Below are positions 1 through 64,000 of a stretch of DNA of 64,000 nt, piece after piece. Source of the DNA: Buxus sempervirens (Eukaryota; Streptophyta; Magnoliopsida; Buxales; Buxaceae); assembly GCA_947561395.2 (NCBI GenBank), contig OX387185.1:20176366-20240365 (forward strand), in the 5' to 3' direction. The translations under genes were made by a program, and so were the position numbers. The number at the start of each line of letters is the position of its first letter. Within the stretch, counting starts at the first letter, position 1. The notes beneath the pieces are model-generated. The model was not told the DNA's origin and did no database searches. It was given only the letters and a program-made list of their open reading frames with translations.

Positions 1-540
1 TTCAGTCAAGGATTTTACTATTGCATGTATAAGAAAAGTTCAGAGGGTGATCAGCCACTTACCTGTTACAGTCGAAATGAGAAATACTAGCAAGCAAAAA
101 ATTGAACCTTTGATCCTCCGAAGAGAAGTTATCTCACTCAAGCTGGTCGGCTGTGAATCAAAACACACAAGCATGAGCACTGTTCTAACCAAGGGAGAGA
201 TGAGGAAAAATTACCAAGGGAAGTAAGGCTTACCGAAGATGAGATTGTCAGAAAAGGTAAATGCCGAATGGAAGAGGACGTTCGAAGGGAGCAACGAATA
301 CAGCAGGCGCCCATAGCCGGTCTTGAGATTTGATAAATCACCGGAGGAGCTTGTTGTCGTCGGAGAAGATAAAGTTGTCACCGGAAAATGAGAATGGCCG
401 GAGAAGAACAGTAGTCGCCGGAGAAGATAGTCGTGCACTGTTGGAGAAGAAGAAGCAAGGACTGGAGAGAAGAATGCGGGCGCAAGAAGTTAGGGCAAAG
501 TGCGGACAGAAATGAAGAACAGTTCGCGGCCACGATTAAG
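1..540 (-). other. B1: probable 5' exon region of an antisense accessory gene
   Basis: Read on the minus strand this stretch is rich in CTTCTCC and CCGGCGA blocks and has a possible splice donor (CG|GTAAGC) near position 233. It lies about 470-1000 bp upstream of the B1 3' LTR and points away from it. That is the same position and direction as the 5' region of the mobile-domain gene of element B2 (from about 15607), which has a similar CTTCTCC/CCGGCGAG composition. No protein domain is visible because the window begins here. The assignment rests on position and composition only. It could instead be plain non-coding 3' sequence of the retroelement. Confidence 0.3.
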
Positions 541-566
541 AACAAAGGTAAAATCAGTAAAAACAG

Positions 567-670
567 TACGGGCTACAGGAACCCGTAAAGGTAATACGGT
601 CCACTTTGCCCGTGTTCAAATTACGGGCAGCATCTGTCCGTAATGAAAATACGGGCGAAGCAAAAATTTG
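567..670 (-). promoter_or_regulatory. B1 internal palindrome array (21-bp units, 28-bp period)
   Basis: Units lie at 567-587, 595-615, 622-642 and 650-670. The best unit has arms TACGGG and CCCGTA. The second is imperfect and the last keeps only its left arm. Start-to-start spacing is 28, 27 and 28 bp. Core and period match the array in the adjacent B1 LTR (1093-1225). The array lies upstream of the proposed antisense gene. No clear TATA box is visible on that side. Confidence 0.75.
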
Positions 671-990
671 CATATTTTATTATTTTCTCCACACTTTTTA
701 GGAGATTAATGTTTATATTAGTTGTAAGTTGCAAGGATTGCCACCTTACCCACTTTTGTTTAAAAATTTTGTCTCAAATCTCACTTCATAGCCACGAGAG
801 CTCAGTGAGAGGAGAGAGGAGGATTTGGCCCTTAAGCTGAGGGACTTTTAGCAAATCTTCCGCAATGAATTCTTTTTTCCAAAATCATCCATCTAATCCT
901 TGAAAAATGCAATTAGATAGACAAAGATCTCAAAAGGTGCAATTGGTGGGTCTTTTTGCTCTCTGCTTGTAATTGGTTCCAATTACCAGC
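671..990. other. B1 3' non-coding region
   Basis: This is AT-rich sequence between the internal array and the polypurine tract. It contains GAGCTCAGTGAGAGGAGAG near 797 and the phrase GCCACGAGAGCTCAG. A related phrase occurs in reverse orientation near 15317-15335 in B2, showing that both are the same 3' region of related elements. No ORF is supported. Confidence 0.5.
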
Positions 991-1004
991 AAAGAGGGGG
1001 TAGT
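991..1004 (+). promoter_or_regulatory. B1 polypurine tract
   Basis: AAAGAGGGGGTAGT abuts the LTR start TGTAGACACCCC. The B2 element has AAAGAGGGGTAGT in the equivalent place. A polypurine tract primes plus-strand DNA synthesis and marks the following LTR as a 3' LTR. Confidence 0.85.
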
Positions 1005-1092
1005 TGTAGACACCCCAAATTGTACTACAAAATGAGAAAATAATGAAAACATTAATTGGAATTTAAAACAGGCCAAAAATGCATGAAAATGG

Positions 1093-1225
1093 ATAATTTA
1101 AGCCTAGACCGTATTGTATCTACGGGCTAAGCGCTCCGGAATTTTATATACGGGCACTCAGCGCCCGTAATACATATACGGACACCATTGGACCGTAAAT
1201 CATTTACGGGCACATTAGATTCGTG
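1093..1225 (+). promoter_or_regulatory. B1 LTR palindrome array (21-bp units, 28-bp period)
   Basis: Five units start at 1093, 1121, 1149, 1177 and 1205, exactly 28 bp apart. The best unit (1149-1169) has 7-bp arms TACGGGC and GCCCGTA. The first and last units keep one good arm. The array lies about 90 bp inside the LTR and about 185 bp before the TATA box. Confidence 0.85.
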
Positions 1226-1411
1226 CGAGTTTTATTCTTCTCTCGATTTCTGAGCCTTATCTTTAGTCCAATATCCCTTTAAATGAGCGAATTATGTATT
1301 TTATTCGTGCAAAATATCTTTGTGGATAAAGGATGGGCATGATCTTGTGTTTAACTCAAACTAAAACTCTATCTTGCCAAACCTTGGACCAACCATGCCC
1401 CTGTGTTTGCC

Positions 1412-1420
1412 TATAAATAG
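1412..1420 (+). promoter_or_regulatory. B1 LTR TATA box
   Basis: TATAAATAG is in the same context (GCCTATAAATAGA) as the B2 LTR on the opposite strand at 14756-14764. A donor-like AG|GTAAGT follows 104 bp downstream, as expected for a first exon inside the LTR transcript. Confidence 0.7.
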
Positions 1421-1581
1421 AGGGCCTTTCCTCAAGCAAAAGGCCACGAAAATTTGAAGTCTAAGAAGCTCCAAGAGAAGAGAGGAATCCCTGCTGCCTT
1501 GCTTGCTCAATCCAGGTAAGTCCCTTTTCCCTTTTATTTTCTGTCTTCAATTCTAGAAGTAATAGGATTTTCTCTTTTTTT

Positions 1582-1860
1582 GTAGAATAAGGCCATATTT
1601 TGTACTTGTATTCCTAAACTTGCCTCTAAGTACCTCAAGAGTCTCTCTAGCCGTAAAACGTGAAGAGAGAGCTAGGGGAAAAAGAACAGGTGGATCCCTA
1701 GAATAGAACCCCATATCTGTTTTTTTATAGAATAAAGCCTCTGATTGTGTTTGTGTAACCAAACCTATCTCCAAGTACCTCAAGAATCCTCTCTAGCCGT
1801 AAAACGTGAAGAGAGAGCTAGGGGAAAAGAGAACAGGTGGATCCGTAGGGTAGACCCCTA
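1582..1860 (+). repeat. Tandem duplication inside B1 LTR
   Basis: Two adjacent copies of about 140 bp share the phrase TAGCCGTAAAACGTGAAGAG, followed by an AACAGGTGGATCC phrase. The B2 LTR has a single related copy near 14505-14600, so the duplication is a feature of B1 and not of the family. Confidence 0.8.
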
Positions 1861-2804
1861 GGTGCTCTAATCTGTGAGATGTGGCTGCTTTGAATATCCT
1901 GATCATGTTTTAATTGTTTTTATGATGAATCTGAATGAATCCATGATGTCTATGATGTTTATAGCATGAGATCCCCACTTTTTTTTATAAAATTTGGATT
2001 TTCCACATATTTGCACCTACAACACTGTTTTCGTGATTTTTGTGATTTTAGGCTAAGATATTGGATTTATCATGATCAATATGATAGATCTGGATCCAGA
2101 AGTCTAAAAATAACTTCTAGGGTTTCATGATATGGTTTTTGAGTTGTTTTTCATTATTGAGAGAAGACCCTACGGTCTAAGTTCTCCCCTTTTGATGTTC
2201 TTCATCAACGTGGGTATTTTTGGTTTTGATTTTTTGATTTAATGTGAAATTTGGGCTATACCTATGTCCTGGACTGTTCAAGTTCAATTTTGAAATATTT
2301 TATAAAAATCATATTTTTCTAGATTTCTAGAATTTAACTTGAAGCCAGATTTTTGGATTTTTCACTTTAAATTGATTTTATTTGATTTTATCTCAATTTT
2401 ATTTTGATCATGAAACCCTAGGAATGGTATGATCATATTGGAAAGTTCTGGATCAATCAGGCTATTCATATGAGAAAACCATATATTTTTGTCTTTTTTG
2501 TGATTTTTCGTGAATTTTATAGTAAGCTTTTTTTTTTCTTTGAAAAACATGAACAACACCTGGCAACCACCTTGTGTGGATGAATAGGGGTGCCTAACAC
2601 CTTCCCCTGTTCATAACCTAATCCCCTTACCCATCTCTGGTTGTTTTTTTAGGAGGGTTATTTTTACCCTAAAATTGCCTTTTGTGCTTATTTGTTATTT
2701 TGGTGTCCATTCACACCTAAATTGAATGGTGGTGACTCTTTGTTTTAACTAATCCCGTGTGATGATTGAGGAAGTCATTGGATTTGATTTTTCCATGTCT
2801 CACA

Positions 2805-3173
2805 TCGATGCACAACCAAGTCTGTGTCTAACCCGGGCATATCCTCGTATGACCATGCAAACACGTCAGAATAAGATTTAAGAAAATCAATCATCTGTTT
2901 TCTCAATAATGGTGACAGCTTTTTACCAATTTGGAGGATCCTTGGTTGTGCTATTTCACCTATGTCAATTGGCTCTGTTTCCTCAATGTTAGCCTGGGGA
3001 CCCTTTTCATGCTTCTCCAATGCAAGTTGGATTTCAAGCGGGGTCTCCCATGATTCATCTTCGTCCTCATGCTAGAAAGACTCACAGGGGACGATGTCTG
3101 AATCTTCTCGCTGCGATGGGCAAGTGCCCCAATCTGACTTGTCAAGTTCTTGCCCGTTTTCAGGATTGGACAC
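2805..3173 (-). pseudogene. A1 pol N-terminal fragment
   Basis: The minus-strand product matches the segment before the reverse transcriptase domain in A2 pol, including the FAWSYEDMPGLDTDLVVH motif typical of Tat-lineage elements. It stops at VVHR, where the B1 LTR begins. The reverse transcriptase itself is absent from the window. Upstream it joins gag-derived sequence at about 3173 in a frame that does not continue the gag ORF, so no fusion protein is expected. Confidence 0.8.
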
Positions 3174-3760
3174 TCGCTCTGCACTGTACTGGGTTGGAGC
3201 TGTTTGAGAAGCTCTCTCATGGTGGCCAGTTTTGCTTTGTTTTCTTCTCTCTCTGCGGCCAATTTTCCCTCAAACTACCCTTCCTGGGTTCTGTACCAGT
3301 CTTCGTTATCCTGCCCCAGATGGACAGGTAAAAACTGATCCTGCTGTGGTATGTGGAATGGAGCTACTGGGGGTGGCGATGGTGGTGCCATGGGAGGGGG
3401 GTGTACAGGATGCGGTGGTGGTGCCATCTTTGCTGGTGGCAGGAATTGCAGTTGTGGTTGGTGGGCGGCTGGCACTACTGGGGGGACTTGCTTCAATTCT
3501 CTTGGCTTTGCCATTAGTTCCTGGATGACGGAACCCATACTGTTGATTCTCTATTGCATTTCATTCACCACTTGTGGATGGTTAGATTCTGTCGGATGTT
3601 GCCCCAGCGGTGTCTGCTCTCCTGGCTGATCCATATCGAGTTTTTTCCTCGATCTTAGCAAGTACGGACTTCTGGAAGCAATTTTGGTACCTGGTGGACA
3701 ATTGACAGGCATTAGTGCAATTTTTACACAAATTGGTTTCACAATTTTATCTGACTGCAT
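3174..3760 (-). pseudogene. A1 gag N-terminal fragment
   Basis: It contains the proline-rich N-terminal part of gag (SPYLLRSRKKLD, then a Pro-rich tract and LKQLQPSTVQSE). It is closely related to A2 positions 44010-44545. The conserved capsid-like gag domain and zinc-knuckle region are missing because of the 4.4 kb deletion. At the site where A2 has an in-frame TAG (44400), A1 keeps CAG, which supports C-to-T change in A2. Small frame breaks divide the reading frame near 3540 and 3270. Confidence 0.8.
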
Positions 3761-3789
3761 TCATTCATTTGTTTATTTTTGTTTTCTGA

Positions 3790-4240
3790 TATGATTTGAC
3801 TAACTGATCTATTTTAGCTACCCTAAGGCAACGAGGGAAGAGAACCTGATTTTGAATCGATTGATCTATTTTGGCTACCCGCAGGTAACTGGGGAAGAGA
3901 ACCCTAATGAATTTTGAAGACTGATCTATTTTGGCTATCTTAAGATGACCGGGGAAGAGAACCCTAATGACCGAATCTATTTTAGCTACCCGCAGGTAAC
4001 TGGGAGAGAGAACCCTTTTTTTTCTTCTGAAAACTAATTTTTGGAAGCTGATCTATTTTAGTCGCTTAGGAGCAACTGGGAAAGAGAACCGGGTTTAACT
4101 GGTCTATTTTAGTCACTTTCAATCAACTGGGAAAGAGAACCCCAAATCACTAATCTATTTTAGCCGTCCTGGCAAGGGAAGAGAACCTAGGTTTAAATTG
4201 ATCTATTTTAGCCGCTTTTGGCAAGGGAAGAGAACCTTCA
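3790..4240 (-). repeat. A1 short tandem repeats (GGTTCTC..CCCAGT..TAAAATAGAT type)
   Basis: About nine degenerate units of 45-60 bp each contain, on the minus strand, GGTTCTCTTCCC followed by a GCCTGCGGGT-like variable part and TAAAATAGATC. The same array lies between ORF1 and gag in A2 (43199-43910). The internal variable part alternates between units. The function is unknown; tandem repeats in non-coding regions are common in Tat/Ogre elements. Confidence 0.85.
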
Positions 4241-4249
4241 ATTCAGGGG

Positions 4250-4850
4250 AATTTTTTTGAGCTTAGTATCACAGGGTTGGACCACGCATGGTCGCAAAGG
4301 GGGCTGAAAGACAGCACTTAGGGTTGCCTTAACCAATCTTGACTCATTCGTCGGTGCTCTCGGCGATACGAAGATTTGGCTAGTAGTACCCGGATGCTCC
4401 GCAGCCAAAATCCGGTTCAACCACCGGCAGCTTTGGTGTCACTAAATGGGGTAGGCTATGCCAGGACGCTCCTCTGCCAATATCCAACTCATCCGTCGGC
4501 GGTCTCGGTGCCCTAATATTTCGGCTAGTAGTACCCAGACGCTCCGCAGCCAATATCCGGTTCAACCACCGGCGGCTTTGGTGTAACTAAAAGGGGTAGA
4601 CTATGCCAGGACGCTCCTCTACCGATATCCGACTCATCCGTCGGTGGCTTCGGTGCCCTAAGATTTCGGCTAGTAGTACCCGGACGCTCCGCAGCCAATA
4701 TCCAATTCAACCACCGGCGGCTTTGGTGTCACTAAATGGGGTAGGCTATGCCAGGACGGTCCTCCACCAATATCCGACTCATCCGTCAGCGGCTTCGATG
4801 CCCTACAGGATTGACCGAATGATCTTGGAAAGATATAGACGGGTGTGATT
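4250..4850 (-). repeat. A1 145-bp tandem repeats
   Basis: Three full units plus edges have GGCTAGTAGTACC recurring at 4378, 4523 and 4668 (period 145). Each unit carries CCGGT..CAACCACCGGCGGC-type sequence. A2 has two related 143-bp units at 42771-43056. The unit length is not a multiple of three, so the short ORFs across it are not evidence for a protein. Confidence 0.85.
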
Positions 4851-5155
4851 TGAGCTCAAATTCTTGGGTGTTTTAAACACTTGCTGGGTTTTGCGATCTC
4901 AATGAGAGAGACGCAATCAAAGGGAATTAGGTGGTCGTCGTGACCAGGAGTATTGCAATTAATGAAGAGAGGTGGTTTGTCGGACACCGAGTTGCCCCTA
5001 TTTTGGAGGGAATTAATTCTTTTATTTCCAATTCTTGTCTTGTTAAGTTCGAACCATATATATCAAAGTGAAAATAAATTCATGCTTTGATCAAAAAGAG
5101 CCGCCATGGCATAAAGTACATCATCATTCATAACACGATACAACAAAAACAAAGT
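4851..5155. other. A1 spacer between ORF1 and tandem repeats
   Basis: This is non-coding sequence homologous to A2 42443-42770, including a TTGAGCTCA..AACACTTGCTGGGTTTTG stretch matched in reverse in A2. No gene is seen. Confidence 0.6.
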
Positions 5156-6149
5156 CTAGCTAGGTTGGTCATCATCATAGTGGGAGGACACGTCTTGCCT
5201 CCTCAAGGCTCGCAGAAGCTTGTTCCGCAGACGTCAGTCCTCCTCTGCATGCTTGCGCACTAATTCCATTTCTTGTTGCAAGGCCATATTGGCCTTCCTA
5301 TTCTCCCGTTCCGAATCCACATAAGCTGAATGGATATGGGAGTGGGTCTCTTGCAGTTCAGCCACCTTGTCCCTATATGTGTTAGGAGGCGGAACTGGAA
5401 TGTCAATTGAAGCGACGGGCTGAAGAGGCGGGGGGCCGTCGTGGCCGAACTCCCAAGCTATCCACTACTTGTAATCTTGAAAGTGTGATTCGATGAAGAC
5501 ATCTTCCCGATATACGCACACCGTCTTCCACTCCATCTGCAGTTGCGTCCTTAGTCCCTTAGTGAGTGGGCCAATCAAATTGCCCATGTTGTCCTTGACC
5601 GGGATTCCCTACGGTTTCCTAAACTGTCTCAGAACCCGAATCAGATAGTATGGCACAGCATGGGTAAGGCCTATCAGGGCAAGGCCCTCTCTTTTCTTGA
5701 AAGCTATAATGGGGGTGTAGGGGATGTTGTATGTGCCCTACCATCGGATGTCTGTTTCTCCCTTCAGGTGGAGAAAGTGGTTGAACCAGTCCTCACGAGC
5801 AGGTAGGTCTGATTTGATCTCTCTTCGGGCCAGCCATATGATATTATCACAGGCTACCCTATAATGTGCGCTGACGGGTGATGACACCAATTTTGGGAGT
5901 CAACTCATTGACCCCAAATCGAAACACTGAAAGCTGGGGATCCCAGAAAAGCAAGGCTACTTGGATTATATCCCAGTTAATCGGCACATTTAACAAGGGC
6001 AAAGTTTGTCCCATGCGGTATTTGTGCTCCCATTCAATCTGCTCACTCCCTTGGAGCTGCCTTGTCCAAGAACGAATCCAGGGGGTATCCCAGGCACACT
6101 TCTCTATCCTAGGGAAGTGGGTTCTCTCAGATGAGGATGAGGATGCCAT
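5156..6149 (-). pseudogene. A1 accessory ORF1, DUF7745-like, broken
   Basis: It starts MASSSSSERT, as in A2 ORF1 (41009). The N-terminal 90 residues are nearly identical, with the WDPQLSVFRFG..ELTP signature that I associate with the plant DUF7745/mobile-domain-like family. About 445 bp present in A2 (near 41263-41708) are deleted after ELTP, causing a frameshift. The remainder matches the A2 C-terminal half, ending in the same charged helical tail at 5156. The amber codon within KP*GIP is present in both copies. It lies between the primer site/leader and the tandem repeats, upstream of gag, which is the usual place for an Ogre-type ORF1. The function is unknown. Confidence 0.75.
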
Positions 6150-7610
6150 GCCAACTTATCCGATCGAAATTCCAAATCAATTTAAGGTTCCACACCAAGC
6201 TCTCAATCAGTTCTAAGACATGCATAATTTCAAGCAAAAGAGATGGACTACTACCAATTTTAACATGCTTCACAGAATAAAGCAGAAAATAAACAGTGCG
6301 GAATTTAACTCAGGCACACATGGTGTGTGGTCCTAAGGGTTGGCACCAAGGAATGTGTGACTCCTAGACATACTGGTGTAGAGGAGCACATCTAAGTCCC
6401 AATCAGTCTTCTGTCTTTCATCTGCTTTCGGTGTCGGACCACAGAAAAAATTACAACTTGCCATCGAGGGCGAAGGTTTACAATATTTACAAGAACTGCA
6501 AAGAATTCATCCTTAAGGTTGGTGGGAGCCAAAAGGAAGGATACAACTTGCTTCTAATGCGGGTAGGCTAAAAATTCCTAGATCTAGGGTTTAGTGCCCT
6601 TATTCTAATCTGGTATGCTTTCATCTGTTTGTCTGATCTGGCCGGCTTTCTTCTGCTCTAACAGACCAATTTGGAATTAAAGTGCTCCCAGCAGACTCTA
6701 ATGAGTCAAAACCCATAGCTTACAGGACTCAATGCATGGATCTGGGGTGGTTCCCTTGATCAAATTTAGGTTAGCTTCCTAAATTAGAGCTGAGGTAGCC
6801 TAGAATCTAGGGTTTACTCAATTTCGATGCAAAAAGCGGGGGTTGCTGCCCCTAATGGACTTTGGATTTTATTACGATTTTACTTCTCTTGTATTCATCA
6901 TTCACATCACCCTCTCATTCACAACGCGTGGTTTATTCAGAAACGTTAGGTGGGGAAGGATACCCAGCTCGAGACATAAGCCTACAAGAAATCGATGGTG
7001 CTAATGGACTCCAGAAAACTGGGGGGATGGGTTTACCCTGCTTTCCCCGGCAAGCCACGGGAGCGTAGGTGCTAATACCATCCCAAAGATCAGTTCATAG
7101 GAATCAGAAGGATAGGCTGCTAGAAAGGTCTAAGTTTTGGTAAAGAAGATGCAATATCCGTATTTTTCACTCATTCATTTGGGGTCGGATCATCCACACA
7201 GCCTTCCTCGTGCGTGTCACCCCACGTAGTTCATCACACAAAATCTGGAAATTAAATCCATCCACGGTGTGGTGGCGTGCCCGTGTGTGCAGTTGGGCTG
7301 CGTGTTGTGTCTACACAGGTGAGTTTTGTCTGGATTTTGTTGATAAAGGGATTGTTACTATCTCATATAGTAAGGTGCCGAATTGGCACGCAATACGAGG
7401 TTCTGGGAGAGTCCCCAGGTAAGTGGAGGGTCACAGGGGACCGCTTAAATCTCACTTGCCTTAGGCAATTATCTCGTCCTTTTGACAGGACTCCCTAGAA
7501 TGCGTATTTACGCGTATTCTGTACTTTACTGAGCGAGACAGTAAGAATCCTAAGCCAACTAGTCCCTCTTGTGTTGACTCATCTAACCAGGGTCCTACTG
7601 GGCTGAGATG
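6150..7610 (-). other. A1 5' leader between primer site and ORF1
   Basis: Non-coding leader, homologous along its length to A2 39489-41008. I see no convincing ORF. It is the expected place for packaging signals, but none can be recognised by eye. Confidence 0.7.
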
Positions 7611-7628
7611 TCCCCAGTGGAGTCACCA
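7611..7628 (-). promoter_or_regulatory. A1 primer binding site
   Basis: On the minus strand TGGTGACTCCACTGGGGA follows the LTR end after GCC. It begins TGG, the complement of a tRNA CCA end, and resembles the Tat/Ogre-type primer site in A2 (39471) with substitutions. Confidence 0.8.
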
Positions 7629-8668
7629 GGCTGTGTGCACAGTAAAATCGCGGTACGGGAAAAATTCGGAGTCGCCACCGCCTAATGGGGTGCAGGCGGA
7701 CATCTGGGTGCCTAATCTTGTCTATTGGGCTTGGTCTGCTGCTTGAGATTCTAAGTAGGGTCTCGGTTGTGGTTTGGGGAAGTCCGTAGACACCCCGGAC
7801 CACCCCGTCGGATGACGGGTCCTGTGGGTTCCCTGATTTGAGTCAACTCAATTTGGTTCTCACCCGATTCCTAATCCGGCATGCCATTTGGTTAAGTTTG
7901 GGGGGACCACCTGGGTGGTGTGGGCCCCTTTAATTGCTTTTATCTTTCTTAATTAAATGTTCTGAGTCTAATTGGGTGGGCCTCGTTGGAGGGTCCACGG
8001 TGTCCTTGGTGGGCTTAGTTAAGCCCGTATGCCCCTGGTGGGCCTCGGTCTAACTTCGAGAGGCCCTTTGGGCTTTGGTGAATTCAATTGATTTTACTTT
8101 TAAGTTTCAAGTTGGAATTTAAGTGGTTTTCATGCAAAGGTGGGCCGGGTTGATTGGCGGGCCCATTGGGTGGGCCACACCTGGATGCCAAGAGATTTAT
8201 TTGGATTTTATCTTCTTTAAGTTCTCAAGGTGGGCTAGACCATGGGCTTGGGGCCCGTTGATCTAGACTTGGACCAAATGGTCCATGGTTCAATGGGTCA
8301 AGGTATTGGACCCTGCCCTATTGGGTTGATGGGCTTAGTGGGCCCGATAGGCCCGTGCCCGCAGACACGGCCAAACCATTCTTACAATAGCCAACATGCT
8401 TTCTTTTTGGACTTTGGTGGGCCTCGTTAGGGTTCTGCCCACTTAGTTTATCTTAATTATCTTGCTTTATTATTTATTTTTATAAGGGAACTTAGGCTGG
8501 GTGGGCCCCATTGGAAGGCCCACAAAGGAATCAAGTTGGGCTTGAAGGCCCTTACACCATTCTGGGTTTCTGGGTGACCCGGGAACCCCATCGGTTCAAC
8601 CGGTTCAGTTTACATGGCATAGCAAATCAGCAAACATCACAAAATCAGGTTTTTATTAAAATTTGAAG

Positions 8669-8812
8669 TTAACTGAATTTTAATTTTGGTTAAACCTAAA
8701 ATGTGGTATAACCGAAATTGGATTTCGGTTATACCAGGATTTTAGGTTTAACCGAAATTGAATTTCGGTTAACCTAGGGGTTGCCCAAAACCGACCTGAG
8801 ATTTCGGGTAAA
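8669..8812 (-). promoter_or_regulatory. A1 LTR second palindrome array (transcribed side)
   Basis: Four 25-bp units are centred near 8681, 8720, 8760 and 8800, spaced 39-40 bp. Arms are TAACCGAAAT and ATTTCGGTTA; the middle two are nearly perfect. They lie downstream of the TATA box, so they would be in the transcript and could form hairpins. The equivalent arrays in A2 are at 38280-38420 and 56555-56695. Confidence 0.85.
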
Positions 8813-10142
8813 CAGCAGAAATGCATTTTTTCACTTTTTTAGCAAAGAACTGGTTCTTAGGGTTTGTGAGCATGCATGGGGTCTCTGTGGGCCCATAGTG
8901 GTTTGAATGGGGCAATTAGACTCTCCTCTTTGGGGTTTTAAAAGCCAAATAGTGAGGGAATGGGTGGGGGCTCCCCTCCCTCCTTCCAATCCACATAAAG
9001 ACTAACCAGGGATCTAGGTATCCTTGGTTTGGTTTCTTTTTCTCCAAGACAAATTAGCATGCTTGCATATGGACAAAGATCAAAGAAAAATGACTAACCT
9101 AGGCTGGTTTCAAGTTGGAACGGGACTGAACTAGAGGATGCATGATTAGACACTACTAATGCTGGGAAAACACCCTTTTGGCACTCATAACTTAATGAAC
9201 ACAGCCTTTCCTAGCATACATTTCTAATGAGTGGAAATAACATGCATGCATATGGGTACATATGTGCGAAAGGGACTGCTTCATATGGTCACAAACAGTG
9301 GTTAAAAATGTAATGAAAACCTCACTAAAGTGCATGAAAAACAGTGGGAAAAGCATGCAATCATATAGGGCTAAAATCATGGCATGCATGCTTTAAATCA
9401 TAATGACTAACAAAGGGATCTCATGCATTCAAATGACAGCAACTAAACATGCATCTCACACATTTAATCATATCAAGATCGCGTCTCCAAAACCTAACCA
9501 AATAACACTTAAAGAAGGGAAGTGGAGGGGGCTTATGCCACGGTTACATTTGGATTCAAGTGAGAGGAACATGCTCCTTATATTGACATGGAACCAGCAA
9601 CAACCATGACCACAAAACAGTGGCCGAAATAAGGATTGCATGACCACTTTAAGCCAACCAAAATACTCTCCCTACTCTCTTTTATACGGCCCATAACCTC
9701 TCCTCTTACCATAGGAGGGTGAGGATCCATCGAATGGCGTAGGGAGATGACACAAAGATGAGAAAACACTCACATGAGGATCCACATGACCTTACAACAT
9801 GCTGGAAGACTAAAGTGCTCAAAATGAGCTAAAATTTATATATGTTGAATAAAACTTGGTGGGAAGACATACCTTGAGGATGAAATCCTCTTTGGAGGTG
9901 TGCTTGAGGCTCCTTAGGGCACCACAGCTCCTGGACAGTACCTCCTCCTCTTGAAATGATCTCCAAGCTCCTTTCCAAGTGATGGAAGTGAAGAAAAAGG
10001 GTAGAGAAGGGGCTTGGGAGGGGTTGGGTTAGGGTTTGGGGGTTTTGGAGGGGTGGAGAAGATAGGGAGGAGAGGGACGAGTAGGGTGGGGAGGGGGAGA
10101 AATTCGGAGAACAGCCAACCCCTAGCGAAATGGTTGGAGTCC

Positions 10143-10151
10143 CTATTTATA
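10143..10151 (-). promoter_or_regulatory. A1 LTR TATA box
   Basis: TATAAATAG on the minus strand, separated by 11 bp from the nearest palindrome (10163). The same 11-bp gap occurs in the A2 and A3 LTRs. Confidence 0.75.
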
Positions 10152-10162
10152 GCCAGAAAAGG

Positions 10163-10367
10163 ACAATCGAAATTAATTTTCGGTTATACTAATTTTTCAG
10201 TATAACCAAAAATTCATTTCGGTTATACAGGATTTGTTTGTAACCGAAATTTGATTTCAGTTGCTTTTGCACTCGATTGGCAGTTAATTTCTGTCAGGTA
10301 CGGAATTAGAGAATCTGTCGGGCGATTTTCGATTTCACTTTATGAACGGAAAATATATTTCGGTCAT
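10163..10367 (-). promoter_or_regulatory. A1 LTR promoter palindrome array
   Basis: 25-bp units at 10163-10187, 10202-10226 and 10240-10264 (spacing 39 and 38), with a further unit at 10343-10367. Arms are variants of TAACCGAAAT/ATTTCGGTTAT. The layout of three promoter-proximal units plus one after a gap of about 103 bp mirrors the 3+2 layout of A2 and A3, although the core sequence is different. Confidence 0.85.
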
Positions 10368-10941
10368 TCTACCAATATTTTTGATATTTGCAGATTACCC
10401 CCTGGATTTGACATATTTGACCGATTTGATACTGAGATATTTGCAGATTGCCCCCCTGCGCAATTTTGGTTTTTAATCTCTGAGATATTTGGCAGATTTT
10501 GGATATTTACGGATTGCCCCTTGAGATATTTTTCTGCGTTTCTTGCCACGTGTGCAGTTTTCGGCATTGCTGCCCGGAAACTTCAACAGCTCATATCTCC
10601 CTCATCTGGACTCCGATTCGAGCAAACTCAGTTGCGTTAGAACCGTATCGGAGCCCACCATCCAATGGTATAGGGGTAAGCATCTAGTTTAGGGTTTAAC
10701 AAAAAGTCAACTTTCGGCTTCCCCTCAAGTTTGACCGGCCTGTAAATCCTTCATCCGGGCCCCGATTCCTGCAAACTCACTTGCGTTGGAACCGTGTCGG
10801 GATTCTCTATCCATTGAGATAAAACGAGGTGGCCAATTTTCACTTGATCAAAAAGTCAACTTTTGCCCCCTTAGGGTTTGACTTTTCAACTAGGGTTCAC
10901 ACTTCTGGCGCTTCTGGGAGCTAAAAAATGAGGTGCTTACA

Positions 10942-11249
10942 ATGAGCAATCAAATGGAAATAATAGGTGGAATCATGGGTATCATCTTAGGGATGCTATG
11001 GAATAGTTTAGGAAGATGTTTCCACCACCATTCCGAGGACGTCGTGATCCCATGGAGGTTGAGAGATGGCTACTGAGGCTAGAGAAGATCTTTGAGGCAA
11101 TTGATTTCCCAGAGGACAGCAAGGTGAGACTTGCTACTTATGTTCTGGTGGGAGAGGTAGATTTTTGGTGGAAATCTACTCACAGGGAGATCATTGATGC
11201 AGGACTGGATATTACATGGGACCTATTCATTGAGAGGTTCTATAAGTAG
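10942..11249 (+). pseudogene. Ty3/gypsy gag fragment
   Basis: From 11016 the product FRGRRDPMEVERWLLRLEKIF..ATYVLVGEVDFWW..FIERFYK is the start of a retrotransposon gag domain of the kind found in chromovirus-like Ty3/gypsy elements. Just upstream, in frame, a TAG sits where a Gln is likely (ME*FRK). It is flanked by the A1 LTR on the left and LTR C on the right, so only about 80 residues survive. It is probably the oldest layer of this nest. Confidence 0.75.
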
Positions 11250-11596
11250 TGTAAGCACCCAAATTTTGATCAAACCAAAAAACGTGCTAATAACCGCAAA
11301 ACCCCGAAACAGGTCTGAACCCTAAGGAGCAAGAAATGTCTTTTTTGGTCTGAGCTTGAATTGATCACCATACCCTATTCAAATGGGTTGGAAATCTTGA
11401 TACGGTTCCAACGCAACTGGGTTTGCATGAATTAGAGCTCGGATAAAGAAGTTATGGTCAAAACACTCTCGAGGGCAAAACTGTAATTAAATGCAGAAAA
11501 CTAGCCACATGGCAAATGTGCAAACTACGCTTGCCAAGTGGAAAATTAAAGTGCGAAAAGACAAAATAGGAAAAGGACAAAACACAAGAAAATATC

Positions 11597-12091
11597 TTGA
11601 TTTCTCTCATTAATGAGAAATCATGAATGGGATTTCTCTCATTAATGAGAGATCTTTCATTAGTGAGAGACCATCATGAGAGATCTCTCATTAATGAGAG
11701 ACCATAAATGAGATTTCTTTCATTAATGATAAAACATAGATGAGATATCTCTCATTAATGAGAGATCATGAGAGAAAACTGGCCACGTGGCAAATGTGCA
11801 AACCACGTTTACCAAGTGGTAAATTAACGGACAAAACATAAATACCAATGAGATTTCTCTCATTAATGAGAGAACATAAATGAGATTTCTCTAATTAATG
11901 AGAGAACATGGAGGAGATTTCGCTCATTAATGAGAGATCATGAGATTTCTCTCATTAATGAGAGATCATGAGAAAAAACTAGCCACGTGGCAAATGTATG
12001 AACCACGTTTGCCAAGTGGCAAATTAAAGGACAAAGCACAAATATCAATGAGAGATCATGATTGAGATTTCTCTCATTAATGAGAGCTCCC
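11597..12091 (+). promoter_or_regulatory. LTR C palindrome array (32-bp period)
   Basis: Eleven copies of a palindrome centred on CTCATT|AATGAG. Centres lie near 11611, 11643, 11661, 11692, 11724, 11756, 11864, 11896, 11928, 11956 and 12078. Six of the intervals are 31-32 bp. Two interruptions are filled by a repeated segment with the box GCCACGTGGC (11782-11791, 11982-11991). The last palindrome ends roughly 11-16 bp before TATAAATA. Confidence 0.85.
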
Positions 12092-12102
12092 CTAACTTCA
12101 CT

Positions 12103-12110
12103 TATAAATA
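12103..12110 (+). promoter_or_regulatory. LTR C TATA box
   Basis: TATAAATA in the context CACTTATAAATAGGACC, followed by a CT-rich leader and a splice-donor-like AAG|GTGAGC about 294 bp downstream. Confidence 0.7.
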
Positions 12111-14755
12111 GGACCCTCCTCTCCACCACCCAAGACATACATAGGCCCCCTTCTCTATGTCCCATCTCCCCCCAACTCTCTCAAGACACTCTCCAAGGCT
12201 CCACCCACCACCACACTCCCTAAGCCTCTTAACCTCTTCCAAACCCCTCCCAATCTCCACCAATCATCTTGTTTCTTCCATCTTAATTCAGAGGGGAACC
12301 TAGAGAGCATTAGGAGTTTGAAGGGGAGGAGCTCAATGGCTGTCCATACTTCAAGGAAGCATCAATACACCCCCAATAATGCTTTTATCCCCAAGGTGAG
12401 CCTCCTCTCCAATGTTTACAGTACATATTGTGAGACATGGAAAAACAACCAAATGACTTCCTCAATCATCACATGGGCTCGATTAAATCATGGAGTCACC
12501 ACCATTCAGTTTTAGGTGTGAATGGACACCAAAAATAATTAAATAAAATACAAAGAGGAAAATTAAAGTAAAATAGCTCTACTTTAAAAAAATAAAAATA
12601 AATTAGAGATGGGTAAGGGGATTAGGTTATGAATAGGGTAAGGTGTTAGGCACCCCTATTCATCCACACAAGGTGGTTGCCAAGTATTGTTCATGTTTAA
12701 ATAAATGCTTGCTAATTAACACAATAAAAAAAAGCTTAAAAATAGTTCAACATATGCATGATTCCTCCACATGAGCAGTCCAATAAATTCTGGACACTCT
12801 CTATAGATGCATCACTTCTAGGACATTCCCAATTAATGACAATCAAAGTAAAACTTGAATACAAGCAAGTTGAAACAAATCCGGAAAATTCAGTAGAAGA
12901 TGAAACCATTGGAGCTTGAAAATCTTATTCGACCATAAATCATTCAAATCAAATGAAAATTGAATCAAACCAAAGCCATTTGAAAGATTATGTAAAGTAT
13001 AAGACTCAAGAAAATTTCCAAGTAAATCCGATTAAAAACATAAGAGATATGCTTGTTTGAAATCTGATGTTATAAGTTGATAAAAATGATAAGTGGGCAA
13101 CTTTGAAAACTTATTCGTGGAGATTGGCTCTATATAAATCTCTGAAAACTTGTATGAATGAAGTTTGAGGTGCCATATTTCAAATGAAATAGACCCCACA
13201 AAAAACTTCATTCGAATGTGACTTATGTGACCTCCCCGAACATGATTAGAGGATCACAAATTAACCCAGAATTCTGCTATTGAGCAGTTTTGAGTAAATC
13301 AAACACACAAGACACAAATGAAATCGAAAAGTCGTGAGACCAATTGGATTTGAAAGTACACTCACAAAGGAAAACACAGAAACAAAACCACTTAAATTGG
13401 ACTTAAAACGAGCAAATGGTGCTCAGTCAAAGTGATAGGTTCAGCAATCTGGCCTGAATTGACTTGTCGACTTTGATCAAGTGGTATCAAAAATACACTG
13501 CATAGCAATTGCTGAAAATTTACATACTAAAACTAGACAATCCCACCTATCACATGTCTTTGAAATCACTCGAAAATTCATCCGGATGACGAAGTTATGA
13601 GTGTTCTAAGACAGGGTACAGGTGCTGTCTTGTGTTGAAAACTTTAGGTCAAAATCAACCTAAAACAGTGAGCAAGTACGTGCGATCTAAACCAAAATCA
13701 TTTGAAAAAAATTTGAAAACCCCAGAAAAATGTAGGGCACGAATTTGGCTCAAAACTCTCATTGATTGGACAGAAAATACCAAAACCCCCAAAATAGGGC
13801 AAAAATGCCCAAAACAGAGAGACTAGACCATGAGGTCTTCTCTACTCAAAATGAACTTACTCGTATTCTTTTGAAAACCATTAAGAAATGTCCAAGAAAG
13901 ATTTAGCGTAAGGAATCGGTTCATGCATCTCATTGATTAAGAAAATGAACCGAATATGCCCGTATTGAGACAAAAAATCCCAACTTGAGAGATTAGACTA
14001 TGAAAGCTTTCTCTTAAAGATAGGATTACTTGAAAATCTTCTAAAACAGTTAGAAATAATCAAGAAACATCTAGGGTAAAGATCCGATTCATGAATCTTA
14101 TGGATTGAAGAAGATGAATCGGACGTACTTGTATTGAAACGAAAATCCCAACTTGAGAGATTAGGCTATGAAAACCTCCTCTCAAAGATAGGATTACTTG
14201 AAATCCATTTAAGGATCATAAAAAAGTTGATCGAAGGCCATTTATCTCAGATCTGTCATAATGAATACGATAGATCCAAAATATGAGCCTATTTCATCAA
14301 AACCGGTGAGATGTGTGCATGTGTAAAAAAACATCTTTTTTCGAAGGGAATGGAGATCCAATGCTATAAACAGCATGGATCTTGGTATTCTCTCCAGAAA
14401 ATGGAATCAAACTCATAATATTAATCAACACATATGAATCACAACATATAGCATTCAAATGGGGGGTTCTATAACTAGGGTTCCATTCCCATTCTCGTTT
14501 CCCCTAGCTCTCTCTTCACGTTTTACGACTAGAGAGGGTCTTGAGGTACTTTGAGATAGGAATAGGGTTCCAATCACACTCAGGCCTTACTCTAAAGAAA
14601 GGAAGAAGAAGAAACTAACCCTAGAATTTAAGAACAGAAAAATAAAAGGGTTTTAGGCTTACCTGGGATTCTGGGAGCAATGAGGCAGAGGTTCCCTTTT
14701 TCACTTGGAGCTCTTCAATCTCAAATTTCTGGCCATTTGCTTGTGGAGAGGCCTT

Positions 14756-14764
14756 CTATTTATA
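14756..14764 (-). promoter_or_regulatory. B2 LTR TATA box
   Basis: Minus-strand TATAAATAG in the context GCCTATAAATAGA, as in B1. The nearest palindrome unit is about 170 bp upstream, unlike the A family, where the gap is 11 bp. Confidence 0.7.
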
Positions 14765-14933
14765 GGCAAAGGCTAGGGCAAGGGGAACCCTAATGGTAGA
14801 CGCAAACATATGTCTAGAATCCACCCACTTAAACCCTAAGGCTATTTTCGGGAATTCCTACCTCTTAGATAGAGGTAAAACAGTAGAAAAAGTTAAAAAT
14901 CTCGGAATTTTCAAAGTTTGCAGCAAAACATTA

Positions 14934-15023
14934 GTATCCGACAACTCAGGTTGGATACAAACAAAAACCTTTGTATCCGACAGATAACAAAATAATTTGT
15001 ATCCGACAATTATTGTCCGATAC
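14934..15023 (-). promoter_or_regulatory. B2 LTR palindrome array (GTATCCGAC core)
   Basis: 25-bp units at 14934-14958 and 14999-15023, plus a degenerate unit from 14973, which is 39 bp from the first. Arms are GTATCCGAC and variants of GTCGGATAC. The same core and 39-bp step occur upstream of both B2 opposite-strand genes (15543, 19557). Confidence 0.85.
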
Positions 15024-15137
15024 ACAGGAAAAAGCTCCTATTCGAACTTTCACTTCGAATACAAAAGAAAATTTTATTTTTTAATGATTTTGGCCAATTA
15101 TTCATCTTTTTATGCAGTGCAATTTGGGGTGTCTACA

Positions 15138-15150
15138 ACTACCCCTCTTT
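15138..15150 (-). promoter_or_regulatory. B2 polypurine tract
   Basis: On the minus strand AAAGAGGGGTAGT lies immediately before the LTR start. It identifies 12429-15137 as a 3' LTR, so B2's internal region lies to the right. Confidence 0.85.
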
Positions 15151-15542
15151 GTGGGAATTGCAAAGCAATGAACAACAAAGATTAGACAAACCCAAATTGC
15201 ACTTCCTTAACCATGATTTGCTCTGTTCAATTTTGCAAAATAATTTTGGGTGAAGATTTGCCAAAAAGCCCTAACTTTAGGGGGGGGGGCATTTCTCCAA
15301 GCCGTCTTAAGTTCCACTGAGCTCTCGTGGCTATGAAGTGGATTTTAATACCAAAATAAGATTTTTGAAAACTGATTTTGTAGCAAACCATATCAGAAAA
15401 ATTGACTGAATATTCCCTTTGATTTTTTTATTTTTTCTTTTTTTTTCTTTCTTTTTCTTTTTCTCTTTTTCCCTTTTTTCCTTTTTTTTTAATTTTTTTC
15501 CTTTTTTCTTTTTTTTTTTCCTTTTTTTCTTTTTTTCTGTTT
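15151..15542. other. B2 3' non-coding region with T-rich tract
   Basis: Between the polypurine tract and the internal array there is AT-rich sequence, then a low-complexity poly-pyrimidine run at about 15420-15540 on the plus strand. Poly-Phe or poly-Lys ORFs across it are artefacts of composition. Nothing else is seen. Confidence 0.7.
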
Positions 15543-15606
15543 GTATCCAAAATTTGTGTTCGGATATAAAAGCTTCCCTTTGTATCCAACATGAGTTGTC
15601 GGATAC
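15543..15606 (+). promoter_or_regulatory. Palindrome array at promoter of B2 mobile-domain gene
   Basis: Two 25-bp units, 15543-15567 and 15582-15606, start 39 bp apart. The second has arms GTATCCAAC and GTCGGATAC. TATATA follows at 15614, 7 bp after the last unit. The array faces the opposite way to B2's own transcription and precedes the mobile-domain gene. Confidence 0.8.
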
Positions 15607-17017
15607 AAAGGGTTATATACCTGCGCGTGCGATCGCGACTTGCATTCTGTTTCTTTCTTCTCCGAACGCTTAGATCGGATACAGACTTCTCCTTCCCCGA
15701 TGACGAACACTTGCTTCCGGCTAGTTTCTGAGATTTCCGGCGAGCTCCATCAACTCCGGCGACACCCCTCAACTCAGAAAATCCACCGTGACTCCAGCGA
15801 ATGGTATTGTCGAGCCCTAGCTCGGTTTCGATTTTAAACCCTTGTTTTCCTTAACTCCAAGTGAAATCCCTTGCTTGGTGTCTTCTAATTTCTGGCAATA
15901 ACCCTCTGCAGTTGATTTGTGATTCCAACCTCTGTTAGCTCCTGGTTTGTTCAAATTGGAATTTTGTTCACAAATCAGGTATGCCCGATCCACCCTTTCA
16001 GCTATCTCTTTTTTTATTTTTATTTTTATTATTGATTACATGCTTATGAAGATTTGACTCATACATGGTTTCTTATTGAATGACATGCTTGATTCATTTG
16101 AATATCCTGCTGTGATCGTATGGGTGCTGATGCCTTCTACTGGTTGATTCGGATTTCTTTTCTGAAAATGATTTACTGTGCTGAATTTCTCCACATTCGA
16201 TTGATTGTATTTTCATGGTTCTCCCTTGTAAATATTGATCAGATAAAACTTGTATTGTGGTGTGGCTTGTTTTCCTGATCTGCATGCTGTTTTGGTAATC
16301 TCTGAAATATGTGTGCAACCTCGTGCCATCCAATTGACAATGACCGAGAACATTGGCTTGTTTTCCGGTGGTGATTTCCAACTGTAACCACCTCCACTGG
16401 CTACTACCCATGATTCCATTGGGCATAAATCCCTTCGAGACTCTGCCTTTGCATTCCCATTTTGAAGCAGAGTATGATCAAACTGAACATGATTTTTCTT
16501 TGATCCAATCTTATCCATATACCATGCTGTTATCTGTTCTTCTTCTTCTTCTTCTTTTCTTTTTTCACAATCTGCCTTGACACCCCAATTCGACTTTAGT
16601 ATGCTTTTGATCAGGGCGGTGCTTCAACTGCCCGGATTTTTCTATGATTTGTTCTTGAAAAATCCTTGCTTTATGGATTCCATGATTAATTCCACACTTT
16701 GCATGACCACCCCGAATTTGGTGTCCTGGTAGTCCTTGAAGTATGCTTACAATTCTTGACTTGTGTCCTGAGATTCTATGAGATTAATTGCATGCAATTC
16801 TTGCTGGGACTTCTTTATGCAATATTTATCCCTTCACTTTGCACATTTGTTCTGCTTTACTAAGTACACCTTGTAGTTTTTTCTTTCTTCATCTGGTAAT
16901 CCTGAAAACAAATTAGGAAAGATTAAGCTTTATAGACATTTTTAGGATTAGAACAATATTGGAAGTCAAAATTTATGATAAACAATTAAATATAAAACAC
17001 TTCCCTGTTTCCTATAG
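15607..17017 (+). other. 5' untranslated/intron region of B2 mobile-domain gene
   Basis: This lies downstream of TATATA (15614). A GC-richer stretch (15620-15830) with CCGGCGAGCTCC resembles a plant first exon. AT-rich, T-rich sequence follows, ending in the acceptor TTTCCTATAG|ATGGCTAGG at 17017/17018. Exon boundaries within it cannot be fixed by eye. Confidence 0.45.
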
Positions 17018-19370
17018 ATGGCTAGGAGTTGTTCCCGTGTGTGAGAGGAGGTTGATCCAGCTAATCAGCCTTTCATTTTCCAGACGTTGAGATTGGGATC
17101 CGTCCATCTGATTTCGTTATGATCACTGGTATCCCACTGGTGGGGTAGACTATTGTGATGGATCGGCCTTCTGCTGCAGACATCAGCTTTCTTCTGGGAT
17201 ATGCAGTCTTACTCAATGACGCTTGGGACGGGAGGAGTGGCAGACTCTCTACCAGCTGGCTGCGTAGTAGCCTTGTTGATCACTTTGAGGGGAGGCATGC
17301 GACCATCACTGCGGAGGCTGAGGACTTTGCACCTATTTTCCGGCACATTTTCTTGCTGATGCTCGGGTGCTGCTTCTTCCAGGAGGACATGACTGCGGTT
17401 AGTCTTGTTTTCTAAGATGCCCTGAGTGACCTCCGTCAGACTAGGCGATTGGCATGGGGTCGGCTCATATATGGGACCATCTTGGCTGGACTATGCCAAG
17501 CCATCCGTGGTATGGCCGGTCCGAGAGGAGATGGTGTTAGTTGCCGATTCTTCTAGTAGATATTACAGGTATTGACTGCCTTTGTTTTATTCCAAAACTT
17601 TATCCTTCCACCCCTAACTGGTTTTTCTCTTTCCAGATATTCATGTATACTTACATGACTTATTTCTGTCCATCTCCTGTGCCTGATGTTGATGAGTTCC
17701 CCGTAGCCATACGGTGGTCTGTGCTTGATAGGGATGTAGATAGGAGCCAGCCCTGTTCAACTCGGGTTCACCTGGACCGTACCCGACGATCCGATGTAAA
17801 ATTCCTTAACCCTTTATTTCTTGTATCTTTCTTTCAGGCCTTTGTCAATTCTTGACATTCCTCTTCTTCTTTGCAGCTCTTGTTGGCCCACTTTGAGGAT
17901 GTGGTTGACGGGGTGGCTCGTGAGCTCATAGTACAGGACGCTTTTGATCGGGATGTTCGACGCCAGCCCTACCAGTGCTTCCTTGGGAGGCTTGGTAGGG
18001 TTATGTATCTAGGCGAGCGATTGTACTATCAGCACACAGCCGTGCCTCGTATTCCGGTTCCTCCTCCTCCTGTGGGTCCTACTACCCTTATGCCTGAGTT
18101 TGATGTTGGCTAGTTTGACCAGTGGGAGGATGCAGAGGGGCTTACAGCAGCTGGAGAGTACGATGAGTGGTTCCGCAGAGTATCTATCGGATGCCTGATG
18201 GATCGGCCTACTCGGGCGGGAGTGATTGAGATCGGCGGGATCTTCATCCAGGTCCTCGATGATACTGTAAGTTTACGATCTGCCTTTTCCATCTCATTTC
18301 CTTCAATTTAGCATTTATGACTTTAATCCCGTTCTTATTGGCAGGTAGAGGAGTTGAATGCTCTGCGAGACTGGTTTCAGAGTCAGCGGGCCGCAGTTGA
18401 TGACTTGATTGCTGAGCACGATGCAACCGTGGCTCAGAGAGATGCTCGGATCAGAGAGCTGGAGGCTCTAGTTGTAGAGAGGGACAGCCGGATCTCGGAA
18501 TTGGAGGTTGAGCTTAGGACTAGACAGGTATCTAGTTTTCTATATTTTTATTTCTCCTTTCTGTATTTCTCCGTCACTCTGATATGAATTACTTGATTTT
18601 TGCAGGCTTATTCACAGAGTCCAGCTCATGCCCATGACTAGGTATGTTTCCTTTAGGATTTTGATATCTTTTATTTCTGCAAATTGATACTGATTCTTGT
18701 CCATTCATGATTTTCAAGATTTTGACCATCCAGGCCCTTCTACCTCTGTGGGGGTTGCTTTGGGTACCGATGATGCTCCTCCTAAGCCAGTTCTTACAGT
18801 TCATGGTTCATCTCCAGCTACTGATTCCGATGTCATCCCGGTCACTGGTCCTGCTTCCACCTCATCCCCTGCTCCTGCTTCTACCGCAGATCCTGCTGGT
18901 GCATCTCCTCCCGTGATCGTTCCTGATCCTACAGTTCTTGCTGCAGATATCCCTGGTAAGCTTGCTTTAATTTCACTTCTTTGGTTGATTATGACATTTC
19001 AAATTCTAACTTCATTTCCATTAAAACAGTTGTTCCTGTCCCTAATCCTCTTCCTACTGTTGCCGAGACCTCTGGAGCTGTGGGAGTTGAGACTTCTTTG
19101 GCTGAGTATCCAGAGGCGTCTGTTCCTCCGGCTGGGCTTGCTCCTTTTGAGCCTGAGGCTTCTACATCAGACTCTGTTCCTACGGGCCCATTCCCTGACA
19201 ACTCGACTTACAACTATACATACCAGATTCAGTCCGTTCTGGGCCAGATGCCTTGCTGCGCTGCTGATTGTATCATGACCCATGTCTTCGGGAGCCGACG
19301 ATCTCGAGGTAGAGGCTGCAACGGAGCACGTGGTAGAGGACGTGGGGATGGTCCTGCAGAGGAACAGTAG
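17018..19370 (+). pseudogene. Plant mobile domain (MAIN-like) gene, intron-bearing, inside B2 in antisense
   Basis: The plus strand shows an exon-intron gene. Likely exons are 17018-17568, 17637-17795, 17877-18266, 18345-18527, 18606-18641, about 18717-18955 and 19030-19370, with GT..AG borders such as TTACAG|GTATTG and TTGCAG|CTCTTG. The product has EIGIRPSDFVMITGIPLVG, a helical DFAPIFRHIFLLMLG segment and RRLAWGRLIYGTILAGLCQA, matching the pattern of plant mobile domain proteins (MAIN family, also linked to transposases). An arginine/glutamate coiled coil (18345-18527), a Pro/Ser/Thr-rich part and an RG-rich tail (GRGRGDG) follow. In-frame stops occur near 17149, 17413 and 17553. It is oriented against B2's pol. 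Extra ORFs, some with such a domain, are known in Tat elements. Confidence 0.7.
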
Positions 19371-19556
19371 ATTAGGATCTCTTGTATATTTACATTATCC
19401 TTGTAAAAATGAAATTCATATATAAGAGAAACTTTTCATTCATTGTTTCTTGCTCTTTTCTTTTCATTTTTTGCAATTATAAAATGTGCACAGGTAATAC
19501 AGGGAAAATTTTTTGAACTTTTTCTTCCTTTCCCTTTTTTTTCTTCTTTTTTTTTG
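19371..19556 (+). other. 3' end of mobile-domain gene and T-rich spacer
   Basis: AT-rich sequence after the TAG at 19368-19370, with an AAATGAAATTC stretch that could serve for polyadenylation, followed by a T-rich run leading into the next palindrome array. No ORF is supported. Confidence 0.4.
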
Positions 19557-19698
19557 GTATCCGACATATCAGGTCAGCAAAGGCAAGCTTCTTTTGTATC
19601 CGACAAGAGATATTGGATACAAATAGTATTCTTTGTATCCGATATATTTTGTTAGATATAAAAGGAATACTTTGTATCTGATCTGACATGTCGGATAC
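19557..19698 (+). promoter_or_regulatory. Palindrome array at promoter of B2 DUF7745 gene
   Basis: Four 25-bp units start at 19557, 19596, 19635 and 19674, exactly 39 bp apart. Arms are GTATCCGAC and GTCGGATAC, with one arm decayed in the first unit. TATAAAA begins at 19711, 12 bp after the last unit, close to the 11-bp gap of A-family LTR promoters. Confidence 0.85.
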
Positions 19699-19710
19699 AA
19701 TTAATTGTAT

Positions 19711-19717
19711 TATAAAA
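19711..19717 (+). promoter_or_regulatory. TATA box of B2 DUF7745 gene
   Basis: TATAAAA lies 12 bp after the palindrome array and 117 bp before the ATG at 19828. It gives this gene a private promoter independent of the LTR. Confidence 0.6.
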
Positions 19718-19827
19718 TCAACAGGCCTCGGGATGTGCGTCATTTTGACGACCTTTTGAGTTTAGAAAACCCCCTTTCTTCTTTTTTCCTCCCTCAACTT
19801 AATTCTAGCAAGCTCCATTCATCCCTA

Positions 19828-21483
19828 ATGGGCTCCAGATCATCTTCTGCTCCGTTATTGTCTGCCAATGAAGCCTCCCCTACAAAACAACCATTTAGAG
19901 CAAAACCCCCTAATCTCACTAGGTACAACTTTGTAGATTCATTCAACAATAGGTGGGTCAACTCTATGACTCTTGAAGAGATCAAATGCGATTCCATCCA
20001 CCTAGGTCATATTTTGCTCATCCCTGCCATCCCGTTTAAATGGGAAATCATCGAGGCTTTGATTGGGCATTGGGAACCTCAACTATATCTCTTTCGATTT
20101 GGTGACAAAGAGATGACCCCAACCATTGAGGAGGTTGAAACTATTCTTAGCCTGAGGTTTTCAGAGAAAGTGGTAAATCCACCCCTAAAGCCTAGCTACA
20201 AAAAGGAGGTTTCCACCTTTCTGAGTATAGGGAAGAAGGATCTAGGGGGCTCCAATACACTTTTGACCTTGTCCAAACCTTTTATGACTGAAAAGCTCTT
20301 GAGGGGGGAAGATAAATAGGCCCGGTTTAATGCCTTGACCCTGATAATGGTCAACCAGTTACTTTTTCCACGGGATGATGATGAGGTTGATTTGGCTCTT
20401 ATCTCGGTCATATGCCAGGTTAGGGAGCGCGAGAGATTGGCCCCTATGATCTTGGCGGGGATGTACCAAGCATTGATTGACTGCTACCACAGGAAAAAGA
20501 AGCGCTTCCTGGCATGTGCCCCTATTCTACAGGTAAAATCCCTTTTTTTTTCTTTTCTTCTACAATACATTGAAATATTTTCCCTTTTCTGCAGCGTTGG
20601 TTACTTGACCACCTGAGTTAAATTGAGATGATTGATTGACGCTTCTCTCCAAGAATGAAAATTCTTGTCTTGATGAGCAACCGAGGGTGTCCTAACATCC
20701 AAGGAGGCAAGCAGGGTTAGTTTAATTTCTTGGGTACTCTCCAGGATGATCAGGTGAGGTGGCCTGGCTCTTATCAGCCCAATGCAGAGACAGTGATCAG
20801 CTTCAGAGACAGGAACTTCATCATTCTAGTAGGCTCAAGGTCTACTGTCCTCTACCTTCTTTTGTGGGTTCTTCGGCAATTTGGAGCGACCCAGGGGATT
20901 ATGATCCCAAATGGATATGAGGACTTCCTTGTGCCACTTACACCAGCCACCATGGGGCTGAATGCTCGGTTGATGAAGGAATGGTCCTATGCTCGTTTTC
21001 TGCGGGGCCCAGTCTTTTCTGAAGCCCATGTGAAGGACTATATTTTTTGGATCAGAGAGCAGGTCTAAAGTTGTGCCCCAGTACCAGAGGATCTTCCTGT
21101 TGTTCTTGCACCCACTTATGGAGATATATTGGTTTCTGAGAGAGCATCCCACAAGCGGCTTCAACAAATTTGGGTACGAGAGGCCCAAGAACTTAGGATA
21201 CAGGGTATTGATCTTGAGAGGCAACTTGAAGAGCAGGTATCCCGCCGTATTGCTATGGAAACTTGAGGAGCAGAGATAGGCTCGCTGCTTCGAAGTCTGA
21301 GTGATATGGCAGAAGTACTAGGATGCTTTAACCAACCTTAGAGGCATGAGGATCAGGCAGACACTTTCAGATGAGGTCATCTCCTTTTTTAGCGATCCGG
21401 ATATAGAGGGAGCTCCTGGGATTATTGTGGCTCAGGCGGCTCGGATTCGAGAGCTTGAGGAACGGCTAGGGGATAGGGACTAG
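19828..21483 (+). pseudogene. DUF7745-like accessory gene with intron, inside B2 in antisense
   Basis: It starts MGSRSSSAPLL at 19828. The signature HWEPQLYLFRFGDKEMTPTIEEVE corresponds to WDPQLSVFRFG..ELTPTIEEL of A2 ORF1. Downstream parts LAPMILAGMYQAL and YLLLWVLRQFGATQG also have A2 counterparts. A 62-bp intron (20533-20594, CAG|GTAAAA to CTGCAG|CG) splits the region that is continuous in A2 ORF1. In-frame stops (TAG at 20317 and others) and frame breaks near 20640-20730 and after 21240 show decay. The tail ARIRELEERLGDRD is a short charged helix. Orientation is opposite to B2 pol. Function unknown. Confidence 0.7.
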
Positions 21484-22427
21484 CTCCTTTTATTGCATTT
21501 TTTTTCTTTTTTTTCATGCCTTTGTTCAAAAGCAAACTCCAATAGTGGAAAGATAAAGAATTTAATTCAAAAGTATATTTTATACTTTTGGCCTCAGAAT
21601 TCTCAAATGCTTGTAAAAACAAAGGTTTTAATGAAAAGTATTTGATTTCTCATCACTGGCCAGAATATAATTTTTTTTGCTTTTTTGTATTTTATTATTT
21701 CTTTGAATTTTGGCCCAAAACACTTAATCACACACAATTAAAAGAATTGAAATCAAGTTGAATAATGAAAGGGGTAATTCAAGCAATAAGGAAAGATCAG
21801 ATCTGTCTATCCTAAGACCTTTAGAGTCATCCCCAGATTCCTTTTCTTCCTGAATTAACCCCATTATTCTCAATCTGTTCCATCTCTGGTGCTCATACTG
21901 ATTTCCCTTCAAGCTTGGACTACATGATCAACTCAACCTTTGATTTCTATTTTTTTTCTTGCCCATATTGCCCCTAGCGCCAGTTACGGTTTTCACTAGG
22001 GCCGGCTTCTGTATTCCGTCATCACTAATCTTACTTTGAAATTTGAATGAATATACTAAAATCACCGAGGGCTTAAGAATAGGACGAAACAAAGGCTAGG
22101 CTTGGTTTATGAAAGAAAAGGTATTAAAGGCTCAAAATTTTCCAAATGTGAAAATAGGTCAACTGGACTTACAGTCATGATGAATTTGACCCCATTCCCC
22201 AAAGTGTATTCTTTTCTTTCCTTTTTGCACTTGGCTTTCATTTGCCACTATTCTTTGCTTTTGCTTTTCTTTTCTTTTCTTTTATTTTTTTTCTATTTTT
22301 GCCCCAGTTTGAGACTGTAAGTCTAGTTTAGGTTTATCAAAAAAAAAAAAAAAACAAACCGCTAGGGATTAAAGTTTTGAGGGAAATAAAGAAAGATGGC
22401 CTTGGATCATTTCCTAGTAATATTCAA
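21484..22427. other. B2 spacer between pol end and opposite-strand genes
   Basis: AT-rich non-coding sequence. A conserved stretch around 22010-22135 (TTCCGTCATC, then AATAGGACGAAAC, GGCTTGG and TTATGAAAGAAA) recurs in reverse orientation in A2 at about 52770-52900, likewise downstream of pol. A poly-A run sits at 22340-22355. No ORF is supported. Confidence 0.6.
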
Positions 22428-23650
22428 TCAAGGAAAATACCTTTTTACTGCATCAGAGTTAATTGGCTCAGGAAATCTTTTCCATCCATTTCTATTAAGA
22501 TGAGTGCACCCCCTGACAGGACCTTCTTGACAACATAAGGCCCTTCCCAATTTGGCTTGAACATACCACGAGGGTCATTAAAAAATGGTAAGATTTTCTT
22601 TAAAACCAAATTTCCTTCTTGGAAAGTTCAGGGCTTCACCCTCTTATTGTAAGCCCTGGCCATTCTCTTCTGGTAAAACTGGCCATGACATAGCGCCTTT
22701 AAACGCTTCTCCTCTATCAGATTGAGTTGATCATGTCTTGACTGTATCCATTCAGCATCTTCCAATTCTGCTTCCATTAGCACTCTTAGTGATGGGATTT
22801 CAACTTCCACTGGCAAAACTGCTTCCATCCCATAAACTAGGGAATACGGGGTTGCCCTAGTAGAAGTCCGGATTGAGGTCCTGTAGGCATGTAGAGTAAG
22901 CGGTAGCATTTCATGCCAATCTCTGTAACTCACTACCATCTTCTGAATGATTTTCTTTATATTTTTATTCGCTGCTTCTACTACCCCATTCATCTTTGGT
23001 CTGTATGGAGTGGACTTGTGATGGGTAATATGGAATTGCTCACACATCTTCTTCATATCCTTGTTCTTAATATTCGAAGCGTTGTCTGATACTATGGCAT
23101 TTGGCAAACCATAGCCACAAATAATGTTGTGCTTAAAAATTTTAAGAACATGGATACTTGTGATATTTGCATATGAAGCCGCTTCTACCCACTTGGTGAA
23201 ATAGTCGATTGCTACCAGGATAAATCTGTGCCCGTTCGATGCCTTAGGAGAAATCATGCCAATGACATCTATGCCCCACATAGAGAAGGGCCATGGTGAT
23301 GTCATGTTATGCAGCTCACTTGGTGGTGCATGCTTGTTATCCGCATATATCTGGCATAGATGACACCTCTTAACATGTATACAGGAATCGTGCTCCATAG
23401 TCGACCAATAGTATCCCAATCGCAGAATCTTCTTTGCAAGCATGTGCCCGTTCATATGAGGTCCACAGATTCCTCCATGTATAGTCTCAATTAACCTTTC
23501 TGACTCAGCCTTGGCAACACATTTGAGTAGAATATCATTATGTGATCTCTTGTACAATTGTCCACCACTTAGTAGGAACTGACCGGCTAATCTCCGTATT
23601 GTCCTTTTCTCAGTAGAAGTGACATTTTCTGGCAGACTCCGATCGTTCAA
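22428..23650 (-). pseudogene. B2 pol: integrase
   Basis: On the minus strand there is an HHCC zinc motif (HMNGHML..CHLCQIYAD), the catalytic core with WGIDVIG, IVSDNASN and GVVEAANKNIKK (D, D, E residues), and a C-terminal GNLVLKKIL..PNWEGPYVV segment of GPY/F type. No chromodomain is visible. A TGA interrupts RVKP*TFQEGN near 22627, where CGA is likely to have been original. Another TGA at 23672 separates it from RNase H in the same frame. The polyprotein ends at the TGA at 22428. It joins the element's DNA copy to host DNA in intact relatives; this copy is inactive. Confidence 0.85.
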
Positions 23651-24769
23651 GAAATTTTTGATGTCTTGAAATCACGGTACTTCCTCTTCTGGTGCTCCCT
23701 CTAGAACAAGACAATATGCAGGCTCATCTCTGACTTCAATTTCTAGTGGTTTGATATCTACCCCTTTTGGCATGCTGACCATTGAAGCCAATGTTGCTAG
23801 AGCATCCGCAAACTGATTTTTGGCCCTTGGCATATAGTTGAAGGAAATTCTAGTAAATTTAGTGCTTATTTCTTCAAAATACTGGTGATAGGGGATCAAT
23901 TTATGATCCTTGGTTTTCCATTCTCTAGTTGTTTGGAAGATGATAAGACTCGAATCTCTGTATATGTCAAATTCCTCCACTTCATGGTCTAAGGCTGTTT
24001 GCAACCCAATTATGCATGCTTCATACTCTGCAATATTATTTGTGCATTGAAATCTCAACTTCACAGCGATTGGGATGTGTGACCTGTCCGGCTTGACCAA
24101 AACTGCCCAAATTCCATTTCCATTCATGTTGGCGGCCCCATCGAAGAACATCTGCCAAGAGCTTTCACTTTCCTCTTCCTCAGTAAACAGAATTGCCTCA
24201 TCAGGAATGTTAGTCTTCAAATGTTGGTATTCTGGTAGAAGATGTGCAGCTAGGTGATCGGCAATGGCTTGACCTTTAATCGCCTTCTGTGTGATGTACA
24301 TGAGGTCAAATTCGGAAAGCAACAGCTGCCACTTTGCCGTTCTGCTAGTTAGGGCCGGTTTCTCAAATAGATAATTCAGAGGGTCCATTCGGGATATCAA
24401 TAATGTGGAGTGACTGAGGAAGTAATGCCTCAGTCCTTGAGTTGCCCACACTAAAGCACAACAAGTCTTTTCCAAAGGGGAATACTTTGCTTCATATTCC
24501 ATGAACTTTTTACTTAGATAGTAAATCGCTCTTTCCTTTCTGCCTGTCTCATCATGTTGCCCCAAGACACACCCCATTGACGTCTCCAAAACCGACAAGT
24601 ACAGAATTAGTGGTCTTCCTGGAGTTGGTGGCACTAGTACAGATGGATTCAATAAATATTCCTGTATTGTATCAAAGGCTTGTTGGCAATCATCATTCCA
24701 GACCGTTGGGTTGTTCTTTCTTAGCAGCTTGAAAATCGGTTCACAGATAGCAGCGAGCTGTGCTATGAA
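23651..24769 (-). pseudogene. B2 pol: tandem RNase H domains
   Basis: Two RNase H modules occur in one frame. The first has LYLSVLETSMGCVLGQ..AIYYLSKKF and ends TQKAIKGQAIADHL. The second, archaeal-type, has MFFDGAANMNG, IAEYEACI, YRDSSLII (Asp retained) and FADALATLASM, giving the expected D-E-D-D residues. A second RNase H after the first is a hallmark of the Tat lineage (Ogre and relatives). It is closed by a TGA at 23672, and a TAG near 24770 separates it from reverse transcriptase. Confidence 0.85.
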
Positions 24770-25673
24770 CTAGCTTATGTATTGAATCCTTCCAAGAAAA
24801 CCCCTAACTTCCTTCTCCATTCTCGGTGATGGCATTTCAATAATTGCCTTTGCTTTAGCCAAGTCAATTTCAATTCCCTTTCTGCTTACAATGAACCCCA
24901 GTAATTTCCCTGATGTAGCCCCAAAGACGCATTTTGCCGGGTTAAGCCGTAAACTGTACTTCCTAAGTTGATCAAACACTTTCTTCAAATTGATCAAGTG
25001 GTCCTTTTCTTTGCATTATTTGGTGATCATATCATCCACATAGACCTCCATCTCCTTATGGATCATGTCATGGAATAGTGCTGTCATGGCCCGCTAGTAG
25101 GTTGCCCCGGCGTTCTTAAGCCCAAACGACATGACCGTGTAGTGGAAGGTACCCTAAGGTGTGATAAATGCCGTTTGCTCCTAATATTCCTTTGCCATCT
25201 TGATCTGATTATACCCTGAGAAACTGTCCATGAATGAGAACATACTATGTATAGCAGTATTATCGACCAGAATGTCGATGTGTGGAAGTGGAAAATCATC
25301 CTTTGGGCTTGCCTTATTTAGATCTCTATAGTCCACGCACATCCTGACTTTCTCATCCTTTTTTGGTACTGGAACTATATTTGCGAGCCACTCGGGGTAC
25401 GTGGAGACTACCAAAAATCCCGCTTGGAATTGGCTTAACCCTTGGCAGAATTGGTAGCTTGTGCACAACCATGTTAGTATCTAATCCCGACATATCCCGA
25501 TACGACCATGCGAATACATCTTTATAATCAGCCAAGAATTGGGACATTGCGTTACGTTGCTCATCAGACAAGCATGCCCCAATTTTCACTATTTTTGGGT
25601 CATCTTCGGTCCCTAGATTTATTGATATGGTCTCCTCAATATTAGGTTGCACATCCCTTTCATGACGCTCCAA
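24770..25673 (-). pseudogene. B2 pol: reverse transcriptase, degraded
   Basis: Fragments in order are FAWSYRDMSGLDTNMVVHKLP, TYPEWLANIVPVPKKD..MCVDYRDLNKASPKDDFPLPHIDILVDN, then MEVYVDDMITK with the catalytic YVDD, and LRLNPAKCVFGATSGKLLGFIVS. At least five in-frame stops occur between 25015 and 25185, and a frameshift with a small deletion near 25440-25470. In function-competent relatives this enzyme copies element RNA into DNA. It is clearly dead here. Spacing to the RNase H part is normal. Confidence 0.85.
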
Positions 25674-26075
25674 TTGATATTCAATTTCCTTTGGAGGGTC
25701 TTCTTCTTCGACCTCGGTCTCTTCTTCGATCCCTATTAGGTCAAAGTCGAGCTCAAGGTCGAAGTCATATTCAACCTGATTTAACTCTGTTTGCTTGTAT
25801 GGTTCATAAATGGTTTGGACCTTTTTGAAAAAATTAAATTTTCTAGAAAAAATAGAAAAATCTTTTTGGGTTTTTTTGTGAGTCTTCTAAAAAACTTTCC
25901 CTGAAGACAAAGGCTCATTAAGACCTTCAGGAAAATGGCATTCCACTAATGGAGTTTTTTTTTGGAAGCCGCTTCTGTTTGCTAGTCAAACGCTGCTTCA
26001 AAGGTAAGGGGAGTTTCCTCCCAATTATTTAAAACAAAATTTTCAGGAGTAGGGGAAATGGTGCAAGCCTCCTCC
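25674..26075 (-). other. B2 pol acidic linker, no intact ORF
   Basis: The minus strand encodes a degraded acidic stretch (FDLELDFDLIGIEEE..) leading into pol and then T/A-rich sequence. In Tat/Ogre elements the protease-RT border often contains an intron or stop. No splice pair can be fixed here. Confidence 0.5.
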
Positions 26076-27591
26076 TCAAGCTTTGAATCTGATGCCATCA
26101 TCATCGGATGAGTTGTACTGCCCTTTTTCTGCCACGAGGCCCAATCCAGATAGAACCTCATCTGGAATCCTTACTGCTGCCCAATCAATGAAAGGCAACT
26201 CCTTATCTTCTTCAGTCTTTTCGCCTTCAGTCATGGTGAAGAAAGCCCCAATGTCCTTAGTGACATCCTGCTGCTTTTCTGGCTGTGGCCTAGACCCGCC
26301 CATTGTTTCAGGTGCAGAAGGTGAGTTGTATAGTTGCAGGGTTGGAACATATGGCTTTTGAAAGGGATTGATGTTGTGATACGGAGGCTTGGATTGATCC
26401 ATGGGAGGAGACAGTTGGATCTTATATGAGGGTTTAGGAAAATTTTCCCTTAAATGAGGGAATTTTCCTCTACATCTCTTCTCTATATTCTCCCCTTCTT
26501 CCTGCTTCTGCCTTCTCCATCCTCTTAGTTTAAACCCCAATCCTACTCTAGGGGTAAGCTTCTTGGCCCTTATTGGTTCCAATCTCCCTTGCAAATTGAC
26601 CCCCAGACCTTTCCTGGATGGAAGTTATATTTTCTCATCACTTTGTTTACCTTCTTCTCAGTAGTAGTCATTTTCTTTTTTTTTTCCTTATACCCCCCAG
26701 GTATAAAATTGACCGTTTTGAACTGAAACGAGTGAAACACAATTTTGTCGACAATTAAATCAACATTGATGAAGGGTACGTCAGGTGACACTATGGGAGG
26801 TATCAAATTCTCAACTAGGACAATTATCACCCTTTGTCCTCTTATATACTTTACCCTTTGGTGAAGAGTGGATGGTATTGCCCTAGCCGAATGTATCCAC
26901 GGCCTCCCTAGGAGCAGATTGAAAGTTGCTGGGATATCCATCACTTCAAATGTGATGTTAAAGATATTCGGTCCAATGGTTACCGGCAGTTCAATCTCCC
27001 CTAGGGAGTGTGTCTTAGAGCTATCGAAAGCCATCACAATACTCCCATTTTGTTTGATCTTGGATTGATCCAGACCAAGTTTGGAAAAAGTGATTAATGG
27101 GCAGACATTTAAAGCCGACCCATTGTCAATTAAAACCCGTGGCACCATATTGCCCTTACAAAACACAGTGATATATAAAGGGCCAACATGGTAACACCCA
27201 CCGGGGCTTATCTCACTTTCCGAAAAACTTATCACATTGTGTGACAAGATTTGACCAACGATTTTGCCTAGTTGGTCTGGATCAATAGCCTTAGGCACAT
27301 GTGCACTCTGAAGCACCCTTAATAATGCATCCCTGTGCTTTTCAGAATTCAGCAAGAGCCCCAATATTGAAATATGGGCAGGGACCTTATTCAACTGATT
27401 GACAATATTAAATTCAATTTTTTTATTACTTTAATGAGGTCTGATGCCTCATTTCTGCATCCTAGGGGGTGTCCTCCCCTATTTTTGTCTTTCCTTTCAT
27501 TTTTTTTCTTTTCTTCTACTTCTTTTATTTCCTTCTCCACTTCCGGTTCTTTTTCATTTTCTTCTCCTCCTACACATCTCCTTGACCTCGT
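26076..27591 (-). pseudogene. B2 protease, G-patch-like segment and linker
   Basis: The minus-strand frame begins with TRSRRCVGG at the A2 insertion point (27591). It continues through a Glu/Lys-rich stretch and KVPAHISILGLLLNSEKHRDALL to a retropepsin-like domain with VLIDNGSALNVCP (Asp-Asn-Gly in place of Asp-Ser/Thr-Gly) and FNLLLGRPWIH. A glycine-patterned region (HPGKVWG.., PRVGLGF) resembles the G-patch-like segment of A2. Linker sequence rich in Pro and Gln runs to 26076, with frame changes near 26580. The upstream gag part appears to be at 61195-63119, beyond the inserted block. Confidence 0.75.
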
Positions 27592-28141
27592 TGTAAGCAC
27601 CTCATTTTTGCGCTCTAGAAAAGCTAGAAATGCAAAGCCCGGCTAAAAAGTCAAACCCTGAGGGGTGAAAAGTTGCCTTTTAATCAGATAAAATTTGGCC
27701 ACCTTGCTTTTATCTCAACGGATAGAGAATCCCGACATGAGTCCAACGCAACTGGGTTTGCAGGAATCGGAGTCCGGATAAAGGTTCTGCGGGCGGTCAA
27801 ACTTAAGGAAAGGCCAAAAGTTGACTTTTCCTTGAACCCCATGCCAGGTGTTTAGCCCCATGTCATTAAATAGAGGGCTCCGATACGAGTCTAACGCAAT
27901 TGAGTTTGCTCAAATCGGAGTTCGGATGAAGGAGATATGATCTGTCGAAGTTTCCGAGTAGCAAAAGCCGGAAACTGCACACGTGGCGCAAGAACTGCAC
28001 ATGTGGCAGCCAACGCAGCAAAATATCTCAGGGGCTAAATCTTAAATATCAAAAATTCGTACGGGCGATCCGTAGATATCCAAAAGCGTCAAATCGGTCG
28101 AATCGGTCAAGTCGAAGGGCAAATCCGTAATTTTTCGATTC

Positions 28142-28387
28142 GTACCCGGTATTTAATATCGGATACACTAGCTCCCCTTCATAACCGGACTTGAAGACCG
28201 GATGCAACAAGATTTTCGCGCGAGATTCGCGCCGATCGCCCGACAAATTCGTGGCGGCATTTAATTTTCAAATGATTATGTTTTGTATCCGGACTTGAAG
28301 ACCGGATAAAAAGGAAGGCCCGTGTATCCGGACTTGAAGGCCGGATAAGAAGGGGTCTTAGTGTATCCGGCCTGAGTTGCCGGATAC
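28142..28387 (+). promoter_or_regulatory. A2 5' LTR promoter palindrome arrays
   Basis: 25-bp units start at 28142 and 28181, then at 28285, 28324 and 28363. Spacing within each group is exactly 39 bp, and the gap between groups is 104 bp. Arms are GTATCCGG and CCGGATAC; the last unit is a perfect inverted repeat with a 7-base centre. The array ends 11 bp before TATAAATAG. Confidence 0.9.
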
Positions 28388-28398
28388 ATTAAGTTGTC

Positions 28399-28407
28399 TA
28401 TAAATAG
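28399..28407 (+). promoter_or_regulatory. A2 5' LTR TATA box
   Basis: TATAAATAG lies 11 bp after the last palindrome. The transcript leader is now cut by Athila. The donor-like AAG|GTAAGA (37414/37415) would lie about 290 bp downstream in the uninterrupted LTR. Confidence 0.75.
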
Positions 28408-28654
28408 CAAACCAGCAGCTCATTTCCGGGGTTGGTGATTTTTGGTTGTTCTTTAGCTCCCTCCTCCCACCTGCCCCCCTCTGAAATTTTCTCCTTTCAA
28501 CCCTATTAGCCCTCCACCACCTCTCCACATCATCCAAGCCACTCTCACCCCCCTTGTTCCTCTTCATCTCCCTCTACACTCCAACAAGAAAGAGAGGAAG
28601 CTGCTGTGGTGGCCAAAGGAAGAGCTCCAGCCCCGTTCCTTGCTGCAAGGAGGT

Positions 28655-28659
28655 GTCCA
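28655..28659. other. Athila target duplication, left copy
   Basis: GTCCA, matching GTCAA at 37380-37384 with one substitution. The unoccupied site in the A2 3' LTR (55656-55660) reads GTCAA, so the left copy carries the later change. Confidence 0.9.
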
Positions 28660-30083
28660 TGATGTGCCTAAATTTTATACATGTTTTGTCATATGTTTAC
28701 CCTTAATTTTATGCTAGTTGGTGTTTAATTTCCCTATTTATTAGAGTTTTTATGTATTTTTGTTTATTGTTGTTTAGGAATAAATAAATTGAAAGAGTCA
28801 AGAGATTGAGGAGGGGATCTACAAGATATTCTCAGAATTTTCGAATGAACCAAAATTCTCTTCATCAAGAGAATAGGAAACTTTAATTTCCCGAGTTCCA
28901 GAAACATCCTTCAGTGTTTTGAGCATAACTTGAGCTAGAGAGCTCCAATAAGGGCAATCTTGGTGTCTATGGAAAGCTAAGAGAAGGCCCTACAAATTTA
29001 ATGTTGAAGAGTTTCTCAAAAACAGTCATCTTGATGGAGAAAATTGAGCATTAACATCAGAAACGGAAAACAGCTATTTTCAGAATTCAGTTTTGGAAAA
29101 GAAGTAAAAGGGGCTTTTAAAGCAAGGAAGGAAATTTTATATAAGAGAGACACAAGAGAGGAGGACGACCAGAGCTTAGAAGAGAGGAGTTTTTCACCAT
29201 TGGAGAGGATTGGAAGCTTGGAGGAAGAAGAAGAAAACAGAGGCTGAATTGGAGTTTGTCGATAACTACAATTCTCTATCTACATACAGTTTCCCTCTTA
29301 ACTTTCTCATCTTCTCTTTGTCCAATTTTCATTATGAATTTCAGAGATTTTATAGTTTGTTTGGATTCAATTATGAGCTAATTTCTATTGCTAAGGCTCC
29401 GATGTAATCTCTCCATGACAATTCTGAATCCTACTTCTATGTACTCATGATGTTATTATTCTTTTTGAGTATACATCGTTAAGTTTAATGCTTTCAATTA
29501 TCTGGCCAATAGTTGAATGATTTGTTGTGCATGTTAATTTGAGAGATGATGCATGTAGTTTAGCTTCGTTTGATGTATGCCATGAATTGAACGAAAGACA
29601 GAAATGTGCTAACGTGATTCGTGCGGTTTGTTTTTGTTGGATATTATTAATCTTAATGTACTCAATTGCTTTTAAATTCGCATAAGCATATCGCGGGTTA
29701 TTGCATGTTGGGTAATTCTAATTCTACTCGAGAGAGGGTTTTAGATATATTTAAAATATTTCACCGTCAAATAGGATAATAATTGATTGAATGCTCGGTT
29801 AGGATTTGGAATTGGATTGGTTTGACGAATCGGATGCCTTAGTGTTTTCTTCTTGGGTGAAATATCCTTATTTTTAAGTGTTTGGTCAAGTCCTTATTTT
29901 TCGATTCAACTTTTATTGTTTTAATTTTTCAAATTCAAAACATCCCACTTTTGTTGATTTTCAAATAATTTAGAATTAGAACAATTTCGATAGCTAATAG
30001 GTAAATAGTCCTTGTGGGTTCGACATTCTTTTCATCACTATATTACTTGTTACGATTTCGTGCACTTGCGAATTTTCACAACA
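28660..30083 (+). repeat. Athila 5' LTR
   Basis: 1424 bp, TGATGTGCC..CACAACA. It includes an unassigned 67-codon ORF (29044-29247) repeated in the 3' LTR, which is not convincing as a gene. No palindrome array of the A/B/C type is present. Confidence 0.95.
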
Positions 30084-30089
30084 AGTTTT

Positions 30090-30107
30090 TGGCGCCGTTG
30101 CCGGGGA
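30090..30107 (+). promoter_or_regulatory. Athila primer binding site (tRNA-Asp type)
   Basis: TGGCGCCGTTGCCGGGGA, six bases after the LTR end, complementary to the 3' end of plant tRNA-Asp. This primer type is characteristic of Athila-lineage elements. Confidence 0.9.
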
Positions 30108-30227
30108 CTATTTATTTTCTATTACTTTTGATATCATCAACTTCTAAGTTAATTTGATATTTCTTTATTTTAGTCTTAATTCTTAATTTTGTTTTATTTT
30201 TCCTTTTTCAGGTGTTCTGGGTTGTTC

Positions 30228-33200
30228 ATGAGACGTAGTCGAAGCTTGGAGTTAGTACCTTTTGATCCTGAAATTGAACGCACCCTTCGTCGTGTGAACA
30301 AGGAGAAGAAGGAGAATTCCACAACTGAAAACGAAGCAATGGAAAATCAACTTGGAAACAGAACTTTGGGAGATTATGCTGTTCCCTTGGTCACCGGAGC
30401 TACTTCTAGCATTAGACGACCTGCCATTCAAGCCAATAACTTTGAGATAAAGCCAGCTATTCTTCAAATGGTGACGTCAACGGTGCAATTTGGTGGCATG
30501 CCCCATGATGATCCAAATGCACACATAGCTAATTTTCTGGAGTTATGTGATACTTTCAAACATAATGGAGTTTCTGATGATGCTATTAGATTGAGGCTCT
30601 TTCCATTCTCCCTCCGAGAGAAGGCAAAGGCATGGTTGAATTCACTTCCACCATTAACCATAACTACATGGGACGATTTGGCTAAGAAGTTTCTAGCAAA
30701 GTTCTTTCCCCCAGCCAAAACCGTGAAGATGAGAAATGATATCACCACCTTTGTCCAATTTGATATGGAGTCTCTTTATGAAGCTTGGGAGAGGTATAAA
30801 GAATTGCTTAGAAAGTGCCCACATCATGGACTTCCTGTTTGGATTCAAGTGCAAACCTTCTATAATGGTTTGCAACCCACAACACGTACAATGATTGATG
30901 CGGCAGCTGGAGGGACTTTGATGAAGAAATCACCGGAAGAAGCATATGATTTGGTGGAGGAGATGGCAACTAACAATTACCAATGGCCAGCGGATAGAGT
31001 GACACCAAAAAGAACTCAGGGAGCTCATGAAATTGATTCTTTTTCTGCTTTAGCTGCTCAAGTTGCAACTTTATATAAGAAATTAGATAATATCAATGTA
31101 AGTGCCATTCAATCTGCTAATGCAATTTGTGAATTTTGTGCAGGGAATCATATGGGGATAGATTGTCAAGTGGGAAGTCCATTCGCCAACAATAGTTCGG
31201 AGCAAGCAAACTTTGTATCGAATTACCAACGACAAAACAACCCTTACTCCAACACTTACAATCCAAGATGGCGAAACCACCCAAATTTCTCATGGAGCAA
31301 CTCACAAAATGTTTCCAAGCCTCCACCGGGTTTTCAAAATCAGCAACAAGAGAAGAAGTTGAATATGGAGGAGGTAATGGTACAATTTATGGCAAAGGTG
31401 GATGCTAGATTTCAAGATCATGACATTGCTCTAAAGAACAATGAGAACACTATGCGGAGCATAGAAAGGACGGTTGGTCAATTGGCAAAATTGTTGTCTG
31501 AAAGACCTCAAGGGTCATTTCCAAGCACCACGGAAAATAACCCAAAAGAGCAAGTGCAAGCCATTTCTTTAAGGAGTGGAAGGGAGCTTAATGTACCAGA
31601 GAAAAAGCAGGGAAAAGAGAAGCAAACTATGAGAGCTGTGGTGCAGGAAACTCAAGGCCAGGGTGCTCTTCCTAGTTCTGAAGGCCAAGACATCGAGGCC
31701 GCAGCACCCACATTCAAGGCTGTGGTGCCCACCCTTATTCCGAGCCAAACTGTGAAAAACTCGGGAAATCCTCCCGTTTCTTCTCATACTCCTCCTATAC
31801 CTTTTCCTCAAAGACTTCAGAAAAATAAGCTAGATAAACAATTTTCTAAATTCCTTGATGTGTTTAAAAAGTTACATATTAACATTCCTTTTGCAGATGC
31901 CTTGGAACAAATGCCTAGTTATGTGAAGTTCATGAAGGAGATTCTATCAAACAAGAGGAAGTTAGGAGAGTATGAGACTGTGATGTTGACTGAAGAGTGC
32001 ACTGCCATTTTGCAAAATAAGTTGCCACCAAAGCTTAAGGATCCAGGGAGTTTTACTATTCCTTGCACAATTGGGAACTCTTATTTTGAAAAAGCTTTGT
32101 GTGATTTAGGTGCTAGCATAAATCTGATGCCTTTTTCTATTTTCAGGCAATTGGGGCTAGGAGAGGTCAAGGCCACTACAGTTTCACTTCAATTGGCGGA
32201 CCGGTCAATTAAACGACCAAGAGGAATAGTGGAGGATGTTCTTGTTAAAGTTGACAAGTTCATTTTCCCTGCAGATTTTATTGTTTTAGATATGGAGGAA
32301 GATCGAGAAATCCCACTTCTTCTTGGTCGACCGTTCTTAGCCACGGGAAGAACTCTCATAGATGTGCAACAAGGGAAACTCATACTACGGGTGCAAGATG
32401 AACAAGTTACATTCAATGTGTTTGAAGCAATGAAATATCCGTCAACAACTGATACATGCTTCAACATAGATGTGATTGATGAATTTGTGGTAGAAATTTT
32501 TGAAGAGAGTAATCCTAAGGAACCACTTGAGGCATGTCTTGTACAATCTGGCACTATCGATTCCGAGAATTCCAAGATAAGCACTTGTGCACATTACTTG
32601 GAAGCATCTCCACCTTACTTGCCTAAAGGGAAGCCGGAAAACATAACATTGAGCAAAAACATTACTCCACAACAGCCATCCGTCATTGAGGCCCCCTCTT
32701 TAGAACTCAAACCTCTTCCTTCTCATCTTAAATATGCTTATTTACATGATTCTTCTTTACCTGTAATAATTTCTTCATCTTTGACAGGTCTTGAAGAAGA
32801 GAAGTTACTTAGAGTTTTGAGAGCTCACAAGCAAGCTTTGGGATGGACTATAGCCGACATTAAGGGAATAAGCCCCTCAATTTGCATGCACAAGATTCTA
32901 ATGGAAGAGCATTTCAAACCTACAGTACAGCCACAAAGGAGACTTAATCCAAACTTGCAAGAAGTTGTAAGAAAAGAAATTCTCAAATTGTTGGATGCTG
33001 GAATTATTTATCCAATTTCTGATAGCTCATGGGTAAGTCCGGTGCAAGTAGTGCCTAAGAAGGGAGGAGTGACAGTAGTAGAGAATGAAAATAATGAACT
33101 CATCCCAACAAGAACAGTCACCGGTTGGAGAGTGTGCATAGATTACCGCAAGCTTAATGATGCCACACGAAAAGATCACTTTCCACTTCCTTTCATTGAT

Positions 33201-35597
33201 CAAATGTTGGAACGGCTTGCTGGTCATGCTTATTACTGTTTTCTTGATGGATACTCAGGGTACAATCAAATCCAAATTTCACCAGAAGATCAAGAAAAGA
33301 CTACTTTCACTTGCCCGTATGGAACATTTGCCTATAGGAGGATGCCCTTTGGTTTGTGCAATGCTCCAGCCACATTTCAACGATGCATGATGGCCATTTT
33401 TTCGGATATGGTGGAAAAGTTTATTGAGATCTTTATGGATGATTTTTCTGTGTTTGGTTCTTCATTTGATAATTGTTTAAATAATTTATCTTCAGTTCTA
33501 CAAAGATGTGAAGAATCTAACCTTGTTCTTAATTGGGAAAAATGTCATTTTATGGTGCAGGAAGGAATTGTACTTGGGCATAAAGTTTCTTCAGAAGGCA
33601 TTGAGGTAGACCAAGCCAAAGTAGAGGTCATCGAAAAATTACCTCCACCTAGCACGGTCAAGGGAGTGAGAAGTTTTTTGGGACATGCGGGGTTTTATCG
33701 TCGCTTTATTCAAGATTTTTCTAAAATTATTAAACCCCTTTGTTCTCTTTTGGTTAAAGATGCTCCATTTAACTTTTCCAATGATTGTTTGCAGGCATTT
33801 AAACTTTTGAAGAAGAAGCTAAGTTCAACCCCAATAATATGTGCACCGGATTGGGCACTTCCATTTGAATTGATGTGTGATGCAAGCGATTACGCGATAG
33901 GAGCTGTGCTTGGACAAAGGAAGAACAAGGTTCTCCATGTTATCTACTATGCGAGTCGTACCTTGACAGGTGCCCAATTAAATTATGCTACTACGGAAAA
34001 AGAATTGCTAGCGGTGGTATTTGCTTTTGATAAATTCAGATCATATTTAATTGGGTCAAAAGTAATTGTATACACTGATCATTCTGCTCTTAAGTACTTG
34101 TTAGCTAAAAAGGAAGCTAAACCAAGGTTACTTCGGTGGATTTTACTCCTACAAGAATTTGATTTGGAGATCAAAGACAAGAAGGGAACTGAGAATCAAG
34201 TAGCTGACCATCTCTCTAGACTTGAGCACACAACTAAAGAGACAGCCCCACCTTCTCCAATAAATGAGGTATTCCCGGATGAACAACTATTTGTTTTATC
34301 TCTAACACAAGTTCCTTGGTATGCAGATTATGTAAACTACTTGGTAAGCAATGTGATCAATCCTGAGTTTGCATACCAACAAAGGAAGAAATTCTTTTCG
34401 AAGGTCAAGCACTACTATTGGGAGGAACCTTTTCTCTACAAGCATTGTAGTGATCAAGTGATTAGGAGATGTGTGCCTGAGGAAGAGATAGAGTCAATCC
34501 TAAGACATTGCCATTCACTAGAGGTTGGCGGGCACCATGGAGTGAACAAGACAGTAGCTAAAGTGCTACAATCAGGTTTTTATTGGCCCTCCATTTTTAA
34601 AGACACTTATGCTTTTGTTTCTTGTTGTGATCAATGTCAAAAGAGTGGTAATATCTCCTGGAAAAATGAAATGCCCTTAAATAATATACTTGTTGTTGAG
34701 CTATTTGATGTTTGGGGCATAGATTTCATGGGGCCATTCCCTCCTTCTTTCTCTAATCAATACATTTTAGTTGCTGTTGATTATGTTTCCAAATGGGTAG
34801 AGGCCGTGGCCCTCCCTACAAATGATTCTAAAGTTGTGTTGAATTTTTTGAGAAAGCAGATATTCACCAGGTTTGGAACTCCAAGAGCCATAATTAGTGA
34901 TGGGGGAAAACATTTTTGCAACCGGCAATTTGACGCACTCTTGTGCAAATATGGTGTTACACACAAGGTTGCAACTCCGTACCATCCTCAAACTAGTGGA
35001 CAAGCAGAAATTTCCAACCGAGAGCTAAAACGAATATTGGAGAAAACCGTGAGCACTTCAAGGAAAGATTGGTCAAAAAAACTAGATGATGCACTATGGG
35101 CATACCGTACAGCCTTCAAAACTCCAATTGGTATGTCCCCCTATCGTCTAGTTTATGGGAAAGCATGTCACTTACCGGTGGAGTTGGAACACAAGGCTTA
35201 CTGGGCTATCAAGACTCTTAATTTTGACATGGAGGCAGCGGGAGAGAAGAGGATATTGCAACTCAATGAGATGGATGAGTTTCGGCATGCAGCCTATGAG
35301 AATGCTCGCATATACAAGGAAAGAACCAAGAGATGGCATGATAAACAAATTCTCAAGAGAAACTTTGAAGTTGGCCAAAGAGTTCTACTTTATAATTCTA
35401 GACTTCGCCTCTTCCCTGGAAAATTAAGATCCCGATGGTCTGGACCATTCATGGTAACAAGAGTTCTCCCGTATGGTGCTATTGAAGTTTCTAATGACTC
35501 AAATGAAACATTCAAAGTCAATGGTCAGCGTCTAAAGCCCTACTTCGAAGGAGATTTCAATAAGCAAAAAGTCTCCATTGATTTGCTCAATCGGTGA
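30228..35597 (+). CDS. Athila gag-pol polyprotein
   Basis: A single open frame of 1789 codons from [22 protein letters not shown]; an in-frame ATG 13 codons upstream exists, but the chosen start matches the family. Residue numbers here count from that upstream ATG. Order: gag domain (about 100-300), zinc knuckle [13 protein letters not shown] (spacing one short of CX2CX4HX4C), protease DLGASINL (near 638), reverse transcriptase with VCIDYRKLN and catalytic FMDDF (near 1082), RNase H starting [16 protein letters not shown] (near 1228), integrase with an HHCC motif (near 1440) and DDE residues in WGIDFMG, IISDGG and [10 protein letters not shown], then LRSRWSGPF (GPY/F type). No chromodomain. 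It makes the structural shell, protease, copying and integration enzymes. No stop or frameshift is seen, so it may be functional. Confidence 0.95.
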
Positions 35598-35955
35598 TTC
35601 AAAGAAGGAAAAGTCAAGCTAAAGACTATAATTAAGCGCTTCTTGGGAGGCAACCCAAGCATTCTAAACATTTGATTTTGTTAATTTCAATATCTCTTGT
35701 TCTGTTTTGTTTTTAATTTTAATTTTTATTCCTCAAGTGTTTTGGTTGTGTTCTAATTTTAGTTCTTTTACATAGGTGTGGCAATGACACTGTTCCTCAC
35801 TTCCTTGCTCCAGAACCTAAACGTGTTGATTACGATGCTAAGGGAGAGGAAGCTTGATCCGTCTCCACCAGTGTTTAGGGAAGTTTCTTGTTACTCTATG
35901 TTGGCTTTCATTGTTGCACATTGAGGACAATGCACATACTAAGTTTGGGGGTATT
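35598..35955 (+). other. Athila 3' untranslated region and polypurine tract
   Basis: It contains CTTGGGAGGCAACCCAAGC (35643-35661), an inverted-repeat motif common in this lineage. It ends with the purine-rich AAGTTTGGGGGTATT (35941-35955) abutting the 3' LTR. No envelope-like ORF fits in the space. Confidence 0.8.
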
Positions 35956-37379
35956 TGATGTGCCTAAATTTTATACATGTTTTGTCATATGTTTACCCTT
36001 AATTTTATGCTAGTTGGTGTTTAATTTCCCTATTTATTAGAGTTTTTATGTATTTTTGTTTATTGTTGTTTAGGAATAAATAAATTGAAAGAGTCAAGAG
36101 ATTGAGGAGGGGATCTACAAGATATTCTCAGAATTTTCGAATGAACCAAAATTCTCTTCATCAAGAGAATAGGAAACTTTAATTTCCCGAGTTCCAGAAA
36201 CATCCTTCAGTGTTTTGAGCATAACTTGAGCTAGAGAGCTCCAATAAGGGCAATCTTGGTGTCTATGGAAAGCTAAGAGAAGGCCCTACAAATTTAATGT
36301 TGAAGAGTTTCTCAAAAACAGTCATCTTGATGGAGAAAATTGAGCATTAACATCAGAAACGGAAAACAGCTATTTTCAGAATTCAGTTTTGGAAAAGAAG
36401 TAAAAGGGGCTTTTAAAGCAAGGAAGGAAATTTTATATAAGAGAGACACAAGAGAGGAGGACGACCAGAGCTTAGAAGAGAGGAGTTTTTCACCATTGGA
36501 GAGGATTGGAAGCTTGGAGGAAGAAGAAGAAAACAGAGGCTGAATTGGAGTTTGTCGATAACTACAATTCTCTATCTACATACAGTTTCCCTCTTAACTT
36601 TCTCATCTTCTCTTTGTCCAATTTTCATTATGAATTTCAGAGATTTTATAGTTTGTTTGGATTCAATTATGAGCTAATTTCTATTGCTAAGGCTCCGATG
36701 TAATCTCTCCATGACAATTCTGAATCCTACTTCTATGTACTCATGATGTTATTATTCTTTTTGAGTATACATCGTTAAGTTTAATGCTTTCAATTATCTG
36801 GCCAATAGTTGAATGATTTGTTGTGCATGTTAATTTGAGAGATGATGCATGTAGTTTAGCTTCGTTTGATGTATGCCATGAATTGAACGAAAGACAGAAA
36901 TGTGCCAACGTGATTCGTGCGGTTTGTTTTTGTTGGATATTATTAATCTTAATGTACTCAATTGCTTTTAAATTCGCATAAGCATATCGCGGGTTATTGC
37001 ATGTTGGGTAATTCTAATTCTACTCGAGAGAGGGTTTTAGATATATTTAAAATATTTCACCGTCAAATAGGATAATAATTGATTAAATGCTCGGTTAGGA
37101 TTTGGAATTGGATTGGTTTGACGAATCGGATGCCTTAGTGTTTTCTTCTTGGGTGAAATATCCTTATTTTTAAGTGTTTGGTCAAGTCCTTATTTTTCGA
37201 TTCAACTTTTATTGTTTTAATTTTTCAAATTCAAAACATCCCACTTTTGTTGATTTTCAAATAATTTAGAATTAGAACAATTTCGATAGCTAATAGGTAA
37301 ATAGTCCTTGTGGGTTCGACATTCTTTTCATCACTATATTACTTGTTACGATTTCGTGCACTTGCGAATTTTCACAACA
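35956..37379 (+). repeat. Athila 3' LTR
   Basis: Same length as the 5' LTR, offset exactly 7296 bp with no indels and two transitions. Followed by target copy GTCAA (37380-37384). Confidence 0.95.
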
Positions 37380-37384
37380 GTCAA

Positions 37385-39467
37385 CACATCTCAAAAAGGG
37401 TTTTAATACGTAAGGTAAGACTCCTCCCCATGTTAGATTCAACATATATTAAATCCATGTTTTTCTGAAAATATTGCTGGGTGGTTTCCTCTTTTGCATG
37501 GGGCCATGCTCCTACCATGTTTAGGCATGCATTTGTTTCCTTTTTTTTATGGCTTAAGGGTCCACTCGGTTAAGAGGTCCACGTGGGGTTCTCCCTTAGG
37601 CATGGGAGTCTCCTTTCACTTTTTTTGAGTAGTTTTTTAATGTGCTGCTTTGAGGGCCTATAGACAGGAGTATGTTCCTTGGCCCCCATCTAATGTACCC
37701 CTATGTAAACCCCCCTCTCTCTCCCTTCTTTAAATTTTCGTGGGCTAAGGCATGAGGTCTTGGGTTCGGAGGTCGTTAGGAGACGGACAAAATGCATGTT
37801 AGATCATGGGTCATTCCGTTGGTTTCCTCGCTCACTTTGGTTTTCCTTTGTCTTGCTGATTTCCTTACGTCTTGCATGCTTTGTTTCTTTTAAGAAATTG
37901 ATGATGAATGCTAGATTCCTTTAGCTATACCTATTTGTTTATGCATGGTAAGTCATTTTCTTGCATGCACACACGCCTTGGTCAATCATGGGAGTATGCC
38001 TCAAGCCATGAACCCTTGATTGAATGTTGTGGCGGAGTTTCAGGAGCCCAAAGCAGGGACACTTTGGTCCCTGCCATGGTGCAAGCATGACCCCCTTCCC
38101 CACTGTTTTGCCCCTTTTCCATTGCTAGAAAGATCCAAGGGGAGAAGCCAAAGGGGGGCTTCTCCCAAATCTGAACCAACGTGGGCCCTCACAGGGGCCC
38201 ACAAGATCTCTAAAATGCCCCAGGAGCCCCCTGGAATCCATCCCAAAGAGCATAATACCCGAAATGGCCACTTCAGGGTGATCCGGAAACTCAGGCTGGA
38301 TCACTTGTGGCCTAGGTATATGCGGCAACTAAGGCCGGATAACCTATGGCCCCTGTGTATCCGGCCACTCTAGCCGGATCACCTGCAGACCAAGTGTATC
38401 CGGCCTGAGTTGCCGGATACACACACAGAAGTGTTTTTTTTGTGTATTGTGATGCCTTACTGAATTTTGGGGATGATTTTTACTAAAACCACTGAACCAA
38501 TAAGGTTTCCGGGTCACTCGGAAACCCAACTTGGGACTTGGACCAACCGGTCCAACTTGGCTCACTAGTGGGCCTTCCAACAGGCCCACCAAGTCCAATA
38601 AACCCCTAAAGCATGCAATTAAGCAAGTAAAGTAAAAATGAATTAATTGAACCGGTTGGGCCAAACCCAATGCGGCCCACCCAGACCTTGCTATGTGAAA
38701 TGAGCGCATGAATTGCCTGGTTTGGCCGAGACCAAGGGCCAGGGCCTATCGGGCCCGCCAAAGCCCGCTAACCAAACCCAGTTAGGGCGCAAGCCCTAAA
38801 CTCCAAGGAACTGGGCTTTCAAGCCCAAAACCTAGATCATGGGCCCCAAGCCCAGTGTCCAGCCCACTCTGGAAAATTAAAAAGATAACATAAAACTACT
38901 TGGCCACCATGTGGGCCCGCCTAAAGGGCCCACAAACCCATCCGGCCCACCTTTGCATATAAAATACTTAACATCCAAACTTGAATGTTGAGGTAAAACC
39001 AATTCACTAACCTAAGCCTGAAGGGCCTCCTAGGCTTAGACAGAGGCCCCACATGGGCACATGGGCTTACCCAAGCCCAACAAAGACACCGTGGGCCTTC
39101 CAACGGGGCCCACCCACTCAAACTCAGGAAACTTAAGTTAAGCAAAGATAAAATCAACTAAAGGGACCCACACCACTCAGGTGGTCCCGCCAAGACCTAA
39201 CAAAAAGCATGCTGGATTAGGAATCGGGTGAAGACCAAATAGAATGTTGACTCAAACCAGGGAACCCACAGGACCCGTCATCCGACGGGGTGGACTGGGG
39301 TGTCTACGGACTTCCCCAGACCGCAACCGAGAACCGCACTTAGAATCTCAAGCCGCAGACCCAAAAAGCCCTAAATAGACAAGATTAGGCACCCAGGTGT
39401 CCGCCTGCACCCCATCAGGCGGTGGCGACTCCGAATCACCCCGTGCCGCATTTCCCACGCGCGCACA
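37385..39467 (+). repeat. A2 5' LTR, second part (2083 bp)
   Basis: Continues the A2 LTR after the Athila target site and aligns with 55661-57743. It includes a splice-donor-like TAAG|GTAAGA at 37414/37415 and palindrome array 2 at 38280-38420. The end (GCGCACA or GCGCA, 39465-39467) precedes GCC and the primer site. The repeated GGCCC/GGGCC words are LTR sequence, not genes. Confidence 0.88.
38280..38420 (+). promoter_or_regulatory. A2 5' LTR second palindrome array
   Basis: Four 25-bp units start at 38280, 38318, 38357 and 38396 (38, 39, 39 bp). Arms are GTATCCGGC and GCCGGATAC variants. It lies downstream of the LTR TATA box, so it would be transcribed. A matching array lies at 56555-56695. 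Confidence 0.9.
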
Positions 39468-39470
39468 GCC

Positions 39471-39488
39471 TGGCGACTCTGCTGGGGA
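39471..39488 (+). promoter_or_regulatory. A2 primer binding site
   Basis: TGGCGACTCTGCTGGGGA three bases after the LTR end. It begins TGG and matches the primer-site type of Tat/Ogre elements. The tRNA identity should be checked against plant tRNA 3' ends. Confidence 0.85.
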
Positions 39489-41008
39489 CCACTCAGCCCA
39501 GTAGGACCCTGCTTAGACCGAGTCAGCATAAGAGGGATTTTAGTGGATACTTAGGAACCCTTGCTACCCCAATTAGTAAGGCACAGAATACACGTAACTG
39601 CGTGTCCTGGGGAGTCCTGCCACAAGGACGCGATAATTGCCTAAGGCAAGTGGAATTTAAGTGGTCCCCTGTGACCCTCCACTTACCTGGGGATTCTCCC
39701 AGGACATCGTAATACGTGCCAATTCTGCACCTTACTATACGAGGTAGTAGGGATTCCTTTATCACCTAAATCCAGACAAAACTCACCCGTATAGGCACAG
39801 CACGCAGCCCAACTGCACACACGGGCACACCACCACACCGTGGACAGATGTTTTACTTTAAATTCCTGCGTCGGTATGATAAAACTGCGTGGGGTGACAC
39901 GCACGAGGGAGGATGCGTGAATGATCCGACCCTTGATAGATGAGTGAATCGGATATTGCTACTTCTTTACCAAACTTAGACCTCTCTAGCAGCCTACCCT
40001 TCTGATTCCTATGAACTGATCTTTGGGATGGTATTAGCACCTACGCTCCCATGGCTTGCCGGGGAAAGCAGGGTAAAACCATCCCCCCAGTTTTCTGGAG
40101 TCCATTAGCACCACTGGTTTCTTGCCGTGGCACGCAAGGATCCAGTACTGGTCCAGACCCTTGTAGGCTTATGTCTCGGGCTGGGTATCCTCCCCCACCT
40201 AACGTTTCTAAATGAACCTTGCGTTGAGCATAAGAGGGTGAGTAGGATGTGAATGTTGAATACAAGAGGAGTAAAATTGGGATAAAATTCAGAGTCCATT
40301 AGGGGCAGCAACCCCCGCTTTTTGCATCAAATTGAGTAAACCCTAGATCATGGGCAACCTCAGCCCTAATTTAGGAAGCTCACCTAATTTTGATCAGGGG
40401 AACCACCCCAGATCCATGCATAGAGTCCTGTATGCTATGGGTCTTGACCCATTAGAGTCCGCCGGAAGCACTTTAATTCCAGATTGGTCTTCTTAGAGCA
40501 GACGAAAGCCAGCCAGATCAGACAGACAGATGAAAGCATGCCAGGGCACTAAACCCTAGATCTAGGGATTTTTTTAGCCTACCTGCTTTAGAAGCAATTT
40601 GTATCCTTCCTTTTGGCCCCCAACAGCCTTAAGGATGAATTCTTTGCTGCTTTTGTAAATATCTTGTAAAAATTCACCCTTGATGGCAAGTTGTAATTTT
40701 TGCTGTAATCCGACATCGAAAGCAGATGAAAGAACAGATGAAAGACAGAAGACTGATCGGGACTTGAGTGTGCCCCCTACACAAGTATGTCTAGGAGTAG
40801 CGCCTTCATTGGCGCCAACCCTTAGGACCACACACCATGTGTGCCTGAGTTAAATTCCGCACTGTCATATCTTTTGCTTTATCTTGTGAAGCATGTTAGA
40901 ACTACTAGTGGTTAGCTCTTTTGCTTAAAATTATGCATGTCTTAGGACTGACTTAGAGTCTTGGTATGGAACCTTAAATTGATTCGGAATTTCGATCGGA
41001 TAGTTGGC
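39489..41008 (+). other. A2 5' leader
   Basis: Non-coding sequence between primer site and ORF1. Its first 532 bp (to 40020) are repeated at 57765-58296, and its length is matched by A1 in inverse orientation. No ORF is supported. Confidence 0.75.
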
Positions 41009-42442
41009 ATGGCATCCTCATCCTCATCTGAGAGAACCCGTTTCCCTAGGATAGAGAAGTGCGCCTGGGATACCCCCTGGATCCGTTCTTGGACAAGGCA
41101 GCTCCAAGGGAGTGAGCAGATTGAATGGGAGCACAAATACCACATGGGACAGACTTTGTCCCTGTTAAACGTGCCGATCAACTGGGATATGATCCAAGCG
41201 GCATTGCTTTTCTGGGATCCCCAGCTTTCAGTGTTTCGATTCGGGATCAATGAGTTGACCCCCACAATTGAGGAACTTGACCTGTTCCTCCGATTTCGCG
41301 ACTTAGGAGAGCCTGCTAGGCCAAGCCTCAAAGAAAGCTACAAGAATGAAGCTTGCGTTTTCTTTGGCCTCTCCAGGGGAGAGTTACAGACCTTAGGAGG
41401 TGACAAATCATTCACTAGGGTCTCCAAAACATTCCTGGATGAGAAAATAAGAAACAAAAAGCAGGAAAGACCCCGGGCTTGGTTTGACACCTTCACCCTT
41501 GTGGTTCTGTCGCAAATCTTCTTTCCAACTGGGGGATACACCATTAATTTGGCCCTCATGGAAATTGTGGATCAACTCAGGGCAGGATACCGAATCATGC
41601 CACTGATCCTAGCTCAATTGTTCCATTCCCTGACCTTGTCCAAAAACGGAACCCGGAGGTTTCAAGGGTGCGCCCCCCTTCTCCACCTTTGGCTGCAAGA
41701 CCACCTGATGGTGTCATCACCAGTCAGTGCATACTACAAGGCAACCGGCGACAACATCCATTGGTTGGCTCAAAGAGAGATCAAACCAGACCTACCCGCT
41801 CGTGAGGATTGGTTTAACCACTTTCTCCACCTGAAGGGAGAAACGGACATTAGATGGTGGGGTAGATACAACATCCCCTACACCCCCATCATAGCCTTCA
41901 AGAAAAGAGAGGGACTTGCCCTGATAGGCCTTACCCATGCCGTGCCATACTATCCGATTCGGGTTCTGAGACAGTTTGGGAAACCGTAGGGAATCCCGGT
42001 CAAGGACGACTTGGGCAATTTGATTGGTCCACTCACCAAGGGACTAAGGACCCAACTGCTGACGGAGTGGAAAACAGTTTGCGTATATCGGGAAGACGTC
42101 TTCAGCGAATCGCACTTTCGAGACTATAAGCAATGGATAGCTCGGGAATTTGGCCACGACGGCCCCCCACCTCTTCAACCTGTCGCATCAGGCGACATTC
42201 CAGTTCCGCCTCCTAACAAATACAGGGACAGGTTGGCCGAACTGCAGGAGACCCACTCCCGTATCCATTTAGCTTATGTGGATTCGGAACGGGAGAGCAG
42301 GCAGGCCAATGCGGCCTTGCAACAGGAAATGGAATTGGTGTGCAAGCACGCAGAGGAGGATCGACGTCTGCGGAACAAGCTTCTGCGAGCCTTGAGGAGG
42401 CAAGACGTGTCCTCCCACTATGATGATGACCAACCTAGCTAG
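41009..42442 (+). pseudogene. A2 accessory ORF1, DUF7745-like, with one amber stop
   Basis: The frame of 477 residues starts MASSSSSERTRFPRIEKC (an upstream in-frame ATG at 40961 is not conserved in A1). Residues 60-110 hold WDPQLSVFRFG..ELTPTIEELDLFLRF, which resembles the plant DUF7745 family, itself similar to plant mobile domain proteins. The middle has helical segments (INLALMEIVDQLRAGYRIMPLILAQLF, VLRQFGKP). The C-terminal 80 residues form a charged coiled coil (RDRLAELQETHSRIH..). A single TAG at 41987-41989 breaks KP*GIP; A1 has the same stop. Ogre-type elements commonly carry an ORF1 here. Its role is unknown. An intron present in the B2 relative is absent. Confidence 0.75.
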
Positions 42443-42770
42443 ACTTTGGCTTTGTTGTATTTTGATAAACATGATGATGTACTTGGTGCCACGGTGGTAC
42501 TTTTTGATTGAAGCATGAATTTACCTTCACTATGCTATGTTGTTCAGACTTAACCAAACAAGAACAAGAAATAAAAGAATTAATTCCCTCCAATAGGGCA
42601 ACAGACCACCTCTTCTCAGATAATTGCAATATTCCTGGTCACTGCGACCACCTAATTTCCTTTAACTGCATCTCTCTCATTGAGATCGCAAAACCCAGCA
42701 AGTGTTTAAAAACACCCAAGACCTTGAGCTCAGATCACACCCGTCTGTATCTTTACGAGATCATTCGGTC
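42443..42770. other. A2 spacer after ORF1
   Basis: Non-coding sequence homologous to A1 4851-5155. Nothing recognisable. Confidence 0.6.
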
Positions 42771-43198
42771 AAACCTTTGGGGCACTGAAGCCGCCGGTGA
42801 TTGAACCGTTTGGTGGATGAACGTCCTGGTATAGCCTTCCCCTTCGTGAGGCGCCGAAGTCAATGGTGATTAAACCAACGACTAGCTAAGGCACGCCTGG
42901 GAACTACTAGCCGAAACCTTTGGGGCACTAAAGCCGTCGGTGATTGAACCGTTTGGTGGATGAGCGTCCTGGTATAGCCTTCCCCTTCGTGAGGCGCCGA
43001 AGTCAATGGTGATTAAACCAACGACTAGCTAAGGCACGCCCGGGAACTACTAGCCGAAACTTGGCATCGACGCCACCAGTGAGTGAACTGGAGATTGGTT
43101 GAGGTACGCCTGGGTGCTGCTTTCCAGCCCACCCCCTGCGGAGACCCTGCATTGGTCCAACCCCGTGATTCTGAGCTCAAACAAAACCCCTATAAATT
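42771..43198 (+). repeat. A2 143-bp tandem repeats
   Basis: Units start AAACCTTTGGGGCACT at 42771 and 42914 (143 bp), with a partial degenerate third unit. Near-identical between the two, so recently duplicated. Counterpart of the 145-bp units in A1 (4250-4850). Confidence 0.88.
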
Positions 43199-43910
43199 CA
43201 AGGTTCTCTTCCCTTGTTGCCTGCGAGCGACTAAAATATATCAGTTTCTACAAAAAATAGGGTTCTCTCTTCCCAGTTACCTACGGGTAGCTAAAATAGA
43301 TTTGGTCACTAGGGTTCTCTTTCCCAGTCGCTTACGAGCAACTAAAACAGATCAGTTTTCAAAATTCATTTAGGGTTCTCTTTCCCAGTTACCTACGGGT
43401 AGCTAAAATAGATTCGGTCACTAGGGTTCTCTTTCCCAGTCGCTTCCAAGTGTCTAAAATAGATCAGCTTTCAGAAAAACAGGGTTCTCTCTCCCAGTTG
43501 CCTGCGGGTGACTAAAATAGATTCGTTCAATAGGGTTCTCTTCCCCGGTCGTCCTAGGACAGCCAAAATAGATCAGCTAATTCTCAGGGTTCTCTCTCCC
43601 AGTTGCCTGCGGGTGACTAAAATAGATTCCGTCACTAGGGTTCTCTTTCCCAGTCGCTTCCAAGCGTCTAAAATAGATCAGATTTCAGAAAAATAGGGTT
43701 CTCTCTCCCAGTTGCTTGCGGGTGACTAAAATAGATTCGTTCAATAGGGTTCTCTTTCCCGGTCGTCTTAGGACAGCCAAAATAGATCAGTCTTCAAATT
43801 CACTAAGGTTCTCTTCCCTTGTTACCTATGGGTAGCTAAAATAGATCAGTTGATTCAAAACCGGGTTCTCTTTCCTTGTTGCCTTAGGGTAGCTAAAATA
43901 GATCAGTTAG
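43199..43910 (+). repeat. A2 short tandem repeats before gag
   Basis: About 13 units of 45-60 bp. Each begins GGGTTCTCTTTCCCAGT, then a variable 15-base part (GCCTGCGGGTGA, CGCTTCCAAGCG or CGTCCTAGGACAG types) and TAAAATAGATC. Variable parts alternate in higher-order fashion and are themselves weakly palindromic. They lie between ORF1 and gag, as in A1. Confidence 0.88.
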
Positions 43911-44009
43911 TCAAATCATATCATAAAAAAAACGAATAAATGAATGAATAAATTCAATCAGATAAAATCGTGTAATCAATTTGTGTAAAATTGCACTAAT
44001 ACCTGCAAA
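43911..44009. other. A2 short gap before gag
   Basis: AT-rich leader immediately upstream of the gag ATG. No feature seen. Confidence 0.5.
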
Positions 44010-46620
44010 TTGCCCCATCAGGTACCAAAAATTGCTTTCAGAAGTCCGTACCTGTTAAGATCGAGGAGAAGGCTCGATATGGAACAGCAAGGAGAACAGA
44101 CGCCACCAGGGCAGCATCCGGCAGAGTCCAGTCATGCCCAAGTGGTCAATGAGATGCAGCAGAAAATGGATAGCATGAGCTCTATCATCCAGGAACTGAT
44201 GACAGAGCTGAGAGAATTGAGGCAAGGCCCGCCAGTGGTACCAGTCGCCCAGCAGCCGCAACCACAGTTCCCGCCCCAAGCAGAAGGGGCACCACCACCA
44301 CGTCTAGTAAACCCCCCTCCCCTAGCACCACCACCACCACCACCGGCAGCGCCATTCCACGTGGCACCACAGGATCAATTTTTACCTATCCATCTGGGAT
44401 AGGGTGATGAGGACTGGTACCGAACCCAGGAGGTGCAGTTTGAGGAGAAGCTGGTAGCAGTAAGGGAGGAGAACAGAACGGAAATGGCCGCCCTGAAGGA
44501 GCAGCTCAAGCAGCTCCAACCCAGCACCGTGCAAAGTGAGGCTACCCTGGAAAGCCTCTGTTTCTTTTCAGACATTCAACTCCCAGCTAAGTTCAAATGC
44601 CCTGAGTTGCACCAGTTCGACGGCACCGGGTGCCCCTTGAACCATCTGAGGTCCTATTCTGGCGACATGTGCCAGTATGCCAAGGAAGAGCGGATCATGG
44701 TGCAGTTCTTCCAAAAGTCATTAACTGGGGCCGCTTACTCCTGGTTTCTGAGTCTGGATAAGGCCAAGATCAAGACATGGAATGATTTGGCAGCAGTCTT
44801 TATCCAACAGTACCGCCTGAACAGTCAGATTGTGCAGACAAGGGCAGAATTGCAGAGGCTGGCTAAGAAGAGCCAGGAGTCAGTGAGAGAATACGCCAAG
44901 CGCTGGAAGGAACTGGCAGCACTGGTACAGCCGCCATTGTTGGAACAGGAGATGACGTCCCTGTTTATCGCCTCATTAGGTCAACCTTTCTTCACTTTGC
45001 TACTGGGGCAAATTACATCAAATTTCAACGACCTGATCTTGACTGCGGATCGGATTGAAGACGCAGTGAGGGCTGGAAAGATAGATGGCAGTGGGCAGAG
45101 TGCTGCACCAAGGAGGCCGGTAACAGGGCAAGCCAGCAAAAACCAAGGGCAGGAGCCCAGAAGGTTAGAACAACAAGTGGTGAACTATGTATACCCCGCG
45201 CAACCTTATCACTTCTCCCAAGGACCAGAGGCAGTGGCACCTCAAGGGACCGGGTAGACAGCTTACCAAGGGGTAAGGAAGACGAAAGAAGAATTTGAAG
45301 CTCGGTTAAAGCGGGTTTTCACTCCCCTACCCTATTCACCAGCAGAATTGCTACCCACTCTGCTGAAGAAAGGGTACCTGCAAACCAAAGCCCCGAATCC
45401 CCGACTAGTCAATGCCAGGAGCTACAACGCTGCAGAGTGGTGTGAGTACCACTCTGGAGCCCCAGGACACCATACCAACCGGTGTTGGGATTTGAGGCAC
45501 GACATCCAAGACCTGATCGACAGTAAGCGCATCACTGTAGACCCACCAGCACCACCCGCCCAGACTCCTGCAGCCGGTGTGACTACCAATCCTCTCCCAG
45601 ATCACTCAAAGGCCTCCACCAGTAGGACAGCGAATCAAGTGAGCAGTGATCAGGGCACCGGGCGGCTCGACCCTTCGGTACTCATTGGCCGACCAGGGCA
45701 GACAGTGAAGGTGCAGCTTCAAGCAGAAGCCCCCCCGACAGCAATTATAGTTGAGGAGGATACAGACGCCTACGTCTGTGCTATAGAGGATGAACCGCAG
45801 AGCAGTGAGGAAGTCACGGGGCCATGGAACCCCGTATAGTGCGGATGGATCAGTGACTCCCCATCCCCTCCACGTAGAGAAGGAATCGGCAGTTCCGAAG
45901 GACCCTGGTTCCGAAATGGGCCACAGGACACAGACGCGTCGGTGGGCAGTTCAAGGGTACCCCCGCAGATGTCTACCGGATGGCCACCTGAGTATGTGTC
46001 TGCGACATCAGAGCCGGACCTGCAATCCCTCACCGATCCCCTATCAGCGGAACCGAGTTCTGACTCTTCCTCCCACGGCACATCCGAATGGTTCGTCCCC
46101 CCTCATGCCACGGAAGAAGAGAAACCACCATCCACTCCTGAACTCGCAACCCTGCTTGATCCATATGAGAGTTTGGACGAGTCCCCTGATACGGACTTAG
46201 AAGACACATCAGCAGAAGAAAGCAGGACAGTGAACGTTATCGAAGGAGATGGCAGTGACTTCCCTACTGATCTCCCTCTGGTGCATTTCCACCCACACAC
46301 AGATCAAGAGTTTTTCTACCCCACCCCTCTCGCCAACCCCTCCGCCCTCAACATCCATGACATCATGGACGTGCCTCCACAAGACCCTGTCTCCCTTTCA
46401 TTGGAACCACCCACCCTCAACCTTTCACAACTCAACCTGGAACCACCCTCGTACAACATGGTATCCCCACCTTACCCCACCCCATCTTTCTACCATCAAG
46501 CCACCACCACCACCATTGAAGCAGAAATCGATCGGATCACCCGATCCGGTCGATACATAAACACTGACCCCCACCCGCACCAGAGGAGGGAGCAGAAGCA
46601 GAAGCGAAAAGGAAAGAAAA
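44010..46620 (+). pseudogene. A2 gag, with three amber stops
   Basis: One frame carries the N-terminal SPYLLRSRRRLD, a Pro-rich tract, the gag capsid-like domain (44587-45085: KFKCPELHQFDGTGCP..GAAYSWF..YRLNSQIVQ..YAKRWKEL), and a Cys/His zinc-knuckle-like motif CEYHSGAPGHHTNRCW (near 45445). A long acidic/Pro-rich tail leads to ITRSGRYI. The frame is interrupted only by TAG codons at 44400, 45255 and 45837; A1 has CAG at the first. Near 46600, in a purine run, the frame shifts into the protease frame. Gag forms the particle shell in active relatives; this copy could not make a full product without readthrough. Confidence 0.88.
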
Positions 46621-47611
46621 AGGGAAGGACGTGGTTACAGAATTGCCACCGACCCTCAAGAGAAAGGGAAGGGCCACAGAAGAGGAGGTCACAGATTTGC
46701 ACCACAGCATCTACACTCCCGAATACGATCTCCTCCAGCAGTTGAACAAAGTACCCGCCCAGATTTCCATAATGAGACTTCTGATTGATTCAGAAAAGCA
46801 CAGGGCAGTGTTAATGAAGGTCCTGGGAGACACACACATACCAGCAAGCATTGATCCCGAGCAGCTGGGGGCAGTGGTGTCAATGATCATGGCACCCCAG
46901 GCCATCTCCTTCTCTGCAGCAGATCTGCCACCTGAGGGTTGCGACCATACTGAGCCGCTTTACATCACAGTGAAGTGCGTCGATCTCATCGTGAAACGTG
47001 CCATGATTGACAGCGGGTCAGCATTGAACATATGTCCGATGAGGACATTCCATAGCTTACAGTTGAGCCCTACCATGATCAAGCCAAGTGGGCACAATGT
47101 CAGAGGCTTTGACAACGCCCGAAGGGACTCACTGGGGGAGGTCACTTTGGTGATCATGATTGCAGATAGGCACTTTACCATGGAGTTCGAACTCATGGAT
47201 ATCAACGCCTCATTTAACTTGCTGATTGGGAGGCCGTGGCTGCATCAGGCAGGAGCAGTATCTTCCACACTGCACAGAATGGTCCGGTTCGTGTCAGGCA
47301 ACGAACTCATAACAGTACATGCTGAGGATCATCGAGAGTTCGAAAGGGTCGGAGTACCCTATGTGGATTATGAGTTGCCCACCGCACTCAATTTCCAAGT
47401 AGTGGAGATGGTGCAGGTGAATCGTATCCCAGAATCTGAAAGGGGGCAACGACTCTTGAAAAGGAGGAGAAAATACATGTTCAGTGCTGCTGACTGCGCA
47501 GACTGGGGTCTCAGAGCTGGTGATGGATTGGGCAAGTATAAGCAGGGAATTAAGGCAGCCATCCAACCTTATGAGCAGACTACCGGGTTTGGACTGGGGT
47601 TCAGGCCATAG
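46621..47611 (+). pseudogene. A2 protease with G-patch-like tail
   Basis: The frame contains LLQQLNKVPAQISIMRLLIDSEKHRAVL, then the retropepsin region with AMIDSGSALNICP (catalytic Asp-Ser-Gly, near 47005) and FNLLIGRPWLHQAG. After the protease comes a glycine-rich stretch (WGLRAGDGLGKYKQG.., TGFGLGFRP) that looks like a G-patch. The ORF closes at TAG 47609, where CAG is likely ancestral since the following residues continue in frame. It lies one frame away from gag because of an indel near 46600. In active relatives it cleaves the polyprotein. Confidence 0.85.
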
Positions 47612-48721
47612 TCGGAAGACTACTCCCGACTTCTTGGGAACCGTATCGAAAGGAAAAGGGCAAGAACTGAAGGAAGAGACCCCCACTGGCCCATCTGTGT
47701 GCACGAGAACTTGTACCACCGCTTCACTAACATGGAGCGTGAAGCGGCCCAGGCTATCAAGAACATAGTCCCCCAAGGGTGGGGAGATGAGTTTCTGGAT
47801 GCCCCTACCATGGAAGAAGACTACCTGCAAGGATTGGCCCAAATGCTCTGGGAGGAGCCACCATCTATGGACATGATTGGAGATGCTGTAGAGGTAGACC
47901 CGTTGGCTCCTGAGGGGTCGCCAGATGGCCTGCCAGCATTGGTCGCCCTTGACTCAGTCGACGAAGTCACCATGGCCTTCGCCCCACCAAATGATCAGTT
48001 CATCCCTGATGGGATCCCGATCAACTCTACAAGTGTGATGGAAGTGCCACCACCTGCTCCCGTTGAAGAATCCAAAGAAGAAGGTCCAATCATGTATTTC
48101 TGCATGATGGAAGGGCGGGACAGCTCAAGAGCACCAACCCGCAGGCCAAGGTCGCCTCCTCCACGCCCCTATATTCCGCACCCTGGAACTCGCGATGGTT
48201 TGAACCGCATGTTCCGTAGCATGCCCCAGGTGCTAGGGCCGGTACCGGAAGAAGTGTACCATGCAGCTTACGGCAAATGGGCACCACCAGCTTACTCTTC
48301 TACAATGCCTGGGATACTAACTGGGATACCCATAACGTTTGCACCCCCCAGAGCTGACCCAGCCAATGAAGTCACCATCGCGTATGCGCCACCCGAGGAC
48401 GAGATACCGTGGGCCATCCCCATCAGTGGAGCATGGATAGGGATATCATCAGAATCTGGTCCCCAATCAGAGAGAAGCCAGAACAAGCTAGTGGGAGGCG
48501 CAGCACAAGATCCGATCTGCATATCTTCTGACGACAGGGCCAACGTGGTACTGGCTGCAGAACCAGAAACGGCAGTCATCACCAGCAAGAAAGACCAGGC
48601 ACCACTCAGGAATTGGAGCGCCACACCTTGTGCCATCAGCAAAGCTGCCATCCCAAAGGGGGTTTCTATCACCTCTGAAGTTTCTATTGTAGCTACTGCT
48701 GAAGTTTTTAATGAATACTGA
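47612..48721 (+). CDS. A2 protease-RT linker ORF (unknown)
   Basis: Open from 47612, in the same frame as the protease; the first ATG is at 47699. It ends at TGA 48719-48721. The product is acidic and Pro-rich with two similar segments, EVTMAFAPPNDQFIPDGIPI and EVTIAYAPPEDEIPWAIPI, and a related PITFAPP between them. No known domain is recognised. In Ogre/Tat elements the protease-RT boundary is often bridged by splicing. The stop here followed by a new frame at 48736 fits that, but no splice pair can be assigned with confidence. It is probably part of the polyprotein and not a separate gene. Confidence 0.55.
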   Translation, partial: SEDYSRLLGNRIERKRARTEGRDPHWPICVHENLYHRFTNMEREAAQAIKNIVPQGWGDEFLDAPTMEEDYLQGLAQMLWEEPPSMDMIGDAVEVDPLAPEGSPDGLPALVALDSVDEVTMAFAPPNDQFIPDGIPINSTSVMEVPPPAPVEESKEEGPIMYFCMMEGRDSSRAPTRRPRSPPPRPYIPHPGTRDGLNRMFRSMPQVLGPVPEEVYHAAYGKWAPPAYSSTMPGILTGIPITFAPPRADPANEVTIAYAPPEDEIPWAIPISGAWIGISSESGPQSERSQNKLVGGAAQDPICISSDDRANVVLAAEPETAVITSKKDQAPLRNWSATPCAISKAAIPKGVSITSEVSIVATAEVFNEY

Positions 48722-48735
48722 ATGCTTCCTACTAC

Positions 48736-51700
48736 TTGCATCTATTTAAAAATGAAGATACCAAAAATAAGCAACTTGAACATCGCAATCTTAGTATCAA
48801 TCCCGACGCACACCTGGAAGATCTGGGGCACGGGATAGGTAATGAGATTGCCATAATTAAACAAAAAGAACAAAAAGAAATTGAAAAGCCAGTACGGATG
48901 GCAAAGACAAATGAAATGCTTGAGCCAGTGTCCAATCCTGAAAACGAGCAAGAACTCGACAGGTCAGATTGCGGCATTTGCCCATCGCAGCAAGAAGATT
49001 CAGACATCGTCCCCTGTAAGTCTTTCGAGCATGAGGACGACAATGAATCATGGGGGATCCCGCTTGAATTCCAACTTGCACTGGAAAGGCATGAAAAGGG
49101 TCCCCAGGCTAACATTGAGGAAACAGAGTCAATTGACATAGGGGAAGTGGCACAACCAAGGATTCTCCAAATTGGTAAAAAGCTGTCACCATTATTGAGA
49201 AAACAGATGTTTGATTTTCTTAAATCTTATTCTGACGTGTTTGCATGGTCATACGAGGATATGCCTGGGTTAGACACGGACTTGGTTGTGCATCGGTTGC
49301 CTACAAAGTCTGAAGCCGTACCTGTGAAACAGAAGCTCAGGCGCACAAAGCCGGAATGGGCCCTGAAGATCAAAGAAGAGGTCACCAAGCAGTTGGACAC
49401 CGGGTTCCTGCAAGTAACTCACTATCCAGAGTGGTTGGCCAACATCGTGCCAGTTCCCAAGAAAGACGGGAAAGTTAGGATGTGTGTTGACTACAGAGAT
49501 CTGAATAGAGCAAGTCCGAAGGACAACTTCCCATTGCCACATATTGATGTACTGGTAGACAATACAGCAACGCATTCGATGTTCTCTTTCATGGACGGCT
49601 TCTCTGGTTACAACCAGATAAGGATGGCACCTGAGGATATGGAGAAGACATCCTTCATCACGCACTGGGGCACTTACTGCTACCGCGTGATGCCGTTTGG
49701 ACTAAAAAATGCGGGTGCTACATATCAGCGTGCGATGACTCTGTTATTCCATGACATGATACACAGGGAAATGGAAGTATATGTGGACGACATGATCGCA
49801 AAGTCTAAGGAAGAAGAAGACCACTTGGTAAACCTTGGAAAGATGTTCGACAGACTCAGAGAGCACAAGCTCCGACTCAACCCAAACAAGTGCGTATTTG
49901 GAGTTACTTCAGGAAAGTTGCTCGGATTCATAGTGGGCAAACGGGGCATAGAGGTCGATCCCGTCAAAGCAAAGGCAATTCTGGAAATGCCTCCTCCGTC
50001 GACAGAAAAGGAAGTGAGAGGATTCCTGGGCAGATTGCAGTATATCAGTAGGTTCATCGCGCAGATGACCCCTGTGTGTGAGCCTATATTCAAGCTGCTA
50101 AAGAAAGACAACCCTGTGGTTTGGAATGATGACTTTCAGGTAGCATTCGATAAGCTCAAGGCCTATCTGATGAGTCCGCCGACATTGGTCCCGCCTGTCC
50201 CGGGACGACCCTTGATTATGTACCTGACAGTCTCCGAGACGGCTGTAGGATGTGTGTTGGGGCAACACGATAAGAAAGGGAGGAAAGAACAAGCAATCTA
50301 TTACTTGAGCAAGAAATTTACCAACATCGAAGTCAGATACACAGTGCTTGAAAAGACGTGTTGCGCACTGGTCTGGGCAGCTCAGAAGCTCCGACACTAT
50401 TTGCTTAGTCACACAGTCTTACTAATCTCCAATCTGGATCCATTGAAGTACATCTTTGAGAAGCCGATCTCCACTGGTAGGGTTGCCAGGTGGCAAGTCC
50501 TTTTATCTGAGTATGACATTGTCTACACAACTAGGAAGGCAATAAAAGGGCAAAGCTGTGGCGGATCACTTGGCAGAACATCCACTACCTGACTACCAAC
50601 CACTTCTGACTCACTTACCGGACGAAGATGTGATGTGTACAGAGTCTGCAGATGATACAGAAGAAACCAAGTGGCAAATGTTCTTTGACGGGGTAGTGAA
50701 TGTAAATGGAAAAGGGATCAGAGCAGTGCTAATCTCCCCAGACGGTGTCCATCACCCGATAACAGCAAAACTTCTGTTTGATTGCACTAGCAACATGGCC
50801 GAATATGAAGCATGTGTGTTAGGCTTGCGAGCAGTAATCGAGATGCATATACAAGAGCTAAAAGTATTTGGCGATTCAAGTCTTATCATCTATCAAGTGA
50901 TGGGAGACTGGAAGACCAGGGATGTGAAATTAGTGCCATACCAAGAGCTGGTCAAGGAATTGGAAGAGGAATTTGAGAGCGTGACATTCGACTACATGCC
51001 ACGAGACGGGAACCGATTTTCAGATGCACTAGCTACACTGGCATCAATGGCCACCATCACGAATGATGCTTGGGTGCAACCACTGGAAATAGAAATTCGG
51101 CATCACCCTGTTTACTGCTTCAGTATTGAGAAAAGCACACCCGAGGAGAAGCCTTGGTACGCAGACATTGAGAGATACATAAGAAACAGAATTCTGCCAG
51201 AAGGTGCCTCAGCTGCAGAGAAGCGAACTATACAGAGGTTGGCAGGGCACTACTTCTATAGTGGGGGCAGACTATACAAGAAGTCATACAACGATTCCCT
51301 ACTGCTATGTGTCAGAGAAGCCGAGATGCAGAAGTTGATTGAGGAAGTCCATGGAGGATTGTGCGGCGCGCATATGAATGGGCATATGCTAGCAAGGAAT
51401 ATTCTAAGGATGGGCTATTACTGGATGACCATGGAGGCAGACTGCTACGCTCATGTCAGAAAATGCTAGTTATGCCAGATTTATGCCGACAACATCCATG
51501 CGCTGCCGAATACGTTGTACTCCATGACATCACGTTGGCCGTTCGCCATCTGGGGAATCGACATGATAGGCCAGGTTCATCCAATGGCTTCAAACGGGCA
51601 TCGGTTCATCTTTGTTGGCAATTGACTATTTTACCAAGTGGGTAGAGGCCATGTCCTTCACGGATGTAAAGAAATCTCATGCGCTCAAGTTTATCAGAAA

Positions 51701-52403
51701 CAATATAGTCTGTCGCTACAGAGTTCCAGAGGCGATCATCACTGATAATGCAAAGAATCTGAATAATAAGGACATGGAAAAGATGTGTGAAGATCTGAAG
51801 ATCAGGCATCTAAACTCCACGGCATACCGGCCCAAGATGAATGGAGCAGTAGAGGCTGCCAACAAGAATCTGAAGAAGATACTTGAGAAAATGGTAGTCA
51901 CTTACAGAGACTGGCATGAGAAGCTGCCCTATGCACTGCACGCCTATCGGACGTCGATTAGGACATCGACCGGGGCAACCCCGTTCTCCCTGGTATATGG
52001 AATGGAAGCAGTCCTCCCAGTGGAAGCACAGATCCCGTCGCTCAGAATCCTAAAGGAAGCAGAGATCAGCGACGTCGAATGGGAAGAATCCAGATTTGAC
52101 CAGTTACAATTATTAGATGGAAAGAGGATCAAGGCTTTGTGCCATGGCCAGCTCTATCAACAGAGAGTGGCACGAGCCTACAACAAGAAAGTGAAGCCAC
52201 GGCAATTCAAGGTGGGAGACCTGGTACTGAAAAGAATTTTTCCTCATCAAGAAGACAACAGGGGGAAATTCAAGCCAAACTACGAAGGGCCATTCGTAGT
52301 CCATAAGGTTCTATCCAGAGGAGCACTCATCCTACAGGAAATGGACGGGGCAATTTTTTCGGAGCCGATAAATGCAGACGCCGTCAAACTGTACTACGCC
52401 TAA
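48736..52403 (+). pseudogene. A2 pol (RT, two RNase H, integrase), two frameshifts and an amber
   Basis: Order: FAWSYEDMPGLDTDLVVH (near 49240), RT from VPVPKKDGKVRMCVDYRDLN with catalytic YVDD at 49777, first RNase H (50200-50550, YLTVSETAVGCVLGQ), archaeal-type RNase H (50660-51050: FFDG, AEYEA, GDSSLI, FSDALATLASM), integrase HHCC (51350-51480), catalytic residues in WGIDMIG, IITDNAKN and GAVEAANKNLKK, and C-terminal GDLVLKRIF..NYEGPFVV. Extra single bases near 50553 (KGQ/AVADHL) and near 51615 (RFI/AIDYFTKW) shift the frame, and TAG at 51467 interrupts the zinc motif. Dual RNase H places it in the Tat lineage. It is better preserved than B2 pol but not functional as read. Confidence 0.9.
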
Positions 52404-54579
52404 GATCATTCTGATTGGAAAATGAAGAGAGGCCATCCTTGACTCTCCTTTAGACTGTGAATCCTCCAAATACTTTAAAATTCTCCCCTAGTTAAACAAT
52501 TTTGAGCCTTAAAATTCTTTCAACCCATTGCAAGCGTCCTACACGTCAAACGGGGCATTCTTGGCAAAGCAAAAAGAAACCGGGCATTCTGGCCCAGAAA
52601 AACCTCAAAAAGAAGAGAAATTGCAATAGAAAAAGGAAAAAAAGAAAGAAACACAAAAAATGGGGAAATGTTTACCCAACAAAAATACAGAGATACAAAT
52701 AAGCCAGGATGTAAGTCCCACCAACAATAAAAGTAGCACACTTTGCAAACCCAAAAATTAAAGCTTTTTGAGCCGCTTATCCTTTCTTTCATAACCAAGA
52801 CCAAGCCTACGTTTCGTCCTATCTCTAAGACCTCTCGGATCCCGAAAAGAATGGTCAGGGCAAACAGTTAAGTCGGCGTTCATCAGCGATGACGGAATTC
52901 AGAGCTTCCTAGAAAGGCTAGACACAGTGAAAACCCGAAAAAATGGCGTTGTGTGGTTGGTCCTAAAATAAAAAAAATAAAAAAAAAAAGAGAGCGGAGA
53001 ACTGGTCACATCGGGATTGAGCAGAGCAAGACACAGAAGAGAGCAGTGACAGTGGCAGACGGTAAACAGAGAAAAATGCACAGAGTTGAGAGGTTCAGAC
53101 CGGCAGGCTACGCCTGAGTTAAAGACTTCACAGTGGCCCGTGATGACAATGATATAGAAAATACCAAACACTCCAAGTCCCGTCTGGCCTTGGAAAAATT
53201 CTTTGATATTGCAAGCACAGGCACACACTGACACACCTGTTTTCTCTATAATTGTCCTGCTTAACTGTTTTGAGCTCCACATTGGGCTACTAACCTGAGT
53301 TGATAAATCTTTTAACCTTGGCTGAGGCCGCCTCTAGCTGCAATGGGCAAAACGCTCAGAGCAAGAAGAAAATAAGAATGCTTTGCGTTTATCCCCAGCA
53401 AGTACAAGACTGACCTTTTGTTCCTTCCCCGACTTCACAGGTACAGCAAGAATGGGATAACAGGACATCTTCTCCAAAATCCCCAGTGGAGTTCCTTCAG
53501 TAAACGGAGGATAATATCCTCCAAAATCCCCAGGAGAAGGCCTTCAACAAGCAAGGGACAACACCCTTACATCCCCAGTACAGTCCTCTCGAAAAATTAG
53601 AAAGTAGTACCTGATGATGTAGACTTCTCAAGCCTCGCCCAGTCTGAAGAGGCCAGCTTTGCAAAGAAAAGCGGAAAGAAGATAAACAAGCTCGCATCAA
53701 TCCCTGGTGGAGTCTCTCGCATTCAACAAGGGTGCAGACGAACATGAAGAGTTCGCACCCAAGCGAGAAAAGAAGATGGCGGCGTGAGGTACCCCGTTTA
53801 TCCCCAGCAAAGCACCATTTCCAAGGGAATTCCCACGCTTGTCAGAAAGGCCCAACCAGAGGGAATGGGCAATGAGGAAGGGATCCTGACTAATCCCCAG
53901 TATGAGACCTCGGCCTCGTAAAGCTAACCAGAAGGTGCGCTGCAGAAGAAAGAAGCAGCAAGGCATAAAGCAAAGGAAACATAAAGGAAGATATCATCGG
54001 GCAAGATGGCCCCTTTTTGTAATTTTTGATTCCACACTTTCGTAAATAGAGTAGAGCAGGTGTGTGAGCTCCCTTGAGGCACTGGACAGCACTGGAAGCA
54101 CCTCCTCACCAACAGCAGCTCCTCCTCCACTCTTCCTTCCTCCTCTCTGCATTTGGTCCACATCCTAACTCAACCCTTGGCCATCAAATCTTAAAAAAAA
54201 AAAAAAAAACAACAAGCTTCAAGTAAAAGACACAAGATGGATCAGAAATCTGAAAACACCTAAAAGCTTTAATGGAACAAACAAGAAGAAAAGAATATTG
54301 TCAAGTGTCTGGCATCAACGTCGAAACAGGTTGGCGAGCTCAAGTCCAATCTAATCTCTTTCGAACTTAAATCAAATGCTGAAGAGTTGCCCTACAAAAA
54401 CCCGAAAGCAAAGGGTAAGGAAACTCTGAAGCTAGGGAGTGATGCCACACGATTTGGCCGCTCCCCTCTCAAAGCAAAATTTTCAAAGGACTAAGCTCGT
54501 CGACCATGTCGACAGAAATGCCAAGCGCAAAAACGAGATTCTTTTTCTCTTTGCCGTTCATCCGCAAGGTGACTCCGGC
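52404..54579 (+). other. A2 3' non-coding region
   Basis: 2.2 kb without a supported ORF. It contains a segment (about 52770-52900) conserved in reverse with the same post-pol position in B2, an A-rich tract near 52970-52990, a cluster of ATCCCCAG words (53392-53900) and an A-run at 54192-54209. In B2 the corresponding region carries two opposite-strand genes; here none is recognisable. Confidence 0.7.
53391..53900 (+). repeat. ATCCCCAG-containing degenerate repeats
   Basis: TCCCCAG or TCCCTGG words at 53392, 53480, 53526, 53572, 53701, 53801 and 53894 in loosely repeated context (AGAAG.., CAACAAG..). The unit at 53480 reads TCCCCAGTGGAGT, which is the complement of the A1 primer-site core. 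Confidence 0.6.
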
Positions 54580-54592
54580 AAAGAGGGGTAGC
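54580..54592 (+). promoter_or_regulatory. A2 polypurine tract
   Basis: AAAGAGGGGTAGC immediately before the 3' LTR start, closely similar to the B1 and B2 tracts. Confidence 0.85.
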
Positions 54593-55142
54593 TGTAAGCA
54601 CCTCATTTTTGCGCTCCAGAAAAGCCAGAAATGCAAAGCCCGGAAAAAAAGTCAAACCCTGAGGGGTGAAAAGTTGACCTTTTAATCAGATAAAATTTGG
54701 CCACCTTGCTTTATCTCAACGGATAGAGAATCTTGACACGAGCCCAACGCAACTGGGTTTGCAGGAATCGGAGTCTGGATAAAGGTTCTGCGGGCGGTCA
54801 AACTTAAGGAAAGGCCAAAAGTTGACTTTTCCTTGAACCCCGTGCCAGGTGTTTAGCCCCATGTCATTAAATAGAGGGCTTCGATACGAGTCTAACGCAA
54901 TTGAGTTTGCTCAAATCGGAGTTCGGATGAAGGAGATATGATCTGTCGAAGTTTCCAAGTAGCAAAAGCCGGAAACTGCACACGTGGCGCAAGAACTGCA
55001 CACGTGGCAGCCAACGCAGCAAAATATCTCAGGGGCTAAATCTTAAATATCAAAAATTCGTACGGGCGATCCGTAGATATCCAAAAGCGTCAAATCGGTC
55101 GAATCGGTCAAGTCGAAGGGCAAATCCGTAATTTTTCGATTC

Positions 55143-55388
55143 GTACCCGGTATTTAATATCGGATACACTAGCTCCCCTTCATAACCGGACTTGAAGACC
55201 GGATGCAACAAGATTTTTGCGCGAGATTCGCGCAGATCGCCCGACAAATTCGCGGCGGCATTTAATTTTCAAATGATTATGTTTTGTATCCTGAGTTGAA
55301 GACCGGATAAAAAGGAAGGCCCGTGTATCCGGACTTGAAGGCCGGATAAGAAGGGGTCTTAGTGTATCCGGCCTGAGTTGCCAGATAC
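55143..55388 (+). promoter_or_regulatory. A2 3' LTR promoter palindrome arrays
   Basis: Same five 25-bp units as in the 5' LTR (28142-28387), with a few arm changes, for example GTATCCTGA at 55286. The 39-bp step and 11-bp gap to TATAAATAG (55400) are preserved. Confidence 0.9.
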
Positions 55389-55655
55389 ATTAAGTTGTCT
55401 ATAAATAGCAAACCAGCAGCTCATTTCCGGGGTTGGTGATTTTTGGTTGTTCTTCAGCTCCCTCCTCCCACCTGCCCCCCTCCGAAATTTGCTCCTTTCA
55501 ACCCTATTAGCCCTCCACCACCTCTCCACATCATCCAAGCCACTCTCACCCCCCTTGTTCCTCTTCATCTCCCTCTACACTCCAACAAGAAAGAGAGGAA
55601 GCTGCTGTGGTGGCCAAAGGAAGAGCTCCAGCCCCGTTCCTTGCTGCAAGGAGGT

Positions 55656-55660
55656 GTCAA
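55656..55660. other. Empty site for the Athila insertion
   Basis: GTCAA within GGTGTCAACACATC, the uninterrupted version of the point where Athila sits in the other LTR (28655-28659 / 37380-37384). Confidence 0.9.
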
Positions 55661-56554
55661 CACATCTCAAAAAGGGTTTTAATACCTAAGGTAAGACTCC
55701 TCCCCATGTTAGATTCAACATATATTAAATCCATGTTTTTCTGAAAATATTGCTGGGTGGTTTCCTCTTTTGCATGGGGCCATGCTCCTACCATGTTTAG
55801 GCATGCATTTGTTTCCTTTTTTTATGGCCTAAGGGTCCACCCGGTTAAGAGGTCCACGTGGGGTTCTCCCTTAGGCATGGGAGTCTCCTTTCACTTTTTT
55901 TGAGTAGTTTTTTAATGTGCTGCTTTGAAGGCCTATAGAGAGGAGCATGTTCCTTGGCCCCCATCTAATGTACCCCTATGTAAACCCCCCTCTCTCTCCC
56001 TTCTTTAAATTTTCGTGGGCTAAGGCATGAGGTCTTGGGTTCGGAGGTCGTTAGGAGACGGACAAAATGCATGTTAGATCATGGGTCATTCCGTTGGTTT
56101 CCTCGCTCACTTTGGTTTTCCTTTGTCTTGCTGATTTCCTTACGTCTTGCATGCTGTGTTTCTTTTAAGAAATTGATGATGAATGCTAGATTCCTTTAGC
56201 TATACCTATTTGTTTATGCATGGTAAGTCATTTTCTTGCATGCACACACGCCTTGGTCAATCATGGGAGTATGCCTCAAGCCATGAACCCTTGATTGAAT
56301 GCTATGGCGGAGTTTCAGGAGCCCAAAGCAGGGACACCTTGGTCCCTGCCATGGTGCAAGCATGACCCCCTTCCCCATTGTTTTGCCCCTTTTCCATTGC
56401 TAGAAAGATCCAAGGGGAGAAGCCAAAGGGGGGCTTCTCCCAAATCTGAACCAACGTGGGCCCTCACAGGGGCCCACAAGACCTCTAAAATGCCCCAGGA
56501 GCCCCCTGGAATCCATCCCAAAGAGCAGAATACCCGAAATGGCCACTTCAGGGT

Positions 56555-56695
56555 GATCCGGCAACTCAGGCCGGATCACTTGTGGCCTAGGTATATCCGG
56601 CAACTAAGGCCGGATAACCTATGGCCCCTGTGTATCCGGCCACTCTAGCCGGATCACCTGCAGACCAAGTGTATCCGGCCTGAGTTGCCGGATAC
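56555..56695 (+). promoter_or_regulatory. A2 3' LTR second palindrome array
   Basis: Units at 56555, 56593, 56632 and 56671. The first three are better palindromes than in the 5' LTR copy (38280..), with arms ATCCGGC/GCCGGAT. Confidence 0.9.
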
Positions 56696-57746
56696 ACACA
56701 CAGAAGTGTTTTTTTTGTGTATTGTGATGCCTTACTGAATTTTGGGGATGATTTTTACTAAAACCACTGAACCAATAGGGTTTCCGGGTCACCCGGAAAC
56801 CCAACTTGGGACTTGGACCAACCGGTCCAACTTGGCTCACTATTGGGCCTTCCAACGGGGCCCACCAAGTCCAATAAACCCCTAAAGCATGCAATTAAGC
56901 AAGTAAAGTAAAAATGAATTAATTGAACCGGTTGGGCCAAACCCAATGCGGCCCACCCGGACCTTGCTATGTGAAATGAGTGCATGAATTGCCTGGTTTG
57001 GCCGAGACCAAGGGCTAGGGCCTGTCGGGCCCGCCAAAGCCCGCTAACCAAACCCAGTTAGGGCGCAAGCCCTAAACTCCAAGGAACTGGGCTTTCAAGC
57101 CCAAAACCTGGATCATGGGCCCCAAGCCCAGTGTCCAGCCCACTCTGGCAAATTAAAAAGATAACATAAAACTACTTGGCCACCATGTGGGCCCGCCTAA
57201 AGGGCCCACAAACCCATCCGGCCCACCTTTGCATATAAAATACTTAACCTCCAAACCTAAACGTTGAGGTAAAACCAATTCACTAACCTAAGCCTGAAGG
57301 GCCTCCTAGGCTTAGATAGAGGCCCCACATGGGCACATGGGCTTACCCAAGCCCAACAAAGACACCGTGGGCCTTCCAACGGGGCCCACCCACTCAAACT
57401 CAAGAAACTTAAGTTAAGCAAAGATAAAATCAACTAAAGGGACCCACACCACTCAGGTGGTCCCGCCAAGACCTAACAAAAAGCATGCTGGATTAGGAAT
57501 CGGGTGAAGACCAAATAGAATGCTGACTCAAACCAGGGAACCCACGGGACCCGTCATCCGACGGGGTGGACTGGGGTGTCTACGGACTTCCCCAGACCGC
57601 AACCGAGAACCGCACTTAGAATCTCAAGCCGCAGACCCAAAAAGCCCTAAATAGACAAGATTAGGCACCCAGTTGTCCGCCTGCACCCCATCAGGCGGTG
57701 GCGACTCCGAATCACCCCGTGCCGCGTTTCCCACGTGCGCATAGCC

Positions 57747-58296
57747 TGGCGACTTTGCTGGGGACCACTCAGCCCAGTAGGACCCTGCTTAGACCGAGTC
57801 AGCATAAGAGGGATTTTAGTGGATACTTAGGAACCCTTGCTACCCCAATTAGCAAGGCACAGAATACAAGTAACTGCGTGTCCTGGGGAGTCCTGCCACA
57901 AGGACGCGATAATTGCCTAAGGCAAGTGGAATTTAAGTGGTCCCCTGTGACCCTCCACTTACCTGGGGATTCTCCCTGGACATCGTAATACGTGCCAATT
58001 CTGCACCTTACTATACGAGGCAGTAGGGATTCCTTTATCACCTAAATCCAGACAAAACTCACCCGTATAGGCACAGCACGCAGCCCAACTGCACACACGA
58101 GCACACCACCACACTGTGGACGGATGTTTTACTTTAAATTCCTGCGTCGGTATGATAAAACTGCGTGGGGTGACACGCACGAGGGAGGATGCGTGAATGA
58201 TCCGACCCTTGATAGATGAGTGAATCGGATATTGCTACTTCTTTACCAAACTTAGACCTCTCTAGCAGCCTACCCTTCTGATTCCTATGAACTGAT
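57747..58296 (+). mobile_element. Second A-type primer site and truncated 5' leader
   Basis: Directly after the A2 3' LTR comes TGGCGACTTTGCTGGGGA (57747-57764), a primer site, then 532 bp matching the A2 leader (39489-40020), cut off sharply at 58296. A 3' LTR should be followed by flanking DNA and its target duplication. This arrangement therefore implies a tandem or recombinant element (LTR-interior-LTR-interior) now truncated. Confidence 0.85.
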
Positions 58297-58898
58297 GGGC
58301 CTCAATCTAGCCTGAGAGACCCTTTGGGCTTTGGTTCAATGAATTGATTTTATTTTGAAATTCAAGTTTGATTGTTTAAGTGGATTTTCATGCCAAAGTG
58401 GGTCGGGATTGCTTTGTGGGCCCTTGAGTGAGCCACACAGTTGGTTGCCATGTGATTTTGAGGTTATCTTGATTAACTGTGCCAAAATGGGCCAGGCCTT
58501 GGGTTTTGGGTTTGAAAACCCAAGGCTTCTTGAGTTAGGGTTTTGGAAACCCCTAACCTTGTTTTGCTCAATGGGCTTAGTGGGCCCGACAGGCCTTGCC
58601 CTTGGTCTCGGCCAAACCAAGCCTAAATCTAAACATGCATTCCCAAATTGGGCTTTGGTGGGCCTCAAAGGGTCTGGCCCACTCAATTCTTTTAATTATC
58701 TTATTTAAGCACAATAAGTTTGTTGGGCTTGGCGGGCCCCGTTGGAAGGCCCTACCGGAAATCAATTTGGACCGGGTGTCCAAGGCCCATCTTAGGTTTC
58801 CGGGTGACCCGGAAACCCTTCTGGTTTATCCGGATTGATCAATCAAACCAAAAAAATGGCACAATATCATAAAAATAGCAAAAAAGCAGTCTGGCAGT

Positions 58899-59001
58899 GT
58901 AGTCGGCCTGAGATGCCGGTTACATACAAGGTTCAGTGTATCTAGCATCTTTGGCCGGCTACGAATAAGGCTCTGTTGATCCGAGTTGAGTTGCCGGATC
59001 A
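58899..59001 (-). promoter_or_regulatory. A3 second palindrome array
   Basis: 25-bp units start at 58899, 58938 and 58977, exactly 39 bp apart, with decayed arms (GTAGTCGGC/GCCGGTTAC and similar). Confidence 0.8.
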
Positions 59002-60365
59002 ACTTACAGAAGCCTTTTTTCAGATTTTTCAAAGGGGGTTGGGTTTCTGGGTCATCTAGGATGTTCCAGTGATCGTGTGGGCCCCTGTGTGGGCCCACAG
59101 TGGTTCAAATGGAGTCAAACGGGCCTCCTATTGAGGGTTTTGAATCAAGTCCAAGGGAGATGGATGAAGATCTACCCACCCCTTCATTTGGGCTAGAACT
59201 AACAAATAGGTAGGGACTTAAGTGCCCCTGCTTTGGTTTCTTCTCACCAAAAAACTTCAGCAACCACTAAGCATGAATAAGTCAACATAAAGATCATCTC
59301 ATGGACTCAAAGAGCACATTTATTGCCAAAAAAAGTGTGGTGTGTGCTTTCTATACTTAGGAGCTGAAAAACATTTCTATGCATGTAAAGGTCAACTCGT
59401 GAGTTGAAGAAAGTGAACCAACCTACCCTTCACATCTTTAAGAATATGATCATGCTCATGAAATACAAGACAAGAAAAGTGGGGCTGAGTTCTTATGATG
59501 GTCAAAACAGCAACCCAACATGAGTTGGGATCCTAACTAAGACACTTAAAACAGTAAAAAAACATGCTTGTCACTTGCCTTACACACCCACCAAGCTTTG
59601 CCCACCTACATGCTTCGAACACATGGTCGTGAAGGTAAAATCACATGCAAGCCTACAACTATAATCATGTGCAAATAAGTAAAACAAATGCATCCCACAC
59701 TACTCATGCCATAACCATGCAAAACCAAGTCACATACCTAGCTAAAAAAAATGTCTAAAGAAGGGAATAGGGGGGCTTACATATGGGATACATGAGAAGC
59801 TAGAATGAGGGAACAAGCTCCCTTTTAGAAGGAATAAAAGCTTGCTAAACAGCACTTAAACAATCCCTTAAAAGTGCCTTACCTACCCTCTCATCCTCCC
59901 TTCAAACCATGCGTATACTCCATCTCACCTTTAGAGACTTTTATATGACAAAAAATGAGAAGAACATGTGTGCAAGCTATGTAGAAAAACAGATCCAAAC
60001 AAAGGAGAAACCAAGCTTTTTAAATATTGCGAAATGCCCTCATTTTTACATATGTGAAACAAGAGTTGGTGAGAAACAATACCTGAGGGTTATTGAGCCC
60101 TTGTGCAAGGTGGAGCCTCCTCTTGGAGGCCAGACAGCAGCTGGAGCAGCACCTCCTCCCACCAACAGTAGCCTCTTCTCCTTCTTCAAGTTCTTGAGTG
60201 AGGGAAAGAAGGGAATAGGGAGGGGTAAAATGGTCAAGCAAGGAGGTTTTTGGGTTTGGGGTGCAAGGAGGGGCAAAGCTTGGAGGTTTTGGAGCTGGCT
60301 CAGAGGGGGAAGGAAGGGGAAAAACAGAAATGGGAAGCCAACCCCCGAAATGGGGCTGCTGTTGC

Positions 60366-60374
60366 CTTTTTATA
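60366..60374 (-). promoter_or_regulatory. A3 LTR TATA box
   Basis: TATAAAAAG on the minus strand, 11 bp from the nearest palindrome at 60386; same spacing as A1 and A2. Confidence 0.7.
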
Positions 60375-60385
60375 GAAACATTTTT

Positions 60386-60632
60386 GTATTCGGCATTTAA
60401 TGTCGGATACACTACACTTCCTTTGTATCTGGCATATTATGTCGGATACACTGCACTTCCTTTGTATCCGGCATATTATATCGGATACAAGACATAATAA
60501 TTTCGAAAATTAAATGCCGCCGCGAATTTGTCGGGGAATCGGCACGAATCTCGCGGGTGGATCTCTTTGTATCCGATGAATAATGTTGGATATACACAAG
60601 GGTACGTGTATCCGACATATTCGATCGGATAC
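60386..60632 (-). promoter_or_regulatory. A3 promoter palindrome arrays
   Basis: Three units start at 60386, 60425 and 60464, and two at 60569 and 60608. Steps are 39 bp and the gap is 105 bp, the same 3+2 layout as A2. Arms GTATCCGGC and GTCGGATAC, an intermediate between the A2 and B2 cores. Confidence 0.9.
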
Positions 60633-61194
60633 AAATCAAAAAATTACGGATTTGCCCCTGGATATTCGCAGATTCATCCGATACTCTCAAATATTCACAG
60701 ATTTGGTCCCTGCAAAATTTTGCTTTAAACCCTAGGATATTTTGCATGTTTGGATATTTACGGATTGCCCCTCGAGATATTTTCTTGCGCCACTTGCCAC
60801 GTGTGCAGCTTTCTAGGTTTTGCTGTTCAGAAACTTTAATAGCTCATATTTCCTTCATCTGGACTCCGATTTGAGCAAACTCAGTTGCGTTGGACTCATA
60901 TCGGAGCCCTCTATCCAATGACATAGGGCTAAACACCTGGCCCGAGGTTGGACAAAAGGTCAACTTTCGGCTCCCCCTCAAGTTTGATTGGCCTGCAGAG
61001 CTTTCATCTGGACTCCGATTCCAGCAAACTCAGTTGCGTTGTAACCGTGTCGGGATTCTCTATCCATTGAGATAAAGCAAGGTGAAAAATTATCACTTGA
61101 TCAAAAAGTCATATTTCATCCCCTCAGGGCTTGACTTTTCTGCTAGGGTTTTCATTTTCAGCACTTCCAGGGGTGCAAAAATAAAGTGCTTACA

Positions 61195-63119
61195 GCTGGG
61201 ATGGAGAAAAAGTGGGTGAATTGCAATTAATGACCAAGGGAGGCCTTGCAGTGTTTATCTGGGCCATGAAAGAGGAGACCCAGTCCAAAGAGGAGCTAAT
61301 ATCCTCAGCAGCACAATCATTCTTCTTGGAGATGACATTGACTTCATCCTCCTCTTTCTCTTGGAAGAAATGAACCTTAACCAAAGTCCCTACGGGAGTG
61401 ATCAATTGAGAGGGGTCAAAAGTTCTTCGAATGGAGGAGATGGCTGCAACTGAGTTAGACGGGCCTGCCCCATTGTGATAAGGCAGGGGGTTTTGTCCAA
61501 TGTCATTTCCTGATGGGGTAGGCGTAGCAGTATTGAAGGACAAGATTTTCTGGTCCAATAGATCTTGAACAGCGTGCTTCAGAACCCAACAACTGTCCGT
61601 AGAGTGCCCTGGTATACCCATGTGAAAGTCACAAGTGACTGAAGGATCAAAATTCCTCCCCTTAGATGCATTTGGGTTCGGCTCCTTCAGGGTTACGTAT
61701 CCGCCTTCAGCAAGGTTGGTAACAGTTGGGAAAGAGACACGGGAATAGGAGTGAAACTCTATTCCTCCTTGTTGCCATCCAGGCATCCCTCTCTTCCTTA
61801 ATGAAAGCCCTCTTCTGATTTGCAGGCACGGAGGGAGAGAAATTGATGTTGAGCGGAGTTTGGTAGTTGGTCTGTGGCTGCTGGGCTTGCTGGAGTGCAG
61901 AAACATTGATGTGGAGTGTTTTCTTGGGAGGAGGAGCTTGTACCAAGTTTACTTCTCCTTCTTTCCTTGCTCCATTCTTCTTAAACCCATTCCCTTTATT
62001 CTGTGCAAAGGAAGTGGAGGAATCCGATTGTTCAGCCATAGCAGAGTAATCAATGATTTTTCCTGACCTAACCCCCTCCTCTATCCAGTCAGCCACTTGT
62101 ACCAAGGCTGCAAAGTTGGTGGTAGTCTAACCCACCAAGTGATTGTAGAAAGGCTACCCCAGTGTACTTATGAACATCGAGATCATCTTAGGCTCCAACA
62201 TAGGTGGCCTGACTTGGGAGGCAGTCTCTCTCCACCTCTTGGCATATTGACTCACAGATTTATCCTTTCCTTTGCTCATTCTCATCATGTCGTACCGGTC
62301 TGGCATGATCTCCAAGTTAAACTTGTATTGGGCCAAAAAAACGTTGGCCAAGTCCTTCCATCTTCTTATCCTTCCATGGTCCATGGTGGCAAACCACCTC
62401 AAAGCCGCTCCCATCAGACTCCTTTGGAAGAGTTGGATCAGTATGCCATTGTCCCGGCCAAACTGGCACAAAGCCTCACAGTATAACTTCAGGTGGCTCA
62501 TTGGGCAGCCCGTGCCATCATATTTATCAAAGTCTGGGCACTTAAATTTTGTCGCTAGGCAAACATTCAGGTATATGCACAGGTCTTTGAAGGTGATACC
62601 CCCATAATTGCTCACCCCCTTCACTTCTTTGAGTTCTTCTTGGATCCTCTCCAGCTTGTGTAGGAGTTTCCTTTCCATCTTGTCCCTTGCTTTTTCCTTT
62701 TCCATCTCTTTCTCAGATTCAACAGTATTTTCCCTGATTAGGATAGGTTCAGGGACAGGTTCCGAAATGGGTTTAGGTATGGGTTGAGCTGGAGGTGGGA
62801 TGTTGGTTTGAGGTAGTGGTGCTTGGTGGGGAGTGGAGGCTTGGTTTTGGGCTTGGGCTTGTTGGGCCTGAGCCGCCAGTAAGTCTCCCAGCATTTTGGC
62901 CAATCCTGCCACTTGCTCTTGTAGTTGAACAAAGTCCTGAGCCGGGACGATGGATTGATTCTCATCAAGATTCATTGTGCGAGCTTTTGATTTGGTCACG
63001 GGAGCAATGGTTGCAAGTATTTTATACTTGAAGAAGGAAAAACAAATAAATATGTCAGCTCCAATTTTTATCCTAGTCATACACCCATAAATGTAGATAC
63101 GCGAGGTAGGTGAACACAA
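61195..63119 (-). pseudogene. Tat-type gag, probably the missing 5' part of B2
   Basis: On the minus strand: a Pro/Gln-rich N-terminus, Glu/Lys coil, gag domain (FKCPDFDKYDGTGCPMSHLKLYCEALCQF..WKDLANVFLAQYKFN..YAKRWRETASQVRPPM), two TAG stops near 62110-62155, a frameshift near 61800, and a zinc-knuckle-like CDFHMGIPGHSTDSCWVLKH (near 61600). It ends at PTFSPSQ, where the A3 LTR begins. B2 pol at 22428-27591 has the same orientation and lacks gag, so the two are likely halves of one element. The part joining FSPSQ to TRSRRC is absent, so the join is not clean. Confidence 0.75.
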
Positions 63120-63177
63120 GTTCAGATTTATTTGTTTTCATTTTTTTGTTTTTTTAATTATTTTTTTTAGAATTGTC

Positions 63178-63610
63178 GGAATATTTTAGGGCTTCCAAAG
63201 GTCCCACAAAAATTTGAATTGATTGGTACGAAAAAGACCAACCAAAGGTTTTTTGGAATATTTTAGGGTTTCCAAATGTCCCACAAAAATTTGAATTGAT
63301 TGGTACGAAAAAGACCAACCAAAGGTTTTTTAGAATATTTTAGGGCTTCCAAGTGTCCCACAAAGATTTGAATTGATTGGTACGAAAAAGACCAACCAAA
63401 GGTTTTTTGGAATATTTTAGGGCTTCCAAGTGTCCCGCAAAAATTTGAATTGATTGGTATGAAAAAGACCAACCAAAGGTTTTTTGGAATATTTTAGGGC
63501 TTCCAAGTGTCCCACAAAGATTTGAATTGATTGGTACAAAAAAACCGACCAAAGGTTTTTTGGAATATTTTAGGGCTTCCAAGTGTCCCACAAAATTTTG
63601 AATTTATTTG
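63178..63610 (-). repeat. 77-bp tandem repeat upstream of B2 gag
   Basis: Six copies start near 63178, 63255, 63332, 63409, 63486 and 63562, each containing AATATTTTAGGGCTTCCAA, GTCCCACAAA and a GACCAACCAAAGG box. Copies are nearly identical, showing recent homogenisation. ORFs through it are by-products. Confidence 0.92.
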
Positions 63611-63897
63611 CAAAATTTCCTCTGTTTTCAAGTTCAAAAGTTTTATTGAAACATGTTTGAGGTGAATTGGTATCAAGAAATATGAAAGCTTGGCTCCCCT
63701 TTAATGTATCTTCTTTAAGCTTGAGGAAAAGGGTAGATTTGTGTTCCAATATTAGGTTAAATCCTTTGTTGAATCATTTGAGCACTTAAATTACTTTTCC
63801 ATACTCCCATTGAGGTGCCCATAGGTTATTTACAATGTTTTTGGCATTTTACATTCAAAAAGTTTGGGATAGCAATCAATTTGCACATTTCTGGATT
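63611..63897. other. B2 leader region, nothing recognised
   Basis: AT-rich non-coding sequence between the 77-bp repeats and the terminal palindrome array. Confidence 0.5.
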
Positions 63898-63999
63898 GTA
63901 TCCGACATATCAAGTCAGCTAAAGGTATGCTTTTTGTATCCGACATAAATAATCAGATACACTCATAAAACCTTTTTGCCGACAATAAATATCGGATAC
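63898..63999 (+). promoter_or_regulatory. Palindrome array at right edge (GTATCCGAC core)
   Basis: 25-bp units start at 63898, 63936 and 63975 (38 and 39 bp). Its first unit and spacer resemble those at 19557 (both have CATATCA.GTCAGC), so it may be another plus-strand promoter. What follows lies outside the window. Confidence 0.75.
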
Positions 64000-64000
64000 A

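Follow-up and report, generated by a model that had tools for sequence, protein, structure and literature searches.

The question raised by this locus is whether several promoters of one retroelement are addressed by a single trans-acting factor. In the window, i.e. the whole stretch of 64,000 nucleotides of Buxus sempervirens DNA that was analyzed, the first-pass annotation had described palindromes on a 39-bp step at the LTR, the promoter of the plant-mobile-domain (PMD) gene, and the DUF7745-gene promoter of one element (B2), and had proposed one factor, plausibly encoded by the element itself, for all three. The array pattern in B2 was confirmed and is more extensive than first noted.

Palindrome arrays in the window

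B2 lies on the minus strand, and position 14934 falls within its 3' LTR (12429..15137, minus strand, U-type). The start of this LTR, TGTAGACACCCC, adjoins the polypurine tract AAAGAGGGG (15142..15150, minus strand), and the LTR resembles those of other loci for approximately 2.7 kb, up to near 12429. Its U3 array (14934..15062) has units at 14934, 14973, 14999, and 15038; the unit at 14973 has no right arm and that at 15038-15062 is degenerate. The positions first given for the three B2 arrays proved right, whereas the 39-bp step holds in the LTR only between the first two left arms and is followed by a step of 26 bp. The LTR TATA box (TATAAATA, 14757..14764, minus strand) lies 169 bp beyond the array in the sense direction.

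Both accessory genes of B2 are antisense and are located between pol and the 3' LTR. The PMD-gene promoter carries a two-unit array (15543..15606) and a TATA-like box (TATATA, 15614..15619, plus strand), followed by the decayed gene with several exons (17149..19370, plus strand). At the DUF7745 gene (19705..21483, plus strand; PF24924, 6e-07), which is decayed with an internal stop, four units on 39-bp steps (19557..19698) precede the TATA box (TATAAAA, 19711..19717, plus strand); the right arm of the first unit is decayed. The two boxes thus lie 7 and 12 bp after their arrays, as had been reported. The rest of B2 comprises a broken pol (RT-RNaseH and integrase; 22445..27430, minus strand) and gag (61190..63137, minus strand), parted by a nested insertion (27592-61194), and a four-unit leader array upstream of gag (63898..64038), the last unit of which is just beyond the window end (64000). 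Antisense ORFs between pol and the 3' LTR, which is a Tat/Retand-like plan, were found in B2 and in the elements E10 and E19, the latter two with target-site duplications of GTTTC and CTCAT, respectively. Pfam scans of pieces of the decayed antisense genes gave PMD/DUF7745 or no match, and TRP28 (PF04195), a mark of Retand, was not found in them, although their decay may have removed it.

The window also holds an A-family element. One of its LTRs has an array with G-type arms (28285..28387; TATA at 28399, 11 bp after) and a second array (38318..38420) approximately 1.3 kb downstream when the nested insertion is discounted; the nested Athila-like element (28660-37379) contains no palindrome. 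The second LTR copy likewise carries two arrays (55325..55388, with TATA 11 bp after, and 56593..56695). The DUF7745/PMD gene of this family (40952..42442, plus strand) is in sense orientation between the 5' LTR and gag, and open 496-codon frames of it occur in many other copies.

Array architecture, TATA phasing, and arm base

The palindrome unit is 25 bp, with arms GTATCCG[A/G]C and a 7-bp spacer. Perfect A-arm and G-arm palindromes occur 4335 and 6434 times, respectively, in the 676-Mb genome, with no occurrence of either reversed pattern. The window contains 34 approximate palindromes, compared with 0-5 per shuffled-arm control (20 controls), and 41 half-sites with at most one mismatch, compared with a shuffle mean of 4.73. 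In the examined loci, 34 perfect-arm palindromes were AA, 17 GG, and 10 mixed, a tally that is biased because loci L005-L024 were selected for perfect A-arm palindromes; for the same reason array presence in these loci is no test, and they inform on spacing, unit number, ends, and TATA distance. Two pairs among them (L010/L011 and L019/L020) are the LTRs of one element each, and L016/L017 are 97% alike.

Throughout the 279 kb examined, the step between adjacent units was exactly 39 bp in 101 of 102 cases, and runs of one, two, three, and four units, the maximum, numbered 12, 14, 14, and 20. Exact facing half-sites up to 120 bp apart were separated by 7, 46, or 85 bp in 98/102 cases and by other distances in four. 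Left and right arms covary (973 of 1134 cells paired, compared with 900 after shuffling; sd 7.4, max 925). The outermost units bear inward-facing CAG/CTG spacers: the spacer ended in CAG in 18 of 34 first units (16 without the mark) and started with CTG in 21 of 34 last units (13 without), one last unit having the mark in reversed orientation, and none of 54 internal units carried it.

The arrays are also phased to TATA boxes. A half-site followed by TATA within 0-30 bp was found 2753 times, compared with 20 in the control; among 100 matches listed, the gap was 11-12 bp in 98 and 8 bp in two, which belong to PMD promoters, from two elements. The array-TATA gap was 12 bp in the DUF7745 promoters of all eight elements compared, three of which (B2, E10, and E19) were encountered without the TATA pattern and five through a search pattern joining a half-site to TATA over a free gap (0-30). 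All six PMD promoters compared had two units and a gap of 7-9 bp. T-type LTR arrays have TATA 11-12 bp away, and for U-type LTRs the distance was 165-167 bp in 14 of 19 and 155-156 bp in three, with no TATA match in two. Just 11 of 48 arrays had a TATA 5-20 bp from the array edge (null 2.3% per edge), since it lies at a greater distance from U-type arrays and is missing in the vicinity of leader arrays and second LTR arrays.

The first-pass annotation had suggested asking whether LTR and internal arrays co-vary among elements. In the six elements compared, which are few and of related lineages, the LTR, PMD, and DUF7745 arrays of an element carry the same arm base (position 8), which changes from lineage to lineage (r 0.97-0.98; 12, 12, and 6 of 720 permutations), although E10 has mixed arms in every array; the spacers remain position-specific while the arms switch. 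Half-sites with more than three mismatches from GTATCCGAC were excluded from this comparison, and E19379 and E24973 were omitted as their LTR and PMD slices contained no array. The shared arm base and the TATA phasing give good support to common control as earlier proposed for B2, with one trans factor serving the arrays at several promoters of an element.

Accessory proteins and the proposed regulator

The accessory proteins match PF24924/PF10536, and DUF7745 is the accessory gene common to both element families in the window. As judged from codon substitutions, DUF7745 was shown to be under purifying selection among elements; the dN/dS of exon 1 was 0.10-0.61 with a median of 0.18 (21 pairs, 7 elements), although the frames of E12293 and E24973 cross frameshifts, which raises dN, and E19379, in which the longest frame was something other than DUF7745, was omitted. 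The B2 PMD pieces alone gave no Pfam match, and they match a longer ORF of L019 that does (PF10536, 4.6e-9, 36.4 bits, cut-off 34.9); the PMD calls rest on this L019 score and on the B2 pieces other than PMD_B2_3, which had been read out of frame. A protein search (2312 candidates) found no homologue beyond the B. sempervirens genome. In an AlphaFold model of the A-family protein, a C-terminal helix (403-468) had a pLDDT of 82-93 mid-helix, the model being otherwise poor (mean pLDDT 38.8, pTM 0.22); this predicted helix would suit a dimer. Crude heptad tests gave no clear support, with equally good values in 304, 68, and 719 of 2000 shuffles for the A protein, the PMD C-terminus, and the B2 DUF7745 C-terminus, respectively. 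A PDB sequence search returned a single BEN-domain chain (E 0.096), which was gone with a longer protein query.

We propose that the arrays would act as double-stranded DNA operators, each 25-bp palindrome being a candidate site at which a dimer of two-fold symmetry would recognize its specific sequence. Between two and four such sites on 39-bp steps, with their often marked ends, would form a single assembly at a class-specific distance before TATA, so that one factor per lineage would address all these promoters, namely the LTR promoter for the gag-pol RNA jointly with those of the antisense accessory genes. Because DUF7745 is common to both families, the factor would most economically be an element-encoded DUF7745/PMD-family protein, and it would probably be an activator. 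We infer the protein binding, the dimer, the identity of the factor, and the sign of regulation from sequence. On balance, we lean towards regarding the arrays as a promoter-phased operator read by the element's own DUF7745/PMD protein, which would constitute a self-regulating switch. A wider generalization, possible although rather doubtful, is that DUF7745/PMD proteins of gypsy elements form a new class of dimeric sequence-specific regulators acting on their own TATA-phased arrays, with at least two specificities (A-arm and G-arm) coexisting. If this were true, the switch protein of a retrotransposon would have relatives in the MAIN/MAIL silencing proteins of the host.

Alternatively, a host transcription factor or a host MAIN/MAIL-type PMD complex may bind the arrays, the elements having spread its sites to their own promoters; we regard this as unlikely, albeit with an appreciable probability. 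The element protein is so far a candidate binder, and the core GGATA resembles plant MYB-type sites, which we count for a host factor. Furthermore, Arabidopsis PMD proteins are reported to be required for genes with the DOWN promoter motif. However, the window contains no exact copy of this published motif (CATGCAGTTT), and the 14 one-mismatch matches there, more than the 6 expected, all lie outside the arrays. Nor would a single host factor readily explain two arm types that coexist in one genome and switch in concert within elements. Such a concerted change requires a sequence-specific reader, which also argues against the improbable reading in which the arrays, instead of being switch operators, are chromatin elements that insulate, phase nucleosomes, or recruit silencing. 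The 142 bp of a four-unit array, near nucleosome core size, and the 155-167 bp between U-type arrays and TATA would fit that reading, but PMD promoters hold just two units, and T-type and DUF7745 arrays lie 11-12 bp from TATA.

It is highly unlikely that the palindromes are hairpins serving packaging or stability of the genomic RNA. The covarying arms and the position of the arrays inside the transcribed element would be expected of hairpins; RNA would, however, accept G-U, and sense-oriented U-type units had 10 G-U mispairs compared with 37 A-C (55 distinct, partly related units), TATA-type units being neutral (18 and 22). Phasing to TATA and the rule for end spacers are features of DNA. Tandem arrays close to pol or to the 3' LTR are frequent in Retand elements (PMC11963269), in line with functionless tandem repeats spread via slippage and gene conversion, but we give this reading very little credence: runs do not exceed four, the step is exact, the ends are marked, TATA is phased, and the arms switch while the spacers keep their position-specific sequence. 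CpGs decayed between LTR copies at 8 of 31 sites in arrays and 25 of 91 outside, giving no sign of lasting protection after insertion; since array CpGs decay as elsewhere, their intactness across lineages would need selection.

Comparison with known systems

The proposed element-encoded switch resembles foamy virus Tas, described in PMC4929722 as one element-encoded DNA-binding activator for the LTR and an internal promoter, and in Buxus the same site likewise stands at LTR and internal promoters. Unlike with Tas, there are two internal genes, both antisense; palindrome arrays on a 39-bp step would be the sites, for a factor that is a candidate. As described in PMC5735166, VANC21 and VANC6 of VANDAL elements go with a short motif that is specific to the family and recurs in non-coding regions, and motif and protein evolve together; the Buxus motif, too, is repeated and varies with element lineage. 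VANC21 motifs stand in one orientation at high density, whereas those of Buxus are palindromes phased to TATA, and VANDAL is a DNA transposon with demonstrated anti-silencing, whereas the Buxus element is a retrotransposon in which anti-silencing would be a candidate function. The VANC motif YAGTATTAY matched once in the window, which is at chance level (0.91 expected). Spm/En, unlike the Buxus element, is a DNA transposon. The sites of its TnpA are promoter-proximal repeats, as are the Buxus arrays, of a 12-bp motif without a fixed 39-bp palindrome array. As described in PMC10398659, the element encodes TnpA and is activated by it, in correlation with DNA demethylation. The Buxus arrays would add a plant retrotransposon counterpart to the element-encoded promoter switches of foamy viruses and DNA transposons.

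Retand/Tat-type elements have additional antisense ORFs (TRP28 and Grande gene23; PMC7264820), in place of which Buxus has PMD/DUF7745; a palindromic operator, TATA phasing, and LTR sharing are not described in the accessible part of that source. PMD is reported in 57% of Ogre elements as an eORF (PMC6317226), and Gypsy-only PMD clades (PMD-A) are reported to exist (PMC5418596). Unlike the proteins proposed for the Buxus arrays, these Gypsy-encoded PMDs come without a described cis target in the available parts of the two sources. For the retrotransposon branch of the PMD family, the arrays offer a specific candidate target, and the two natural arm types provide a built-in swap test. They might also account for a share of the tandem repeats described close to antisense genes in elements of this kind.

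Elements and arrays in the window

The window, a 64-kb part of a plant genome of 676 Mb, contains nested gypsy-type retrotransposons. In the minus-strand element B2, gag (63137-61190, minus) is separated from pol (27430-22445, minus) by a large nested insertion, and a polypurine tract precedes the 3' LTR (15137-12429, minus). Two accessory genes lie on the strand opposite to B2, namely, a DUF7745 (PF24924) gene at 19705-21483 and a decayed plant mobile domain (PMD, PF10536) gene ending at 19370. A Pfam scan of the PMD pieces themselves gave no match; a longer ORF at locus L019 that matches these pieces gave a PMD match (4.6e-9). In the second family, A, the DUF7745 gene (40952-42442) lies in sense orientation between the 5' LTR and gag. 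Since the A-family protein (copy L028) matches both DUF7745 (6e-22) and PMD (5.6e-20), the two Pfam families are related. Many open 496-codon family-A copies were found among the 117 scored out of 8088 candidates. The dN/dS of DUF7745 exon 1 between elements was 0.10-0.61 (median 0.18; 21 pairs, 7 elements), showing purifying selection on this exon.

The first-pass annotation had described arrays of 25-bp palindromes in the LTR, the PMD promoter, and the DUF7745 promoter of B2; all three were found at the coordinates given there, with small amendments. The window contained 34 approximate palindromes versus 0-5 in each of 20 shuffled-arm controls. A fourth array was located upstream of gag (B2, 63898-64038; element E10, L011 3167), and both A-family LTR copies contain arrays. 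An Athila-like nested element (28660-37379) with a 1805-codon open frame had no approximate palindromes; its LTRs are 99.86% identical, indicating a recent insertion in an A-family LTR. Long tandem repeats were observed in the A-type internal region at 43226-43915 (periods 51-214 bp) and 4371-4805 (145 bp), and a 77-bp repeat (5.6 copies, 63178-63608) has B2 gag on one side and the leader array on the other.

Array anatomy and distance to the TATA box

Perfect palindromes with A at arm position 8 (arms GTATCCG[A/G]C, 7-bp spacer) numbered 4335 genome-wide and those with G 6434, the reversed patterns giving 0 in both cases. In 24 sequences (279 kb), mostly picked around A-arm sites of one contig, 162 approximate palindromes formed 60 runs, of which 12, 14, 14, and 20 had one, two, three, and four units, respectively. 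The step between adjacent units was 39 bp in 101/102 and 38 bp in one, and 98 of the 102 exact facing half-site pairs up to 120 bp apart were separated by 7, 46, or 85 bp (7 bp alone or increased by one or two 39-bp steps). Across the arms of 126 distinct in-register units, 973/1134 cells were complementary versus 900 (sd 7.4, largest 925) with the right arms shuffled, and the top covarying position was 8/18 (A-T or G-C; 78% paired versus 53% expected). In the 34 arrays of at least three units, the first spacer ended with CAG in 18 and the last began with CTG in 21 (ending with CAG in one), whereas none of the 54 internal spacers had a terminal CAG or an initial CTG. Taken as a whole, many arrays thus have two-fold symmetry and marked ends, which is not what simple slippage produces.

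A half-site followed within 0-30 bp by TATAAAWR gave 2753 genome matches (1361 + 1392) versus 20 for the reversed control. Among the 100 matches listed, the gap was 11 or 12 bp in 98 and 8 bp in two, which were the PMD promoters of elements E7622 and E23239. PMD promoters of six elements had a TATA or TATA-like box 7-9 bp past the array, canonical TATAAA remaining in 2/6. The gap was 12 bp in all eight DUF7745 promoters, five of which came from the above pattern, where the gap was free (0-30 bp). In U-type LTRs, where the array is far from the TATA box, this box (TATAAATA) lay 165-167 bp past the array in 14/19 arrays and 155-156 bp in 3/19, with no match in 2/19; single LTRs gave 169 (B2), 166 (L032), and 155 bp (L036). 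We remark that the two groups are about one helical turn apart. G arms prevail in the 155-156 bp group, but they also do so in L012 7550 (167 bp).

At L015 4994-5239, L021 4990-5235, and window 60386-60632, the array of a T-type LTR is divided into a sub-array of three units and one of two, with a constant offset of 104-105 bp. A further array class was seen at L014 2803, L015 6476, L021 3287, and window 38318, 56593, and 58899; its distance downstream of the TATA-phased array is approximately 1.3-1.7 kb in L015, L021, and the window, and its outer-arm variants TGATCCGAC and GTAGCCGAC keep palindromy.

Concerted arm change within elements

E10 and E19 are real element units with target-site duplications (GTTTC and CTCAT, respectively) and LTR pairs (97.8% identity over 850 bp and 94.4% over 2.5 kb). 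Slices of five more DUF7745-promoter elements contained all three arrays in three, not in two; arms were accordingly compared in B2, E10, E19, and these three. G at position 8 was absent from the half-sites of the LTR, PMD, and DUF7745 arrays of B2 (0/5, 0/4, 0/7; leader, 0/8), E19 (0/8, 0/4, 0/6), and E12293 (0/7, 0/4, 0/8), prevailed in E7622 (7/8, 3/4, 6/7) and E23239 (7/8, 4/4, 7/7), and was mixed in E10 (2/8, 1/4, 4/8; leader, 3/8). The counts at the three places correlated at 0.97-0.98 (12, 12, and 6 of 720 permutations), numbers that overstate independence, the six elements being few and related lineages. The unrelated LTR and internal cores that the first-pass annotation had named as evidence against common control were not seen in these six, in each of which the arm base agrees among the three arrays. 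The spacers stay typical of their position (e.g., ATATCAG to CTGATAT for DUF7745 and CTGAGTT for the ends of many LTR arrays), so the promoters did not simply exchange copies of whole arrays.

A putative operator and its reader

Because of the palindromes, the fixed step, the limited unit number, the marked ends, and the TATA distance, the anatomy fits a DNA operator that would be read by a symmetric protein. That the palindromes act as RNA hairpins is disfavoured by the mispairs, G-U being fewer than A-C in U-type units (10 versus 37), with TATA-type units neutral (18 versus 22). For the DNA operator, the concerted change in the arms is most simply explained by one factor per element lineage, which would read all arrays of its element. 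The DUF7745/PMD protein would be the most economical candidate, because both families have DUF7745 in common. The C-terminal helix of the A-family protein was predicted confidently, the domain itself giving no usable model, and would suit a dimer, but a crude heptad test of the candidate proteins gave no clear support for this. Our guess is that the factor would be an activator, since the arrays occupy the usual place of upstream activators. CpG loss after insertion was equal in arrays (8/31) and elsewhere (25/91) in three LTR pairs, indicating no lasting protection in inserted copies.

Antisense accessory genes with their own promoter (PMC7264820), TRP28 genes with variable tandem repeats in Retand elements (PMC11963269), PMD in 57% of Ogre elements (PMC6317226), and PMD clades exclusive to Gypsy elements (PMC5418596) have been reported, and it was suggested that TEs may produce PMD proteins as counter-silencing (PMC8616336); the available portions of these papers describe no palindromic operator. 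Subscription papers and preprints aside, a literature search on DUF7745 found nothing, and searches on PMD DNA-binding, on Ogre palindromes, TATA, or transactivation, and on broader topics showed no such operator in the titles or abstract beginnings listed. The system would resemble foamy-virus Tas, VANC, and TnpA in action, a functional likeness. One-mismatch matches to the DOWN motif of Arabidopsis numbered 14 in the window versus 5.97 in shuffles, none of the 14 inside arrays.

The BEN domain is a DNA-binding domain. The DUF7745 protein (40952-41986) showed a weak sequence match to it (PDB 5jno, E 0.096), absent with a longer copy. Just outside the B2 LTR, another palindromic tandem repeat, AATGAGAGATCTCTCATT (period approximately 32 bp, 11603-12057), could be another element's operator.
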